Assembly (NCBI GenBank): GCA_013176395.1
Contig: JABMLP010000034.1
Location: 1 to 64,000, forward strand
Direction of reading: 5' to 3'
Length of the DNA: 64,000 nt
From: Venturia oleaginea
Taxonomy: Eukaryota > Ascomycota > Dothideomycetes > Venturiales > Venturiaceae
This document shows positions 1-64,000 of this stretch, piece by piece; within the stretch, counting starts at the first letter, position 1, and every line of letters begins with the position of its first letter. The notes under the pieces are model-generated. The model ran no database searches and was not told where the DNA came from. It saw only the letters and a program-made list of their open reading frames with translations. A program made the position numbers and the translations under genes.

Positions 1-374
1 GTTAAAATATCTGGATTCACATGAGTGTACAGAATCTTTTACCAAAAGGAGTGGAGGACATGAATAGTTATTCCATCGAGTTCAAATTTCTGGTTGGAGG
101 GGATCATACGCTAGTAGCGGTTTTAATTCATCCTTGCACTGTCGAAGCTGAGCATCGGGGAAGCACATCTGCTGTAGTAGCATCCAGACCAGCGCGGCTC
201 TCTCAGTGCTATTAGCTCTCCAACCCGATCTCACCTGCCACGGGTGCCCGCTTCCCAATTGCTGGTCCACAAATTTGTCTCAAGCTTATCTTCTTCTCGC
301 TTTGGCATTGGCACAGCGTCTGGCGCGTCTGTTAACTTTCGCGGTACCATGACTTTTCCGGAACTCACAGCAAC

Positions 375-1217
375 ATGTCTGGCTTCCTGGATCTCCCACC
401 AGAAATAAGTGAGCGACGAATAGAGCTGCGCATACCTGACCTCCAACAGCTTCGCATCAAGGTTTACCGATATATCTTTTTTTTATGAGGACGGCGTTTC
501 CAGAAACATACCTTCTCGGGCAAAATCACTGCGGAACTGGACTGACATAGGACTCCTTCGCACTTGCAAAACAATTTGTGATGAAGCAATTGCAATTCGA
601 TGCGGGGAGAACGATTTCTTTCCTTGGAGTCTTCAATCCTAGGTCAAACCATGTCAGCCCACGCTGCAGCCTGCGTACGAACCATGATAGATTCTGTCGC
701 CCAAGAGTGGAGCGGTGCGGCGAGCATTTTGGAACTCTTCGCCGGGCTTCAACGTCTGCGAATCAACATGGATGTCGAGGTCAATATTCAAGAAAGTCCG
801 ATGCTACTTTCACCTCTGGCCTCTGGAGTCACTTTACATCGGTACACGCCAAACCTTCCAAATAGATTTCCTAAGAGTTTCCCCAGTCTTTCCAAGCGTC
901 TCATGGAGCTCTTGTTCAGCTCACTTCGTACGGTCGACTTCACGATTTCCCTGTTCAATCGCTATCGGTACCAGACCTCCGAGGTCAATTTTGAAAAGAT
1001 GTTGTTGACGTTTTATGGGCCATTGGCAAGTCGCATGCCTTACTCAGCGTGTGAGTTTGCCTAAGCATAACGCAGCATTACTCATGGGGATTACGTCGGG
1101 TCGACGAATTGTGTGTTGCCCCACTTTAGTCGCTTGGGAACGCAAAAGAATTACGATCTTGTCGTCGTTAGCTCGGACGTTTTGCACACCTATGAAAGGG
1201 ACCTGCGACAAATATAA
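375..1217 (+). pseudogene. Decayed F-box-like/2EXR-type gene
   Basis: The first codons from the ATG at 375 read MSGFLDLPPEIS, the opening of the large fungal F-box-like/2EXR family. At about 541-610 a second segment in another frame reads LLRTCKTICDEAIAIRCGEN, matching that family's 'LLRTCR.IY.EA' block. From 600 the original frame is open again to a TAA at 1062, and beyond further stops the same frame continues with PHFSRLGTQKNYDLVV to a TAA at 1215-1217. A stop after about 36 codons, a frame change near 605-650 and stops near 1062 argue for a broken gene; missed introns could explain part of this. The family assignment rests on two short blocks only. The role of such proteins is mostly unknown. 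Confidence 0.4.
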
Positions 1218-2241
1218 AGAAACATTGGGACAACCTGGGGCCTTGTATGAGAAAGGCTGTGGTGTCCACGACCTATTGCTGGGGCCATGTTTTTCATGAC
1301 CCATCTCAGACGCAACCTGTTTAGATCTCGAGTTTCACTTTTGATCGATGGATAATCAAGGGAATGGTTCTCAGGCTGTCAGAGATGTCTTCTCGACTGG
1401 TTCGCTACTTTGCTGGCAGGCAACAGTACGCTCTATTTCAGATAAGACAGTATCACAGACGAGTCCGAAACTATGCCGAGCCGATATTCAACTCACCGGC
1501 TGACATCCGCCAAACACGAATGGTCTCGAGGCCTCACAGTGGTCTCTTCATTCATGCTCGCTCTAACCCGTGGATGATAGCAAATGTGTGTTCAGACCGT
1601 CAACTCCCAATTCAAGATATATATTGATAAATTTTCTTCGAGATTGCTAGAAATTTATCGATATCGATAAAAATTTGAGGGTGTTGTAACGAAGTGCAAT
1701 ATTTCTCAGCTGGCATGCATTAAGGAGACCACTGTGGCGTCCATAATTCCAAAATCTATGTAACAGGAACTGGACCATCGTCGGCTTGCTCAATTACATC
1801 ACCTCAATTTGATCAAGTATTCTGGCTTCAAATCCCCAACTTTTGTCGATTGCCTACATCTACGAACAGTGCGTTTACAAAATTCTTATGCATTACATTG
1901 ATCTCTGTGATTTCAAGATTATCTTGACATGCAGGTATACGGCCCTCGAGAACCCCAAAAATGTTGGCATAACGTAAATACGCAACAATATGACCCGGCA
2001 AAGCATTGTCTTTGCGCGATCCTGCATCTCCAACGCCTCCTGATGAAGCCTTCCAGCATCCACCCATCCTATTCTCCAAAAATGTCCACCAAAATGCTCG
2101 GGCGATTATCAGCCGCACCGTCCGCGGTACAGGACGAACTATCGACCGACATGATTGCGACTTTCTTGTGTACTCTAATCTCCTCGGTCACAGAAGACCT
2201 ATTGTACCCATAGTATAGGAATAAAGGGTAACGTATTCCAC
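1218..2241. other. No recognisable gene
   Basis: Only short unconvincing open frames are seen. A small AT-rich inverted repeat built on 'atcgatatcgat' lies at about 1655-1680. Nothing else can be supported here. Confidence 0.5.
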
Positions 2242-2463
2242 CGCGGAGCCGGCCAAACCACGGAGCCGGCCACTTTTCCTTGGCACAGCCCTTATCCTCT
2301 TCAACACGTAATGTCTCAACAACGCGACGCGATAGCCGTTCAAGAAGAAGGTCGAATTGATCTCGCTCTTCAGGCTTATACCTCTGGCCAATTTCAAAGC
2401 CTACGGCGCGCTGCTACAGCCTTTAACCTTAAACACCAAAGGCTCTCTGATCCAGTGAAGTAA
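2242..2463 (+). pseudogene. pogo/Fot1-type transposon 5' end with transposase N-terminus
   Basis: At 2242-2272 the unit 'cggagccggcca' occurs twice as a direct repeat, followed by 'cttttccttggcaca'; a similar arrangement borders the pogo remnant at 28053. From the ATG at 2311 a 50-codon frame contains EEGRIDLALQAYTSGQ, the helix-turn-helix start of fungal pogo/Fot1 DDE transposases. The frame ends after SDPVK because the hAT element begins at 2453 inside it. The rest of the transposase is not found next to the other end of the hAT. This is an N-terminal fragment only. Confidence 0.75.
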
Positions 2464-2626
2464 ATAGACTAGACAGACACAGATACGACAGCCATATCCG
2501 GTCTGTCCACCTAAAACATGCAGATATCCAAGGATATCTGTCTGTTATCTGTCTGCCAAGGCCGTGTCTACCAAGGTCACTGTAGAAGGTGGTGATAGAA
2601 GGGGTTTTGGTGTTGTATACGATAAA

Positions 2627-3874
2627 TTACAAGTCCCAATCGTCCTCAATAACAACCTCACCATTTACGATAGTAATGCCTTCGCAACCATCCTCTTCAC
2701 CGCTGGATTCTTCAGTGCATCCGTTTTGAATAGAGGCTTTATCCTCATTGAACTGTACCTTGATATCCTGCATCACCAATGTAATACCAGCCTCATTGCG
2801 CTGACTCTCGTCATCGATATCGCGCTGACCTTGAGCCTCAGGGCTGAGGTCAACAGTCTCTTCAACAACAGCTTTATCGAGGGTAATGTCATCAATAAAA
2901 TGAGGCCTTCCAAACCAGTTTTTGAGACATTCATTAGCCTCAATAAGATCCATATTGAGCCGATTGCGAGAGTCAGATATAAGGTGTTTGGCGCTCGAAA
3001 ATGTACGCTCACATTCGTCAGACATCAGAGGTATTGCCAACATATCATACGCAAACCTCGCGAGATCTGGCTCAACAAGATAGTGATTGTTCCAGTAACT
3101 GAGGGCGTCGGTAGGCGTTAAATTAGAACCACAGTAATGTTCAAAGCGATCAGTAACCCGGGGAGCCGTTGAGGTTTCAAAATCGTCATCCGAGTGCCAG
3201 TAGTTGTTATCATAAGACGCAAATGAACCCCATTGAGTGTCATCTTAATTACTAGGCCTGTACGGCTCTCGTCGTAATGCAAATAGAGGGTCGATTGAGG
3301 GATCACCGCCTGTAGAATAGCGGCCTTTGTATTCTTCTTCCCATAGTTTGGTGACGGGTTCCTTGACCTTGATATCATAAACTTCATTGAAATCCGGCCA
3401 ATTACGCTCAAACCATAGGGATTTTCGCGCAGGATCCAGCAGAATGGCAGCAAAGTAAGCTGGAGATTCGGAAGTCTTTTCCCAATATTCAGAGATCTTG
3501 GTGTGAGAAGCCGTACACCATTTGGCCAATATCCCGTAATGGGGATGACCAGATCTGCTAGAAGCATCCTCAAATTTGCCTTGAAAGTACGAGATCCTCC
3601 TCCTCAATTTATCCATTGTAGTGTACCATTTTCGAAGAACTCGGCTCCCTCTGCTGCCTTCAGTGGTTAACGTGGCTTCATGAAAGACTTGAAGACAAGA
3701 TTGTAGTGTTTCGAGGAGGTTCCAATCGGTAGAGAGCAGTTTATCGTCGTTGACGCCCTTTGAACGAGGCTGGGTAGGAATATGGGTATTACAGAACAGC
3801 TCAATACGGCTGCGATAATTGAGGAAGCGATTGATAGACTCAAAGTACGAGTTCCATCGTGTTGCGTTGGATTG
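2627..3874 (-). pseudogene. hAT transposase, C-terminal half
   Basis: Reading on the minus strand from the copia junction, the frame holds NATRWNSY, a conserved hAT block, then the helical/catalytic region, then DECERTFSSAKHLISD and EANECLKNW, the hAT dimerisation domain. It ends in an acidic tail at 2627. The frame is open over the whole stretch except for one TAA at 3245-3247; CAA to TAA (a CpA->TpA change) would explain it. The N-terminal half is at 9403-10680. The function would be cut-and-paste transposition; this copy is dead. Confidence 0.85.
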
Positions 3875-4047
3875 TGGAACGTGGGTTATGGATTGTGGTT
3901 TGATGTCTCTCTCTCTCTTTGTATCGCTGCAAACAGCCTCATTAAGGCCCATATAAGCAGCTTCAGTCTCTGTATTCTAGACATTATGCATTCATTCATT
4001 TCCACTCGTATTCACACACTTTTGACATCATACATCGCTACTTTGTA
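3875..4047 (+). repeat. copia-1 5' LTR
   Basis: It begins TGGAACGTGG, contains a CT-rich run and 'cccatataagcag', a probable TATA-type promoter, and ends at 'ctactttgta'. It is almost identical to 9230-9402. Confidence 0.88.
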
Positions 4048-4060
4048 GTTATGAGCCCGG
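4048..4060 (+). other. copia-1 primer-binding site
   Basis: Right after the 5' LTR comes 'ttatgagcccgg'. This is complementary to the anticodon stem-loop of initiator tRNA-Met (around GGGCUCAUAA) rather than to a tRNA 3' end, as known for the half-tRNA priming of Drosophila copia. The same motif follows the LTRs at 24597 and 53118. Confidence 0.65.
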
Positions 4061-4293
4061 AATACTAGGGTCTCACTAATTTTCAGCACGATATCACGTG
4101 AACCCGCGCATTTCGGCAAAGCAGCATCACACTTTTCGTACACCACGTACTACAAACGACATACTGAGAGCCACTACACACAGTTTGAGAGACTGTAGGC
4201 CTCATTACAAATAGCTCTTGACACTTTTCATACACGATACTTTGCCGGTAACACTGAGAAACAGCAGAAAGTCGCGAAAACAGCATATCAATA

Positions 4294-5245
4294 ACTACCA
4301 CAAACTCCACCCAGCGGGTGGAAGTCGTACTGAACGATCATACTGAATGGCCACTCTTCATCCAGTCAGTAAAGCAAACAGCCATCGACAACCACGTATG
4401 GGATATCATCAATCCCGATAGTACAACGCCGAAGGAGCACACAGCAGCACCCACAGTACCAACAGCAGCAAAGGCGTCGAACAACGCGGTCAACGAAGTG
4501 GAGAACTTGGACGATAGAGGATCGAAAAATATAAGCTTCTCGTCACTGAATACAACTTCAAGAACGCTCAGTATCAACGAGAAGACGCCGCCCTCATCCA
4601 TATTCACGACTGGATTAGGAAACACATCACCCACTCTAACCTTGACACGATCTCTGACACGTCCTCAGTTCGAGACACCCTTATCAAGCTCCAGAAGCGC
4701 AACAAACCTACGGACGAGGCGGTCAACTTCCAGCTACAGAATCTCTGGTTTTCAACACTTATGATGGATACAGCAAGTCAAGATTGGAGGATTCTCCTGG
4801 ACAAAGTGACTGTAGTCTTTGAGAAGATTACGAAGGCGGACCTCGCAGAGTCAAAGGGCAAGATGCCGATGTTCCAAATCATTAACTTGCTTCACAAGAT
4901 AGACAACATCTGGGCAGATCAGTGCCGTGCGGGCTTGCAGGATCCAAATTACCGCCTTAAAACTGTGCCAGATCTTCTAAACGATTTTCGATCATACCAG
5001 AACTCGCGCCCACAATCAATGCCAGTACCAGGTGGCCAGAACATGGCTGCATTTTACACTGGACAAGCCTCTCTGAACGGCCTAGGCCCCGACGGCTCAC
5101 AATCCGGCAACAAGAACAAAAGAAGTGTCCTTGCGGCAACAACCACAAGTTCCACCGACCGGGTAACTGCTCCTATTGCACAGGCATCCCGCACAAAGAT
5201 GATTTCGTATTCAAACCTGAGATTGTTGAGAAGGTGGCTAAGGCA
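4294..5245 (+). pseudogene. copia-1 gag
   Basis: Gag-like coding is split over three frames. The first part contains HTEWPLFIQSVKQTAIDNHVW (from about 4335). The frame changes near 4535, and the second part includes LLHKIDNIWADQCRAGLQD (about 4890). A second change near 5100 precedes a Cys/His cluster (CGNNHKFHRPGNCSYC), a zinc-knuckle-like motif. Gag would form the particle and bind the RNA. There is no clean start codon, and the three frames make this a dead copy. Confidence 0.7.
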
Positions 5246-5992
5246 TTGAAGGACCCCAAGATTCAAAGTATGGTGGACAAGGATAAAGCCGAGTACAAGA
5301 AGTGGAAGGAAGCTAAAGATACCAAATCTTCAGGAACTAACAGTCCCTCTAACTCAAATGAGAAGTCTCACAATCAGACAGGGCCAGGCGGAGTCCCAAT
5401 CGCACGCGTGTGTCATACCTCATTCAATCAAGGGGCGATTGGCACAGCGTTTCAGTCATCACTCAACTTTGAAAACCTTTCAGAATCTGATTCAGAAGAT
5501 TCTGAGCTCAATTCCGAGGAGTTTGAACCAGTATATTCTCCAGAACAGGCTAGCGTAGTCAACGTTAACCAGTTTCCATTAAGATCAAGTTCAGCATTCA
5601 ACTCAGACAGTCTCTCGGATCCCTACTACTTCACCAACGCCTGGGTCCTGGATGGAGCCTCAGATATTCATATCTGTAATTCTCCTCTTCGCAACAATTA
5701 CACAAAGACTTACGAGGCTTATCCAGATGACTACGTGCAATGTGGCCTCACTAAATACAAGGTGGAGTCATATGGAACTGTCCTTCTCAAAGTGAACACG
5801 CCTAAGGGTAATGAAGCCTACATCACAGTCTCCGAAGTTGCTCTCTGTCCCTATTACCGTGCTAACCTGCTCTCAAATCACAAACTTGAGCAGAAGGGAT
5901 TGCATTTAATCACCCTCAATGGTGGTTATATCTGCGAAGAACTCACCACACCTTGTTTATCCCTACCAAGCACTTCAGTTACTGGTGTTTAG
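5234..5992 (+). pseudogene. copia-1 gag end and aspartic protease
   Basis: The frame begins with the hydrophilic end of gag and then contains WVLDGASDIHICN at about 5643, the copia protease active site (D-[ST/G]-[GA]). The characteristic downstream block ALCPYYRANLLSNHKLEQKG ends the protease. The frame stops at 5990-5992 before the GAG-pre-integrase domain, which continues in the next frames, so one frameshift separates protease from integrase. Confidence 0.75.
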
Positions 5993-7080
5993 AATTCACT
6001 CCACCTTCTCACCACGCATATGCAATGGATCCTCGTACAGGCACAGCATTCGCCACCCAGTCAGTTGTTCAAAAACTCACGAAGAAGGAAGTTCAGCAGA
6101 AACAGCTACTTACAACAAAGCCATCAGATCTTTGGCACCTCAGACTTTGTCACCAGGCCCAGCGACAATGAAGCATTTGGCGGCGGCAGTACGAGATGAT
6201 ATCACCGTTACTTACGCTCCTTCGACAAAAGACTGTGAGGTGTGCGGAGTCTCAAAACATCACCAAGTAATCAGCAAGTCAAGCTTCAAGGAGCACCCAG
6301 CAACAGGACCTTTTCAGCGACTGAACTATGACGTTGTTCCTATGAAAACAGCATACAACGGCGACAAATGGCTCAGCCATTATGCGTGTGAGTGGTGTCA
6401 TTTTCAGCTTATCTTCACACACAAAAAGAAGACCGACATCCCTCGCATTTCGATCTACGTGGTCAATCTAATCTTCAACATTTTTGGTATCACTATCAAG
6501 TATTTTCATACAGATGGTGAGACTGCTTTTGGTGAGATTGACACCGCCATCAATACATGGTTTGACTTCGTCAGACTCAGGGTATCATTATGGAACAATC
6601 AGCACCTCACACCTCAGAACAGAATGGCCCTGCTGAAGTGCATGGTAAGTGGCTTATAGTAAAGATGAGATGCTTAGCAAATCAGTCAGGACTTTCGTTT
6701 GATCTCTGGCCAGAGTTTGCAAAAACTGTGGCTATCATTGAGAACAAACTGCCAATGGAATCTCTAGGGTGGAAGTCTCCGTATGAGATTGTCTATCACG
6801 AGAAGCCTGTCATCTTCTACTTCAAGGTATATAACTGCAAGTGCTACGTCCTCATTAAGCACGGAATTCCTCGCCTTGACAAAACTGCAGCGAGGGCATT
6901 CATTGGTTATCTTATTGGATATGAAGGTACCAATATCTTCAGGGTCTATGTCCCATCACAGCGTAAGGTGATCCGTTCTCGGGATGTTATCTTTGACGAG
7001 AGTGACTACATTTTTGATCCTACAGAACTGGATGCCGCAGCAATCATTCCAGAAGCAATTCAGCCATCTATCATCATAGC
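5953..7080 (+). pseudogene. copia-1 integrase
   Basis: The GAG-pre-integrase zinc-binding part is visible as DLWHLRLCHQA followed by CEVCGVSKHH (about 6130-6260) in two frames. The catalytic core has YDVVPMKTAY, FHTDGETAFG (second Asp, about 6510) and SEQNGPAEVHGK (Glu, about 6625), so the D,D,E triad can be traced, with frame changes near 6165 and 6590. The later part (AFIGYLIGYEGTNIFRVYVPS) is the usual copia integrase C-terminal block. It would insert cDNA at new sites; this copy is broken. Confidence 0.8.
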
Positions 7081-7489
7081 ACCTCCACCACGGATGCCAA
7101 CAGAACCTGGGATTGAACCTCCGGATCTACTTAAGGATGATATTCTGTTTACAATTCCGAAAGCAACAGCACCAGTTCAGCAGGAAGATAACACCAGCAA
7201 GGATAAGGACCTTCCCGATCGGGACGATAAGGAGGAAGAACCAGTTCAACGCACTCGCACATTCGGAAAATTCACTACCCAGGACGCCGCTATTAAGCCA
7301 AGGCACGACGTGAGCAAAGTAGAGATTCTCGAGCGCCGAACCAGATCTGGCCGGAATGCACTACACCGGCAGTGCAATTGCAACTTCATTCTTCATAAGG
7401 AAAGTTACCCTCCCATCTTCAGAATGGTCCAGTACATTTCATACCTTCATCCAAACTGCGCGCCGACATAGGGATAACCTTCCACCAGT

Positions 7490-9045
7490 TCCTCAGACAT
7501 ACGATCAAGCAAAGAAGCACCCATTATGGACAGAATGGCTGCAAGCTATGTGCGAAGAGATCGATCGCTGCAAGAAGAAAGGGTGTTCAAAGTCATATCC
7601 CACACGCCAGGAATCTCACCGAAACCTATTCCACTCAAGTGGGTCTTTGACTACAAATTCGACAGCGAAGGCTATCTCACCAGACTTAAGGCACGATTAT
7701 GTGTACGAGGCGACAAGCAGCCGTTGACCGATCTTGACACGTATGCAGCAACCCTGGCAGCAGAAGTTATGAGATTCTTAATGGCTCTCTGTGCATACTT
7801 CGGACTTGAGGCGAGGCAGTATGATGCTATCACAGCATTCCTTAACGCTAAACTAGATGAAGTCATCTACACAACACCACCTCCAGGTTTCGGAGAGAAA
7901 GGCCAACTTTGGCATATTTTGATGGCCCTATACGGACTCCGCCGGTCACCTCATCTCTGGCACAACGACATATCAGGCTTCTTGCAATCCATTGGATTAT
8001 TCCCGGTAGTAGGAGTCAATTGTCTCTACCACAACGAATACCTCCTAGTCTTCTTCTTTGTTGACGACATCATTGTGCTATTTCGCAAAGAGCACCAGCG
8101 ACACTTTGAGGATTTTGAGGCTAAACTCACCGCCAAATACGACATCCGAATGATGGAGAACCTCACCTCTTCCTTGGCATTGAAGTTACCAGGAATCGAG
8201 AAAAGAGAACCCTCACATTGAACCAGGGCGCCTACATTAACAAGGTATGCAAGCGATTTGAATCCTCTCTACTGACGCACACTGTCCACACACCATTACC
8301 TTCAGCGCCACTGGTTAAATACACTGGAGAAGCAACAAAAGGACAGATTCAGGAAATGCGCCAGAAGGTGGGTAACCTCGGATATGCAGCAATCATTACC
8401 AGAGCAGATATTGCATTTGCATTCTCTGAATTATCGCGTTTCCAATGCAATCCAGGTCCGGAACATCTTCATGCCGCAAATCACATCAGTTATCTCAGAG
8501 ATCACCGGGATTACGACATTACCTACGACGGTAGAACGAAATGGGTCCTCTCCACCACATCTCGACAGATGCATCGTACGGTGATGATCCGGAAACCCGC
8601 AAAAGCCGTCAGGCTATGAATTCAGTCTCTTTGGTGGACTCATTGCATGGAAATCGTCAATGCAAAAGACTGTGACAACATCGTCAACAGAAGCAGAGTT
8701 ACTAGCGGCCTCAAGGGTGGCAAGGAAGTAATATGGTGGAAGAATCTCTTTAGGGAAATCAATTTTCAACTACCTGAAGACGTTATTATCAAATGCGACA
8801 ACCAGCAGACTATCCGACTAGTTACCACCGAAGCTCCTGAACTAATTACTAAGTTACGGCACGTCGACATACACCACCATTGGCTCAGGCAAGAAATTCA
8901 AGCCGGTCGTATCAAGATAGAATGGCTACCTACCAACGACATGCCAGCAGATGGGTTCACGAAGCTACTCTCAAGGCAGAAGTTCGAGCATTTTCTGCAC
9001 TTGATTGGAATGACTAACAAAGGCAAGCCACTCACGTTTGGCTAG
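7490..9045 (+). pseudogene. copia-1 reverse transcriptase and RNase H
   Basis: Reverse transcriptase motifs run from LKWVFDYKFDSEGYLTRLKARL (frame change just before) through QYDAITAFLNAKLDE to FFFVDDIIVLF, where FVDD replaces the common YVDD. A stop at 8219-8221 overlaps the next frame, which carries the connection domain (ADIAFAFSELSRFQ). RNase H then follows in a further frame (IIKCDNQQTIRLV, LRHVDIHHHWLRQ) to 9045. copia-4 shares the FVDD signature, so the two belong to one lineage. At least three frame breaks make it inactive. Confidence 0.85.
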
Positions 9046-9229
9046 AGAATCAGTTTGTGTATTATTCTTATTGGGTTAGGCTCAAGAACCACCAACCACC
9101 AGAGGGTCTCATTTTCAGACAGGGTCAAGGGTTTTCATATGTCAGGCAGTTACTCATTTTTGTTGTTCAAACCATCACTCAGTCTATTCATCTTTCTCAC
9201 TCTGTAATCGCTCAAAAGCTGAAGGGGCG

Positions 9230-9402
9230 TGGAACGTGGATTATGGATTGTGGTTTGATGTCTCTCTCTCTCTTTGTATCGCTGCAAACAGCCTCATTAA
9301 GGCCCATATAAGCAGCTTCAGTCTCTGTATTCTAGACATTATGCATTCATTCATTTCCACTCGTATTCACACACTTTTGACATCATACATCGCTACTTTG
9401 TA
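9230..9402 (+). repeat. copia-1 3' LTR
   Basis: Second copy of the LTR at 3875-4047, of the same 173-bp length. The purine-rich run just before it (9214-9229, 'aagctgaaggggcg') is the likely polypurine tract for plus-strand priming. Confidence 0.88.
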
Positions 9403-10680
9403 GAATGTATGAGCTGAAAGAATATATTAGCTAGGGAATAGTTCTAGGTTGCGGCGAGGAGATCTGACAAGATTGCAATCGCAGCCTTCTAATTGGCTGA
9501 AACGCTCGAAAAGTGGGGAATATCGCGAGAATTCTGAACTTACATCGTAGGTATTCCACTTGATCTCGCTCGCAACTGTACTCAAACACCGCCCAAACTC
9601 CTGCCGACTTTGAGGCGTCATCCGAATATACTTCACTATGTTATGGACCTTTCCAATCACTCCTTTCTTGCGCTAGGCAGCTGCAATTGAAGAGAAGTCG
9701 CCGTTGAGGTTGTAGGGATCCAAATCGCGCAAGTCCTTCTCCGCAGCGTCACCTAATATGAGGACTTGGGCTGATAAATTGATGATGTGACCGATACAGC
9801 GCAATCTCCTACGCCCTCTCTGCTCCTTAGTCATTTCTGGGTAGAGCCTACGCAGTATAATGTCGATACAGACATCGTTTGAAGCCGCATTATCGGTCAC
9901 AAAGAAGTCAACTCTCCTCCAGATCTTGTAGTCCTTGATGACCCGGAGTAACAACGCCGCCATATTCTCGCCTGAGTGCTCGCCAATGAGCTCACGGAGG
10001 GCTAAAAGCTTGATCTGGCGCCGCCCTTGGTGGTCAATGTAGTGAGCGTTGACTGCAATAATTGCATAGGAGTTTGGAGAGGTCCATAAGTCAAAGGTTA
10101 AGTGAATATTCGATCTCTATGAGCGTTAGTATAGTAACTAAATCGCGAGTAGAAGATCGACTACCTTGCGCTCCTCATATCTCGCTGGAGCCATTTTTTA
10201 CGCTTCGCATAGTTAGCCATTACCCAACTCCGTACCGTGTACCTCCCAGCCAAATATGCAACATATGGCGCGTTCAGATGCTTCAAAAAGGCTAAGGAGT
10301 AGAGGTTATCTACCATCGAGATGGCGATATGACAATACACAATCCAGCGGATGAGGAGCAACTTGAAGAGCTCAAAATTATCGCGCCAAATAAGTTTGCG
10401 CATCGCGTTTACAACTTTGGTGTTGGCCGCCTGGTCCGCCAATTGCTGCAACACGTTGCATTTTGGGATCTCATTACCATTGACATTAACGCCGTGTTTG
10501 GTGCGCCAATGAGTGAGGGCGTGAGTATGACCGTGGGTAATATCGAGGGTAAATGGAGACTTTGTTTTTTCGCCGTTCTCACCATTGCAGTAGCAGCAAT
10601 AGTAGGATAATTGGTTCTGTGGGGATGCGCGATTGCAAACCATCTAAGTTTGCCGTTATTGTCCTTCTGCCAGATCATAA
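9403..10680 (-). pseudogene. hAT transposase, N-terminal half with BED-like finger
   Basis: On the minus strand the segment starts with IWQKDNNGKLRWF and a Cys/His-rich BED-type zinc finger (CCYC ... HALTHWRTKHG). It continues with the conserved hAT block DFFVTDNAASNDVCID, then CIGHIINLSAQ and GKVHNIVKYIR. One base is gained or lost near 10640, splitting the finger between two frames, and a stop lies near 9662. Before the copia junction a likely intron is visible, with a GTAAGT donor near 9545 and a GCTAAT branch plus TTTCAG acceptor near 9418. After splicing and removal of one target duplication copy the frame runs directly into NATRWNSY of the other half. Confidence 0.8.
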
Positions 10681-11438
10681 GAGGTAAGTTTCTTCTTGCC
10701 TCTCACGCCTCAAGACAATGTCATCCCGCGGCGGTAGTTAAATACCCTCGATTTTGTAGGTTCTGCGCATATAGACATTATCTAAAGGTTGTGATACTGG
10801 ATTCGGTTATCGGCAGAAGGCTCACCTTCACTTGAGGTAAAGGTAACTGTGTGGTTGCCAACTTCCGGGTTTTGTGACTCTCCGTTTGCGTTTATTACCG
10901 GTAACTAGGCCAGAAGCGATAGCCTCATCGTCGCCGAGGAAAGTTGAGGAATTACGAATATAGAAGGTTGAGTTACTGAGACGGCCAGAAGCGGTAGAAC
11001 GCTGAGTTTTGAGATTGAGAGGCTTGAGAGCTACCTCGCCCTCGTTCTCCCGGCGCAGGCATTGTTGTAACGCAATTGAAAAGATGTTCAAATTTGAGCG
11101 ATTGGAGGTTCGATAATTCATAATATTAAGGTCCACGCCGGCGAGGTTTTTGGCTGCCCTTGAGCTGGATTTTCAGTATATTCAAGTAACCAATCGCTTG
11201 CAAAGCCGAAGATATTAGCGTAGATTCCTTGCTAAATCCACGCCAATGGCTACTATCCTCGCTAAAATCCACGCCAAAATCCACTACCTCTACACCCACC
11301 ACCAACAACAGCGCTATACAGACATGCAAAGCCAATATCTGGACCTTGATTGGTGGAGATCTGCTCCATCTAGACCCCCCTGTTGTCTCAAGTCCGTCCG
11401 TCTGTCTGTTTGTCTTTCTAGTCTATTTACATCACTGC

Positions 11439-11680
11439 TGTCACGGGCTAGACCCTTGGGCCCTTCATCTAGGCTTTGCCTATCTCTCTAGGGCAAGCTT
11501 GGTGAATGGCTTGACGTCTCCTGTCAAACCTCGGAATGATTCTGTGTCAAGCTGTGAAGGCTTGGCATCTCCCTCGAGAGGAGTTGCAATCGTGTATCTA
11601 TCTTTTTGTCATTAGCTAGATTGTATTGCACATTTGGTGTGGTTTTTCCTGGTATCCAGGCATGATCTTAACCCGTCACA
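11439..11680 (+). repeat. gypsy-C LTR
   Basis: It starts TGTCACGGGC and ends in CCCGTCACA, forming short inverted ends. It lies immediately upstream of a gypsy gag remnant. It begins one base after the hAT terminus, so this insertion is younger than the hAT. No second LTR of this family is seen in the window. Confidence 0.6.
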
Positions 11681-11857
11681 TTACAATCTAGCTCTCTCCC
11701 TCTCTCTCTCTTTATCGAACAAGCTGGACCGCGCAGTATCGGCGTGAGCTTGTTACGACTCTTCCACCTGGGATTAGCGCGGATAAGTACGCGTGCTTTG
11801 CGTCCTAAGTAAGAGGAGGTGTGAGAGTTACAGTTGCATACAAAAGAATACGCAGCT

Positions 11858-13038
11858 ATGGAAGACGGTCCACAGCAGCAACAACAGCCCACAATGGAGT
11901 CGCTGATTATGATAATTCAGGAGCTCCGGGCAAGAAACGAAGCCTTGGAACGACAGAACCAGGAAGTGGTATCTGAAGTTCGGGCTATACAGAGCTCTGC
12001 CACGCAGAGCCCTGCTACGTCGATACCGAATGTTATATCCGTGGTACCTCGATCGGAACGACCCCGCCACAGTTTTCCCCACTTTCAAAATACAGCGGGA
12101 TACGATCGACATGGGTAGTATGGAAACTGCAAGCGATAGTGAAAGTTCGCACGGATAGAGAAGCGATTGGGATCCCAGCGGACTGTTTCATTACCTATAC
12201 ATGAGCATGGAAAATACGGCCAGAACAGAGTACGAGCCTGGGTCGCGTCGACCTCGGAGAACCAATCAGACCCCCGAGAACTTCTTGAATACGCCGAATC
12301 AGTCTTCGGGGATCCCAACGAACAGCAGAATGCACTGGCTCAGCTCAACTCTCTAAGACAAGGACCCCGGCAGTCATTGAGCAGCTTTATGCCAAAATTT
12401 GACGACTTGCTAGCAAGGGCGGGAGGCAGCACATGGGGCGACTGTGTTCAGATCAATACCCTGAACCTAACCCTATCCAAAGGCTTTCGCGAACTGCTCG
12501 TCACGGCATCACTGGATACCACAAGTTTTTTGAAATACCGGCAAGGTCTACTCGACATTGACGCGAAACTACAAGCCTTGAAATCAACCCCAGGTACCTT
12601 TGCCCAAATAGTAGACCGGCCCGAGATAGGAACGAAGCCCAACTTTCAAGAGAAAATGGATTGGGAACCCACAAAGTCAAACCGAGCAAAATGGGTATCC
12701 CAAGAAGAAATTCAACGACGTCGCGAATCGGGGGCATGCTTACGTTGTGGAAAGAAAAGGCGTATGGTCAAGGACTGCAAGATGCTCCCTGCAAAGAAAC
12801 CGGGAGTTACCAAGACCAATAAATCTACAAACAACAACGAACCAAAGCGAGCGCGGCCAGCGAAGATTGCAGTTCAGAACCAGAATCGGAAAAAGAGTAA
12901 CCTCTGGTCAAAGTCGTGATCAGAGGTTAACATCAAGTGCACCATCTTTAGTACTGACCATCTCAACTCTCAGAATGGAAGCAATTCAAATAAAAATGGA
13001 AAGACCACTCTTCCTTGTTGACTCACTACTGAACGATG
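11858..13038 (+). pseudogene. gypsy-C gag, truncated
   Basis: From the ATG at 11858 a Gln-rich, coiled-coil-like N-terminus (ESLIMIIQELRARNEALE) leads into the gag core. The frame breaks near 12100 and reopens at about 12220 with FGDPNEQQNALAQLNSLRQ and a zinc knuckle at about 12737-12780. In that knuckle (CLRCGKKRRMVKDC) the zinc-ligand His is Arg, unlike the intact CLRCGKAGHRMKDC of gypsy-B. Downstream, MERPLFLVDSLLND resembles the start of a retropepsin, but the sequence then meets the copia-5 LTR at 13039. Confidence 0.75.
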
Positions 13039-13229
13039 TGTTACGCTGAACGAGCAAAACAGAGTTATTCGGAAGTAGATTCAACACGAACTTAACGATA
13101 GGAGCCGATGAAAAGAACGAGTGTCACCCTTGTGACTTGGCTGTATTGACTAAGGAGGTTAAGTACACCGTGGCATCTTTCACGTGCACTATGCCTGAGG
13201 TATCAAGGACTGGCATGCCACTGTTCACA
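13039..13229 (-). repeat. copia-5 3' LTR
   Basis: On the minus strand it reads TGTGAACAGTGGCATGCC to GCGTAACA. It follows the minus-strand end of the copia-5 RNase H, so it is that element's 3' LTR. Related LTRs lie at 24367-24597 and, split by a retroposon, at 37289-38798. This copy lacks the 'gcatatatatgcatg' stretch present in the other two. Confidence 0.75.
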
Positions 13230-13239
13230 CTCCCACTCA

Positions 13240-13670
13240 TGCCTAGACCTTAGCTATACCACTCCCAGTTGATGTAAGAAGTTCTGGAACTGTTGACCAT
13301 TCTTTGGCTTAGTCAACCCATCTGCAACCATGTCTGCAGTAGGACAGAACTCCACGATCAATTGGTTCCTTTCCCTCATTCTTCTGACATTGTTTGTATG
13401 CGATGTCAATGTGTTTAGATCTCTCATGAGCATGGGAGTCCTTAACCAGGCTGAGACAAGCTTGGTTGTCTCCCTTCAGAACCATGAGAGCTCAAAAGCG
13501 TTCTTGCCTACCATGTCCGGATGTCCCATTTCCCTCAAGAGCGATGAAAGAAATTGAGCTTGTTTACCACCGCTGCTCATTGCCATGTATTCAGCTTCCA
13601 TCGTAGAGGTTGCTACTGACTTCATCTTCTTGCTCATCCAGACAACTGGTGCTCCAGCAAGAAAGAACAC
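13240..13670 (-). pseudogene. copia-5 RNase H, C-terminal part
   Basis: On the minus strand FFLAGAPVVWMSKKMKSV and STMEAEYMAMSSGGKQ are the classic copia RNase H blocks. Further on, SKHIDIAYKQ appears in a shifted frame. The reverse transcriptase and the first part of RNase H lie at 19889-20893; gypsy-A separates them. The pentamer aacac occurs at both junctions (13666-13670 and 19889-19893). Confidence 0.85.
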
Positions 13671-13905
13671 TGTAAGAGTTCAACCCTCAAAGGTGTTTCG
13701 CAAGTGAGAGAAGACTGCTTGTATTTCGAAGTATCTAAGTACAGAGGAGAATGTGTAAGTGTATGAAGGACGACTAGTATATATGTCCTCCGTATAAGAA
13801 AAAAGGACATGCTGCAAACAATCCCTGCTAGGCGCACGTGAAAGACTACCAGGTAGTGCTAAGAATCCATCCAGGATAAGTTGAGAAAGGATCTATCCTT
13901 TGACA
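13671..13905 (-). repeat. gypsy-A 3' LTR
   Basis: 235 bp, TGTAAGAG...TTTGACA on the plus strand. It is preceded in element sense by a purine-rich tract (about 13906-13930 on the minus strand), the likely polypurine tract. Confidence 0.88.
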
Positions 13906-14826
13906 TTACCCTTCTTCTCCCCCGTTTCCGTTGGGGCGGTTCTGCTTTTGTACGCCTAGGAGGACGTAGACTCGGTCCGTCGTTTGAAAAACATCACCGT
14001 AGATACTTCAAAGGTATCTAATGCGACAGTTTCTGTCGTTCGTACTTGGCCTTTTTGCAAAGAACACACTTTCCTATTTCCTTGAAAACTTCCTGTCGCA
14101 TGTGCGGGAAGTAGAAGGTATTCTGAAGTCGTGAAAGGACAATCTCTGGTCGGCAATGACCATTGAGTGGAGATTCGTGTTGATGTAGGATGTACTGTTC
14201 CTAAGGCTCGTGGGAAGATATACCAAGTTGTTGAAGAGGAGCAATCCGTCTTCAATACGAGTATTCTGATCTGCTGATTGAATGTAGCCTTGTACATCTG
14301 GATCCTTTGCTGCGCGTTCCTGACCTCTTGCCATAAGAGGACTTTCCTGTCTGAAGTGATGAGACTTGGTGCACAAGTGCATCACCTTCTGTCGGAACAA
14401 AGCGCGTTCGACTTCTCTTTTTCTCCTGCCATGAAGTCTTCTCGTCGACTTAATGCATCGGCGTTAACGTTTTCCTTTCCTTTCTTGTAAAGGATATGGA
14501 AGTTGTAAGATGACAGTTCTTCTGACCATCTTAGTTGCCGTCGATTCAATTCCTTTGTCGTCGTGAAATTCCGCAGATTCTTGTGATCGGAATACACGGT
14601 AATCTTGTGTTTCGCTCCTTCAAGATAATGCTTCCAGTGCTTGAAGGCATCAGCTATGGCCATGAGTTCCTTGTCTGAAGTGAGTAGTTGACTTCTGCTT
14701 TCAGGAATTTTCGTGCGTGGTAAGCTACTGGTCTAAGCTTTCCATCTGAATCGGGCTGGCTGAGGCATGCTCCGAGGGCTCGATCGGACGCATCCGCCTC
14801 GACTGTGGCTGTTTTTTCTGAGTTAA

Positions 14827-15137
14827 TGTAAGAGTTCAACCCTCAAAGGTGTTTCGCAAGTGAGAGAAGACTGCTTGTATTTCAAAGTATCTAAGTACAG
14901 AGAAGAAAGTGTAAGTACAGAAAGGATAGCTCGTATATATAATCCTCCTCTTACAATAGATCCTTCTAGAAAGTATCTTTAAATGGAACGTGACAGCTTG
15001 CAAAATAGAAACATGACAGCTTGCAAAATAGAACATGACAGCTTGCAAAATAGAACATGACAGCTTGCAGAATAACAAGAGAAACAATTGGAAATCCAGT
15101 CATGGATAGCTAGAGAGAAGGATTCCATCCCTTAACA
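14827..15137 (-). repeat. Solo LTR of the gypsy-B family in gypsy-A RNase H
   Basis: It runs TGTAAGAG...CTTAACA with gttaa duplicated at 14822-14826 and 15138-15142. It contains four units of a 22-bp repeat ('gcttgcaaaatagaacatga'-type). It interrupts the coding between LQLFN and TATVEADASD of RNase H. Confidence 0.9.
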
Positions 15138-15905
15138 GTTAAACAGTTGCAGAATGGGTGGTGTTGTTAACCGTATCTTGAGTGCGTCAAAGGCCTTTTG
15201 CGCATGCTCGTTCCATTCCAAGGTAATCCCCTTCTTCATCAATCCCGTGAGGGGTTCTGCAACTTCGGAAAAGCTTTCGATGAATTGTCGATAATAATTC
15301 GCGAAGGCGTGAAATGACTGTACTCCTTTGACGTTCGAGGGTACCGGCCAATCGCGGACCTTCTGGTACATTTCCGGGTCCATCTCAAGTCCATCTTGAG
15401 AGACAAAACATCCAACGAACTTGATTCATTGCTTGTGGAATTCGCTTTTCGAGGTTTCGGCCGCAAGTTAAATATCTGTAGTGCGCGGAGGACGGTTCGA
15501 ACGTGATTGGCGTGTTCTTCGAACTTTCGATAGTAAACCAAAATGTCATCCATATAAACAGACACAAACTTGTCTAAGTGCTCGCGAAGCACATTGTTCA
15601 TATAGGCTTGCAGCGTCGCAGGGGCGTTTTCAAACCAAAGGGCATGACAAGGTATTCGTAGTGCTCAAGGTGAGTGCGGAATGCTGTCTTCCACTCGTAC
15701 CTTCCTTAATCCTAATTCGATGAAAAGCCGCAGGAATATCGAATTTCGTGAACCATCTGGCTCCTTGGAGTCTGTCCCTCAACTCCTGGATTAAAGGCAG
15801 CGTGTACGCATTCTTCACCAAAATCTCATTTAGATGTCGGTAATCGACACACAATCGTTGTGAACCATCGGGCTTGGGTACGTAGAAAACTGAATATCCG
15901 GCGGG

Positions 15906-16237
15906 TGTTAAGGGATGGAATCCTTCTCTCTAGCTTATCCATGACTGGATTTCCAATTGTTCTCTTGTTATTCTGCAAGCTGTCATGTTCTATTTTGCAA
16001 GCTGTCATGTTCTATTTTGCAAGCTGTCATGTTCTATTTCGCAAGCTGCCATGTTCTATTTTGTAAGCTGTCACGTTTCCATTTAAAGATACTTTCTAGA
16101 AGGATCTATTGTAAGAGGAGGATTATATATACGAGCTATCCTTCCTGTACTTACACTTTCTTCTCTGTACTTAGATACTTGAAATATAAGCTGTCTTCCC
16201 TCACTTGCGAAACACCTTTGAGGGTTGAACTCTTACA
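15906..16237 (+). repeat. Solo LTR of the gypsy-B family in gypsy-A pol
   Basis: 332 bp, TGTTAAGG...CTCTTACA, with gcggg at 15901-15905 and 16238-16242. Same length as the gypsy-B 5' LTR at 20894-21225. It has five 22-bp internal units and splits pol just before the reverse transcriptase block YSVFYVPKPDGS. Confidence 0.92.
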
Positions 16238-17009
16238 GCGGGTGACTTCGACTCCCGGATGAACTTCTTCTTCGTGAAATCGTCGATGTATTCACGAAGG
16301 GTTTCAAGCTGATCTTCCCTCAATGGGTAGATCTTGAACTTCTTTGGTTGTTCATTATTCTTAAGCTTGATCTCATGATCCCATGGTTGGTGTGGTGGAA
16401 GAGAATCTTCGATCGATTCCCCTTTAAAAAGTTCTGCAAATTCCTGGTACCCATGGGGAATTTGGAACACTGACCTATCCTCCTCTGTCTGGAGACGATA
16501 GCAGTATGCCACTTCAACGTGTGTAGGCCTTTTCCGCAAAGGTCTTTGTGCTGTCCGTGTTCTAGCGCGCATGCTAGCCTGCACGGGATATCGTTGGTCT
16601 GGGAACGTGAGCGTCAATGTTCTCCAGTCGATATGCGGATTGTGAGTTCGAAGCCACGACAGACCAAGGATCAAATCCGAGTCTCCAATATTCGTGACGT
16701 CTAGAACAATCTGTTCTTTCCTCCCTTGTATCCACAAGATTATGTCTGCTTCGTAGATCACTATGCCTCCATTGAAGTTGTCAGGTCTTCCATCAGCGAT
16801 AGTTAGTGGATATGGATGCCGTTTCGACCGTACGGGTAGTTTCCATTCGTCGACCAATTTCTCGCTTAGAAGATTCCTATCGGCACCAGTGTCGATGAAG
16901 GCCCATGCTGGTACGTTGTCGATCTTTCCTTCGACCAGCATTTTGGATGTACCAAGGTTGTTCAGAAAATGAGGCGCTTCATTAGGATTCAACAGGGGCC
17001 TCTCTACTG

Positions 17010-18360
17010 TTAATCCTCCTCGTTTCCCGAATTCTCATCCCATTTGCGTGCTTGCTTTGTTTTGACTGCGATGTCCAATCGTCGGACAAGGTGTCGAAGG
17101 TTCCTTGCCCCATTCGGATGGTATGGGCAGGTGAAGTCAAGGCATGCATTTGGATAGACGTCTTTGCACTGAGAATCGTCCTGATCAATTGCTCGTTCAA
17201 CGTCTCGTGTCAAACGTGAGAGCCGGAAGGTCATAAACTCTAGATTTTCCTTCGATTCTCCTTCGTTGGAGTTGTCTTCTACTGTAGACTCACTGTCGTC
17301 GCCCGACATAGACTGTAGAGATTCGTTTTCGTTTGGTGTAGACCAACTCCCGGAAATGGCTGGCAACTCTTGGAGTATTTCTCCAAGATCTTTCATTTCC
17401 TGGTGCTGAGGTAAATCGCATTCCTCATTCTCGCAGCAATTCATAGGTGAGTGTCTGTGGTGGACGTGCTGTACATCTGCACTGATGTTTGGGATTTTCA
17501 TGATCTTCCTGAGGGTCGTATTGTTGACTTCCTTTTCGTGAACCCAGTGGAATTCCCAATCTGGTTCTCCTGGGTCTTCCTCGGACTTGTGCTCCCACAG
17601 TGGGCATTCTTTGACTTTGTACCAGTTCGATGGAATCATCCAGTGAAGATCGTGTTCCGGATTCTTTCTCACGCTTGGGTATCTGCTGATAACTTTGACA
17701 GCAGCCATTGTATTCCCAACCCCGAATTGGTTTGTGCCATACTCTGCTTTTGGCACTTCCAACTGAGTGCCATAAAGACCGGGTGAGCTAGATGACGAAC
17801 TCATCATAGCGAGATGTCCTTTGACATTGCCGTTACCTTGGTAACCTCCTCTATCCCGAGGGTAGTATCCGGAGCTCTGCTTCTCGGATAGGTGTACTTT
17901 GCAGTCGTCCTCATAACAAGCCGTCCAGCTCAGTATGTTGTGGATTGGCGGTACTTACGCATCGGATTGTAAAGCCTTGAGGTGTTCTGAGCCCATGGGT
18001 GAGTTTCCGAATCGTTGTCCCTGATTCGTGAAACGTCCAGTGTTGTTCTTTTTGGGCTTTCTGACCTGTAACTTTCTTGGATCCACGTGGACCGCTCTGA
18101 ATCTTGTCGAGCTCCATTGGCTGCGGTCCGTATGAATCAACTCAAACACCTATATTCGCACGACTGTTGTTTCCATGTCCTCGATAAGAACTAACTCCCT
18201 TCCTCTGAAGTTTTCTTTCGAATAGGCGGTTATCAATCTTGATTGACGTTCCAATCATCGAGTACAGGCTCTGAGGCTGAGTTTCCTTCCGACTGATTTC
18301 ATCCTTGACAGTCTGCTCTGCAACCCTTATTACTAAGGACGGAGCTCCTAGGGACTATGA
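17010..18360 (-). pseudogene. gypsy-A gag region
   Basis: The clearest part is a 265-codon minus-strand frame (17010-17807). It contains SGDDSESTVEDNSNEGES and a Cys/His cluster CLDFTCPYHPNG, between gag and protease in position. Upstream (about 17820-17930) another frame has a CYEDDCKVH-type knuckle, typical of fungal gypsy gag. Frames change at least twice. Assignment as gag rests mainly on position and these Cys/His motifs. Confidence 0.55.
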
Positions 18361-18714
18361 AGGTCAAGGGTATTGAATCTCTCTTCCTAACTCTTTCTTC
18401 CCTCAGCTTATTACAGCTTCGACTCCTAAGACTACGCTGTCTTAGGATGACCTCTGATTTCCTCTTTGTAAATTTTGCGAGAATTTACTGTGGATTGGCC
18501 CTTACAGTTGGCCCTTGCTTCTTGGAGATTCTAGCACCTTCTAGAAAATCTCAGCTTGAATTCTCTTGAATTCCCTTTTTGTTTGGCCCTTGAGGTTGGC
18601 TCTTGAGGTTGGTCTTTGAGGTTGGCCCTTGCTTCTTGGGTTAGGACAAGTGTTCTCTTCTTGAAATTCCTTTTTGTTTGGCCCTTGAGGTTGGCCCTTG
18701 CTTCTTGGGTTAGG

Positions 18715-19030
18715 TGTCCTCTTTAGGACCTTGACTCTACAGGCTCTTCCTGAGAGTACTGAAATGGCTGGGGTGTCCTCTTTAGGACCTTGACTCTGCA
18801 GGCTCGTCCTGAGAGTACTGAAAATGGCTTGGGTGTCCTCTTTAGGACCTTGACTCTACAGGCTCGTCCTGAGAGTACTGAAAATGGCTTGGGTGTCCTC
18901 TTTAGGACCTTGACTCTACAGGCTCTTCCTGAGAGTACTGAAATGGCTGGGGTGTCCTCTTTAGGACCTTGACTCTGCAGGCTCGTCCTGAGAGTACTGA
19001 AAATGGCTTGGGTGTCCTCTTTAGGACCTT
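18715..19030 (-). repeat. 59-60 bp tandem repeat in the gypsy-A leader
   Basis: The unit starting 'tgtcctctttaggacc' recurs at 18715, 18774, 18834, 18894, 18953 and 19013. Shorter repeats flank it: 'gcccttgaggttgg' types at about 18580-18710 and 'cctcgctcaatggagggctt' types at about 19210-19290. They lie in the untranslated leader. The translated repeat on the minus strand is a by-product of the 60-bp period. Confidence 0.9.
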
Positions 19031-19368
19031 GACTCACCAACAGGATTGACCTGGGAGTACTTTCAACTTGTGGGTGTCACTTTGGACGTTGTTGATATCC
19101 CTTCGCAAAGGACAAGTTTCAACAACTCTCAATCTTCGACGTTCGTCATTACTACACAATGAGAAGATGTAGCATCCGTCCTAGGTTATGAGGTACCTAG
19201 CAAACTCTTTCTCAATGCCTCGCTCAATGGAGGGCTTTTTCAGTGCCTCGCTCGATGGAGGGCTTTCTCGGTACCTCGCTCAATGGAAGGCTTTCTCTTT
19301 GCTCTGACGATTGCTGCAGAGACTCTCTCTTACTGTCAGCAAGAGGTATTGGTGCGGTACTTAGATAA

Positions 19369-19888
19369 TGTAAGAGTTCAACCCTCAAAGGTGTTTCGCA
19401 AGTGAGAGAAGACTGCTTGTATTTCGAAGTATCTAAGTACAGAGGAGAATGTGTAAGTGTAGGAAGGACGACTAGTATTGTAAGAGTTCAACCCTCAAAG
19501 GTGTTTCGCAAGTGAGGGAAGACAGCTTATATTTCAAGTATCTAAGTACAAAGAAGAAAGTGTAGGTACAGGAAGAACAACTTGTATATATAATCTTCCA
19601 AGTAGGAAAAGGACATGCTGTCCTGAGAAGAGAATAGAAAGGAGTAGAAGCGCATGTGAAACGGTCCCTGAATAATCCCTGCTAGGCGCACGTGAGAACT
19701 ACCAGGTAGTGCTAAGAATCCATCCAGGATAAGTTGAGAAAGAATCTATCCTTTGACAAGTATATATGTCCTCCGTATAAGAAAAAAGGACATGCTGCAA
19801 ACAATCCCTGCTAGGCGCACGTGAAAGACTACCAGGTAGTGCTAAGAATCCATCCAGGATAAGTTGAGAAAGGATCTATCCTTTGACA
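19369..19888 (-). repeat. gypsy-A 5' LTR, interrupted
   Basis: It has the same ends as 13671-13905. A 280-bp solo LTR sits at 19479-19758 with agtat repeated at both sides; without it and one duplication copy the length is 235 bp, equal to the other LTR. Confidence 0.88.
19479..19758 (-). repeat. Solo LTR nested in the gypsy-A 5' LTR
   Basis: It begins TGTAAGAG and ends TTTGACA like its host LTR but is a diverged, longer subfamily (280 bp). The target duplication agtat is at 19474-19478 and 19759-19763. Confidence 0.88.
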
Positions 19889-20893
19889 AACACCCATCCT
19901 AGGATGGAGACCCTGTCTGCCTTGTCCATAGCGTAATCTGCATCTGAGTATCCCACAAGCCCAGTATGTCCTCCAATGCTGTATTCCAGTCCAAGATCTG
20001 GAAATGACCTGAGATACCTGGCTACTTTCTTGATTGCCTTCTCATGGAATACCGTTGGGTCAGATGCATAGGAGCTGAGTCTTCTAATAGCAAAAGCTAT
20101 ATCTGGCCTGCACATCACATTGGCCACATCAAAGTTCCCATCTGCTCCTGGTAGCTCCCACTATCTGCTCAAGGATCTGTTGGTCCTGATTTTCTCAGAT
20201 CATCATAGGAATCCATGGGTGATAGCGTGGGCTTCCCTTTTTCCGCCGACATTCCAAACTTTGCGAGGGCCTCCCTGATGTAGTGTCCTTGGTCAAGCTT
20301 CAGGGTTCTCTTCGTTCTGTCTCTAGTGATCCTCATGCCAACAATCTTGTCTGGTTCTCCTAGGTCCTTGATCTTGAAGATCTTCCCAAATTCTTGCTTG
20401 AACCATTTGATATTGTCGAGATTTGAGGATGCAATAGGTATGTCGTCTACCCATGTAAAAATCATGATGTCTCTCTCCTTGTGAACCAAAAGACAGGGGT
20501 CAACTTCTGATTGGGCAAAGCCCAGCTTCTTCAATTTCTCTACACAGAGTTGGTTCCAGTCTCTTGCTGCTTGTTTCAGACCATACAAGCTCTTCAGCAT
20601 CTTGAAGACTTTGCCTGGTGGAATGTCTACTCCTGGGGGAGGGATCATGAAGATGTCCTCTTTCAGGAATGATTCGGTGAATGCATTGTTTACATCAACT
20701 ACATGTATGTTGAGATTCTTCTTGGCAGCAGTAGCCATAAAGCATCTCAGGGTATCATGCCTAACAGTAGGTGCAAAGGTGTCCGTGAAGTCTACATCTA
20801 GTTTCTGTGAGAATCCTCTGGCCACAAGCCTTGCCTTGAATTTATCGATTGCTCCACTGATGAGGTACTTCACGTCGAATATCCATTTGGATG
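19889..20893 (-). pseudogene. copia-5 reverse transcriptase and RNase H start
   Basis: On the minus strand SKWIFDVKYLISGAIDKFKA starts the reverse transcriptase. It continues with VDVNNAFTESFLKEDIF and IFTWVDDIPIA (WVDD at the catalytic site) to the connection and early RNase H (GYSDADYAMDK, SILGWVFVK) at the gypsy-A junction. A frame break lies near 20150. Upstream, the gypsy-B LTR at 20894 cuts the protein just before the conserved Lys-Trp, and integrase and gag are absent from the window. Confidence 0.85.
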
Positions 20894-21225
20894 TGTTAAG
20901 GGATGGAATCCTTCTCTCTAGCTTATCCATGACTGGATTTCCAATTGTTCTCTTGTTATTCTGCAAGCTGTCATGTTCTATTTTGCAAGCTGTCATGTTC
21001 TATTTTGCAAGCTGTCATGTTCTATTTCGCAAGCTGCCATGTTCTATTTTGCAAGCTGTCACGTTTCCATTTAAAGATACTTTCTAGAAGGATCTATTGT
21101 AAGAGGAGGATTATATATACTAGCTATCCTTCCTGTACTTACACTTTCTTCTCTGTACTTAGATACTTGAAATATAAGCTGTCTTCCCTCACTTGCGAAA
21201 CACCTTTGAGGGTTGAACTCTTACA
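20894..21225 (+). repeat. gypsy-B 5' LTR
   Basis: 332 bp, TGTTAAGG...CTCTTACA, with five 22-bp 'gcaagctgtcatgttctatt' units at about 20960-21060 and a 'tatatatac' promoter-like stretch near 21110. The internal sequence begins 'ttatctaagtacc', the same as in gypsy-A. Confidence 0.9.
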
Positions 21226-21889
21226 TTATCTAAGTACCTCAGTCTTACAAAGGAAGAAAGGCTCACAGAGAGCAAGCTCCAAAAAGGAATTTCAAGAAGA
21301 GAACACTTGTCCTAATCCAAGAAGCGAGGGCCAACCTCAAGGGCCAAACAGAAAGGAATTTCAAGAAGAGGACACTTGTCCTAACTCAAGAAGCAAGGGC
21401 CAACCTCAAAGGCCAACTTCAAGGGCCAACCTCAAGGGCCAAACAAAAAGGGAATTCAAGAGAATTCAAGCTGAGATTTTCTAGAAGGTGCTAGAATCTC
21501 CAAGAAGCAAGGGCCAACCGAAAGGGCCAATCCAAAAAGGGAATTCAAGAGAATTCAAACTGAGATTTTCTAGAACGTGCTAGAATCTCCAAGAAGCAAG
21601 GGCAGGTCATCCTAAGACAGCGTAGTCTTAGGAGTTGAAGCTGTAATAAGCTGAGGAAAGAAAGAGCTAGGGAGAGAGATTTAATACACTTGGCCTTCAC
21701 AGTCCCTGGGAGCTCTGTCCTTAGTAATAAGGATTGCAGAGCGGACTATAGTGTAAAAAATCCTTCTGGGATTCTATAGTCACCTTCCTATACTAATAGG
21801 CATTGACTCTATACTGCCTAGCAAATCTCTAGAGTAGAGCCTAGGAGTGTGTATAGTAGTGCTCTCTATTATCTCTCATAGGTGAAAAT

Positions 21890-22912
21890 ATGGAAGGAGA
21901 AGATCAGGAACAAAGAGTTCCTCAAGAACCCCAAGCCCTACAAGAAGCTATGGCAGCATTACAACATCAACTAGCCATTCAGAACGATGCTATTACGCGT
22001 ATTCTTACAATCTTGCCTAACACTACTCGCTCTGAGAACGTAGTAGAAGGACAAGAGACTAAGAATTCACAAAAAGACAGAATACATAGGAAGAAAGCTG
22101 TACTTCCTAAGCTCCAAGAATTTGATGGCAAGCGTTCTGAATGGGCTCAGTGGTTTCAACAAGCAAGGATGAAGTTGGAGATAGACGCAGAGTCTATAGG
22201 GGATAGTAGGAACCAATTTGCCTACATCTTCTCCTCTCTACGAGGCTCCGCAGCTCAGGCTACTCTGGCCTACGTAAAGACAGCTCCAGAGGAAGATAAA
22301 ACGGGACAGAAATTGTTACAGTATATGGACAACTTATATGGCGATCCAGTACAACAACAAAGAGCTACTGTAAGCCTGTCCACAATCAAACAAAAAGAGA
22401 AAGAACCCTTCTTCTCTTTTCTTCCCCGTTTTGAAACCACTCTTGCTAATGCTGGAGGAATGACTTGGCCTGACGCTGTTAAAATTGCATTTCTACACAA
22501 AGCAATAAATCAAGAGCTGCGAAACCAGAGAATAGGCCAATCTCAGAGTACCTCCTACCAGCAGTTTGTGTCCGATCTTTTGAATACAAGTATGCAAATC
22601 ACTACAGCAAAGATGCTCTCTTCCTCAGAAGATAAGTTACGATTCAGAGATAAAGAGAAGTCTTTTAAAGATCTGAACGCTATGGACTGGGAGCCTACAC
22701 GCGTAAACAAGTTAAAAATTTCGTCTAAAGCCTATGAATATAGGAAGGCAAATAACCTCTGCTTACGCTGTGGGAAGGCCGGCCATAGAATGAAAGACTG
22801 CTGGTTGGATACAGAGGTAGAAAGAGTCACGCAACTTGGTTCAAAAAGGGCCAAAGGAACCACTGAGGAGAATGAAGAAGTTGAAGAAGAGGACTACTCG
22901 GAAAAAGAGTAG
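21890..22912 (+). CDS. gypsy-B gag polyprotein
   Basis: An uninterrupted 340-codon frame starts at MEGEDQEQRV. Residues ~15-50 look coiled-coil. Next is the retrotransposon gag core (KLQEFDGKRSEWAQWFQQ at about 75-90; LYGDPVQQQRATVSLSTIKQ at about 150-170). The C-terminus holds an intact CX2CX4HX4C zinc knuckle (CLRCGKAGHRMKDC, residues ~290-305) and an acidic tail. It would form virus-like particles and bind the element RNA. It is the only complete retrotransposon gag in the window. gypsy-C gag is a broken relative (same FGDP/YGDP and CLRCGK blocks). The start was chosen as the first ATG after the leader. Confidence 0.88.
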   Translation: MEGEDQEQRVPQEPQALQEAMAALQHQLAIQNDAITRILTILPNTTRSENVVEGQETKNSQKDRIHRKKAVLPKLQEFDGKRSEWAQWFQQARMKLEIDAESIGDSRNQFAYIFSSLRGSAAQATLAYVKTAPEEDKTGQKLLQYMDNLYGDPVQQQRATVSLSTIKQKEKEPFFSFLPRFETTLANAGGMTWPDAVKIAFLHKAINQELRNQRIGQSQSTSYQQFVSDLLNTSMQITTAKMLSSSEDKLRFRDKEKSFKDLNAMDWEPTRVNKLKISSKAYEYRKANNLCLRCGKAGHRMKDCWLDTEVERVTQLGSKRAKGTTEENEEVEEEDYSEKE

Positions 22913-23469
22913 CCTCTATCCAAAGTCGTGGATGGAGGCGTAGAGTAGATAGAGCAAAATTGTCAAAGGAGTCAATTGAGAGAGTAAATAGTATTTTGAA
23001 TTCGAACAAAGACACTGATTCACACCGTTCTCGGATAGAAAAAGAATGGGAGCAGTTCAGACCCAAGATGCTCTCCCGCCTTTTCTACACAAATACTATA
23101 GTGAACGATATATACTCTCTTAAAACTCTCCTTGATAATGGATCTAGCTGCTACGCATCAATAAACGAGGAGAAAGCTTCGCAGATGGACCTTGAAGTAC
23201 TCCCTATTAGTCCGCGTACTATAGGTGGAGTTCTTAAGGAAGAAGGACAGACCCAAGTGACAAAAATTGCGAAGTTGAACCTAGATTTAGGGGGACTTAT
23301 ATGCAACGCTTTTGCTTATATAGTCCCGGGACAATTTGAGGATCTTCTACTAGGCAGGCCTTTTCTCAAGGACACCAAAGCCGTTATCAATGAATCTAAA
23401 GGTACTCTTACCTTTGCAAACGGGATTAGCATTCGCGATGCTAAATTTGAAGACAAACTTGAAATATAA
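22913..23469 (+). pseudogene. gypsy-B retropepsin-like protease, truncated pol
   Basis: After the gag stop another frame holds LKTLLDNGSSCYASINEEKA, the retropepsin-like active-site block (D-N-G-S here, where D-S-G-S or D-T-G is usual), and FEDLLLGRPFLKDTKAVINE, the usual second hairpin. The frame ends at 23467-23469 exactly where the sequence turns into LTR. A pol normally continues with reverse transcriptase here, so pol is deleted. Confidence 0.75.
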
Positions 23470-23606
23470 GCTGTCTTCCCTCACTTGCGAAACACCTTTG
23501 AGGGTTGAACTCTTACACATTAGATGAAAGCTTTATAGAAATAATGTTTTGCCTACCACCGCTATTAGTCGAGATACCTGCGCCGGTAATGACTACAACA
23601 TTTGTT

Positions 23607-24335
23607 TTATGGCCAGCAGACATGCAAGATGAGCGAAGGCAGCTGGTCGACGAGTAAGTAGATCAGGCCTCGCAGTACGGCTGTGGCGTTGTTGATTCGA
23701 GAGTCAGTAGCCTGAAGGAAGAAAAGGGCTAGAATCATCCTAGTATTCGACTTCTCTATTTCGTTGATGATGCCGCAGAGCAACATAGTCTTGCCCATAC
23801 CTGATGAGATTGTGCGACAATATGTTGCAATGTGTTGCAATATGGTAACATCTCCTGCGGCATCAAGGCCGAAGTTCAGCCTTGTACTCTCAATCGTGTA
23901 TATATAGCCCTCATTTTCCACTGGGCTTGAGGGGGTCATTTCATTTGAGTTTATACTTATGTCTCATTTTTTGGTGCAGCTTATACATCGTTGAAATCTT
24001 GTCATTACCGGGATCGCCCTTGATCCACAGCAGTCGACTCTTATGATTGTGGCGCCATTGATGAAAGTCGGAGTGTTGGAGGATCTAGTAGTATGAGTCC
24101 TGTAGTAGGCCGCCTTTAGTGTATTCAATACGCTTCTTCTCATCGCGGGGATTGGTAAGGCGTAAATCTTGGACACATTCCCCCAGCTTGTTGATCTCCT
24201 CCTCAAGTCGTTTGAATGCACTCGCCATCCCTTCGCCATAGCGAAGAGGTATACGGACGTCGAAGATGCCGAGTAGTAAGTACGCTTTATCTTCTCCGAC
24301 CTTGGTCTCGCGTCGTTCTATCCATGGGATCGCTC
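23607..24335 (-). pseudogene. HET/NACHT NLR gene remnant
   Basis: On the minus strand, EDKAYLLLGIFDVRIPLRYGEG is the block that follows HET domains in fungal NLR genes. After it come FKRLEEEINKLGECVQ and RIEYTKGGLLQDSYY, then an in-frame TAG (24085-24087) where Trp is usual. SRLLWIKGDPG then starts the NACHT Walker A motif. A solo LTR (23802-24004) cuts the motif, which resumes as GMGKTMLLCGI, followed by FFLQATDSRINNATAVLRGL. Such proteins act in non-self recognition and heterokaryon incompatibility. Both the N-terminal HET domain and the C-terminal repeats are missing. Confidence 0.85.
23802..24004 (-). repeat. Solo LTR in the NLR Walker A motif
   Basis: 203 bp with TG...CA ends, flanked by atacc (23797-23801) and ttacc (24005-24009), a 5-bp duplication with one mismatch. 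Removing the LTR and one copy joins GDPG to MGKTML in frame. Orientation is uncertain; the minus strand begins TGACAAGATT, like the copia-4 LTR. Confidence 0.8.
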
Positions 24336-24366
24336 ATTGACGCTGAACTGCGACAAACGCGATCCT

Positions 24367-24597
24367 TGTTGAACAGTGGCATGCCAGTCCTTGATACCTC
24401 AGGCATAGTGCACGTGATAGATGCCAAGGAATGCATTGACATGCATATATATGCATGCAGATGCAACGGTGTACTTAACCTCTGCAGTCAATACAGTCAA
24501 GTCACAGGGTGACACTCGTTCTGTTCATCGGCTCCTATCGTTAAGTTCGTGTTGAATCTACTTCCGAATAACTCTGTTTTGCTCGTTCAGCGTAACA
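24367..24597 (+). repeat. copia LTR (copia-5 family)
   Basis: 231 bp, TGTTGAACAGTGG to GCGTAACA. It is directly followed by GGTTATGAGCCC (24598-24609), the initiator-tRNA-Met anticodon-loop primer site used by the other copia elements here. So it is a 5' LTR of an element whose body is missing, not a clean solo LTR. Confidence 0.8.
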
Positions 24598-24609
24598 GGT
24601 TATGAGCCC

Positions 24610-26162
24610 TATCTGGTCAAACACACGACACTCCAGATCAAAGCCGTGCAACCTGACGTTCAGATCTCTTGGAGTTACTGGAACTATTACAGAAATAATG
24701 AGGAAATACGAGGACGAGATGAGGCCTCTACTCAAGCTGCTGGCTGATGTATTGCCTTCCCAACTCCAAATCGAGCGGGACGACAATAGCGGACTAGAAT
24801 CTCGCAATCTCTTCGAGTGGTACTTGGTCGATCGATACACGGTGGTGGGAATTAGCGAAGAGAGAGATGCGATGCTTGGGTGTAAAGGAGTCCCTTCAGG
24901 TCATAATTATTTTCGAGCCAAAGCATTTTGAAGTAGAAACCTGGAGAAAAGGGTTCTTGCAGACCGATACAAATTCTCGTGGGCGATGGATCAGGATTCC
25001 GCGCTAGCCTCCGGAGGACATCAGGGCTCTTGAGGTGGGCCGTGAACTATGAACCCATGAAGATGATTAAGCTCAGATGGTGCGTTGGAGAACACTTGCC
25101 GATTCACTGTACTCAGCACTTTTGAATTGGACTTCAGAGCGCTCTTTGTCGTTCAAGAATGCCTTAACTGTAGTCGCTTCACAAATCAGCAACTCTTCCA
25201 GATTTCTCCGCCCCAATTTGTGGAAGCTGTGTGAGCCTGTATTGGAGGACCAGGCGCAGGTCGTCCGCGATAGCAATGAATGACCGGGATGAACCGACGT
25301 GAGCTGGCACGCGATTAAGTATTGTGAGATGAAGAGTGGATGGTTTTCAAATTGCGACGGAGGAGAGACTCGGAGCCTTGCCGGACGGTGTCAATCCTGC
25401 TGATGTTGTTAGGGATGAAAGTTGAAGCAGAGTTACAACAACTGACCTATAGGTTTCTCCACAAGTTTCCCAGTTTGGTGAGGAGTAGAAGGATGGCGTA
25501 AAGTCCAAGTGTTGACGTAAGGCGCCGAGGTAAGCTGGGAGGCAGCAAGAGAAAGTAATAAGTAATCATAAGATGGCGAGGCAAATCAGGAAGAGTACAA
25601 GCGCTGGTCTCATTTTGACAGATCTTTGGGTAGTGGTAAAGATATGTTCTGAGTCTAGCTTTCTGAGGTATTGGTTGAAAGGGAACGCAGAGCGGAAGGA
25701 CTCACTGGTTATATAGACATCTAGAAAAGAGCAGGTGTATACTGTTAGTATTCAGCGACGTGTGTAGGTTGTATGTCTCAAGCTCGTGGATTGCAGCACG
25801 GAGTGGAACAACTTCAACAGGACACGTTTCAAAAGGGCTGGTGGGCTCTTTAGCAGGCCTGGGCGGCTCCATAGAGAGCACCTAATCTCAATCTTTCATC
25901 TTCGTCACTCAACTCTCAAGCACCGCATGAATCTGCCTACCACGAGCTATCAGCAGCATACGATAGACCGTATCGTCCCGCCCGTTCTCGAGCCTCCGCG
26001 GTTCTCCCTTTTGCGTGAGCCTGCTGGTCCTGTGCAGTGCTCTTTCATACCAGCTACGGCCATCTCATCCGTTGCAACAACGACACTAGGACAATTTTTA
26101 CAACTCGCATTCCAAGTCGCCCTTTTCTCACTAGCGATTGTTTCTTTCTTATCGCTCTTGCG
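24610..26162. other. No assignable gene
   Basis: A 109-codon plus-strand frame at 24602-24931 (with TITEIMRKYEDEMRPLLKLL) and a shorter one at 25077-25283 look protein-like but match nothing I recognise. The rest shows no coding pattern. 25800-26160 probably contains the promoter and 5' leader of the next gene. Confidence 0.4.
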
Positions 26163-27044
26163 ATGGCAGCTCCTTACTTCAATCCTGCGAACAATTACGA
26201 AAACCAGCACAAAGGAAGCAAAGACCTCGCGATCAACAACACATATACCCGACGTTTTTTGGCTCGTTTAGCACTTCACACCACGGCCAGATTCTTTCAC
26301 CGGGATGGCGCTTGTATACCAATTTCGAAATACAGAATCATCAAAACAGGATATTATGTACACCTAACGGAAGCCGTCACAATGAAGTATATCGCAGAAC
26401 ACACCTCGATACCTGTTCCTAAAGTTTACTGCTCCTTTCTCCACAAAAACCGAGCTTACCTTGTCATGGAACGAATCCAAGGCGAAGAATTAGCAAGTGC
26501 CTGGAAGAAACTCTCTCCTGAGTCCCTTGGGAAAATTTTCTCGCAACTAAAAGACATGGTCCAGGAGCTTCGGGCTTTGGAACCGCCGCCTGGTACGGGA
26601 GTTCAAAGTTGTATTGGTAGCTCTTTGTACGACTCCCGTCTCCCGCATGGGACCCCACGCTTTGGGCCGTTCACAACAATTCAAGACTTTCATCGATGGC
26701 TGAGAGGCAATCTTCAAGCAACACAGATAGGCGACCACGTCGGCAGCCAGGACGCCAACGACATCAAAACCATGATTGCGAAACAGGAAGGTCAATGGCC
26801 ACCCCCAGTTTTCACACATTGCGATTTAAACCCATTCAACATCTTAGTTTCTGGGGACAAGATAGTTGGAATTATTGATTGGGAGTCATCGGGGTGGTAT
26901 CCTCCCTATTGGGAATTCACAACTGCATGGTTTGGAAACAGGACTAGAACTGAATGGCAGGGCATTCTCCATTCCCTACTTCACCCTTATCCGGAAGAAC
27001 TAAAAATGGAAAGAACTCGCAACCAATGGTGGGGCGATTGTTGA
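26163..27044 (+). CDS. Aminoglycoside-phosphotransferase-like (APH family) protein
   Basis: 293 codons, no intron needed. The kinase-like fold shows SKYRIIKTGYYVHLTEAVTM with the ATP-site Lys region, then HTSIPVPKVYCSF and AYLVMERIQGEEL (hinge). The catalytic loop is HCDLNPFNILV (H219, D221, N226) and the metal-binding Asp is in GIIDWESSGW (D239). Fungal genomes carry many such APH-fold proteins; a few phosphorylate small molecules and most have no known substrate. The frame is open further upstream, but the ATG at 26163 (context gcgATGgc) precedes the conserved part closely. The gene is intact amid decayed repeats. A true antibiotic-resistance role cannot be inferred. Confidence 0.85.
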   Translation: MAAPYFNPANNYENQHKGSKDLAINNTYTRRFLARLALHTTARFFHRDGACIPISKYRIIKTGYYVHLTEAVTMKYIAEHTSIPVPKVYCSFLHKNRAYLVMERIQGEELASAWKKLSPESLGKIFSQLKDMVQELRALEPPPGTGVQSCIGSSLYDSRLPHGTPRFGPFTTIQDFHRWLRGNLQATQIGDHVGSQDANDIKTMIAKQEGQWPPPVFTHCDLNPFNILVSGDKIVGIIDWESSGWYPPYWEFTTAWFGNRTRTEWQGILHSLLHPYPEELKMERTRNQWWGDC

Positions 27045-27081
27045 ATTATGTGCGCTCCCAATCGAGGCGACTATTCCCACC

Positions 27082-27730
27082 TTAAGGCACGCTCTCCTTC
27101 CCTTCGATCAAATCATAAGTCGGTTTAGGTTTCAATAAATCCTCTGTCTTCGCATACCTCCCTGCAGCAGTTTTCTGTGCAACATATTGCCTTGCAAACT
27201 TCTCAATAGTTCCCCAATCGAGCTCAGAAGAGCCCACGCAGCTACCGTTGTGCGCAATCTCTGCTAGAGCCTGCACAACCCATGTACGACATCTCCAGTT
27301 TGGGTCCCCATTGACGACGGGAATATTGCGAAGAAGCTCAATTAGACGTTGTTCATTCTCCACCTTTGCAACAACAATACGAGCGAGTAGGTTGTACGTT
27401 GCTCTGATATCGCTGACGATGTTCTCTTCGTACGTCCATCCGGTAATCGGGTGATTCTTCACGTGATAACGAATACCGGGGGTATCTGCGCTCTTCTCCG
27501 CTTTGGGTCCAGTTAGGAATCCCCAATGATATCTGGGAGCATCAGCTTATATCAGCTAATGGAGAGACTATTCAAAAACCTCCTTTCATCATTGTCAACA
27601 ACTCCGCTGGGGTATAGAGCAATATACAGACGCTTCTTGTTTGGAGTTGCAACGCTTGGAAAGTAGCGGAGATAGCTTGAATTAGACGTATGTGACTTGC
27701 TGGCGGTTGGTAATTGTGAGACCGAGGAAC
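27082..27730 (-). CDS. DUF6914-type fungal protein, start unresolved
   Basis: The last exon (27532 down to 27082) reads YHWGFLTGPKAEK, then GWTYEENIV, ATYNLLARIVVAKV, GDPNWRCRTWVVQALAEI and finally TYDLIEGKE, matching in order the fungal DUF6914 family as I recall it. A 47-bp intron (27533-27579, GT..CAG, branch-like GCTGAT) joins it to an upstream exon ending VVDNDERR with KKRLYIALYPSG before it. That frame stays open upstream to about 27770 with no ATG, so the start may lie in another exon. The GTTTTT donor is weak. The function of the family is not known. About 150-200 residues are visible, near the usual length. Confidence 0.65.
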
Positions 27731-27774
27731 TGTATAAGGTTAGACTCAGAAGTGGACACTGTAAAGAGTTTTAT

Positions 27775-27921
27775 TTTACCGTTCTGAGGCCCAGAAACCA
27801 GCTGGAAAGCCTTGTGCTCCTGTTACAAGCTGGTAGTATATACCACGTGAGTCGTTGACGATGATCTTGTAATGATAAGCCAAATTAGTGTCATCGATAT
27901 TATTGGGGGTGTAAAATGACA
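27775..27921 (-). CDS. Short hypothetical ORF with possible intron
   Basis: From the ATG (27921-27919) 48 codons begin MSFYTPNNIDDTNLAYHYK and include YYQLVTGAQGFPAGFW. The stop overlaps a good intron pattern: donor GTAAAA at 27779, branch TCTAAC and acceptor ATACAG at 27730. It may therefore be a first exon. Splicing there enters a frame different from the DUF6914 exon. Not recognised. Confidence 0.3.
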
Positions 27922-28052
27922 TGATTGAAGAAGGTCTCAGCGTTTACAAATATCTCATAAATCAGATGTTCCTTCGTGCGAGTTTTGGCGGGCCGACTGC
28001 ACCACTGCATGGCTTCCGCTACCGGAGTATCTATTCTCCTATAACTAACGTG

Positions 28053-29090
28053 TTCCACCAGCGAGCTGATCAACCCACCGAGTTGGTCAACCCACCGAGC
28101 TGGTCAAAAGGCTTGGCACAACGAACTCATATTACGCATCCTCAATTTCATCACTATCAAATAAGGAGCCTACGTACGTTGTGCTCGCATCTAATTCAGA
28201 AGATATCTCAGTATCTTTTTGGTACGTTCGCGCGTTATGCCCGGTCCCGCCACAGTTCCCACAGCGCCTTACAGTTGGTTGGGCTTTTTCTTGATCACCA
28301 CTACCACGAGCCTTCTTTGATCCCTGAGGCGCGACAGACGCCTCAGCAGCTACCTGCGCTGCTGCAGTCCCATACTCTATAGTACCACCTTGCTGGATCC
28401 ACTTCCATTTGCGCGATTTTCGCTTCGTCATTACTGCCAATTGCTCTTCAAGCTCGTGGTTTCGTGCAATATGTAGAGCATTCTGGTGCAGCATCAATTC
28501 AGCGCCCTTGACAAGCTGAGAGAAGCCAGTCTGCGCAGTAACTGGTGACTGAGTGAAAGATTCGCGTACGAGCTTTGATTGAGATCCAAATTTTTGAGTA
28601 TTGCTTGGAGTTTTCGACTGCCACGGCGTCTCCTGCGGTGGGGGTGCTGGTGGGGTACGTAGCCGTACTTCAAGGCGATCCAATACCGCCTGCGCGTTGA
28701 TAGGGACTAGCCCTACTGCCTCAAGGCCTTTTGACAGTTCTCTTTTGTAAACACGTCGAAAAACGCGTCTCTGAAGGCAGGGAGAAAGCCTTGTTGATAT
28801 GGTAGACGCGTCGGCGTGCCAAGTCCCGGACGTGTTGGGAGTACTTGCGCTTCAACGGCGAGAAGCAGACCACATCAAGCGGCTGGAGGATATGCGATGA
28901 ATGAGGTGGCATACAGAGGGTTAGGATATTATGTTCGAGGCAGTAGTCCTTGAAATCCTGGTTGAGATGGCTCTCATGGCCGTCCAAGATGAGCAGCCTA
29001 TACCCCCCTACTTGACGCGCCTTTGTATGCGCTGCGGCTATATCGTAGAGTGCGTAAACCTTGTGTGAAAGCGACTCCCAGTCCTATTGA
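28053..29090 (-). pseudogene. pogo/Fot1-type transposase, C-terminal part with 3' end
   Basis: On the minus strand GGYRLLILDGHESHLNQDF and MPPHSSHILQPLDVVCFSPL are the DDE core of fungal pogo elements. Then comes a long hydrophilic tail (28683 down to 28132) with a C-terminal zinc knuckle, CGNCGGTGHNARTY, whose last Cys is Tyr; TGC to TAC is a CpA->TpA change on the other strand. The frame breaks near 28720-28790. At 28053-28107 three ~17-bp direct repeats ('cgagctggtcaacccac' type) followed by 'ggcttggcaca' mirror the layout at 2242-2290, so they are the element's inverted terminus. The N-terminal half is absent. Confidence 0.82.
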
Positions 29091-29214
29091 GATGCTGCAT
29101 TGGGGCGGCAACTGTAGTTAATCTTCCGCCGTGTTGTCAGAAATGGAGGTATGATAGAGCTACTTGTGATGCATGAAAACCTACTGATATGTTTGCATAA
29201 ACCGCCATTATGCC

Positions 29215-30086
29215 CTAATCCTCTTCACTGTCTAACCCTAGCCAGTCCTTCGTAGGTCCACCACCGACTTGGTAAGTAGCTGTCCATATCTTAGTTACTC
29301 GACTGTCTTTTCCTGCCGCTCTTTGTGCATAGGGCTCCTTAAATATTTGACGTATATTGGTAAGTAATTTCTCAATCGCCGACGCTAGAAGTGCCGCGTT
29401 GGAGTCTCCGGGTAAAGTGTCTTAGATCTAATTATGGTCGATAAATATGATTGGCGTTTCTTGAGTAATGACACTGTCTGCAGGTATATAGCCGTTTGCA
29501 AATAGACCTCGACTTTTACCCTCTACCCCGGCCACAGTCCTGAACAACGAGCTCCGGATAGAACCATGATCTTTTGACACAGACAAAATGGATTCGAAAA
29601 GGAGCTGTGCACGCTTTAGGATCGTTATGATGGATATACCCTTCTCGTGGTCGAATTCCGGATGCACAAATACACAATATCGCTGGATATGATTCGCTGA
29701 CCATATACAGTCGGATTGTTGATTATACGAGATGTTGTGCTGCAGGGTGTGAAGATCGAAGTCGTGAATAAAATTCGGGTCCTGAACTCTATCGTTTTTC
29801 TCACTAATGACAAATTCGTGCGCATCTCGCCCGCTGATTGATAAATGCAAGCTAGATGGATCACTACCAAAGACTTACGCGATGCAAATAAATTCGATTT
29901 CCATCACATTTCGGTTGGCGGAAGGCGAGAATCTGTGCCGGTCGTATACAATGACCATAAGGATCGTCTTCTTTGCAACAGCCGCTGAACTGCCTCATGG
30001 TCTGGTCGAACAGCATCTATTATCTCTGCTGGGTGGACCTTTTGATGTAATGTTTGTGCGAATAAGGTCACTTTTGATTTTGCCAA
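29215..30086 (-). pseudogene. SET-domain protein remnant
   Basis: On the minus strand the frame contains GKSRGLFANGYIPADSVITQ, the start of a SET domain of the fungal stand-alone type. After two stops (TAG and TAA at about 29428-29422) the same frame continues LPGDSNAALLASAIEKLLTN to a stop at 29215. Upstream coding is split: HPAEIIDAVRPDHEAVQRLL from the ATG near 30086, a frame change near 29965, then a possible GTAAGT donor near 29880. SET proteins methylate lysine side chains, but the conserved catalytic NHSC-type block is not visible. Probably dead. Confidence 0.5.
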
Positions 30087-30339
30087 TGCGCGGGAACATG
30101 TGGAGCTGCGCCTCTATGTGCTTATTCATCACTACAAGCCACGCCGCTTTCCATTCCCGCGTCGCGCTCACATCTGCTTCTCTTTATCCTCCACATCTTA
30201 CGGCTGGACCAGGACCTTCCTGCCTCCTACCTTCTTACCTAGCCTCTCCACCTCTTATTCGAAGCGCCATCTGCTTCCCGTAGCTATATGTTGCACCGCT
30301 CTATACCGTCAGCTTTTGTCTCCGTCCCCCCTTCTCGCC

Positions 30340-32770
30340 ATGGCCGACCTCCTCACCCGGCCAGAGGCAATCAAAATTAAACCTATTGGAGATGGCTTGA
30401 GTGCATTTCGTGACTTGTCCAAGTCAGTCTGTAACGGCCTATGCTTCCCCGTCTCCACGAATGCTCTACTCCAGATGAGCAATGAGGGTAACTTCTGTTG
30501 GCTTGTTGCAAGGTCTCTCTAACGGACATAGGTCTGCAAAATCTAGCACTTGATCTTGTTTTAGCATTGCAAGGACTTCCTGCCTCTCGTGTCCTGCCTT
30601 CTAGCACTGGGCGCGGCAATCTCTTTGGCGATCTCCTAAATCTCAATGCAGCAATCAATGCTGACGGCTTCGACTTTGAACGAATCGCCCCTCTTCTCAA
30701 CGCGGTCCTCAACAATGAGACTGATGAACTCATCTGGAATAATGTCTACGCGGCCGTCGCCAGACCAACTACTCCTCTTCAATCCAACCTGCCATTTACC
30801 GCCTCCTTTCAACAGACACCCTGGACTTTCAACACTGGCAGCTTCGCAGACACATCCGACCTTCGGAGGCATGTTGATCCCATACTCAAAGCCGAAGTAG
30901 AAGATGACCTCATAATCGACCATCCCCAATTCTTTGACACTTTCTTCGGACAAGTTCCACAGCTTCGAGAGATATCGACAGCTGTGTTCCAGATGTGCAA
31001 AGATTCAGAGCCGTCGTTATACACGGAAGACGCTGGCTGGGCGGAGTGGCCAGAGGGCTGTGAAGAGTTAAGGGTATTAAACTGGCTCAGTCGCCATGTC
31101 AAAAAATTCCTGCTTTTCGCGAGTGAAAGAGGATTCCGTCCCCACAAACGTCGACGATGCGTTACCACCCCAAACAAGCCTATCCCTGGGTCGGTCAGCA
31201 AACGAAAGCTGGACGTCGGCTTCGCCTATGAGTTGAGCGGAGACGACGATGGGCTCGCTAGCACATGGTCCGATATCCTTGTCCCTGGCGAGCTCAAGGG
31301 TCATTCGCGGGAAGACAACCATCGGAGCACTTGGCTTGACTTGATCAAATATGCGCGGGAGGTGTTTAGCGGACAAGACACCCGTCGATTCGTTCCAGGC
31401 TTTACCATCTATGGGTCACTCATGCGTCTGTGGGTATTTGACAGACTTGGAGGAGTTGCTTCTCAAGCATTCGACATCAACAAAGATGGTCAAATGTTCG
31501 TTTCGGCAATTCTGGGGTATCTATGGATGGATAAAGAAGAGCTGGGCTTCGATCCTACTATACTAGAAGAGGATTCCCGAAGGTACACCAGTATTGTGCG
31601 GAATGGGTTGGTGGAGCGGATTTACCTGGAAGAACTCATCCAGCGGCAATCTTCGGTCGCAGGTCGAGCGACTACCTGCTGGAGAAGCTCCCCCGTCGGC
31701 CCCATTAAGGATTCATGGGAGTATGAGGAGCGACCCGAAGAGGGTCTTTTGCTGAAAGAAGCTACAGAAGCTGGAGTGGAGAACGTTGCGCGTTACTACC
31801 ATCATGAGACTGTGTACGTTGGGGGTGCGGTCGACGATGTTCGCAATAACGTTCGGAAAGGATTGCAAGACGCCCACGGGAGAAATCCATTCCAAAAGCG
31901 AAGACTTGAACAGTCGGAGTCTATCACGAGCCCAGCCACGTCCGGCATATTGGACAGAGGGAGAGGGAGAAGCATCACGCGCAAGAGATCGTCGAGCTCT
32001 ATACACATATCAATGCCGCCTCCTAAACGCTCCTGTTCAGACTCCCCAGTTAAACAAGATGCCCAACGCCAACGCAATCGAGTCCATCGTCGCGTGATCA
32101 TGTGTGATATGGGAAAGAATATTTACAATGCGAGTTCCCTGGGAGCCATGCTGACAGGATTGCTGGGAGGTATCAAAGGTGAATAGTGTACTAAAGATAA
32201 CTTTGGATTCTGCTAACTAATTTAGGACATGAATCACTTTTAAACGCTAAGATCCTCCACCGTGATATATCCATCGGGAACGTCCTGCTGAACGAGGCCG
32301 AGGACGACGGCTTTCTAATCGATCTCGACCTTGCCGTTAAAACCGACCGCAAAAAGGCTTCAGGGGCACCGAGCAAGACAGGTACCAAAGTGTTCATGGC
32401 AATCGGCGCCCTTTATGGGGAGGATCACAATTTTATGCACGACTTGGAGTCGTTCTTTTGGGTGCTCTTCTGGCTCTGCGCACACTGGAATGGGCTTGGG
32501 CAAAAGAGGAGTAAATCAGAATACGAGTCTTGGAACTACAAGGACACAAAGGAATTGGCAGAAATCAAAAAAGGCAAGATAGACGAGCAGGATAAGTTTG
32601 ATAAGGAAGTGGATGAGAATTTTACCGCTTACTGTAAACCGTTGATTCCTTGCGTACAAGAGCTACGCAAAGTGGTATTCCCAGAAGGGAGAAGGTGGTT
32701 AACCCAGGATCAACGGCTGTATGCTCAGATGAAGTCAGTGCTGGAGAATGCGAAAACAAGCCTGGGGTAA
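30340..32770 (+). CDS. FunK1-type fungal protein kinase
   Basis: Three exons, 30340-30487, 30532-32178 and 32226-32770, give 779 codons in one frame. Both introns are short (44 and 47 bp) with CTAAC-type branch sites. The middle holds the FunK1 blocks VPGELKGHSREDNHRSTW, YAREVFSGQDTRRFVPGF and RLWVFDRLGG. Exon 3 holds the catalytic loop ILHRDISIGNVLLNE (H610, D612, N617), LIDLDLAV (D631, the metal-site Asp, in DLD not DFG) and HDLESFFWVLFWLC. FunK1 kinases are a family expanded in filamentous fungi, some expressed around mating; substrates are unknown. A Lys/Arg-rich stretch before exon 3 (about residues 500-550) may be a nuclear signal. No defect is seen, making it one of the few intact genes here. 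Confidence 0.9.
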
Positions 32771-35056
32771 TTCACTACCTGACAGACGACAGTGACGACA
32801 GGGGCTGGAAAAGCCATCGCAAAGCCCGCGCTCATCCTTTCCTAGTCGTTCACGACTTGGACTCCGTCGCATTCGACGACGAGTTCCTCGACTACAAGCC
32901 AAATAGCGACCGTCAAGTTCTTGAAAGACAGGGAGACTCTGAAGTAAGTCGACGTCGAACATACCCGATTCAACTCATGGTTGTTTAAATACTAATGCTT
33001 TAATAGTGTCTGGAAAATGACGGCTCGATGCGTATGCTTGGATTCTGGGCTGGCCCTGCCTCCTGCTTTGGTTTATTTTGTTATTGGTGCTATTATGATT
33101 TAGATCTTCAAACTGGCTGCTTTGTCAGTCTTAGCATTACTGTTGGGACTCTCCACCTATGCAAATGGGATGGGATCCGAGGAGGTTATAGAGTATTTGT
33201 AGTCGTGGAATAAGTTGTACGGCTGTCCGTAATATTATCTGGAGGGGCCGCCCCTCTTCTAGTTGGTGGCTACGTCAACTATGAAATGCAAATCACGAGA
33301 TTTTCGCTTGCGCTGCGACAGACATTCCAGTCCCTTCAATGGAACAAGTACTACAGTAGATAATAACAGAAGTATGGGCCAAATACCTCATCTATTTCCG
33401 ATAGAGTCAATAGCATTGCGTCGACTATGTTATAGAAAATTTGCTGCTTTTGTTCTTCCGATCTCTTGTCCAGAGCGAGTGCCCGCTCTCGCAGATAGGT
33501 CTCTAGGTCTAGCCTTTCCTAAGTAATCTCCTCCTAAAGACGTCTATGTGTAATATAGGACTCGTAGCGGGACTCACGTTCCTGGAGCTTGTTTCGGACT
33601 ATTGCTTGCCGACGGTCTATCGCGACGAATTTCCGGGATTGATTAAGTTGTGGGTGGTGCTCTTTGACCTGCTAGTAGAAGAGGAGGGAGCGAGGCTTTC
33701 GGCTAGAGTACTCGTCCCATAACTTATCGTATTGCTCGCGAGCTATAGTAATTGTAAAGCCGTGCATAATAATCCGCTGTTGTCGACTCCTTCTTGCCCT
33801 GCGTGTCGCAAATAATGCGGCCAATTCTCCATCCTCCCGCAGCGTAATCTTGCTGTCCTCAGCTCCTAGACGCGTGATTTGTCGTCTCGTTCTAATAGCT
33901 CTTTGTTTTTGAGCTACCAGCTGTTAGTTGAAGAATAAACTATTCGCGAGAGTCGATATGGATGAGGCACTTTCTTCAGGCCACGGCTGTCCCGGTTCGA
34001 GCTGATATGGGGCTAATATGGCAGCTTTCTTCTGTTGATCAATAGACGCCCCGTCCGCAGGATTGATCGCAGCTACCATTCCCTTCTTGACATGACTCTA
34101 TTGCCGTACAGTAGATCCAGATAGTAAGATCGGTAACAGTGATATTGAATGTAATTCCCTAGAATTTGGTTAGCTATTGCCATCTCAAGGGGGCTCAAAA
34201 TTACATTTCCTGCAGTAGGGTAAGTCTGCGTGAGAATGTTTTGCGAGCTTATGGTAGCCTCTGTAGGATGAATTAGTTCAAAAGGCACATATGGATTGTA
34301 ACCATCAGAGCCGCATGCGGAAGATAAGGTATATTCTCCGCGCACAATAGAGCGGTTAGTGGGGAATGTTAGAATAAAGGCGATCACCACATTGTGCATG
34401 TGATTGCATGTGACAGCACATGATGCAGCATATATATTCCTCACTTCTGCCACGTAGATTATCTCGAGTTTGATCATCTTCACTCATTTTATCAGGGAAG
34501 AAGTTGAATACGACGATATCACCAACGACGGCAAAGGTAACATCGGGATCATAAGTAAAAGGTGTCCGCTATCGTGTTGGGTAAGACGTGGCCTTGCGTG
34601 GCGCGTGCGAGTCTGTGCTGTAGAATAGAAATTCAAAGAATAACTTAAGGAAGCATGAACTTCATCTACAAAACTTCCTCATCTTCCTGGCGCTCCACTC
34701 AATCGAGGAATATAACACAATATCTTACCACATGTCCAATAAAGGGATAGAAACACTGCCTCCCACGGTAACAGAAGAGGAACTACTTCCCCGCTATCAA
34801 GCAAGTAACAAGCTACCAAGAGAGCTCATCGCGCACTAACTAGGCATACCAGGTGTTACAGATCACCTCAAGACCGAAGAGCAGGGACAACGGGACTTGC
34901 AGAGGATGGTTGGATAACAAGAAGTTGTTGTTAGGACTGAAGTGGAGTGGAATCCGTTGGGCGCACAAGAGGGGACTGGTGCAACCAGGTCAGTCCTAAG
35001 AGAGAATAGTACGTGCAGGAGTCACGTGATATTCCCACAGTTCCCACAGCACTTGG
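32771..35056. other. Decayed sequence without assigned gene
   Basis: 32771-33210 has no clear coding. From about 34070 down to 33420 the minus strand has long stop-poor stretches (for example ITRLGAEDSKITLREDGELA and DRRQAIVRNKLQERESRYES) broken by a few stops. A 136-codon frame at 34073-34483 precedes them in another frame. They look like a decayed transposon or host gene of a family I cannot name. At 34731-34930 a plus-strand frame beginning MSNKGIETLPPTVTEEE has two TAA stops. Confidence 0.4.
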
Positions 35057-35069
35057 CATTGCCCACAGT

Positions 35070-36672
35070 AAAAACAGCACACACAGCGAGAACTCAATTT
35101 TTGGAATTTACAGAAGTATTATCTAAAGATCATCAAAACACCTCTGCCAGTGGCCGCTCCGGCCTCTAGAGGCCATCGCGCGTCCCTCAGCGTCGATGAG
35201 ATACCTCTAGAGTCGCCGTCGCGGCCACGGCAGAGCAAGCAGACGAATACATGAGCAAGCTACACGAACGATGCGTCCACCAAAGACAACAGCAACCATC
35301 TAGTCACTATCTTCCGGCTAGTCCAGCACCCCAGATGACACTGCAACGCTCCGAGTCGACGAGTCACTGCTAGAACGGCAATACCTTCAACACAACTCAA
35401 ACACCAGACGCCCGGTGTGCAACAATCGGCACCACACACCACTGCAACGACTAGACAACCTCTCCCAACGTCTTGGCAAACCGTCCTGCTACAAGCTGTT
35501 GCCCAGAGCCTTGAGCCTCTCCCCAAACTGTTGCGTCCCAGTTATGGCATTGGCAAGAGTAGGTGCGCAACACAGTAAGTAGTAAGGACGCATAGAAGGA
35601 GCCTATTGGCGGCAAATCCCCTCCCTGTAAGCTAGCAGACGTAGCCTTGAGCCTCTCCCCAGACTGTTGCGTCCCAGTTATGGCATTGGCAAGAGTAGGT
35701 GCGCGATATAGCAAGCAGGGAGAGCGACTAGCAGCAGATAGGCTCCGACTATAAGACGACAGGTCTACAACACAATCGGTGCGACACGATACGGCAGCTG
35801 CTAGAGAACCTCATCTACTATCATCTCCGCAAACCGTCCTGCTGCAAGCTGATGTCCAGAGCCTTGAGCCTCTCTCCAAACTATTGCGTCCCAGTTATGG
35901 CATTGGCAAGAGTAGGTGCGCAACACAGTAAGCAGTAAGGACGAATAGAAGGAGCTTATTGGCGGCAAATCCCCTCCCTACAAGCCAGCAGACGTAGCCT
36001 TGAGCCTCTCCCCAGACTGTTGCGTCCCAGTTATGGCATTGGCAAGAGTAGGAGCGCGATATAGCAAGCAGGGAGAGCGACTAGCAGCAGGTAGGCTCCG
36101 ACTATAAGACGGCAGGTCTATAGCACGATCGGCGCCATACAATACGGCAGCTACCAGACAGCCTCGTCTACGGGCATACCCGGAGTATCACACCCAAGCA
36201 GCGAAATCACGACTACGATGGTTACTATTGTCTCCAGCATCACACAACCAAATACACCGCCGCATAGGAATCTGGTGCAAGGCAACTTTCACAAGCAGAA
36301 ACATACTTAGGGAACCCATTGGCCTTGAGGGATAAGGCGAAACAGATAGACAAAGCTGAGCACTAGAGGGAGACTGTAGGTAGAAGGATAGCGAAACACG
36401 AGGCATTGCCTCTTGAGTCTACATAGCACAGATATACTAGCAGAGTAACCAGTATCTACAAGAGCCAGCGGGCATTTGGAGATACTGGTTAAGGGAAAAG
36501 AAGGAGGACCGGGGGGACAGCTGGTCTTGTTTCAGTAAACGGGGCGAAGTGGGGCGCGGTGGATTATATAATCTATCACGTGTCGGCTGTCTGATGAAGT
36601 CCTCCTAACCGGACATAGCTGCGTGATTAAGCGGCTGCAACCGAGTAGGATAAAATCAATCAATCAATCAAT
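35070..36672 (+). mobile_element. (TCAA)n-tailed retroposon, copy A
   Basis: 1,603 bp starting AAAAACAGCACACACAGCGA and ending ...GGATAAAA(TCAA)n. It is flanked by a 13-bp direct repeat, cattgcccacagt (35057-35069 and 36673-36685). It has no ORF of note in sense direction. The body contains two ~353-bp tandem units, each carrying two copies of 'gttgcgtcccagttatggca', and a palindrome GGCCTCTAGAGGCC near 35168. A duplication of this length plus a simple-repeat tail indicates target-primed reverse transcription. Copies B and C share both ends. Confidence 0.85.
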
Positions 36673-36685
36673 CATTGCCCACAGT

Positions 36686-37288
36686 GTGGGAAGAGCCAAG
36701 AGGTGTGGGAATACACCTTGGCACCCAGAACCAGAAGGGTATATAGGGAGGACGTTGGACGGACTTTCCTTTCTCTCTTCGTGGTTATCTCATGTTATGT
36801 TTCTCACATAGGAGCTTCTTCAACCTACTACAGTAACGACCTTTTACTTAGATACAATCAAGCACAAGTCATATGCACACGAAGCAAGCCCACCCCCAAC
36901 CTTCACACTAACCGACAAGCGTTCAGGATTGATCTGAGGATCAAATCGGTTAGACGACAATTGAATTGGGAGATACATCGGACGGCTAGGATCTAGTGAG
37001 CCTCCAAAGAACCTGAGCAAGGAAAGGTACTTAAGGTAAGTACTTCCAGACTGATATTGCCCTTACCCCAAACCCGCGGACCAGAACAAGAGAACACAGG
37101 CGTCAAGAAGGTCTTGACATAATCAACTGTGTTGAGAAACGAGTTCCCCGTAACACCAGGTCGATTGCGAAGTCAAGGATACGCCACAGTCATCTCATAC
37201 TGGCATAGTGATTCCTGCCCAAGAGACTATATTCCTTCTCGTCGAAATTCTTGGCAAACATGGTGGGTGTTTGAAAATGTTTGATATT
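36686..37288. other. No gene; possible promoter or LTR relic
   Basis: A TATA-like 'gggtatatagg' lies near 36738. With the sequence left of copy A it may form part of an LTR, but no matching partner is present. No coding is seen. Confidence 0.35.
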
Positions 37289-38798
37289 TGAACAGTGGCA
37301 TGCCAGTCCTGGATACCTCAGGCATAGTGCACGTGATAGATGCCAAGAAATGCATTGACATGCATATATATGCATGCAGATGCCACGGAAAAATTAGCAT
37401 GTACAGCGAGAACTCGATTTTTGGAATTTACAGAAGTATCATCTAAAGATCATCAAAACACCTCTGCAAGTGGCAGCTCCGGCCTCTAGAGGCCATCGCG
37501 CGTCCCTCAGCGTTGATGAGGTACCTCTAGAGTCGCCGTCGCGGCCACGGCAGAGCAAGCACACGAATACATGAGCAAGCTACACGAACGATGCGTCCAC
37601 CAAAGACAACAGCAACCATCTATTCACTATCTCCCGGCTAGTCCATCACCCCAGATGACACTGCAACGCCCCGAATCGACGAGTCACCGCTAGAACGGCA
37701 ATACCTTCAACACAACTCAAACACCAGACGCCCGGTGTGCAACAATCGGCACCACACACCACTGCAACGACTAGACAACCTCTCCCAATGTCTTGGCAAA
37801 CCGTCCTGCTACAAGCTGTTGCCCAGAGCCTTGAGCCTCTCCCCAAACTGTTGCGTCCCAGTTATGGCATTGGCAAGAGTAGGTGCGCGACACAGTAAGT
37901 AGTAAGGGCGCATAGAAGGAGTCTATTGGCGGCAAATCCCCTCCCTGTAAGCTAGCAGACGTAGCCTTGAGCCTCTCCCCAGACTGTTGCGTCCCAGTTA
38001 TGGCATTGGCAAGAGTAGGTGCGCGATATAGCAAGTAGGAAGAGCGACTAGCAGCAGAGCGACTAGCAGCAGGTAGGCTCGACTATAAGACGGCAGGTCT
38101 ATAGCACGATCGGTGCCATACAATACGGCAGCCACCAGATAGCCTCGTCTATGGGCATACCCGGAGTATCACACTCAAGCAGCGAAATCACGACTACGAT
38201 GGTTACTATTGTCTCCAGCATCACACAACCAAGTACACTGCCGCATAGGAATCTGGTGCAAGGCAACAATCACAAGCGGAAACACATTTCGGGAACAGAC
38301 AAGCCTTGAGGGATAAGGCAAAACAGACAGACGAAGCTGAGTACTGGAGGGAGACTGTAGGTAAAAGGTTAGCGAAACACGAGGTATTGCCTCTTGGGAT
38401 CTATATAGCACGGATATACTAGCAGAATAACCAGTATCGACAAGAGCCAGTGGGCATTTGGAAATACTGGTTTAGGGAAAAGAGGGAGGATGGAAGGGAC
38501 AGCTGGTCTTGTTTTAGTGAACGAGGCGAAGTGGGGCGTGGCAGATTTTATGATTTATCACGTGTCGGCTGTCTGGTGAAGGCCTCCTGACCGGACATAG
38601 CTGCGTGCTAAAGCGGCTGCAACCGAGTAGGAAACAATCAATCATCCATCAATCAATGCAGATGCCACGGTATACTTAACCTCCTTAGTCAATACAGTCA
38701 AGTCACAGGGTGACACTCGTTCTGTTCATCGGCTCCTATCGTTAAGTTCGTGTTGAATCTACTTCCGAATAACTCTGTTTTGCTCGTTCAGCGTAACA
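37289..38798 (+). repeat. Copia LTR (copia-5 family) split by retroposon B
   Basis: The LTR occupies 37289-37388 and 38671-38798. Its left part 'tgaacagtggcatgcc' and right end 'gcgtaaca' match 24367-24597. Copy B sits between, with atgcagatgccacgg repeated at both junctions. The LTR is not followed by the primer site, so it is a solo LTR; its outer flanks show no clear duplication. Confidence 0.85.
37389..38655 (+). mobile_element. (TCAA)n-tailed retroposon, copy B
   Basis: 1,267 bp, same 5' start (AAAAATTAGCATGTACAGCG) and tail (…AATCAATCATCCATCAATCAAT) as copy A, with a 15-bp direct repeat atgcagatgccacgg (37374-37388 and 38656-38670). It has only one of the ~350-bp internal units, which explains its shorter length. 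Confidence 0.85.
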
Positions 38799-39669
38799 GA
38801 TCAAGCGATTGCCGTATAGTTTGACTATATACATTGTCTAAATACGGTTAGCGCAGTTCTGGCGGCGGCCACAAGGGCCGCCGCATTGCATTACAGTGTC
38901 ACTTCTGCTATTATTACCGCATCATTTTCGTCTCATCTCGTGTTATTCTCGTGATTGGCTTGCAATTAAGCGTTTACAACTCCATAATATCATCTATCTC
39001 CGTTCTTTTACTACTAGTATATGTATAGTAAGCCAGCGGAAATGGTTTGCCGCATACCCTAACGTACCAGGACATGCCTTGTCGAGTCTCGGACATGCAT
39101 AGCCTGTTGCAGTAAGGGTTGCAAGGTGATGTAAACATGTATGATGTCTATCATTGTGTATTGTATTGTTCTATGTTCAGCCGTAGAGCTGATGTTTACA
39201 TATGATGTGTGTACTGTAGCAGGAGCTATTGTGATAAAGGAAGTAAGAACGGTATAGCTCAAGTGTGCCTTCTATACCAGGATGTGACATAGCCCGCTTT
39301 TACATACTAAAACATGCCAAAAGCATGTATGCATGCGATAGGGTATGTCCCAGTATGTCAAGGCATGCGGCAGACCGTTTGGGCAAGGCATGTTCGAGTG
39401 GAGACTTTAGCCGATATTAAAATATGCGGAGGTGTATCACGATTTACGAGATTCTTCGTTCTCAGGTTTGGCCCAAGTACGAGGAATTGGATGGCATGGC
39501 TGGGATCATTTAATTTGCTCGGTAAGGTGGCGGTGCGGTCTGTGAGCATGTGCTCTTACTTATATTTTAAATTAATATATCGCGTAGTTACCTAGAGGAA
39601 ATAAATACTCGTGCGCGCCCACAAGATTGCCTCCTACCAACACCACTACCTATAACGCGTAAACCGAGA
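38799..39669. other. Intergenic, no gene seen
   Basis: Several copies of short 'gcatg'/'catgc' words occur (about 39060-39370), with no stable period. No coding frame is convincing. A TATA-like AT-rich run near 39560-39600 may serve the gene at 39670. Confidence 0.5.
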
Positions 39670-40005
39670 ATGTACTTCCAAATTCTCCTCCCAGCGATCC
39701 TATTCGCCCAATCCGGCTTCGCTTACTACTGCTGTTTCGCATTGTATATTCCCTAACCCCTAAAGATTTGTACTCAATGACCACAGTATAGGAGAACCTA
39801 AGACGGAGAAAATTCTGTTTCGCGCTACACCTCGAGCGACCCTCCCCGTATTGATAGATTTACTGTAGTTCCCGGCTGCGACATCGAGATCACCAAGAAC
39901 CCCGGCGGCTGTAGCCAGTGGACAATGCATAAATATAAAAATGTGACACTCTGTAAACCTCTTGCACCTTTTACCTTTATTGGGATTGGCCCAAGTTCGC
40001 TTTGA
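39670..40005 (+). pseudogene. Small secreted Cys-containing protein, gene model unclear
   Basis: The ATG at 39670 opens MYFQILLPAILFAQSGFAYY, a good signal peptide, followed by two Cys residues. An intron is likely from the GTATAT near 39752 (with CCCTAACC) to a CACAG near 39787. Further on, the frame DGENSVSRYTSSDPPRID with VVPGCDIEITKNPGGCSQW runs to a TGA at 40003-40005. No simple splice joins the two frames, which suggests a frameshift near 39795-39805 or a missed intron. The layout is that of a small secreted protein, possibly an effector; no family is recognised. Confidence 0.4.
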
Positions 40006-40701
40006 AAATGAGTTGGGTTTGAGAAATCAGCTGGGGATTGTTGGGAAGGTGGTCGGAAGTGAAGATGCTCAATGGCGTATTCTAATGGGAGAGGCTTGGG
40101 GTTTATGGGGGGATTAGGCTATCTGCATCAAAGGCTTGTGCATGCAAAACGCGTACCACTGAGCAGAGGTCTTCATTATGGAGTACAGACATTTCCTAAA
40201 AATTCAACTTCTCTTTATTAGTTCCTCGAATCTTGAATCTCGCATCTCGAATCTCGCATCTAGAATCTCGACTGAACGCAATGCACCAATCATCAACCTG
40301 GCGGCGGTCCAATACCGCCTGCATCTTCACTAACCAGATGCATGGATGGCTTCGGTCCAACTCTCCTGCTTATGATTGAGACGGCGCCATCAGCCATCAT
40401 TCCATCCCTTGCTATCGATCCTTCTTCTCCATCCATTCGTTGTTCTCGCCTGTATAACTCCAATCTTTTCCTTTCTCATAGCCCTTCGTTCAGCCTGAGT
40501 TCTACCGTAATCATACTCCCACTGATCCTTCCGCCCTCCCGCAAACCCCGTCGTGCTTTCCTGGAAACATTGCTTTGAATCGTCTCCGACGACAGCATCT
40601 TCAAACCCGCCTGCGAAACAAGCATCGCTTTCTGCTTATATTGCTTTCCATCGCGTCTTACTACATCCTCTGAGCCGTCTAAATCTTCTTCCAGCTACCT
40701 C
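40006..40701. other. Intergenic and promoter region of the GH16 gene
   Basis: A repeated word 'ctcgaatctcgcat' occurs near 40225-40270. CT-rich runs (about 40420-40560), common in fungal promoters, precede the GH16 start. No gene is seen. Confidence 0.45.
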
Positions 40702-41875
40702 ATGGCACGCTATTTCCGTGTCGCAGCAGCTGCTGCCCTCGCGACAGCTGTCTTCGCTGCCGCTCCTACTTGTGGACCTAATAACCCATGTCCTGCATCT
40801 GCGCCGTGCTGTTCTGGTACGTGGAACTTTTTGCACTGCTGAAGAAGCAGCTTCATTTGGTGGCCGCAACTAACAATTGTCCCAGCATATGGCCAGTGTG
40901 GTGTAGGCGCATATTGCCTTGGTGGATGCGACCCTCTCTTCTCCCACACACTCAAATCCTGCGTTCCAGCACCCGTATGCAAGACCCAGGACTACAAGCT
41001 CAAATCCCTCAGCGATGTCATGGATATTTCAGATTACCTCGGTGATGCGTCAAAGGCGAACTTGCAGGTCAGCGGAAAGCCTGTAGTATATAATAGCAAC
41101 TGTTTACTTTTCACAATGGCACCGGAGACCGTCGGCACGTTAATGGCCAGCACGCATTACGTCTGGTATGGTAAGATTTCGGCGACTATGACATCGAGTC
41201 AGGGACAGGGTGTGGTGACGGCATTCACCATGATGAGCGATGTGAAGGATGAGATTGATTTCGTACAAACCAATTTTTACTCCCAGGGTGTTACCAACTG
41301 TATGTTGAGATGGTGCCTTCTTGTCACAGCCAGGATTCGTTGACCACCTCCAACTCCTAATCGATGTCGCTCAATTTTTGGCGACTTTTGAGAAGCTCAA
41401 TACCAGAAATTTAACAATATCGATATGGGATTGAGAGATAGCTGTGAGAACGCTATTTCCTGAATACGCCAATTAACAGAGTACAGACAACAACGGCGGC
41501 AACGTGAGCGCAAGCAATACAGTCTCAACCACGCACACGTACACAATCGATTGGACCCCAGACAAGATTGACTGGATCGTCGATGGAGCCGTTCTACGTA
41601 CCAAGAAGCGTTCAGAAACTTGGAACAGCACCTCGAATCGCTACGATTTCCCTCAAATCCCATCCCGGATCATGCTCTCCCTGTGGCCCGCAGGTCTACC
41701 ATCCAATGGCAAGGGTACCGTCGACTGGGCAGGTGGACTGATCAACTGGAATTCTCCATACATGCAAAATAGCTACTACTACTACGCCATGGTCTCAGAC
41801 GTCAACGTACAGTGCTACGACGTGAGCCGCGCGTCCCTCGCGACGGACTGGATTCTAGCATCGGTTAATTGCTGA
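40702..41875 (+). CDS. Crh-type GH16 cell-wall enzyme with chitin-binding module, catalytic block altered
   Basis: Exons 40702-40816, 40886-41299 and 41487-41875 give 305 codons. Introns are 69 bp (branch CTAAC) and 187 bp. Residues 1-20 are a signal peptide; residues ~24-75 are a Cys-rich chitin-binding module (CCSAYGQCGVGAYCLGGCD). Then comes the Crh-type GH16 domain (STHYVWYGKISATM, VVTAFTMMSDVKDEIDF, DWTPDKIDWIVDGAVLRT). Crh enzymes link chitin to beta-glucan in the wall. In the E-x-D-x-E motif E161 and D163 are present but the acid/base Glu is replaced (V165), and about ten residues usual between EIDF and QTN are missing. So it may be inactive or bind only. No C-terminal GPI-type tail is seen. 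Confidence 0.88.
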
Positions 41876-42100
41876 ATACCAACATACATTCGATTTTCTT
41901 GCAGTTACATACATTAAATTGCAGTTACATACAAACGACATATATGTATACAATTTGTATGCGATTGCAAACATAATATGCAAACGACATATATACATAC
42001 AATTTATATATGATTGCAAATATAATATGTAGCCACCTCAACGCCGCAACGCCGCAAAAAAGAGACTAGTCCAAAAAGAGAAGAATGTACAGATGTTTTG
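41876..42100. repeat. AT-rich short repeats
   Basis: The words 'acgacatatat', 'atacaattt' and 'gattgcaaa' recur at about 41930-42030 in two diverged units. No coding is seen. This is probably outside the MULE end. Confidence 0.5.
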
Positions 42101-42350
42101 ATGGTGTTTTTGAGCGATTTAACCCTTAAATAGTTCAGTGCATTGCGTTTAAAATATATACAGAGATTACCGCTTTCAGACGTTTTTATGGTGTTTTTGA
42201 GCGATTCAACCCTCAACACAATTCAGCGCATTGCGTTCAAAATATGTATAGAGATTACCGCTTTCAGACATTTTGATGGTGTTTTTGAGCGATTCAACCC
42301 TCAAACAGTTCAGTGCATTGCGTTCAAAATATATACAGAGATTACCGCTT
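42101..42350. repeat. 87-88 bp tandem repeat, three units
   Basis: Units start with 'atggtgtttttgagcgatt' at 42101, 42188 and 42276 and run to 'agagattaccgcttt'. They adjoin the 3' end of the MULE transposase and may be part of its terminal region. Confidence 0.85.
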
Positions 42351-45300
42351 TGGGCATGCCAAAAATGCGTGATTTGGATCACGGCAAATGCCGCAGGGAC
42401 CACGAATACGTTTCGGAATAGGAGGCTCTACTGATGATGGCTCTGCAGAGCGCTTTTGCCGTGGAGTTAGGCGGAGGGACTCTTGAGTAGCAGCAGTAGT
42501 AGAGCCGAATGGTGTTAGAAGCCATCTGCTTGAGTTAGGCTGAGATTCAGCCTCGTCCTGATCGTCACCGGCATCAGGGTCACCACGGTTCAAGTATAAC
42601 TCGGCGGCCTCGGCAATGGCGTATTCATCACTCATAACTGCAGCTTCGGCTTCTGCGCGGGATACGAAGGTGATATTGGCGGCGGCAGAGGTAGAAGGCA
42701 GAGGTAGAAGGCAGAGGTTCAGTATCATCATCATCGCTAGATTGCTCGTCGTCGTCAGATATCGCAATTGGGGCTGCAGCCTTAGCGGCCGATTTTGAGC
42801 GTGTAGATGTCGATTTTGGCGTTGTATTTAAAGCCGGTTTAAGCGTAGAATTGGTGGCAGATTTAATAGGTTTAGTAGTCGATTTGGCAGTGTTTTTGGG
42901 AGTAGATTCTTTGTCGGAGGTGTCGCATAAAGCGCGCACTCGGTCACTGAGGGCGAAGGTATCCTTGCGATTCTGAATTCGAGCTGCACTGGCGGCGGCC
43001 TCAATATCATCCTGACGCTTCTGCTTTTTGGCTTTACGAGTAGATCTAGCGGCGGCAGTGTCACCCTTACGCCTAGAATCTTTGCGAATACGAGTATTGG
43101 TGTTGTCAACTCGATAACGCTTCTCTCGAGGTCGCCCTGCTTTACGGGCGGCCTCATTTGGCAACGTGGTTCCATCTGGAATGAGGTTTGAGAACACAAT
43201 TGGGCGCATTGATCCCTCGTAGGTATTACGAGAGTTCAATCTCGTATAAACGGTGGGAGGATAGACTGTATACATGTTCTCAAAATCCAGCTGTTGATGT
43301 ATAAATGCAGCGAATGCGTGAGCGCAAGGGAGACCATGGTCCTGCCACTCAAGGCAATCGCATTTACCTTTTTTGAGGTGAACCACCCATCCAGGAGCTC
43401 CGGGTGAGTCGTGAAGCCGTACTAATACAACGAATGTACTGGAGGTGTAGGCAATCATCCTACGGCCAACTTCATAGCGGTCATACTGATGCTGTGCCGC
43501 ATACTGAGTAAGGGGTTGGCCGTGGATAACTTCCTTCCCATGGTCAAAGGTTGCGCGCTTCCAGATTCGCTGCATTTCCTTGGTCCAGATAGCCTCAAGC
43601 ATATGCAATGGTGTCATCTTTCGCTCCTCCAGGTAACGTGCGTTCATTGACTCTCCAATGTTCGAAGTTGTATGGCTGTACCGAGGATACTCAGTAAGTG
43701 GCGCGTAGGCTTTACAGTAACGGTCCTTCTCGCCAATAGCCTCAATGTATGCAACCGCGGCATCGCCGTTATCGAGGGCGCTAATCTGCTCAACGAGGGC
43801 GTAATGGGCGGCTTTAGTAGGGGCTTGACACGCTCTGCGGAACAAGATCTCGACATCCTGGCCGTGGTATTTGCGGACATTCTCTGCCAAGATTGATTGA
43901 TTGATTGATTGATTTTATCCTACTCGGTTGCAGCCGCTTAATCAGGCAGCTATGTCCGGTTAGGAGGACTTCATCAGACAGCCGACACGTGATAGATTAC
44001 ATAATCCACCGCGCCCCACTTCGCCCCGTTCACTGAAACAAGACCAGCTGTCCCCTCCGTCCTCCCTCTTTTCCCTTAACCAGTATCTCCAAATGCCCGC
44101 TGGCTCTTGTAGATACTGGGTATTCTGCTAGTATATCTGTGCTATGTAGACTCAAGAGGCAATGCCTCGTGTTTCGCTATCCTTCTACCTACAGTCTCCC
44201 TCTAATGCTCAGCTTTGTCTATCTGTTTCGCCTTATCCCTCAAGGCCAATGGGTTCCCTAAGTATGTTTCTGCTTGTGAAAGTTGCCTTGCACCAGATTC
44301 CTATGCGGCGGTGTATTTGGTTGTGTGATGCTGGAGACAATAGTAACCATCGTAGTCGTGATTTCGCTGCTTGGGTGTGATACTCCGGGTATGCCCGTGG
44401 ACGAGGCTGTCTGGTAGCTGCCGTATTGTATGGCGCCGATCGTGCTATAGACCTGCCGTCTTATAGTCGGAGCCTACCTGCTGCTAGTCGCTCTCCCTAC
44501 TTGCTATATCGCGCTCCTACTCTTGCCAATGCCATAACTGGGACGCAACAGTCTGGGGAGAGGCTCAAGGCTACGTCTGCTGGCTTGTAGGGAGGGGATT
44601 TGCCGCCAATAAGCTCCTTCTATACGTCCTTACTGCTTACTGTGTTGCGCACCTACTCTTGCCAATGCCATAACTGGGACGCAACAGTTTGGGGAGAGGC
44701 TCAAGGCTCTGAACATCAGCTTGCAGCAGGACGGTTTGCGGAGACGATAGTAGATGAGGTTCTCTAGCAGCTGCCGTATCGTGTCGCACCGATTGTGTTG
44801 TAGACCTGTCGTCTTATAGTCGGAGCCTATCTGCTGCTAGTCGCTCTCCCTGCTTGCTATATCGCGCACCTACTCTTGCCAATGCCATAACTGGGACGCA
44901 ACAGTCTGGGGAGAGGCTCAAGGCTACGTCTGCTAGCTTACAGGGAGGGGATTTGCCGCCAATAGGCTCCTTCTATGCGTCCTTACTACTTACTGTGTCG
45001 CGCACCTACTCTTGCCAATGCCATAACTGGGAGGCAACAGTTTGGGGAGAGGCTCAAGGCTCTGGGCAACAGCTTGTAGCAGGACGGTTTGCCAAGACGT
45101 TGGGAGAGGTTGTCTAGTCGTTGCAGTGGTGTGTGGTGCCGATTGTTGCGCACCGGGCGTCTGGTGTTTGAGTTGTGTTGAAGGTATTGCCGTTCTAGCA
45201 GTGACTCGTCGACTCGGAGCGTTGCAGTGTCATCTGGGGTGATGGACTAGCCGGGAGATAGTGACTAGATGGTTGCTGTTGTCTTTGGTGGACGCATCGT

Positions 45301-46054
45301 TCGTGTAGCTTGCTCATGTATTCGTCTGCTTGCTCTGCCGTGGCCGCGACGGCGACTCTAGAGATATCTCATCGACGCTGAGGGACGCGCGATGGCCTCT
45401 AGAGGCCGGAGCGGCCACTGGCAGAGGTGTTTTGATGATCTTTAGATGATACTTCTGTAAATTCCAAAAATTGAGTTCTCGCTGTGTGTGCTGTTTTTCA
45501 TTCTCTGCCAAGTGCTGAGTACAGAAGTAGTGGTGAGCGAGAGGGTAAGGAAAGTACTTTGCGATAGATGGATCAAGGCCTTTGCCGCGGTCAGTAATAA
45601 TGCTGATACGTAGTTCATCCTCTTCTTCTTCCGGGTCATCCTCTGATGGCTGTGTAATGTAACGGGAGATAAGGTTGATCTGTAGAAGCTCAAAAAACCA
45701 ACACCACCACTCAATTGACTCGGTAGGTACGATTGCCCAGGCCAAAACCAGTGTATTCTCGTTAGCGTCGAGGCTTGTTGCAATAAGTAGGATACCGCCG
45801 TATTTAGAGCAATGAGCGCCGTCAAAGACGAGGAGGTTCCTATTATGGTGCCAGGCAATTACCATCGCTGTAGGTAACACTGCGGCTGCTTGAAAAACAC
45901 CATCCTCGCTCCTTTTGACGCGTGTGAAGGCGCCATCATAGCCTGATTCACGGTGAGCAGGCATGCACTCATGGCTGAAACTTAAGCCAGATCTCTCGAT
46001 CATGTCACCGTGACCCGCTAGGACGGTGAGCAGGCATGCACTCATGGCTGACAC
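42342..46054 (-). pseudogene. MULE (Mutator-like) transposase, split by retroposon C
   Basis: Part one (46054 down to 45499) holds NRNLLVFDGAHCSKYGGILL with the first Asp, IVPTESIEWWCWFF and IITDRGKGLDPSIAKYFP (second Asp), the MULE DDE core. Part two (43891 down to 42342) continues with VRKYHGQDVEILFRRAC, NIGESMNARYLEERKM, the SWIM finger CDCLEWQDHGLPCAH and, after a frame change near 42710, a C-terminal knuckle CGICRDPNHAFLAC. The frame change coincides with a repeated 'gcagaggtagaag'. Without retroposon C and one target copy, HLAEN joins VRKY in frame. The N-terminal region before the core is missing. Confidence 0.88.
43892..45498 (-). mobile_element. (TCAA)n-tailed retroposon, copy C
   Basis: 1,607 bp in reverse orientation: the tail, seen as (ATTG)n, starts at 43892 and the AAAAACAGCACACACAGCGA end lies at 45498. 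The 14-bp duplication is cattctctgccaag (43878-43891 and 45499-45512). It has two ~350-bp internal units like copy A and is close to A in sequence. Confidence 0.9.
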
Positions 46055-46122
46055 TTAAGCCAAATCTCCTCGACTGCGACGATGCGATACAATCACTAAG
46101 TCTTCATATTCTCAATCTACAC

Positions 46123-47755
46123 ATGGCTGAAACTCAAGCCGGATCCGGCTCTGGATCCTTCAAATTCAAAGACATACCAATACTTCAGGATGGTTATTCT
46201 GTTACTATGTGGATTGAACTGGCGGACACCTATCTTCTCCACCAGGATTTCGAACTTATCCTTGACAATCCCATCTTACCTCCTACCGTCGAAGGCGTTA
46301 CTACTTGAAACTCTACAACCCTAGACTTATCGGTCGTATGGAAGAAATCACAAAGACTTGCTCTCTCCGCCCTTCGCACGCGTCTCGGAACAGAAGCTAA
46401 GTCCTGGGTGAAGGATCCTAAGTTTGACACTGTCAAGAAGCTCTGCGATGAGCTGCTTAAGAGATTCAGACCTCAGGGCGCCGGCACATTCGCAGAACTA
46501 TGCAGGGAATGGAACAACCTCATATTCGAACTCTCCAGACCTTCTTTCCTACACCCAAGACTTCAGACGTATTATCCGCGCCTTCGACGAACTCAACTCA
46601 GACGTCGTGCTTCCAGTACCCTTTATCGTCCAATATTACCTAGGTAACCTTGGCCCTGCCTTCGATACCTTTATCAGTACCTTCAATCAGACCGCCAACA
46701 TCCTCAAGACTGAAATGAATGACCCAATCTCCTTCGAAGAAAACGTTCATCGGTCAGGAACGAGGAGCGTAGTCATCTTAATACCCACTCTACAGTCGCT
46801 GCAATGGTCATTCAACCCTCCATTCCTTCCATTCCAACCACCTTTGTGCGAAAAGGCGTGTACAGCGAAGAAGTCATCGGTGATACAGTCAAAATCCACG
46901 CATCTTACTGCACCAAATGCAACCGCGCATTCCATACCAAGCACGAATGTTTTCGCAATCAGAAAGGCAACCAGAATCAACAGAAGAGACCTCGCGCTGA
47001 TACCGAAGACACCAAGAAGCCAGATACTAAGAAAGTTACCGCCTTAATGGCTCGAGAGGACTTCCCTTGGACTGACCTTCTTCACCAATGGCTGCTTGAC
47101 AGCGCCTGCGGCCGTCACCTTAGCTGGGATCGCTCTGTATTTGTCGAGTATCGCGCCCTTCTTCCATCTCAACAGCGTCAATTCAGCGTTCTCTCTGACT
47201 CTACAGCAAAATTCATCGGTACAGGCACAGTCAGACTCTGGGTCGCCACTACCAAAGGCTCATTTCGCCCTGTAGACTTTCATGGAGTCGAACATTGCCC
47301 CGAGGCCGGTGTTAATCTGCTATCCTTTGACCAACTTCTCTCTAAAGGCGTCAACTCTAAAGGCGTCAACTTCTCTCTATAGGCGTCAACTTCTCAGCTG
47401 ACACATCAGGCTTCGAAATCTATATCCCAGACAAGTTCACATTCATCACCGGTCGCGTCAATGGCGTCTTCCCTCTCCATCTTCGCCGTCAACCCGTATC
47501 TTTTGCAGCCATCAATTCAGATACATTACAACTCTGGCATGAAAGGCTTGCACACATCAGTCCTCCACGCATTCGCGCTCTCGAAAAGATGGTGACAGGA
47601 ATGGACCTCTCAAGACCTATCGATCGCCAACCTCCATGCGAAGCCTGCATGCTTGGGAAGATGAAGAGGACACCTCACACTGGTCACATCATGAGAGGGC
47701 GCTTCAAACTCGATCTAATTGATTTAGACGTCTGTCTTGAGCTACCACAGTGACG
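46123..47755 (+). pseudogene. copia-2 gag, protease and pre-integrase
   Basis: From MAETQAGSGSGSFKFKDIP the gag frame runs on through one TGA (46306-46308, where Trp fits) to about 46530, shifts frame (FDELNSDVVLPVPF), and shifts again near 46745. The knuckle CTKCNRAFHTKHEC (about 46907) is an intact CX2CX4HX4C. The protease site is WLLDSACGRHLSW (about 47092). Near 47341-47395 the unit 'ggcgtcaactct' is repeated three times and breaks the frame. The pre-integrase reads LWHERLAHISPPRI with CEACMLGKMKRTPH and then enters the palindrome; the integrase core is gone. Confidence 0.8.
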
Positions 47756-47813
47756 TCTGAGTGAATTAGATCGAGTTTGAAGCGCCCTCTCATGATGTGA
47801 CCAGTGTGAGGTG
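47671..47813. repeat. Large palindrome at the pol deletion junction of copia-2
   Basis: A perfect 50-bp arm at 47671-47720 is repeated in reverse complement at 47764-47813, with a 43-bp spacer that itself holds a short inverted pair around 'agacgtc'. The left arm codes the end of the pre-integrase domain; the right arm is its mirror image and leads into the reverse transcriptase part. Integrase coding is absent between them. Confidence 0.95.
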
Positions 47814-49410
47814 CCTCCTCTCCTTCCTAAGCCTCGCAGCCTCTACTGAGCCATTCGAGCCTACAACATACAATCAAGCCATGTCATCACCTTATGCTCC
47901 TCAATGGCTCAAGGCGATGAAGGAGGAGATGCATTCAATAGATGACAACAACGTCTGGACACTCACAACACTCCCAGAGAGCGCAAGGCCACTGACGGGT
48001 AAGTGGGTGTTCAAATTGAAGCGCGGTGCCGACGGCACTATGCTGAGATTTAAGGCAAGATACGTGGTGAGAGGTTTCGAGCAGGAATTCGGCATTAACT
48101 TCCATGATACCTTTGCCTCTGTGGTAAAGCCGATGACATACAAAGCTCTCTTTGCTATTGCTGCCTCCCTTGACTGGGAGATTGAGCAGATGGACGTCAA
48201 AACTGCCTTTCTCTATGGCGAGGTTGATGAAACTATCTTCGTTTGTCAATTTCGTGGCTTCGAGGTTGGTGATGACTACTGTCGGCTCAATCGTGCATTA
48301 TACGCCCTCAAGCAGGCACCTAGGGTTTGGTATGAAACTCTATCCACATTCCTTGTCTCTCTCGGGTTCTCAATGCTAGGTAGTGACTTCAGTGTCTTCC
48401 ACAAAGGACAGCTGTTCGTCGCTATCTATGTTGACGATCTTTTGCTTGTTGGGCCCGATATGAACGAGATCAATCTTCTGAAAGATGCCTTGCATAAGCG
48501 CTCTCAGATGACTGACCTAGGGCCGGCAAAGTTCTATCTCGGCATGGCACTTCAGAGGGATCGTCAGAATCGCTCAATTGCGATTAACCAAACTGCATAC
48601 ATCACGAAGATTCTCGAGGATCATGCCTTCTCCGATTGTTATCCAAAACCCATTCCAATCAACCCATCTTGCCGCCCTACATCCACCAAAGAAGACTACC
48701 GTGCAGACCCTCAGTTCAGAACTAAATATCAATCCGCTGTCGGGTCACTCATGTATGCAATGCTCGGTACCCGGCCTGATATTGCCTTTGCAGTCTCTCT
48801 CGTCAGTCGCTTTGCGGCCAATCCAACAATCGCATATTGGTCCTTGGTGGAAGACATCTTTCGCTACCTCAAAGGTACCATCTCTGCCTCACTCGTCTAC
48901 AAAGGTGAACTCGAAAACCTGGTAGGCTTCACTGACTCTGACTGGGCTGGCGACGTCGGTACAAGGCGATCAACATCTGGATATCTTTTCAACATCGGCA
49001 GTGGAGCAATTAGCTGGTCATCCAAACGACAAGCTACAGTGTCACTCTCCACTTGTGAGGCCGAATACATTGGTCAAACGAATGCAGCAAAAGAGGCCAT
49101 TTGGCTGCAGCGACTACTTCACGAGATCAACCCCGAATTCGGTCCTACCACTACAGTCATCTATGCTGACAATCAAGGCGCCATTGCTCTCGCCAAGAAC
49201 CCACAATCACACGGCCGCAAAAAGGCCATGGACGCAAAGCATCACTGGATTCGAGAGAAGGTCGCCAAAGGTTCCATCATTCTCAAGTACATACGGACTG
49301 CAAAGATGGTCGCCGACGGCCTCACCAAAGGCCTGCCAAGACCCACATTCGAAAACTTCAGGGCCGCCCTGGGCATCATTATTGACGCGATTCCATGGCC
49401 CTCATTCTGA
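47814..49410 (+). pseudogene. copia-2 reverse transcriptase and RNase H
   Basis: One open frame of about 530 codons carries GKWVFKLKRGADGTML, QMDVKTAFLYGEVDE, FVAIYVDDLLLVGPD (YVDD), DLGPAKFYLGM, SAVGSLMYAMLGTRPDIAFA and the RNase H blocks GFTDSDWAGD, STCEAEYIGQTNAAKEA and YADNQGAIALAKN. All catalytic Asp/Glu residues are visible. It lacks a start and its integrase, so it cannot act alone. copia-3 is a close relative in reverse orientation. A CT-rich stretch and the 3' LTR (from 49577) follow. Confidence 0.88.
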
Positions 49411-49576
49411 GTCGATTGGCGGCACTTTCATATCATTATATTATCTCAATGTGGTTAGCCAGCTGGCGGTCTCAATCTCTCTCCTCTATGTCTGCTGGCA
49501 TTCTCCTTGGTCTTTCAGGATCTTTCAATGGATTCAACTCATCTGCACGATCTCATTCTGTCTCAAGCAGGGGGGC

Positions 49577-49731
49577 TGTCAAATGAACTCATTTCATTCA
49601 CCTCATTTGTACTAGCTTGAATGCGAGCCCCTCAATCGTGTATATATATGGGCTATCTGCATATTTATACAATTGAGACTCGCATTCGAGCTAGTACAAC
49701 TGAGGAGAGAATGAAATGAGTTTATTTGACA
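49577..49731. repeat. Tail-to-tail fused 3' LTRs of copia-2 and copia-3
   Basis: The copia-2 LTR starts TGTCAAATGAACTC at 49577; the copia-3 LTR starts TGTCAAATAAACTC on the minus strand at 49731. Both are too short to be whole: the complete LTR at 53118-53243 is 126 bp, and only 155 bp is available for two. They meet in an imperfect palindrome around 'gcgag...ctcgc'. Purine tracts (about 49568-49576 plus strand; 49732-49745 minus strand) adjoin each. Confidence 0.85.
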
Positions 49732-49888
49732 GCCCTCCTGCTTGAAGCAGACCAAAATTGTGTAAATGAAGTGATTACACAAAAACATCCCAGAGGGAGG
49801 AGGAGGTGCCAAAGGGGCAGAGAGAGAGACCGCCAGTAGGCTAACCGCATTGAGACGACGTACAGATGAGGAAGCGTCGCCAATCGAC

Positions 49889-51589
49889 TCAGAATGAGGG
49901 CCAAGGTATCGCGTCAATTACGATTCCAAGTGCAGCCCTGAACAGCTCAAAAGTAGGCTTCGGTAGCCCCTTGGTAAGGCCGTCAGCAACCATCTTCGCA
50001 GTGCGTACATATTTGAGGATAATTGAACCATTAGCAACCTTCTCGCGGATCCAGTGTTCTTTGAGGTCCATGGCTTTGTTTCGGCCGTGAGATTGAGGTT
50101 TCTTTGCGAGGGCAATAGCTCCTTGATTATCGGCGTAAATGACTGTAGTGGATGGACCGAATTCAGGGTTGATCTCGTGAAGCAATCGCTGCAGCCAGAT
50201 GGCTTCTTTCGCTGCATTCGTCTGACCAATGTATTCGGCTTCGCAAGTAGAGAGTGATACCGTGGCTTGTCTCTTGGATTGCCAGCTAATTGCTGCACTG
50301 CCGATGTTGAAAAGGTATCCGGAGGTTGATCTTCTTGTACCGACGTCACCGGCCCAGTCAGAGTCAGTGAATCCGACGAGGTTTTCGAGTTCGCCCTGAT
50401 AGACGAGTGATGCAGAGAGAGTGCCCTTGAGGTAACGAAAGATATCCTCGACGAGGGCCCAGTGTACTGCGTTCGGGTTGGCTGCATAGCGACTGACGAG
50501 GGAGACTGCAAAGGCGATATCTGGCCGTGTGCCTAGCATTGCATACATCAGTGACCCGACGGCAGACTGATATTTGGTTTTGAAGTAAGGGTCAGCAAGG
50601 TAACCTTCCTCCGCAGGTTCTGGCTTCGCAGATGGGTTGATTGGGATGGGTTTAGAGTGACAGTCGGTGAAGCCGTGATCCTCGAGAATCTTCGTGATGT
50701 ATGCAGTTTGATTGATGGAGATTGAGCGATTCTGGCGATCTCTGTGAAGCGACATTCCGAGATAGAACTTTGCCGGCCCTAGATCAGTCATCTGAAAACG
50801 CTTATTTAAGGCCTTTTTCAGGAGATTAATCTGTCGCATGTCTGGACCAATGAGCAGAAGATCGTCAACATAGATAGCTACGAACAGCTGCCCTTTGTGG
50901 AACACACTAAAGTCGCTATCCAGCATCGAGAAGCCAAGGGAGACGAGGAAGGCGGAGAAGGTATCATACCAAACCCTCGGGGCTTGTTTGAGACTATACA
51001 GCGCTTGATTGAGTAGGCAATAGTCATGGCCGATTTCGAAACCACGCGGTTGACAGACGTAGATACGTTCATCAATTTTGCCGTAGAGAAACGCGGTCTT
51101 GACGTCCATCTGCTCGATCTCCCAATCGAGGGAGGCAGCGATTGCAAACAGAGCTTTGTATGTCATCGGCTTCACCACAGAAGCGAAGGTATCGTGGAAG
51201 TCAATGCCGTATTGTTGCTCGAAACCTCTTACCCCAAATCTGGCCTTGAATCGTAGAATAGCGCCATCGATGCCGCGCTTTAGTTTAAGCACCCACTTAC
51301 CCGTCAGTGGCTTCACGCCTGCTGGGAGCTTCGTGAGTGTCCAGACTTTATTCTCATCCATTGAGCGCATCTCATCGTTCATGGCCTTGAGCCACTGAGG
51401 GGCGTGAGGTGAGGTGATGGCTTGATTATAGGTTGTGGGTTCGAAGGGTTCAGGTGAAGCTGCTAGGCTTAAGAATGAGAGAAGGTAGCAAGCAGAGGCT
51501 TTGGCGACGTTCGCGTGAAAGGCCAGCGTGGCTTCAGTTCGAGTGAGGGTAATGGGAGCGCGATCGTGGGTAGGCTTGTATTCGGCCAT
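49889..51589 (-). CDS. copia-3 reverse transcriptase and RNase H
   Basis: 566 uninterrupted codons on the minus strand. Motifs: GKWVLKLKRGIDGAIL, QMDVKTAFLYGKIDE, FVAIYVDDLLLIGPD (YVDD), GSLMYAMLGTRPDIAFAV, GFTDSDWAGDVGTRRSTSG, STCEAEYIGQTNAAKEA, YADNQGAIALAKKP and KMVADGLTKGLPKP. It is the longest intact reverse transcriptase in the window. It would normally be part of a polyprotein; the integrase C-terminus lies just upstream in another frame, so there is a frame break near 51600. It could still serve as a source of reverse transcriptase if expressed. Confidence 0.88.
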   Translation of the reverse strand: MAEYKPTHDRAPITLTRTEATLAFHANVAKASACYLLSFLSLAASPEPFEPTTYNQAITSPHAPQWLKAMNDEMRSMDENKVWTLTKLPAGVKPLTGKWVLKLKRGIDGAILRFKARFGVRGFEQQYGIDFHDTFASVVKPMTYKALFAIAASLDWEIEQMDVKTAFLYGKIDERIYVCQPRGFEIGHDYCLLNQALYSLKQAPRVWYDTFSAFLVSLGFSMLDSDFSVFHKGQLFVAIYVDDLLLIGPDMRQINLLKKALNKRFQMTDLGPAKFYLGMSLHRDRQNRSISINQTAYITKILEDHGFTDCHSKPIPINPSAKPEPAEEGYLADPYFKTKYQSAVGSLMYAMLGTRPDIAFAVSLVSRYAANPNAVHWALVEDIFRYLKGTLSASLVYQGELENLVGFTDSDWAGDVGTRRSTSGYLFNIGSAAISWQSKRQATVSLSTCEAEYIGQTNAAKEAIWLQRLLHEINPEFGPSTTVIYADNQGAIALAKKPQSHGRNKAMDLKEHWIREKVANGSIILKYVRTAKMVADGLTKGLPKPTFELFRAALGIVIDAIPWPSF

Positions 51590-51614
51590 GAGCTTCGTAA
51601 TCTCTATAGCTTTG

Positions 51615-52640
51615 TCAACTCCGTGTAATATGTAATGATATGAATGAGTTTAAGCCAGCGGCCTCACGAGCGCGTTGACTTGGAAGATTGGGGCGGCGTG
51701 TTCTTGTCGCAAGAGAATGAGTGTCTCGCGGTGGTTCTGACCCCATTACTGATGGAGGGTCGGAGAGTCCTGATGAATCGGAGTGGTTAGAGGCCTCATC
51801 TTCATCATTGACGGGAGGTTCAACGCGTTGAAGTGACGGAGAGCGCGAGATTAATGACTTCGCAATGCCGTCAGAAGAAGAGTGATAGCAATGGCGCTTG
51901 CGCTTCTTTGACTCGTCGGCTTTAAAGGTTACTGTACGAATGAGGGCTCCAGTTGGTGTCAGAATCTTGTAGATGCTATTACCTTCGAAGCCTACAAACG
52001 TGCCGTAGAATGAGCGATCTTTGAAACCCTTGGACTTCTTTGTAATGGCCCAACCCCCGCTGCCAAAGATGATGAAGTTCTCAAAGGTCGGTGCCATTCC
52101 ATACCATGCCTCGTAGATGGTCATTGAACCGCTGGGATGCATCATCCTCACGTGAACGTAGTTCGCATGAGCGTAGGCCAAAGGCCAGTACTTCTCTGGA
52201 AGTCTTGAGGCGATGAATGAGGGGTTGGCCATAGTCATAATAACTCCATTAAAGCGCTCGGCTTTTGGGTTCTGCTCAGGATTGTAGGGAGTTGTGCGAT
52301 GATGTGTGATGCCCTGGGTAGCTAAGGTAGCCTCGCTCTCCTTGTCAACGTACTCTCCACCGTTGTCAGTGTGGTAGTAGTGAATCCGGAGGGTAGCGGT
52401 CTCATGGGTGAGCTTGAATTTCTGGAATAGCGGGAAGACTTCGTTTTTGTGCTTGATGAAGTGAACCTCCGAGTAGCCGGTGAAGTCGTCGATGAATGAG
52501 ACTACACATAGCTCTCCGCGGAAGCCCCGTGTTGGGTAGGGACCAGTTACGTCCGGCCAGAGGTTTGAGATTGTTACTGTAGTTTGTACAGCCAGAGTAA
52601 AGGTCTTTTGGGAGCCACGGCAATCAATGAGGATCTCTTT
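51615..52640 (-). pseudogene. copia-3 integrase, N-terminally truncated
   Basis: On the minus strand SFIDDFTGYSEVHFIKHKNE, YYHTDNGGEYVDKES (second Asp) and TTPYNPEQNPKAERFNGVIM (Glu) form the integrase core with its later catalytic residues. Then come ANYVHVRMMHPSGSMTIYEA and GTFVGFEGNSIYKI. There is at least one frame change (about 52240-52400). Before it, from the 5' LTR to about 52650, no gag or protease is seen: that part is deleted or replaced by unassigned sequence (52650-53100). Confidence 0.82.
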
Positions 52641-53100
52641 TGAGCAATAGGAAGGGCATGATGGTGAAGTCTCTGACGTTGAGGCGACTAAAGTGCGATA
52701 ATAGAGTCATAAAAAGGGTCGTGCAGTTGCAGGAGCGGTTTTTCAGGCGTCAATTATGGATCATTGGTAGGTCTCGACGCAAGATAGTTCAGCTGCAGGC
52801 CTCGTATTGGTCTCAAGAGTCATTGATCGTGGTGGTGAGGCTGTAGAATGGTTAGCTCTCAATCATACTTATGGAGATAGTTTTGTTTTGATGAAAATCC
52901 TGAGCCCTCGATAGACGGGAAAATGTTGATCCAAAGAATAGAGAGCTGTGATTGGCTGTATCACTGCAACTCCAAAGGGGTTTCCATGTAACTCGGCCAG
53001 ATGTCCGATAATAATGCCAACGGCGCGGAGTCAAGGAAAGTCCTTGCGGTCTGCTTCGTAATAGGAGGTAATTTGTATGGTGGGCACAGCGATAGCGCAA

Positions 53101-53117
53101 AGCCCGGGCTCATAACC
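53101..53117 (-). other. copia-3 primer-binding site
   Basis: The minus strand reads GGTTATGAGCCCGGGCT directly after the LTR. GGTTATGAGCCC is complementary to the anticodon stem-loop of initiator tRNA-Met, as at 4048 and 24598. Confidence 0.75.
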
Positions 53118-53243
53118 TGTCAAAAGATAGATGAAGCAGACTGAAGTCTGAATTGATGTGTGGGCTATCCGCATATTTATACAATTGAGACTCGCATTCG
53201 AGCTAGTACAAATGAGGATAGAATGAAATGGGTTTATTTGACA
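53118..53243 (-). repeat. copia-3 5' LTR
   Basis: 126 bp on the minus strand, TGTCAAATAAACC to CTTTTGACA. It carries 'tgtataaatatg', a TATA-type promoter. It abuts copia-4 at 53244. Confidence 0.85.
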
Positions 53244-54678
53244 TTTGACACAGTCGCCACCAGATTTGCCCCCACCTGCTACTCCCGCCGATTTCGAAGT
53301 TATTGCTCTTGCAACTAGTACAGGAATAGTGCCCGTCACATCTTTTCATACTGTGAGCACTACTCCTCGCCAAGCCAAGAAAGCAACTGCAAAGGAATGG
53401 CATGAGATTTTGGGTCACGTATCGGAGAGAGCAATTTCAAAGCTCCCAAACTGTACTCAAGGAGCTATTGTTACCACCAACAACGCTCCTATCGGTAACA
53501 AATGTGAGTCCTGTGCATTGTACAAGGCTCAGAGAGTGGTCTCTCGTCGTACTGGGCACTCAGATCTGGGTTCAGGTCTCCCATTTGAGAGGGTGTCGGT
53601 AGATATGGTTCACCACGTCCCATCTTTTGACCATAATCAACGTTCCACTCACCTCGTCTGCAACAACACAGCTTATCATATGGTAACAAACCACTGGGGT
53701 GATGACCTCATGGTTGACGCTATTGAAGAGTTTGTACTGATGATTGAGGCGATGGGGTACAAGATTCGGTGGCTCAAAACTGATGCATTTGTGAACTCAC
53801 GTCTGGCCAACTTCCTCAAAGCACACGGTATTGTTCGAGAACCCTCTGCATCACATACTCAGGATCAGAATGGCGCAGCAGAAGGAGCAGGTCGTATTAT
53901 CACTCGAGTAGCCCGTTCACTTCGGAACCATGCAAAACTCCCAGCGAATATGTGGTCTGAATGTGTCAAGGCCGCAGCCTATCTTCTCAATCTTTGGCCC
54001 ACTGAACGCTTAGATTGGCGAACACCTTTTGAAGCTGTTACTGGAAGGCAACCCAATCTAGCACATCTCGAAGTGTATGGTTGCAGGGCTTACCCTCTTA
54101 TCTACCGCATTCCAAAGCTTTTCAAACGGGAACCAAGAGCTCATATTGGATATCTTGTTGGATATGATTCCAGCAACATCTTCAGGGTTTGGGTCCCATC
54201 CAAAGGAAAAGTCTACCGCACCAGAGATGTTACTTTTCATTCTACAAGATTCTACCATCCTGGTGATGCTGAATTAGGATTGGTTCAGGAGGTTGCACAA
54301 CTGATTGGTGAACTTCCTCCACTTCCGACGCTTTCAGATGGAGTCTCTGCTGCCATTTGTGATACCTTCAGCCTATTCAGGCCAGCAGTTAGTAGTAATG
54401 AGGCTGCAGCATCAACCGGATCCCAATCAAAGCCGCCCACTGAAGAGGAAGCCATCCAAGAACAGTTGCCAATCCTGAAGCAACACCATCAATTGACCTT
54501 GGGTCTTCAGGAAACTTCGAATCCGATGGAGATCTTAATGCCAAACCCGAGGATTCAACCATTGAGGATGATTCTGCTACCCGGCCATCGTGGTATCACG
54601 AAACAACACCAGAATCTACTTAGGTTAGTGCAGATCTCGACACTGACAACATTATTTAAGCAAAAGAACTCGATCTGA
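53244..54678 (+). pseudogene. copia-4 pre-integrase and integrase
   Basis: An open frame of about 470 codons includes EWHEILGHVSERAISKLPN with CESCALYKAQR (zinc-binding pre-integrase), VSVDMVHHVPSFDHN (first Asp), IRWLKTDAFVNSRLANFL (second Asp) and SHTQDQNGAAEGAGRIITRV (Glu). The C-terminal block is HIGYLVGYDSSNIFRVWVPS. Gag and protease are missing, the 5' side being cut by the copia-3 LTR. It is close to copia-1 in style and motifs. The frame ends at 54678 before the reverse transcriptase frame. Confidence 0.85.
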
Positions 54679-54727
54679 ACGTCACAATGCTTTTGTTACC
54701 CAGATTGACGAGCTATCCGGATATCTT

Positions 54728-56365
54728 TTGGCCTGGAATTCAGCGTTATCGTTCACTACAATGACATCTCGAACTCACATCAGTCATCTTCCGGATCCTC
54801 CCAAATTCTGGCACCAAATGATTCGTCGCCCCTATGCAGACCAGTTCATTTCCGCAGCCGAAAAAGAATACAACGACCTTCGCCGTGCTAGGACCTTCGT
54901 TCATATCAAAGATGATAAGGATATCAAGCCTAGTGTTGTTCCATTACCTCTTCTTTGGGTATTCACTTACAAAGTTGATTACGATGGATACCTCGTCAAA
55001 TTCAAAGCCAGATTGTGTGTACGAGGAGACTTGCAACTTATCATGCAGGAGACTACGGCAACCACACTAGCCGCACGGATCTTCAGGTTTTTGATCGCTC
55101 TCATTGCCGCTTTTGGACTCGAGATGAGGCAGTATGATATCGTCAACGCCTTCATCAACGCAGACATCGATGAGCTCGTGTATGTACATCATCCTGATGG
55201 GTTCCACATGCAAGGAGTACTCAAATTCCTACGTGCATTGTACGGTCTACGCCAATCTCCAGCCCTGTGGCAAGCTCACTTCTTCGAGACTCTCGAATCT
55301 TTTGGCTTGATACCAGTGCCGGGTGTCCCTTGTCTTTTTGTCATGAAAGATCTGCTGGTATTCTTCTTTGTTGACGATATCATTGTCGCCTGTCATCCGA
55401 GATCTATGCATTTGGTGGCTGAATTTGAAGCTGAATTGGCCTCTCGCTACAGCATCAAAAGAATAGGTCTACTAGAGTACTTTCTAGGTATCAGAATATT
55501 CAGAAACACCAGCAACAGGACAATCTCATTACTCCAAGATGGTTACCTCGAGAAGGTGGCCAACAAGTTCGGTCTCACCTCACGGAAAAAGGTGTTTTCT
55601 CCTATGCCTTTGGCCACTCTCGTCGGTGATGAGGATGCCAAACCTGATTTCATCTTTCTCTACCAACAGAAGGTTGGTTCAGTGAACTTTGCAGCGATAA
55701 TATCACGCCCTGATGACGCTAAAGCATACTTGTTACTGTCAGAATTTCTCACCAAGCCCTCCCAGCAATACATGAATGCAGTTGATCACTTGATCGTGTA
55801 TTTGTACTACTCACGGTTCCTGGCTATTCAGTTCAATGGCTCCATAACAAAGTCTGTTTTCTCACGCTGGTCTGATGCATCTTTTGCAGACGATGTTGAG
55901 ACCCGCCGCAGCAGTGAAGCCTTTGTATTCATGTTATATGGAGGACCAATTGATTGGAAGGCAACCAAACAGTGCACTGTAACGACATCTACTACGGAAG
56001 CAGAACTTCTATCACTCTCGGCGGCCTCACGAGAAATGATATAGTGGCACCGATTCTTTGAAACCATTCAATTTACTAGTGATGAACCAATTATCATCAA
56101 TTGCGATAACTCCCAAACCGTTGGCATCGTCGAAAAAGAGACTCCGAAGTTGATTGCCCGGCTCAAACAAGTTGACATACACCAAATGTGGCTTCGTGAA
56201 CAGGTTCAGGCCGGCCTTATCAAGGTAATTCTCGTGGCTACTGCATTGATGGTAGCAGACGGTCTCACAAAGTTGTTTGGACCCCAAAAACAGGAGGGGT
56301 TCATCGCCCAATTGGGAATGGTTAATCTCGAGGATGTGGTGAATGCATTGGCACGAAAAGGATGA
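54728..56365 (+). pseudogene. copia-4 reverse transcriptase and RNase H
   Basis: The frame carries LLWVFTYKVDYDGYLVKFKA, QYDIVNAFINADIDELVY and VFFFVDDIIVACH (FVDD). RNase H follows (SRWSDASFADDVETRRSSEA, TTSTTEAELLSLSAASREM). One TAG at 56042-56044, where Trp is expected (TGG to TAG, a CpA->TpA change on the other strand), interrupts it. After it the frame continues IINCDNSQTVGIVEKE, VDIHQMWLREQVQAG and VADGLTKLFG to 56365. Apart from that stop the pol end is intact. Confidence 0.87.
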
Positions 56366-56418
56366 ATTTTGTAGGATCTTTCAGTGTACTCAACTGGTTT
56401 GAGTTCACTGAGAGGGTG

Positions 56419-56580
56419 TGACAAGATTGCCGTGTCAATTGGCGTATAGTGGCGTTTCAGAGAGAGAGATTAAGGGGTCATGTTAAAGCGTCAATCTTCT
56501 GTATATTAGGTGGCTTCATCGCCTCTCAATTGAAGCCTCGTGCAGTTCTCTCAATACATTGGAATCTCGTCAGACACAAG
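56419..56580 (+). repeat. copia-4 3' LTR, right end uncertain
   Basis: It starts TGACAAGATTGCCG after a purine run (ctgagagggtg, about 56408-56418). The right boundary cannot be fixed because no 5' LTR is present for comparison; the end given is a guess near 'cagacaca'. Confidence 0.5.
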
Positions 56581-57411
56581 CGAGACACATAATCGTAAAG
56601 TAGCCCAACAACAATACAAAGACCGGACCACTGATCAGACTCTCTAGAGTACGGCATCGCGGCCTTTGGCCTTGCCCTTAACGTCCAATTACAATTTGTT
56701 TGAACTGACCATGATTTCCGGTTCACCCGTTGGGCGATAATGCAGTGCGCCAGATGCGACAATCTCCATAGCAGTCCCCAAACGGCAGCAAAAGGCGTAC
56801 CTTCAGCTCTGATCTCCAATGCTTAAATTTTCATCCGGCTCTTTCAATCCCTTCGTAACATCCTTCTTCATTGATCCTGTTTCTCATTTTCGCAATATCA
56901 ATTGTCCGAATTTTGTGGGATTAACATTCGAGATGTAGCTGTGCAATCTGCACGAAATAGAGCCTGATTTCAAAATCCTCACCTCTACTGGCTCGAAGAA
57001 AATTGACCTCCAAATGACAGCATCGCCCGATGACGATCTTCAACTGGTGTGCAAGGTATCGCAGCTCAAAACACCATCGCAGCGGGGTAGAAGATACGCA
57101 ATTGAGCTACATAATTCGATGCCATGAGCTGCGCCACGTGTATAGCTCTTTGGACAGTGGTTCATTCTTCTAGAGCTGCGATCGGTATCCCAGGTTCCGT
57201 GGAGCGAGAGATTCTGTTTGCGAGCGGCGCCATGGGTAGTGCCAGCCTGTTTGGGAAGCACAATTGAGGAGCAGCTATGATAGAGATGAGGATTTATAGT
57301 TCTGGAGGGGAGATGGTGCCATGTTCTCTCGATCCATCACTACTTTCTGCTTCCTCCTTCATTCTTGATCTCAATCAATCACATTTTTGGCCAAAAACTT
57401 CATTGATCACC
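56581..57411. other. Intergenic, no gene seen
   Basis: No convincing frame. A CT-rich stretch and 'atcaatcaatcac' just before 57412 are probably the promoter and leader of the next gene. Confidence 0.5.
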
Positions 57412-58833
57412 ATGTCTTCTTCCATCGACAAAGTCAAGAACGTCGCCGAGAAGGCTTCGGACAAATACCAGGAGAAGAAGAACTCGAGTTCTAAGGATGA
57501 GGGAACTTATGTTCCTTCCAAGAATGACAACTATTCGTCCTCTAACCAGCTTTTAGCTCAAACGAGGTACGTCGTCTTCAATCTACTGCCCTTCAAAAAA
57601 AACTCAGTGGAAAGGAGCATCGCATAGACGATGGTCTCTTTCCATTCGATACCTGCAGAATGCCTCACAATTCCGCGAAGAAGACCGCCAGGAGTCTGCC
57701 AACGTCAATTCTATTTTGAACATTTTGAGCTGACTGTGAGACGTAGTACGGCAGCAAGCAATCCGAATCTGATTTTTATGGCAGACGCGATTCATCCAAC
57801 ATCGATTCCTACTCTAACAAACCTTCCTCAGGATCTGGTCCGGATTCCTCTAACACGCACTCGTAATCGAGCGGTGGCGGACTGGGCATGTGAAAGAAGA
57901 CCACACTCCACAGAAAGTCGATCGATAGAAGTATGTGCTTGTTCCGATCGATTCTACGAAGAACCATTAGCAAGCGCGCTACGAAACGTCACTATCAGAG
58001 TCGACCTGAAAAATGCTAATGCCGACACTCAGGCCAAGACTCAACTTCGTCTTACGATAACGATCGAAAGGAAGCCAGCTCCTTCGGCCAAGACTCAACA
58101 GACAGCTCCTACGGTCAAACCAAGAAATCCAGCTACGGAAATGACCGTGACGACCTCACCACCGTTGGAGATAGCTACGGCATCGGAGACAAATCCACCG
58201 GTGTGCCTTCTCCAACCAATCTGTTTCATTATCGTCTCTGTATTTGCTGTAGTAGAATCTGACTAATGACTTTTCTCTCTTGTAGGATATGGAGGTCAAT
58301 CGAACGATCATGATGACTCGCTTGGCTCCGGCATGACTGGATCTGGCTACGGTGGACGGAAGATATGGTCTTATGGTGATGACGATACGACAACTGGATC
58401 TGGGGATGGCGGACAGAATCAATCGTCTTACGTCGGCGACGAGACATCGATCAGAGGCTACGACTCCAAGCCCAAGGCGGGCTACGGCCAAGAATCTTCC
58501 TACGGCGGTGGAAGAATTTCCGACGACATTTCCTCGGGAGCTGGTCATAGCTCCAGCAGATGCGACGATACTGATGACTTCTCATCTGGTAATACTGGAC
58601 GCTCTTCGGGCAACGCATATGGCCAGGGTCAGACGGACAGAGGCTCCTTTGGACAGAAGAGATATGGAGGCTCCAACGACGATGATATTACCTCTGGCTT
58701 TGGTGAATTTGGTGGAGGATTATATGGCGGCTCTGGATGTCGCGGTGGAAACTCGGACTCTTATGGACAGGACTCCTCTGATTCCTACGGTGGGCAGCAA
58801 GGCCGACAGAGCGGTCGCGACAACGATTACTAG
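57412..58833 (+). pseudogene. Ser/Tyr/Gly-rich hydrophilic protein, probably decayed
   Basis: Exon 1 (57412-57566) starts MSSSIDKVKNVAEKASDKYQ, a charged helix like that of stress-type hydrophilic proteins. A likely intron follows (57567-57746). Then YGSKQSESDFYGRRDSSNID runs to stops near 57874 and 57892. A later part reads SSFGQDSTDSSYGQTKKSSY, followed by a good intron (58201-58285). The last exon (58286-58833) is low complexity: GYGQESSYGGGRISDDISSG, ending in QQGRQSGRDNDY. The compositionally expected frame has stops and does not join exon 1 in phase. Such SYG-rich sequence is typical of disordered, condensate-forming proteins. The function is unknown. Confidence 0.5.
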
Positions 58834-60577
58834 GCTTAGCCTAACGAGCTCGTATTTTTTGAGAATCTTATACTTAGCTAAATATCTATTCATTTGTTTG
58901 TAGTTAGTCTCATGAACAGTATGATATTTCCCAATGATTCTTTTGTCTGGAAGGCATTTCATCAGCCATTTCGTTAGCCGCCTTACTATGATATGCCCCT
59001 CAAACGAGATGACTGCATATACATCGTGAATGAGTTTGTCGTAAGTGATGTAGCGAGAGTAATTGTTTCTGAATCCTGGGAGTTATGGCACAGGAGAGTG
59101 CCCTGGCGCGAACGTGGAGAGCTCAACGAGCTGGTCCTGCTGCCACAGCATGGAACACCGCAATCTGCGTTCAGAAAGGATATCAATGACCTGCTTCATT
59201 CGCACGACACTGGTGGTGTGCAGTGTTTGTGTAAAGGAATATTAGGTAGGGGTGTTCAAATTACCGTTCGAAGTGCCGAGGAGATGACCAAGCTTTCGCG
59301 GCCCACTTCGCTTTCCCCTGAAGAAAACCAACGACATCCATCAGCTCTCACCCGTTTTCCACCTCTATCTTCAGCGCAAGACTGTGTAAAAGTCCTGTCT
59401 TTGCGTTGGCTCTTGCCATGTGTGCCTCGAGCACTTCTATGTCGTGTTTGACCACCTTTCTGCCCTGAGGATGAAGATGATAAAGTAGTATGCTGCGGCG
59501 GCAGTCATGAGGATTTCGATCTTTAGCTACTGTCTTGAAGAGCTAGGACTACTGGAGTGATCTGGACAGTTTCCAGCGAGTCGGTTGACGGTATGGCCAA
59601 TGAGATGCAAAATTGATCGAGTGCCAATATCAATGGAGACCTGAGCTTACTCCCAAAGATGCACGTTGCTTACCGGACTTTTGATGACACGGGCATTGAT
59701 AACCATTCAGCCTTCTTGATCACTTTTCCTTACTGCTGATCTTTTCAGCAGAGTTACATTCTGCATCCTAGATACGGATTGATAGGGTATATCTCGCAAG
59801 CATTATCTTCCCGGTTGACGTTGCTTTCCTAGTAAGCAAAATGCGTCCAAGTCTCCGAAAAGCCTCTCGAAAAGCCTCTGAAAGATTATTCCTCTTGAAG
59901 CAGCCGCTAGCAGGGCATTACTTCTATCAAATTCTTGCAATAAGACGCGTCCATTTATTGTGGAATCACCTCTTTCTGGACGATTCTTTTGCGAAGCGAG
60001 TGCCGAGCTACCTATCTGTCATTCTTATACATTGTCCGGTCTACAAGAAAAGCACGCTTGCTTCTTTAATACCTCTCTGCAGGACAGGCGTGGCAGATTA
60101 ACTTGCAGGTCTCTTCGAAATGTTTGACCGGTCTACAGAGTGATTGGTAGGTTGCCAATGCAGAACAAGCAAACGATTCGTTGAATGAGTGGAGAATCTG
60201 CTGGTTGCCGCTTTCAAATCTTGCTGAATTTCGGTCAAAACCTGGGACATGCAAGTCAGGTTAACAGCTTGCAAAGGTCGTGTTGTACAGTTTGTTGATC
60301 GATCACGTCTGCCGCTAACCCAGCCCGCTGTCCTTCTCCGGTCTTCTTTGCCGTTCCAAAGGCAAGTGAGACAGAGCCAGGCAACATTATCTAAGCCACA
60401 ATCCTTTTTGAGGCTGGGTCATTTGAGTTGGTGCCTGGGGCATCGATCACATTTTGTTGTTCCAATTCGCGTCAACACTTCAACCCCGACACCTCCCACT
60501 TTACGATATCGTATACCACAATTCATCGGCTTCACTGCTACACCTCGTACACGCGTAAAGAACGCTCGTAGCTCACC
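58834..60577. other. No assignable gene
   Basis: A 152-codon frame at 58993-59451 and an 86-codon frame at 59841-60101 have no recognised motif and may be chance. The 200 bp before 60578 is probably the promoter of the DUF6606 gene. Confidence 0.45.
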
Positions 60578-63500
60578 ATGGCTGCTCCTTCCGACGGAGG
60601 ACAGCCCGCGATCAGCGTCGACGGTCTTGAATTCATCATCCACAGCGTTTTCCTTCCTCCACAATTGCCACAGCAGGATGACTCCGAACCTGAGCGCGAC
60701 CAAGCACTCACCACGGTGGTTCTCCAGTCCTTGGCCAGATTTGCTGCCACTGGTGGTCACGCAAAAGCAAGCGAGAGTGCTGCCCCACTCCTCAAAATGC
60801 TTGAAAACATCATCCGGTCAAGAGCTCCGAAAGGTGGTCTCATCCAAGGTGAAGTTGAAAATCAATTAGGTTCAATGAAAAATTCGGGTATGACTCAACC
60901 ATCTTTTAGCTGGGTTTTTCTAACCCAAAGTTATAGATATACTCGTTCTCCACATCAAGGCACAGAATGCCGCACTTTTCATTCGCCGCGAAGGAGATAA
61001 ATATACCTTCGAGACTTTTGAAGTCTCGTGTCCTAACGCTGTCGTCATGAGCACCGTAAGCCGCGTACAGCGAGATCTTCCCAGCGAAGCAATTGCCATC
61101 TCCTCCGCTCAGATTAATGATCACACCTTTCGCGGACCACTAGTAGAAGCACTGATCACGCTCGACGCGTTCACTCCCGAAGATGCTTACCGAAAGTCCA
61201 AAAAGGGTGGGAAAAAGCAAGAGGAGATTCGCAATGCGATCGAGCCTCACTACATCACACAATTTCTGTTTGGTATACTTCGCGGAATGGGCATGGCCAA
61301 AGACATTCATCGTGTTCACAAACATATTCGAGACGATGTCAACTGGTCTAATACCTTTGCTCCGTGGCGTAGGTCACCGCTATGGTTGGTCCTTCGTGTC
61401 GCCATGCAAACGGTATTTGAGAATCCTGACCGGTATGTTTTCAACAAGTTGCAGTCACTTTTTTTTGAGCATCCAAACTGACATACTTCTCAGTACCACA
61501 ACTGAAAAAGGTTCTGGTGCTTTCAAAGCTTTCATGGTCTATTTAATGACATGTGTTATGGAGCTTGCAGCAACGACCACTATCTCGCACGACCTACTTC
61601 GCTGCATGCAACTGAAAATCATTCGTCGCTTGCAAAAGATGCCTTCATCAGACCATCACTCGGCAATAATTGGTATGTTTTCTTGTGAATACACAGTTTG
61701 CACATCATTATCTCCAGCTGTTCATTACGCTAACTGGTATAACCAGGTGATCTGCCATGGATGAAGTTCATACAACAGACGTCTATGAAGATTACGAAGA
61801 TGATCAATGACAACTGGAATGCCCTTCAAGACCAACCCGACCCATTCTAGACACAAGTTGCTTGGAAGCCATCCACTCTTTCTTTCAAAGATGACACAGT
61901 GCTCCGAATCGCTTTCCTGAAGAAGTACTTCGACGCGGTGACAAACAGGAAGCTCGCAGAGACTAGTCCTGGAACAGCAAACCTCAGCTACAAGACTGGT
62001 ATTCCGTCCAAATCGCTTCAAATCCCGCAATCAAATATGTTGACCGGAATAAAGGATGCCTCACGCCGCCTTGTCCTTGCTGATGTGGAGATCTGGGTCG
62101 CGGATGGTCTCGGTGCCTGGGAGAATGCCAATGTTCATCGAGCAGATGCTTGTTCCGAAGTCGCAAATCTTATCAAAGGCTATGTTGATGAAGCGTCAGC
62201 CGCTTACACGAGGGATCCAGTATCCCTTTCGGCAATGTATCTCACAGCTCTCAGCCTCTGGGTATGTCTAGATAAGATATCAACCAGACACGAAGAAATT
62301 CTCTTGGACTACGAGCCAGGTTTCCCGCTGGCGTTGTTCGACCCACTCTTACTGCCAAAGAAGTGTCAGATGGAGCGTTTGCTAGCAGTGGAGCAGCATA
62401 TTGCGGCCAGGAAATCGAGATCCAAACCATCCTTTCCTACAGTCTTCGGCTCTTTCAGTTCAAAAAAGTCTCTTGCAGTCCAATACTTTGACAAGTCTAA
62501 GTCACACCAAAATCTACTGGCAGATATTGAGCGCAAAGCCCATGCGATCCGAGAGAAGAAGAGACAAGAACTCATCCGCAAGGAAAAGCAGCTGAAAAAG
62601 CTGGAAGCCGATGCCAAGGCAGCTGAACACGAAACGGTGACAAAGTATTCATGGAACAGACGAACTCGCCAATCTAAGCCATATGAACGCCACCTTGGTT
62701 CTTGCTCAAAGTGTGATTTGACAAAACAGGCGGCAAACATGAGCATTGATGTTCACGAATGGACGCTCCCGTCAGACACCCTCCAAGCCAAAGCTGCGGT
62801 ATTTGAGTTGAAGTGTCCAGCAACAATAAGCATATGGAGGGAAACCACCTACTACTTGCTCTCCGACGTGTTCACTCCCGCATCAACGAGGAAGGAGGCC
62901 GGTAACAATGGCCAGCGTGGAATGTATCGACTCAGGACCTATGATGGTTTAAGTTCACATCACAAACTGACTCCGAAGCGCTTGGAAGTAGCATCAATGG
63001 CGAAGCCATTCGCAACATCTCATTACCGGTCAAAGCCTGTCTCAATTGCCACCGAAAGCAACATCTGCGTCGCCCATGCACTCCGTTATGAGATATATGA
63101 CTCTACATGGGACGCAATGGCTATTCGGTTTCTAGGCCAGTGTGGCATTTGAGAGACTTGCTCGCAACAGGTACCGAATGGGCCGTATCGGTCTCTGCAA
63201 CGATTCGTGTCGGACACCATACACACATCGAACCAAATTCTAGCAGACCAATCTCTTTGCCCGCCAGAAATTGCGATCGATGAGTTTCTTACATTTGGTC
63301 ATTTTCGCAGCGGCCACCGTTTGCAATGGGAGAACATCGCCCTTGCTCTAGCTGATGGTACTCTGAAATTCAACCAAGAGGCGGCACACATCCTGGTTAC
63401 GCAAGCAGCCCATGAGATTGGCCCTTCTTCTCCTGGTAATAGCGATGTTCTCAGAGAGTCCCATATATTGTTGGAGGACGCGTCTTTTGCCAAGGACATC

Positions 63501-64000
63501 GTTGAGTCTCTTCAGTCTGCCGTGAGCGCCACCGAAGAGAATTGGCAAGGCGCAACATCTATCAAAACTTTCATCGCACTTGCGCTTCGAATACTGTCAA
63601 TCTCGTCCCATGCAGAAGTACGCCGTCGGTGCCTGGATGTGTTGACTGTGGCTCGTCAAGCAACTCTGTCCTGGCTACAAGATTTGGCCGCAAAGGTTCG
63701 GGCTTGTGACGACGACGTGGAACAAAAGACGTGGACCAATTCTGCTCTGGAAGTCGGTCTTTCTTGCTCCAGCACCTTTGATGTGGACATAGCCGACATG
63801 CAAGACATGCTTTCAACAGGAAACACTCTCGCAGTTTTCATCGAATGCGCCGTCACAATTCATGACATTTGTCCAGCTTCGATCACGGGCTTGACACAGT
63901 CAATTCAGCACTCGCTTTTCTCGTTTTACAAAATGACTCGAACTATGGAACCAATTGTGTACGACATCGTGACGAACGATTCGATTGGGATAGATCATGG
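60578..64000 (+). pseudogene. Giant DUF6606-type fungal gene, 5' part, with two in-frame stops
   Basis: Four exons (60578-60887, 60937-61432, 61494-61672, 61747 to past 64000) join in phase, with CTAAC- or CTGAC-like branch sites in the first two introns. The order of conserved blocks fits the DUF6606/DUF3638/DUF3645 giant proteins (~3,000 residues) as I recall them: EFIIHSVFLPPQLPQQDDSE, ALFIRREGDKYTFETFEVS, HYITQFLFGILRGMGM, APWRRSPLWLVLRVAMQT and LVLADVEIWVADGLGAWE. Lys/Glu-rich helices follow (ERKAHAIREKKRQELIRKEK), then FGHFRSGHRLQWENIALALA. TAG at 61848-61850 and TGA at 63150-63152 lie in the open frame without a fitting intron. About 1,080 codons are in the window. The function is unknown. 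Confidence 0.8.

Follow-up and report, generated by a model that had tools for sequence, protein, structure and literature searches.

A several-hundred-copy non-coding retroposon of Venturia oleaginea with both ends related to a resident LINE

In the 64,000-nucleotide stretch of Venturia oleaginea DNA analyzed here (the window; contig JABMLP010000034.1), three copies of a non-coding sequence, A, B and C, end in a TCAA repeat and lie between short direct repeats that differ from copy to copy, which raises the question of what moves this element and where its sequence comes from. A first-pass annotation, made from the letters alone, suggested a new class of structured, LINE-dependent non-coding retroposon. 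In our analysis, copies A–C belong with high likelihood to a family of several hundred members, i.e., non-autonomous LINE derivatives in which about 200 nt of LINE 5′ sequence and about 330 nt of LINE 3′ sequence surround a non-coding core of about 1.08 kb of other origin, and which would be moved in trans by the cycle proposed below.

Copies in the window and in the genome

The ends, TCAA tails and 13–15 bp target-site duplications described earlier for copies A, B and C are confirmed, and the copies share a fixed 5′ end, as had been claimed.

35057–35069, +, copy A target-site duplication, 5′ side, CATTGCCCACAGT, 13 bp
35070–36672, +, copy A, full-length long form, identical to copy C at 1580 of 1603 aligned positions
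36673–36685, +, copy A target-site duplication, 3′ side
37374–37388, +, copy B target-site duplication, 5′ side, ATGCAGATGCCACGG, 15 bp
37389–38655, +, copy B, short form without one tandem module (about 338 bp)
38656–38670, +, copy B target-site duplication, 3′ side
43878–43891, −, copy C target-site duplication, 3′ side
43892–45498, −, copy C, full-length long form
43892–43911, −, copy C (TCAA)n tail
45499–45512, −, copy C target-site duplication, 5′ side, CTTGGCAGAGAATG, 14 bp

Copy B is identical to copy C at 1187 of 1265 aligned positions. The segment of about 338 bp that is missing from B and present in A and C is one of two tandem modules, a difference on which the first-pass annotation had not remarked.

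The copy count that had been recommended earlier gives several hundred copies in the genome. Exact matches, which miss mutated copies and include fragments, amount to 439 for the 5′ anchor and 438 for the 3′ anchor; the reversed control patterns have none, and 439 exact 5′ anchors against zero for the reversed pattern place the element far beyond chance. Among the anchors listed on contigs 1–5, 79 of 100 5′ anchors are paired with a 3′ anchor (21 of 100 5′ anchors and 20 of 99 3′ anchors have no partner), and in 70 of the 79 paired copies the anchors are 1511–1525 nt apart, which argues for amplification of one fixed structure. A genome search with the 3′ 100 bp of the element yielded the best 40 copies. 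The 30 element loci sampled are the best-scoring 30 of 40 scored matches and hence represent the youngest. Repeats of at least 12 bp join a copy's own flanks in 30 of 32 element copies. When flanks of different copies are combined, 22 of 992 pairs have such repeats, probably contributed by copies inserted in copies of one repeated target. At 31 5′ junctions, the insert between the duplication and the initial A run is absent in 21, consists of only G or GG in 8 and is longer in 2.

The partner LINE

The top reverse transcriptase (RT) matches in the genome (L031–L060) are, as judged by eye, Gypsy-type LTR elements without TCAA tails, and the partner was therefore sought through the endonuclease domain. 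Three other LINE loci (L062–L064) were rejected as partners, as the shared ends are absent in all three. The partner LINE is 5.9 kb long and has an ORF1 and an ORF2 frame of 1297 aa, in which endonuclease, RT and RNase H domains are recognized; this layout, with two ORFs and all three domains in ORF2, presumably places it in the Tad clade. Among the matches listed for its protein, the best named relatives are from Hortaea (62% identity) and Exserohilum (59%), and the named relatives are mostly ascomycete proteins. An Rfam search of the LINE gave a single weak and irrelevant match, below the gathering score.

Exact anchors of the LINE number 58 and 61, i.e., about one LINE per seven elements, and the copies of each are nearly identical to one another. 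Duplications of 13–14 bp flank six of seven LINE copies, and G or GG is found at the junction in three of the six that could be resolved. Non-templated G at such junctions can derive from the cap.

Both ends in common with the LINE

Copy C is divided as follows, nucleotide numbers (nt) being counted along its sense strand.

45300–45498, −, nt 1–199, diverged homologue of the LINE 5′UTR and ORF1 start
45333–45426, −, nt 73–166, long hairpin predicted in the 5′ part of the RNA, −61.9 kcal/mol
44221–45299, −, nt 200–1278, core of about 1.08 kb without significant match to four LINE families
44750–45146, −, nt 353–749, core tandem module 1, 88% identity with module 2 across 400 nt
44397–44796, −, nt 703–1102, core tandem module 2, overlapping module 1
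43892–44220, −, nt 1279–1607, LINE-derived 3′ part (last ~29 nt of LINE ORF2, 3′UTR and tail)
43918–43965, −, terminal 3′ stem-loop, predicted in the LINE too and proposed as RT recognition site

The earlier proposal to look for a LINE sharing the last ~100 bp is borne out in the same genome: element and LINE differ by three mismatches over the last 103 nt, while 30-nt windows upstream are mostly 67–87% identical. Over the whole 3′ part, of about 330 bp, identity is 84.8% across 330 positions, and the TCAA tail is common to both. Among 20 LINE 3′ loci, hand-picked out of 141 endonuclease matches, 18 have the 3′ end of the element, one has 147 bp of it and one has nothing. All LINEs sampled are about 15% different from the element 3′UTR, with no closer parent LINE among them. 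The contrast between three mismatches across the terminal 103 nt and some 15–30% change upstream marks a probable and testable RT recognition site.

The 5′ ~200 nt are colinear with the LINE 5′UTR and ORF1 start, scoring 42 where none of 1000 shuffles exceeds 16, and with the first 40 nt removed the score is 23 compared with 15.5. Homology is clear for the first ~38 nt (0 of 2000 shuffles as good), and weak piecewise beyond nt ~40, where nt 61–180 are equalled in 14 and nt 169–230 in 2 of 1000 shuffles; in a local test of nt 150–230, the score did not exceed those of shuffles.

Origin of the core

As judged by sequence comparison, the core is not from the partner LINE at any detectable level, and the element is for this reason probably more than a LINE with its middle deleted. 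At the 3′ edge of the core, the resemblance to the LINE dies away within some 30–40 nt. Descent from a coding LINE, which the first-pass annotation had set against its own reading, applies to both ends but probably not to what lies between them. A plain internal deletion whose middle has since diverged past recognition would suit the colinear, LINE-derived ends and the strong divergence already present in the 5′ part; it is, however, improbable, as the core has no blastn and no significant tblastx match to four LINE families, four windows of the core gave best local scores inside their shuffle range, and the tandem modules of the core are absent from the LINE.

The lack of LINE similarity in the core is also in line with a chimera, in which template switching during LINE reverse transcription joined a cellular non-coding RNA to a LINE 3′ end and the product was then amplified. 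The precedent is the MINE of Magnaporthe, described in the excerpted text of PMC2104539 as a 1.1 kb non-coding RNA joined to MGL 3′ ends. We regard this origin as possible but rather unlikely: the 5′ ~200 nt are LINE-related too, which is at odds with a simple chimera of two parts, and a single fixed structure prevails (70 of 79 paired copies), whereas LINE truncations are variable in the MINEs covered by the same excerpts.

Coding capacity and RNA structure

The sense strand is non-coding, in keeping with the earlier remark that it holds no ORF of note: the longest ORF from an ATG has 40 aa and is equalled or surpassed in 285 of 300 shuffles. On the antisense strand the longest has 72 aa, a length reached in 137 of 300 shuffles, and three antisense ORFs of the element gave no Pfam match.

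The view that this is not a tRNA-type SINE likewise holds, since ARAGORN detects no tRNA gene in the window and Rfam has no match in the element; heads of the tRNA, 5S or 7SL type are rejected on these grounds. A SINE whose head is of the RNA polymerase III type would share with the element the absence of coding capacity and, as in many SINEs, a 3′ end in common with a LINE, but the LINE-like 5′ end, the length of 1.6 kb and a T5 run near nt 29 speak against it as well, and we consider it extremely unlikely. Such a run could terminate RNA polymerase III. A known ribozyme at the 5′ end was dropped as a candidate, with no Rfam match at E up to 5, and a hammerhead-like CTGATGA string noticed by eye near the 3′ end was rejected, the remainder of the hammerhead core being absent.

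Predicted structure is concentrated mainly at the two ends. Folding of the sense strand in 20 windows, each 150 nt long, gave z < −2 in six, five of them at the ends and one in the core (nt 526–675, z −2.2), while most core windows fold no better than shuffles; the description of the element as structured along its length is thus not upheld. The 5′ hairpin reaches z −7.9 in copy C and the 3′ end z values down to −4.5, as a wholly structured, LINE-dependent new class of non-coding retroposon would lead one to expect. The hairpin is, however, weaker in copy B (z −3.6), where it has mismatches, changes on both sides are found in 0 of 32 pairs of the predicted 3′ structure, and a LINE of the same genome accounts for both ends. 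The new class is accordingly not supported and, in our estimate, very unlikely. No counterpart of the 5′ hairpin is predicted in the LINE 5′UTR.

Proposed cycle

The common ends and tail and the similar duplications and 5′ junctions indicate that the element is very probably mobilized by the enzymes of its partner LINE, and lend support to the earlier claim of target-primed, LINE-dependent insertion. In the cycle that we propose, the retained 5′ end would start a capped RNA polymerase II transcript, and the LINE endonuclease/RT would recognize the common 3′ stem-loop together with the TCAA tail. The enzyme would then nick the target and prime reverse transcription on the spot; synthesis would usually extend to the 5′ end of the RNA, and integration would leave a duplication of 12–17 bp.

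Comparison with known systems

The element is best read as a SIDE ("short internally deleted element") in which other sequence has taken the place of the core, comparable to the lepidopteran Persaeus/Zenon. Its 3′ and 5′ ends are homologous to the same LINE (84.8% over 330 positions, and 0 of 1000 shuffles for the whole of nt ~1–199, pieces being weaker), and it has no coding capacity. It may have arisen by internal deletion, its ends being colinear with the LINE, but its core is of other or unrecognizable origin. The tRNA, 5S or 7SL head of a SINE is lacking (none by ARAGORN or Rfam), as is the copy-to-copy LINE truncation of the MINE type, 70 of 79 paired copies agreeing in length to within 15 nt. 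The element would belong to a known kind rather than to a new class, and is perhaps the first clear SIDE from a fungus. More tentatively, the core may be a captured cellular non-coding RNA, in which case the LINE-ended cassette would carry, duplicate and spread foreign RNA, and the element's own 5′ hairpin, absent in the LINE, might help it to outnumber the LINE by about 7:1; we think this rather doubtful.

With Persaeus/Zenon the element has in common LINE-derived 5′ and 3′ ends around a center without LINE similarity, non-autonomy, high copy number and the presumed use of partner machinery via the 3′ end. It differs in its partner, a LINE that is fungal and carries an RNase H domain, and in its length (1.6 kb compared with ~0.3 kb given for some species), the TCAA tail, the tandem modules of the core and the strong predicted 5′ hairpin. 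TbRIME/ingi, NARTc/L1Tc and R2 SIDEs are short elements that retain LINE ends. They are named in the excerpted text of PMC6740152 and in other literature. They involve other LINE clades and other hosts, with ribozyme 5′ ends reported for some, whereas Rfam finds no ribozyme here.

Among fungal elements, excerpts of PMC2104539 describe Mg-SINE of Magnaporthe as a non-autonomous retroposon whose 3′ end resembles MGL, a LINE of the same genome; it is called a SINE and its similarity is confined to the 3′ end, while the present element also has a LINE-derived 5′ end and a length of 1.6 kb. MINE (WEIRD-MGL) likewise combines ~1.1 kb of non-coding sequence with a LINE 3′ part and short target duplications, but in the same excerpts its LINE parts are 5′-truncated, with many junctions in 31 copies, in contrast to one junction, hundreds of copies and a LINE-like 5′ end here. 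Eg-R1 and related non-LTR elements of Blumeria are high-copy, non-autonomous fungal retroposons without A/B boxes, ascribed to RNA polymerase II and conserved as a family in the 5′ region, and no partner LINE is named for Eg-R1 in the excerpted text of PMC6022598; likened here by description, they may be of the same kind as the V. oleaginea element.

Among the matches listed in searches of open-licence literature, the element itself does not occur. The case offers an abundant non-coding element together with the LINE on which it probably depends for movement, both with near-identical copies in the genome. According to the excerpts of PMC6740152, the reported hosts of SIDEs are limited to flies, a mosquito, trypanosomes and, added by that paper, Lepidoptera, and a fungal case would widen this range.

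Abundance and integrity of the element family

The element, a 1.6 kb non-coding retroposon present in the window as copies A (35070-36672, +), B (37389-38655, +) and C (43892-45498, -), is numbered here by copy C. The ends, tails and duplications reported for these copies in the first-pass annotation are confirmed in the sequence, as is the lack of a notable sense ORF: the longest sense ATG ORF has 40 aa, and 285 of 300 shuffles gave one at least as long. No tRNA gene was found in the element, in agreement with its earlier separation from tRNA-type SINEs, and no Rfam family matched it. The core (nt 200-1278) contains two overlapping modules, 88% alike, one of which copy B lacks, either through loss or because it was never acquired.

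Searching the genome to which the window belongs (46.08 Mb, 61 contigs) with copy C returned 638 candidates, and the 40 that were scored gave 40 near-full-length and four partial matches. Exact-match anchors, which miss mutated copies and count fragments, occur genome-wide 439 times for the 5′ end (217+222) and 438 times for the 3′ end (224+214); reversed patterns gave 0 matches for either end. At 1.6 kb per copy, the element would make up an estimated ~0.7 Mb, or about 1.5% of the genome, with the caveat that anchors may lie in fragments. Target-site duplications of at least 12 bp flank 30 of 32 copies (A, B and 30 fetched copies, C among them, the best 30 of 40 scored), the remaining two having 9 and 5 bp; such repeats occur in 22/992 mismatched flank pairs. 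Among the matches listed, which cover contigs 1-5, a 3′ anchor could be assigned to 79 of 100 5′ anchors, leaving 21 5′ and 20 3′ anchors without partner. Spacing is 1511-1525 nt in 70 of the 79 pairs, with peaks near 1518 and 1523 nt, and 1170-1171 nt in four, like copy B; a few master forms have therefore been amplified, mostly at full length. The family is real and abundant.

A probable partner LINE with common ends

The strongest reverse transcriptase (RT) matches in the genome were rejected as partner, being LTR elements as judged by sequence. A search with the endonuclease domain PF14529 found 141 matches, and among four fetched LINE loci one, L061 (contig 60), has ends in common with the element; these were not found in the other three. 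L061 encodes ORF1, without a Pfam match, overlapped by a 1297-aa ORF2 frame in which endonuclease, RT and RNase H domains are recognised. Its positions 6479-6801, covering the end of ORF2, the 3′UTR and the TCAA tail, are 84.8% identical to element nt 1279-1607. Only 3 positions differ in the last 103 nt, and upstream 30-column windows show 67-87% identity, a faint leading edge excepted. Of 20 further LINE 3′ loci, hand-picked from the endonuclease matches, 18 match the element end at 81.6-85.0%, one shares 147 bp with it and one shares nothing.

At the 5′ end, a relationship is clear over the first ~38 nt (0/2000 shuffles as good), and a colinear alignment extends to element nt ~199 and LINE nt 191, into ORF1, with a score of 42 against 16 for the best of 1000 shuffles. 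Without the first 40 nt it scores 23 versus 15.5 for the best shuffle; the signal drops in shorter pieces (14 and 2 of 1000 shuffles as good), and one local test of 5′ homology was negative. Compared with the four LINE loci, the core gives no significant match (lowest observed tblastx E-value, 0.066), and its four windows score against L061 inside the range of their shuffles.

Target-site duplications of 13-14 bp flank 6 of 7 LINE copies. For the LINE, 58 and 61 anchors were counted, and 22 of 30 pairs are spaced 5838-5844 nt; by anchor counts there are thus about seven elements per LINE. Recent activity of the family is probable, copies A and C being 98.6% identical and most LINE 3′ ends having 98-99.8% identity to L061.

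Predicted RNA structure and insertion

The description of the element as structured holds in part: six of 20 sense 150-nt windows have z below -2 (starting at nt 1, 76, 526, 1276, 1351 and 1426), but only that at nt 526 lies in the core, and two antisense windows also reach z -4. The predicted 5′ hairpin (z -7.9 in C, -3.6 in B) has no like in the LINE 5′UTR (0.4), and the predictions for C, B and the LINE all contain a terminal 3′ stem-loop (z -1.6 to -2.9). None of 32 RNAalifold pairs at the 3′ end has changes on both sides, so that the pattern is sequence conservation agreeing with a predicted structure rather than covariation. Two LINE variants are predicted to fold a small hairpin before ORF1, and one is present at the corresponding position of the element, which is a lead only. 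At locus L088, a canonical LINE is arranged head to head with the 5′ end of a second LINE that is more diverged, and the small 5′UTR hairpin of this second LINE keeps the fold with a changed base pair.

Between duplication and A-run, only G or GG is present in 8 of 31 element copies, a longer insert in 2 and nothing in 21; C or T alone occurs in 0 of 31. G or GG is also found at 3 of 6 resolved LINE junctions. Such residues are expected when RT copies a cap, from which we infer that element transcripts would be capped RNA polymerase II products copied to their ends. For the other steps we follow target-primed reverse transcription as generally modelled, by which LINE protein would be recruited through the 3′ stem-loop and tail that element and LINE have in common.

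Several element copies and one LINE occupy near-identical sites in two repeated targets (ATGCAGATGC... and ...CCCACAGTGTGGGAAG), which suggests target preference or simply abundant targets.

Shared-target loci (window coordinates and fetched genome loci)
37374-37388 and L009, L016, L026
35057-35069 and L008, L012, L014, L015, L089

A single 13-bp target, CCTTACGAAACTC, is shared by two LINE copies on different contigs (L086/L073, L090/L065), and at L073 another element begins 8-10 nt beyond the LINE.

Genomic surroundings

Copy C lies within a transposase-like gene (42628-46054) that encodes a SWIM zinc finger and that we take to be MULE-like; with the flanks of copy C joined at one duplication, the frame is open for 601/604 codons. 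The window is rich in Copia-type fragments.

Other features of the window (Pfam)
6590-7471, 20169-20996, 21890-22912, 47797-56044: Copia-type (RVT_2) fragments, gag-like ORF
30498-32186: fungal protein kinase ORF (PF17667), 562 aa

Among the 150 best RT matches in the genome, many have one common score and a 1373-aa open frame; these are numerous retroelement copies, near-identical and intact, suggesting that repeat-induced mutation is weak or absent.

Relation to known elements

The first-pass annotation raised the possibility of a new class. The element is explained by its partner LINE and represents a kind that is already known, to which it adds a new member. Because it has the shared-end features, we file it as SIDE-like (SIDE, short internally deleted element of a LINE), for which an origin by deletion is putative. 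The nearest fungal systems are Mg-SINE, MINE (PMC2104539) and Eg-R1 (PMC6022598), and the element differs from each as described there. PMC6740152 calls SIDEs rare and describes Persaeus as combining both terminal regions of the LINE Zenon with a middle part that shows no similarity to Zenon, a description that the element fits.
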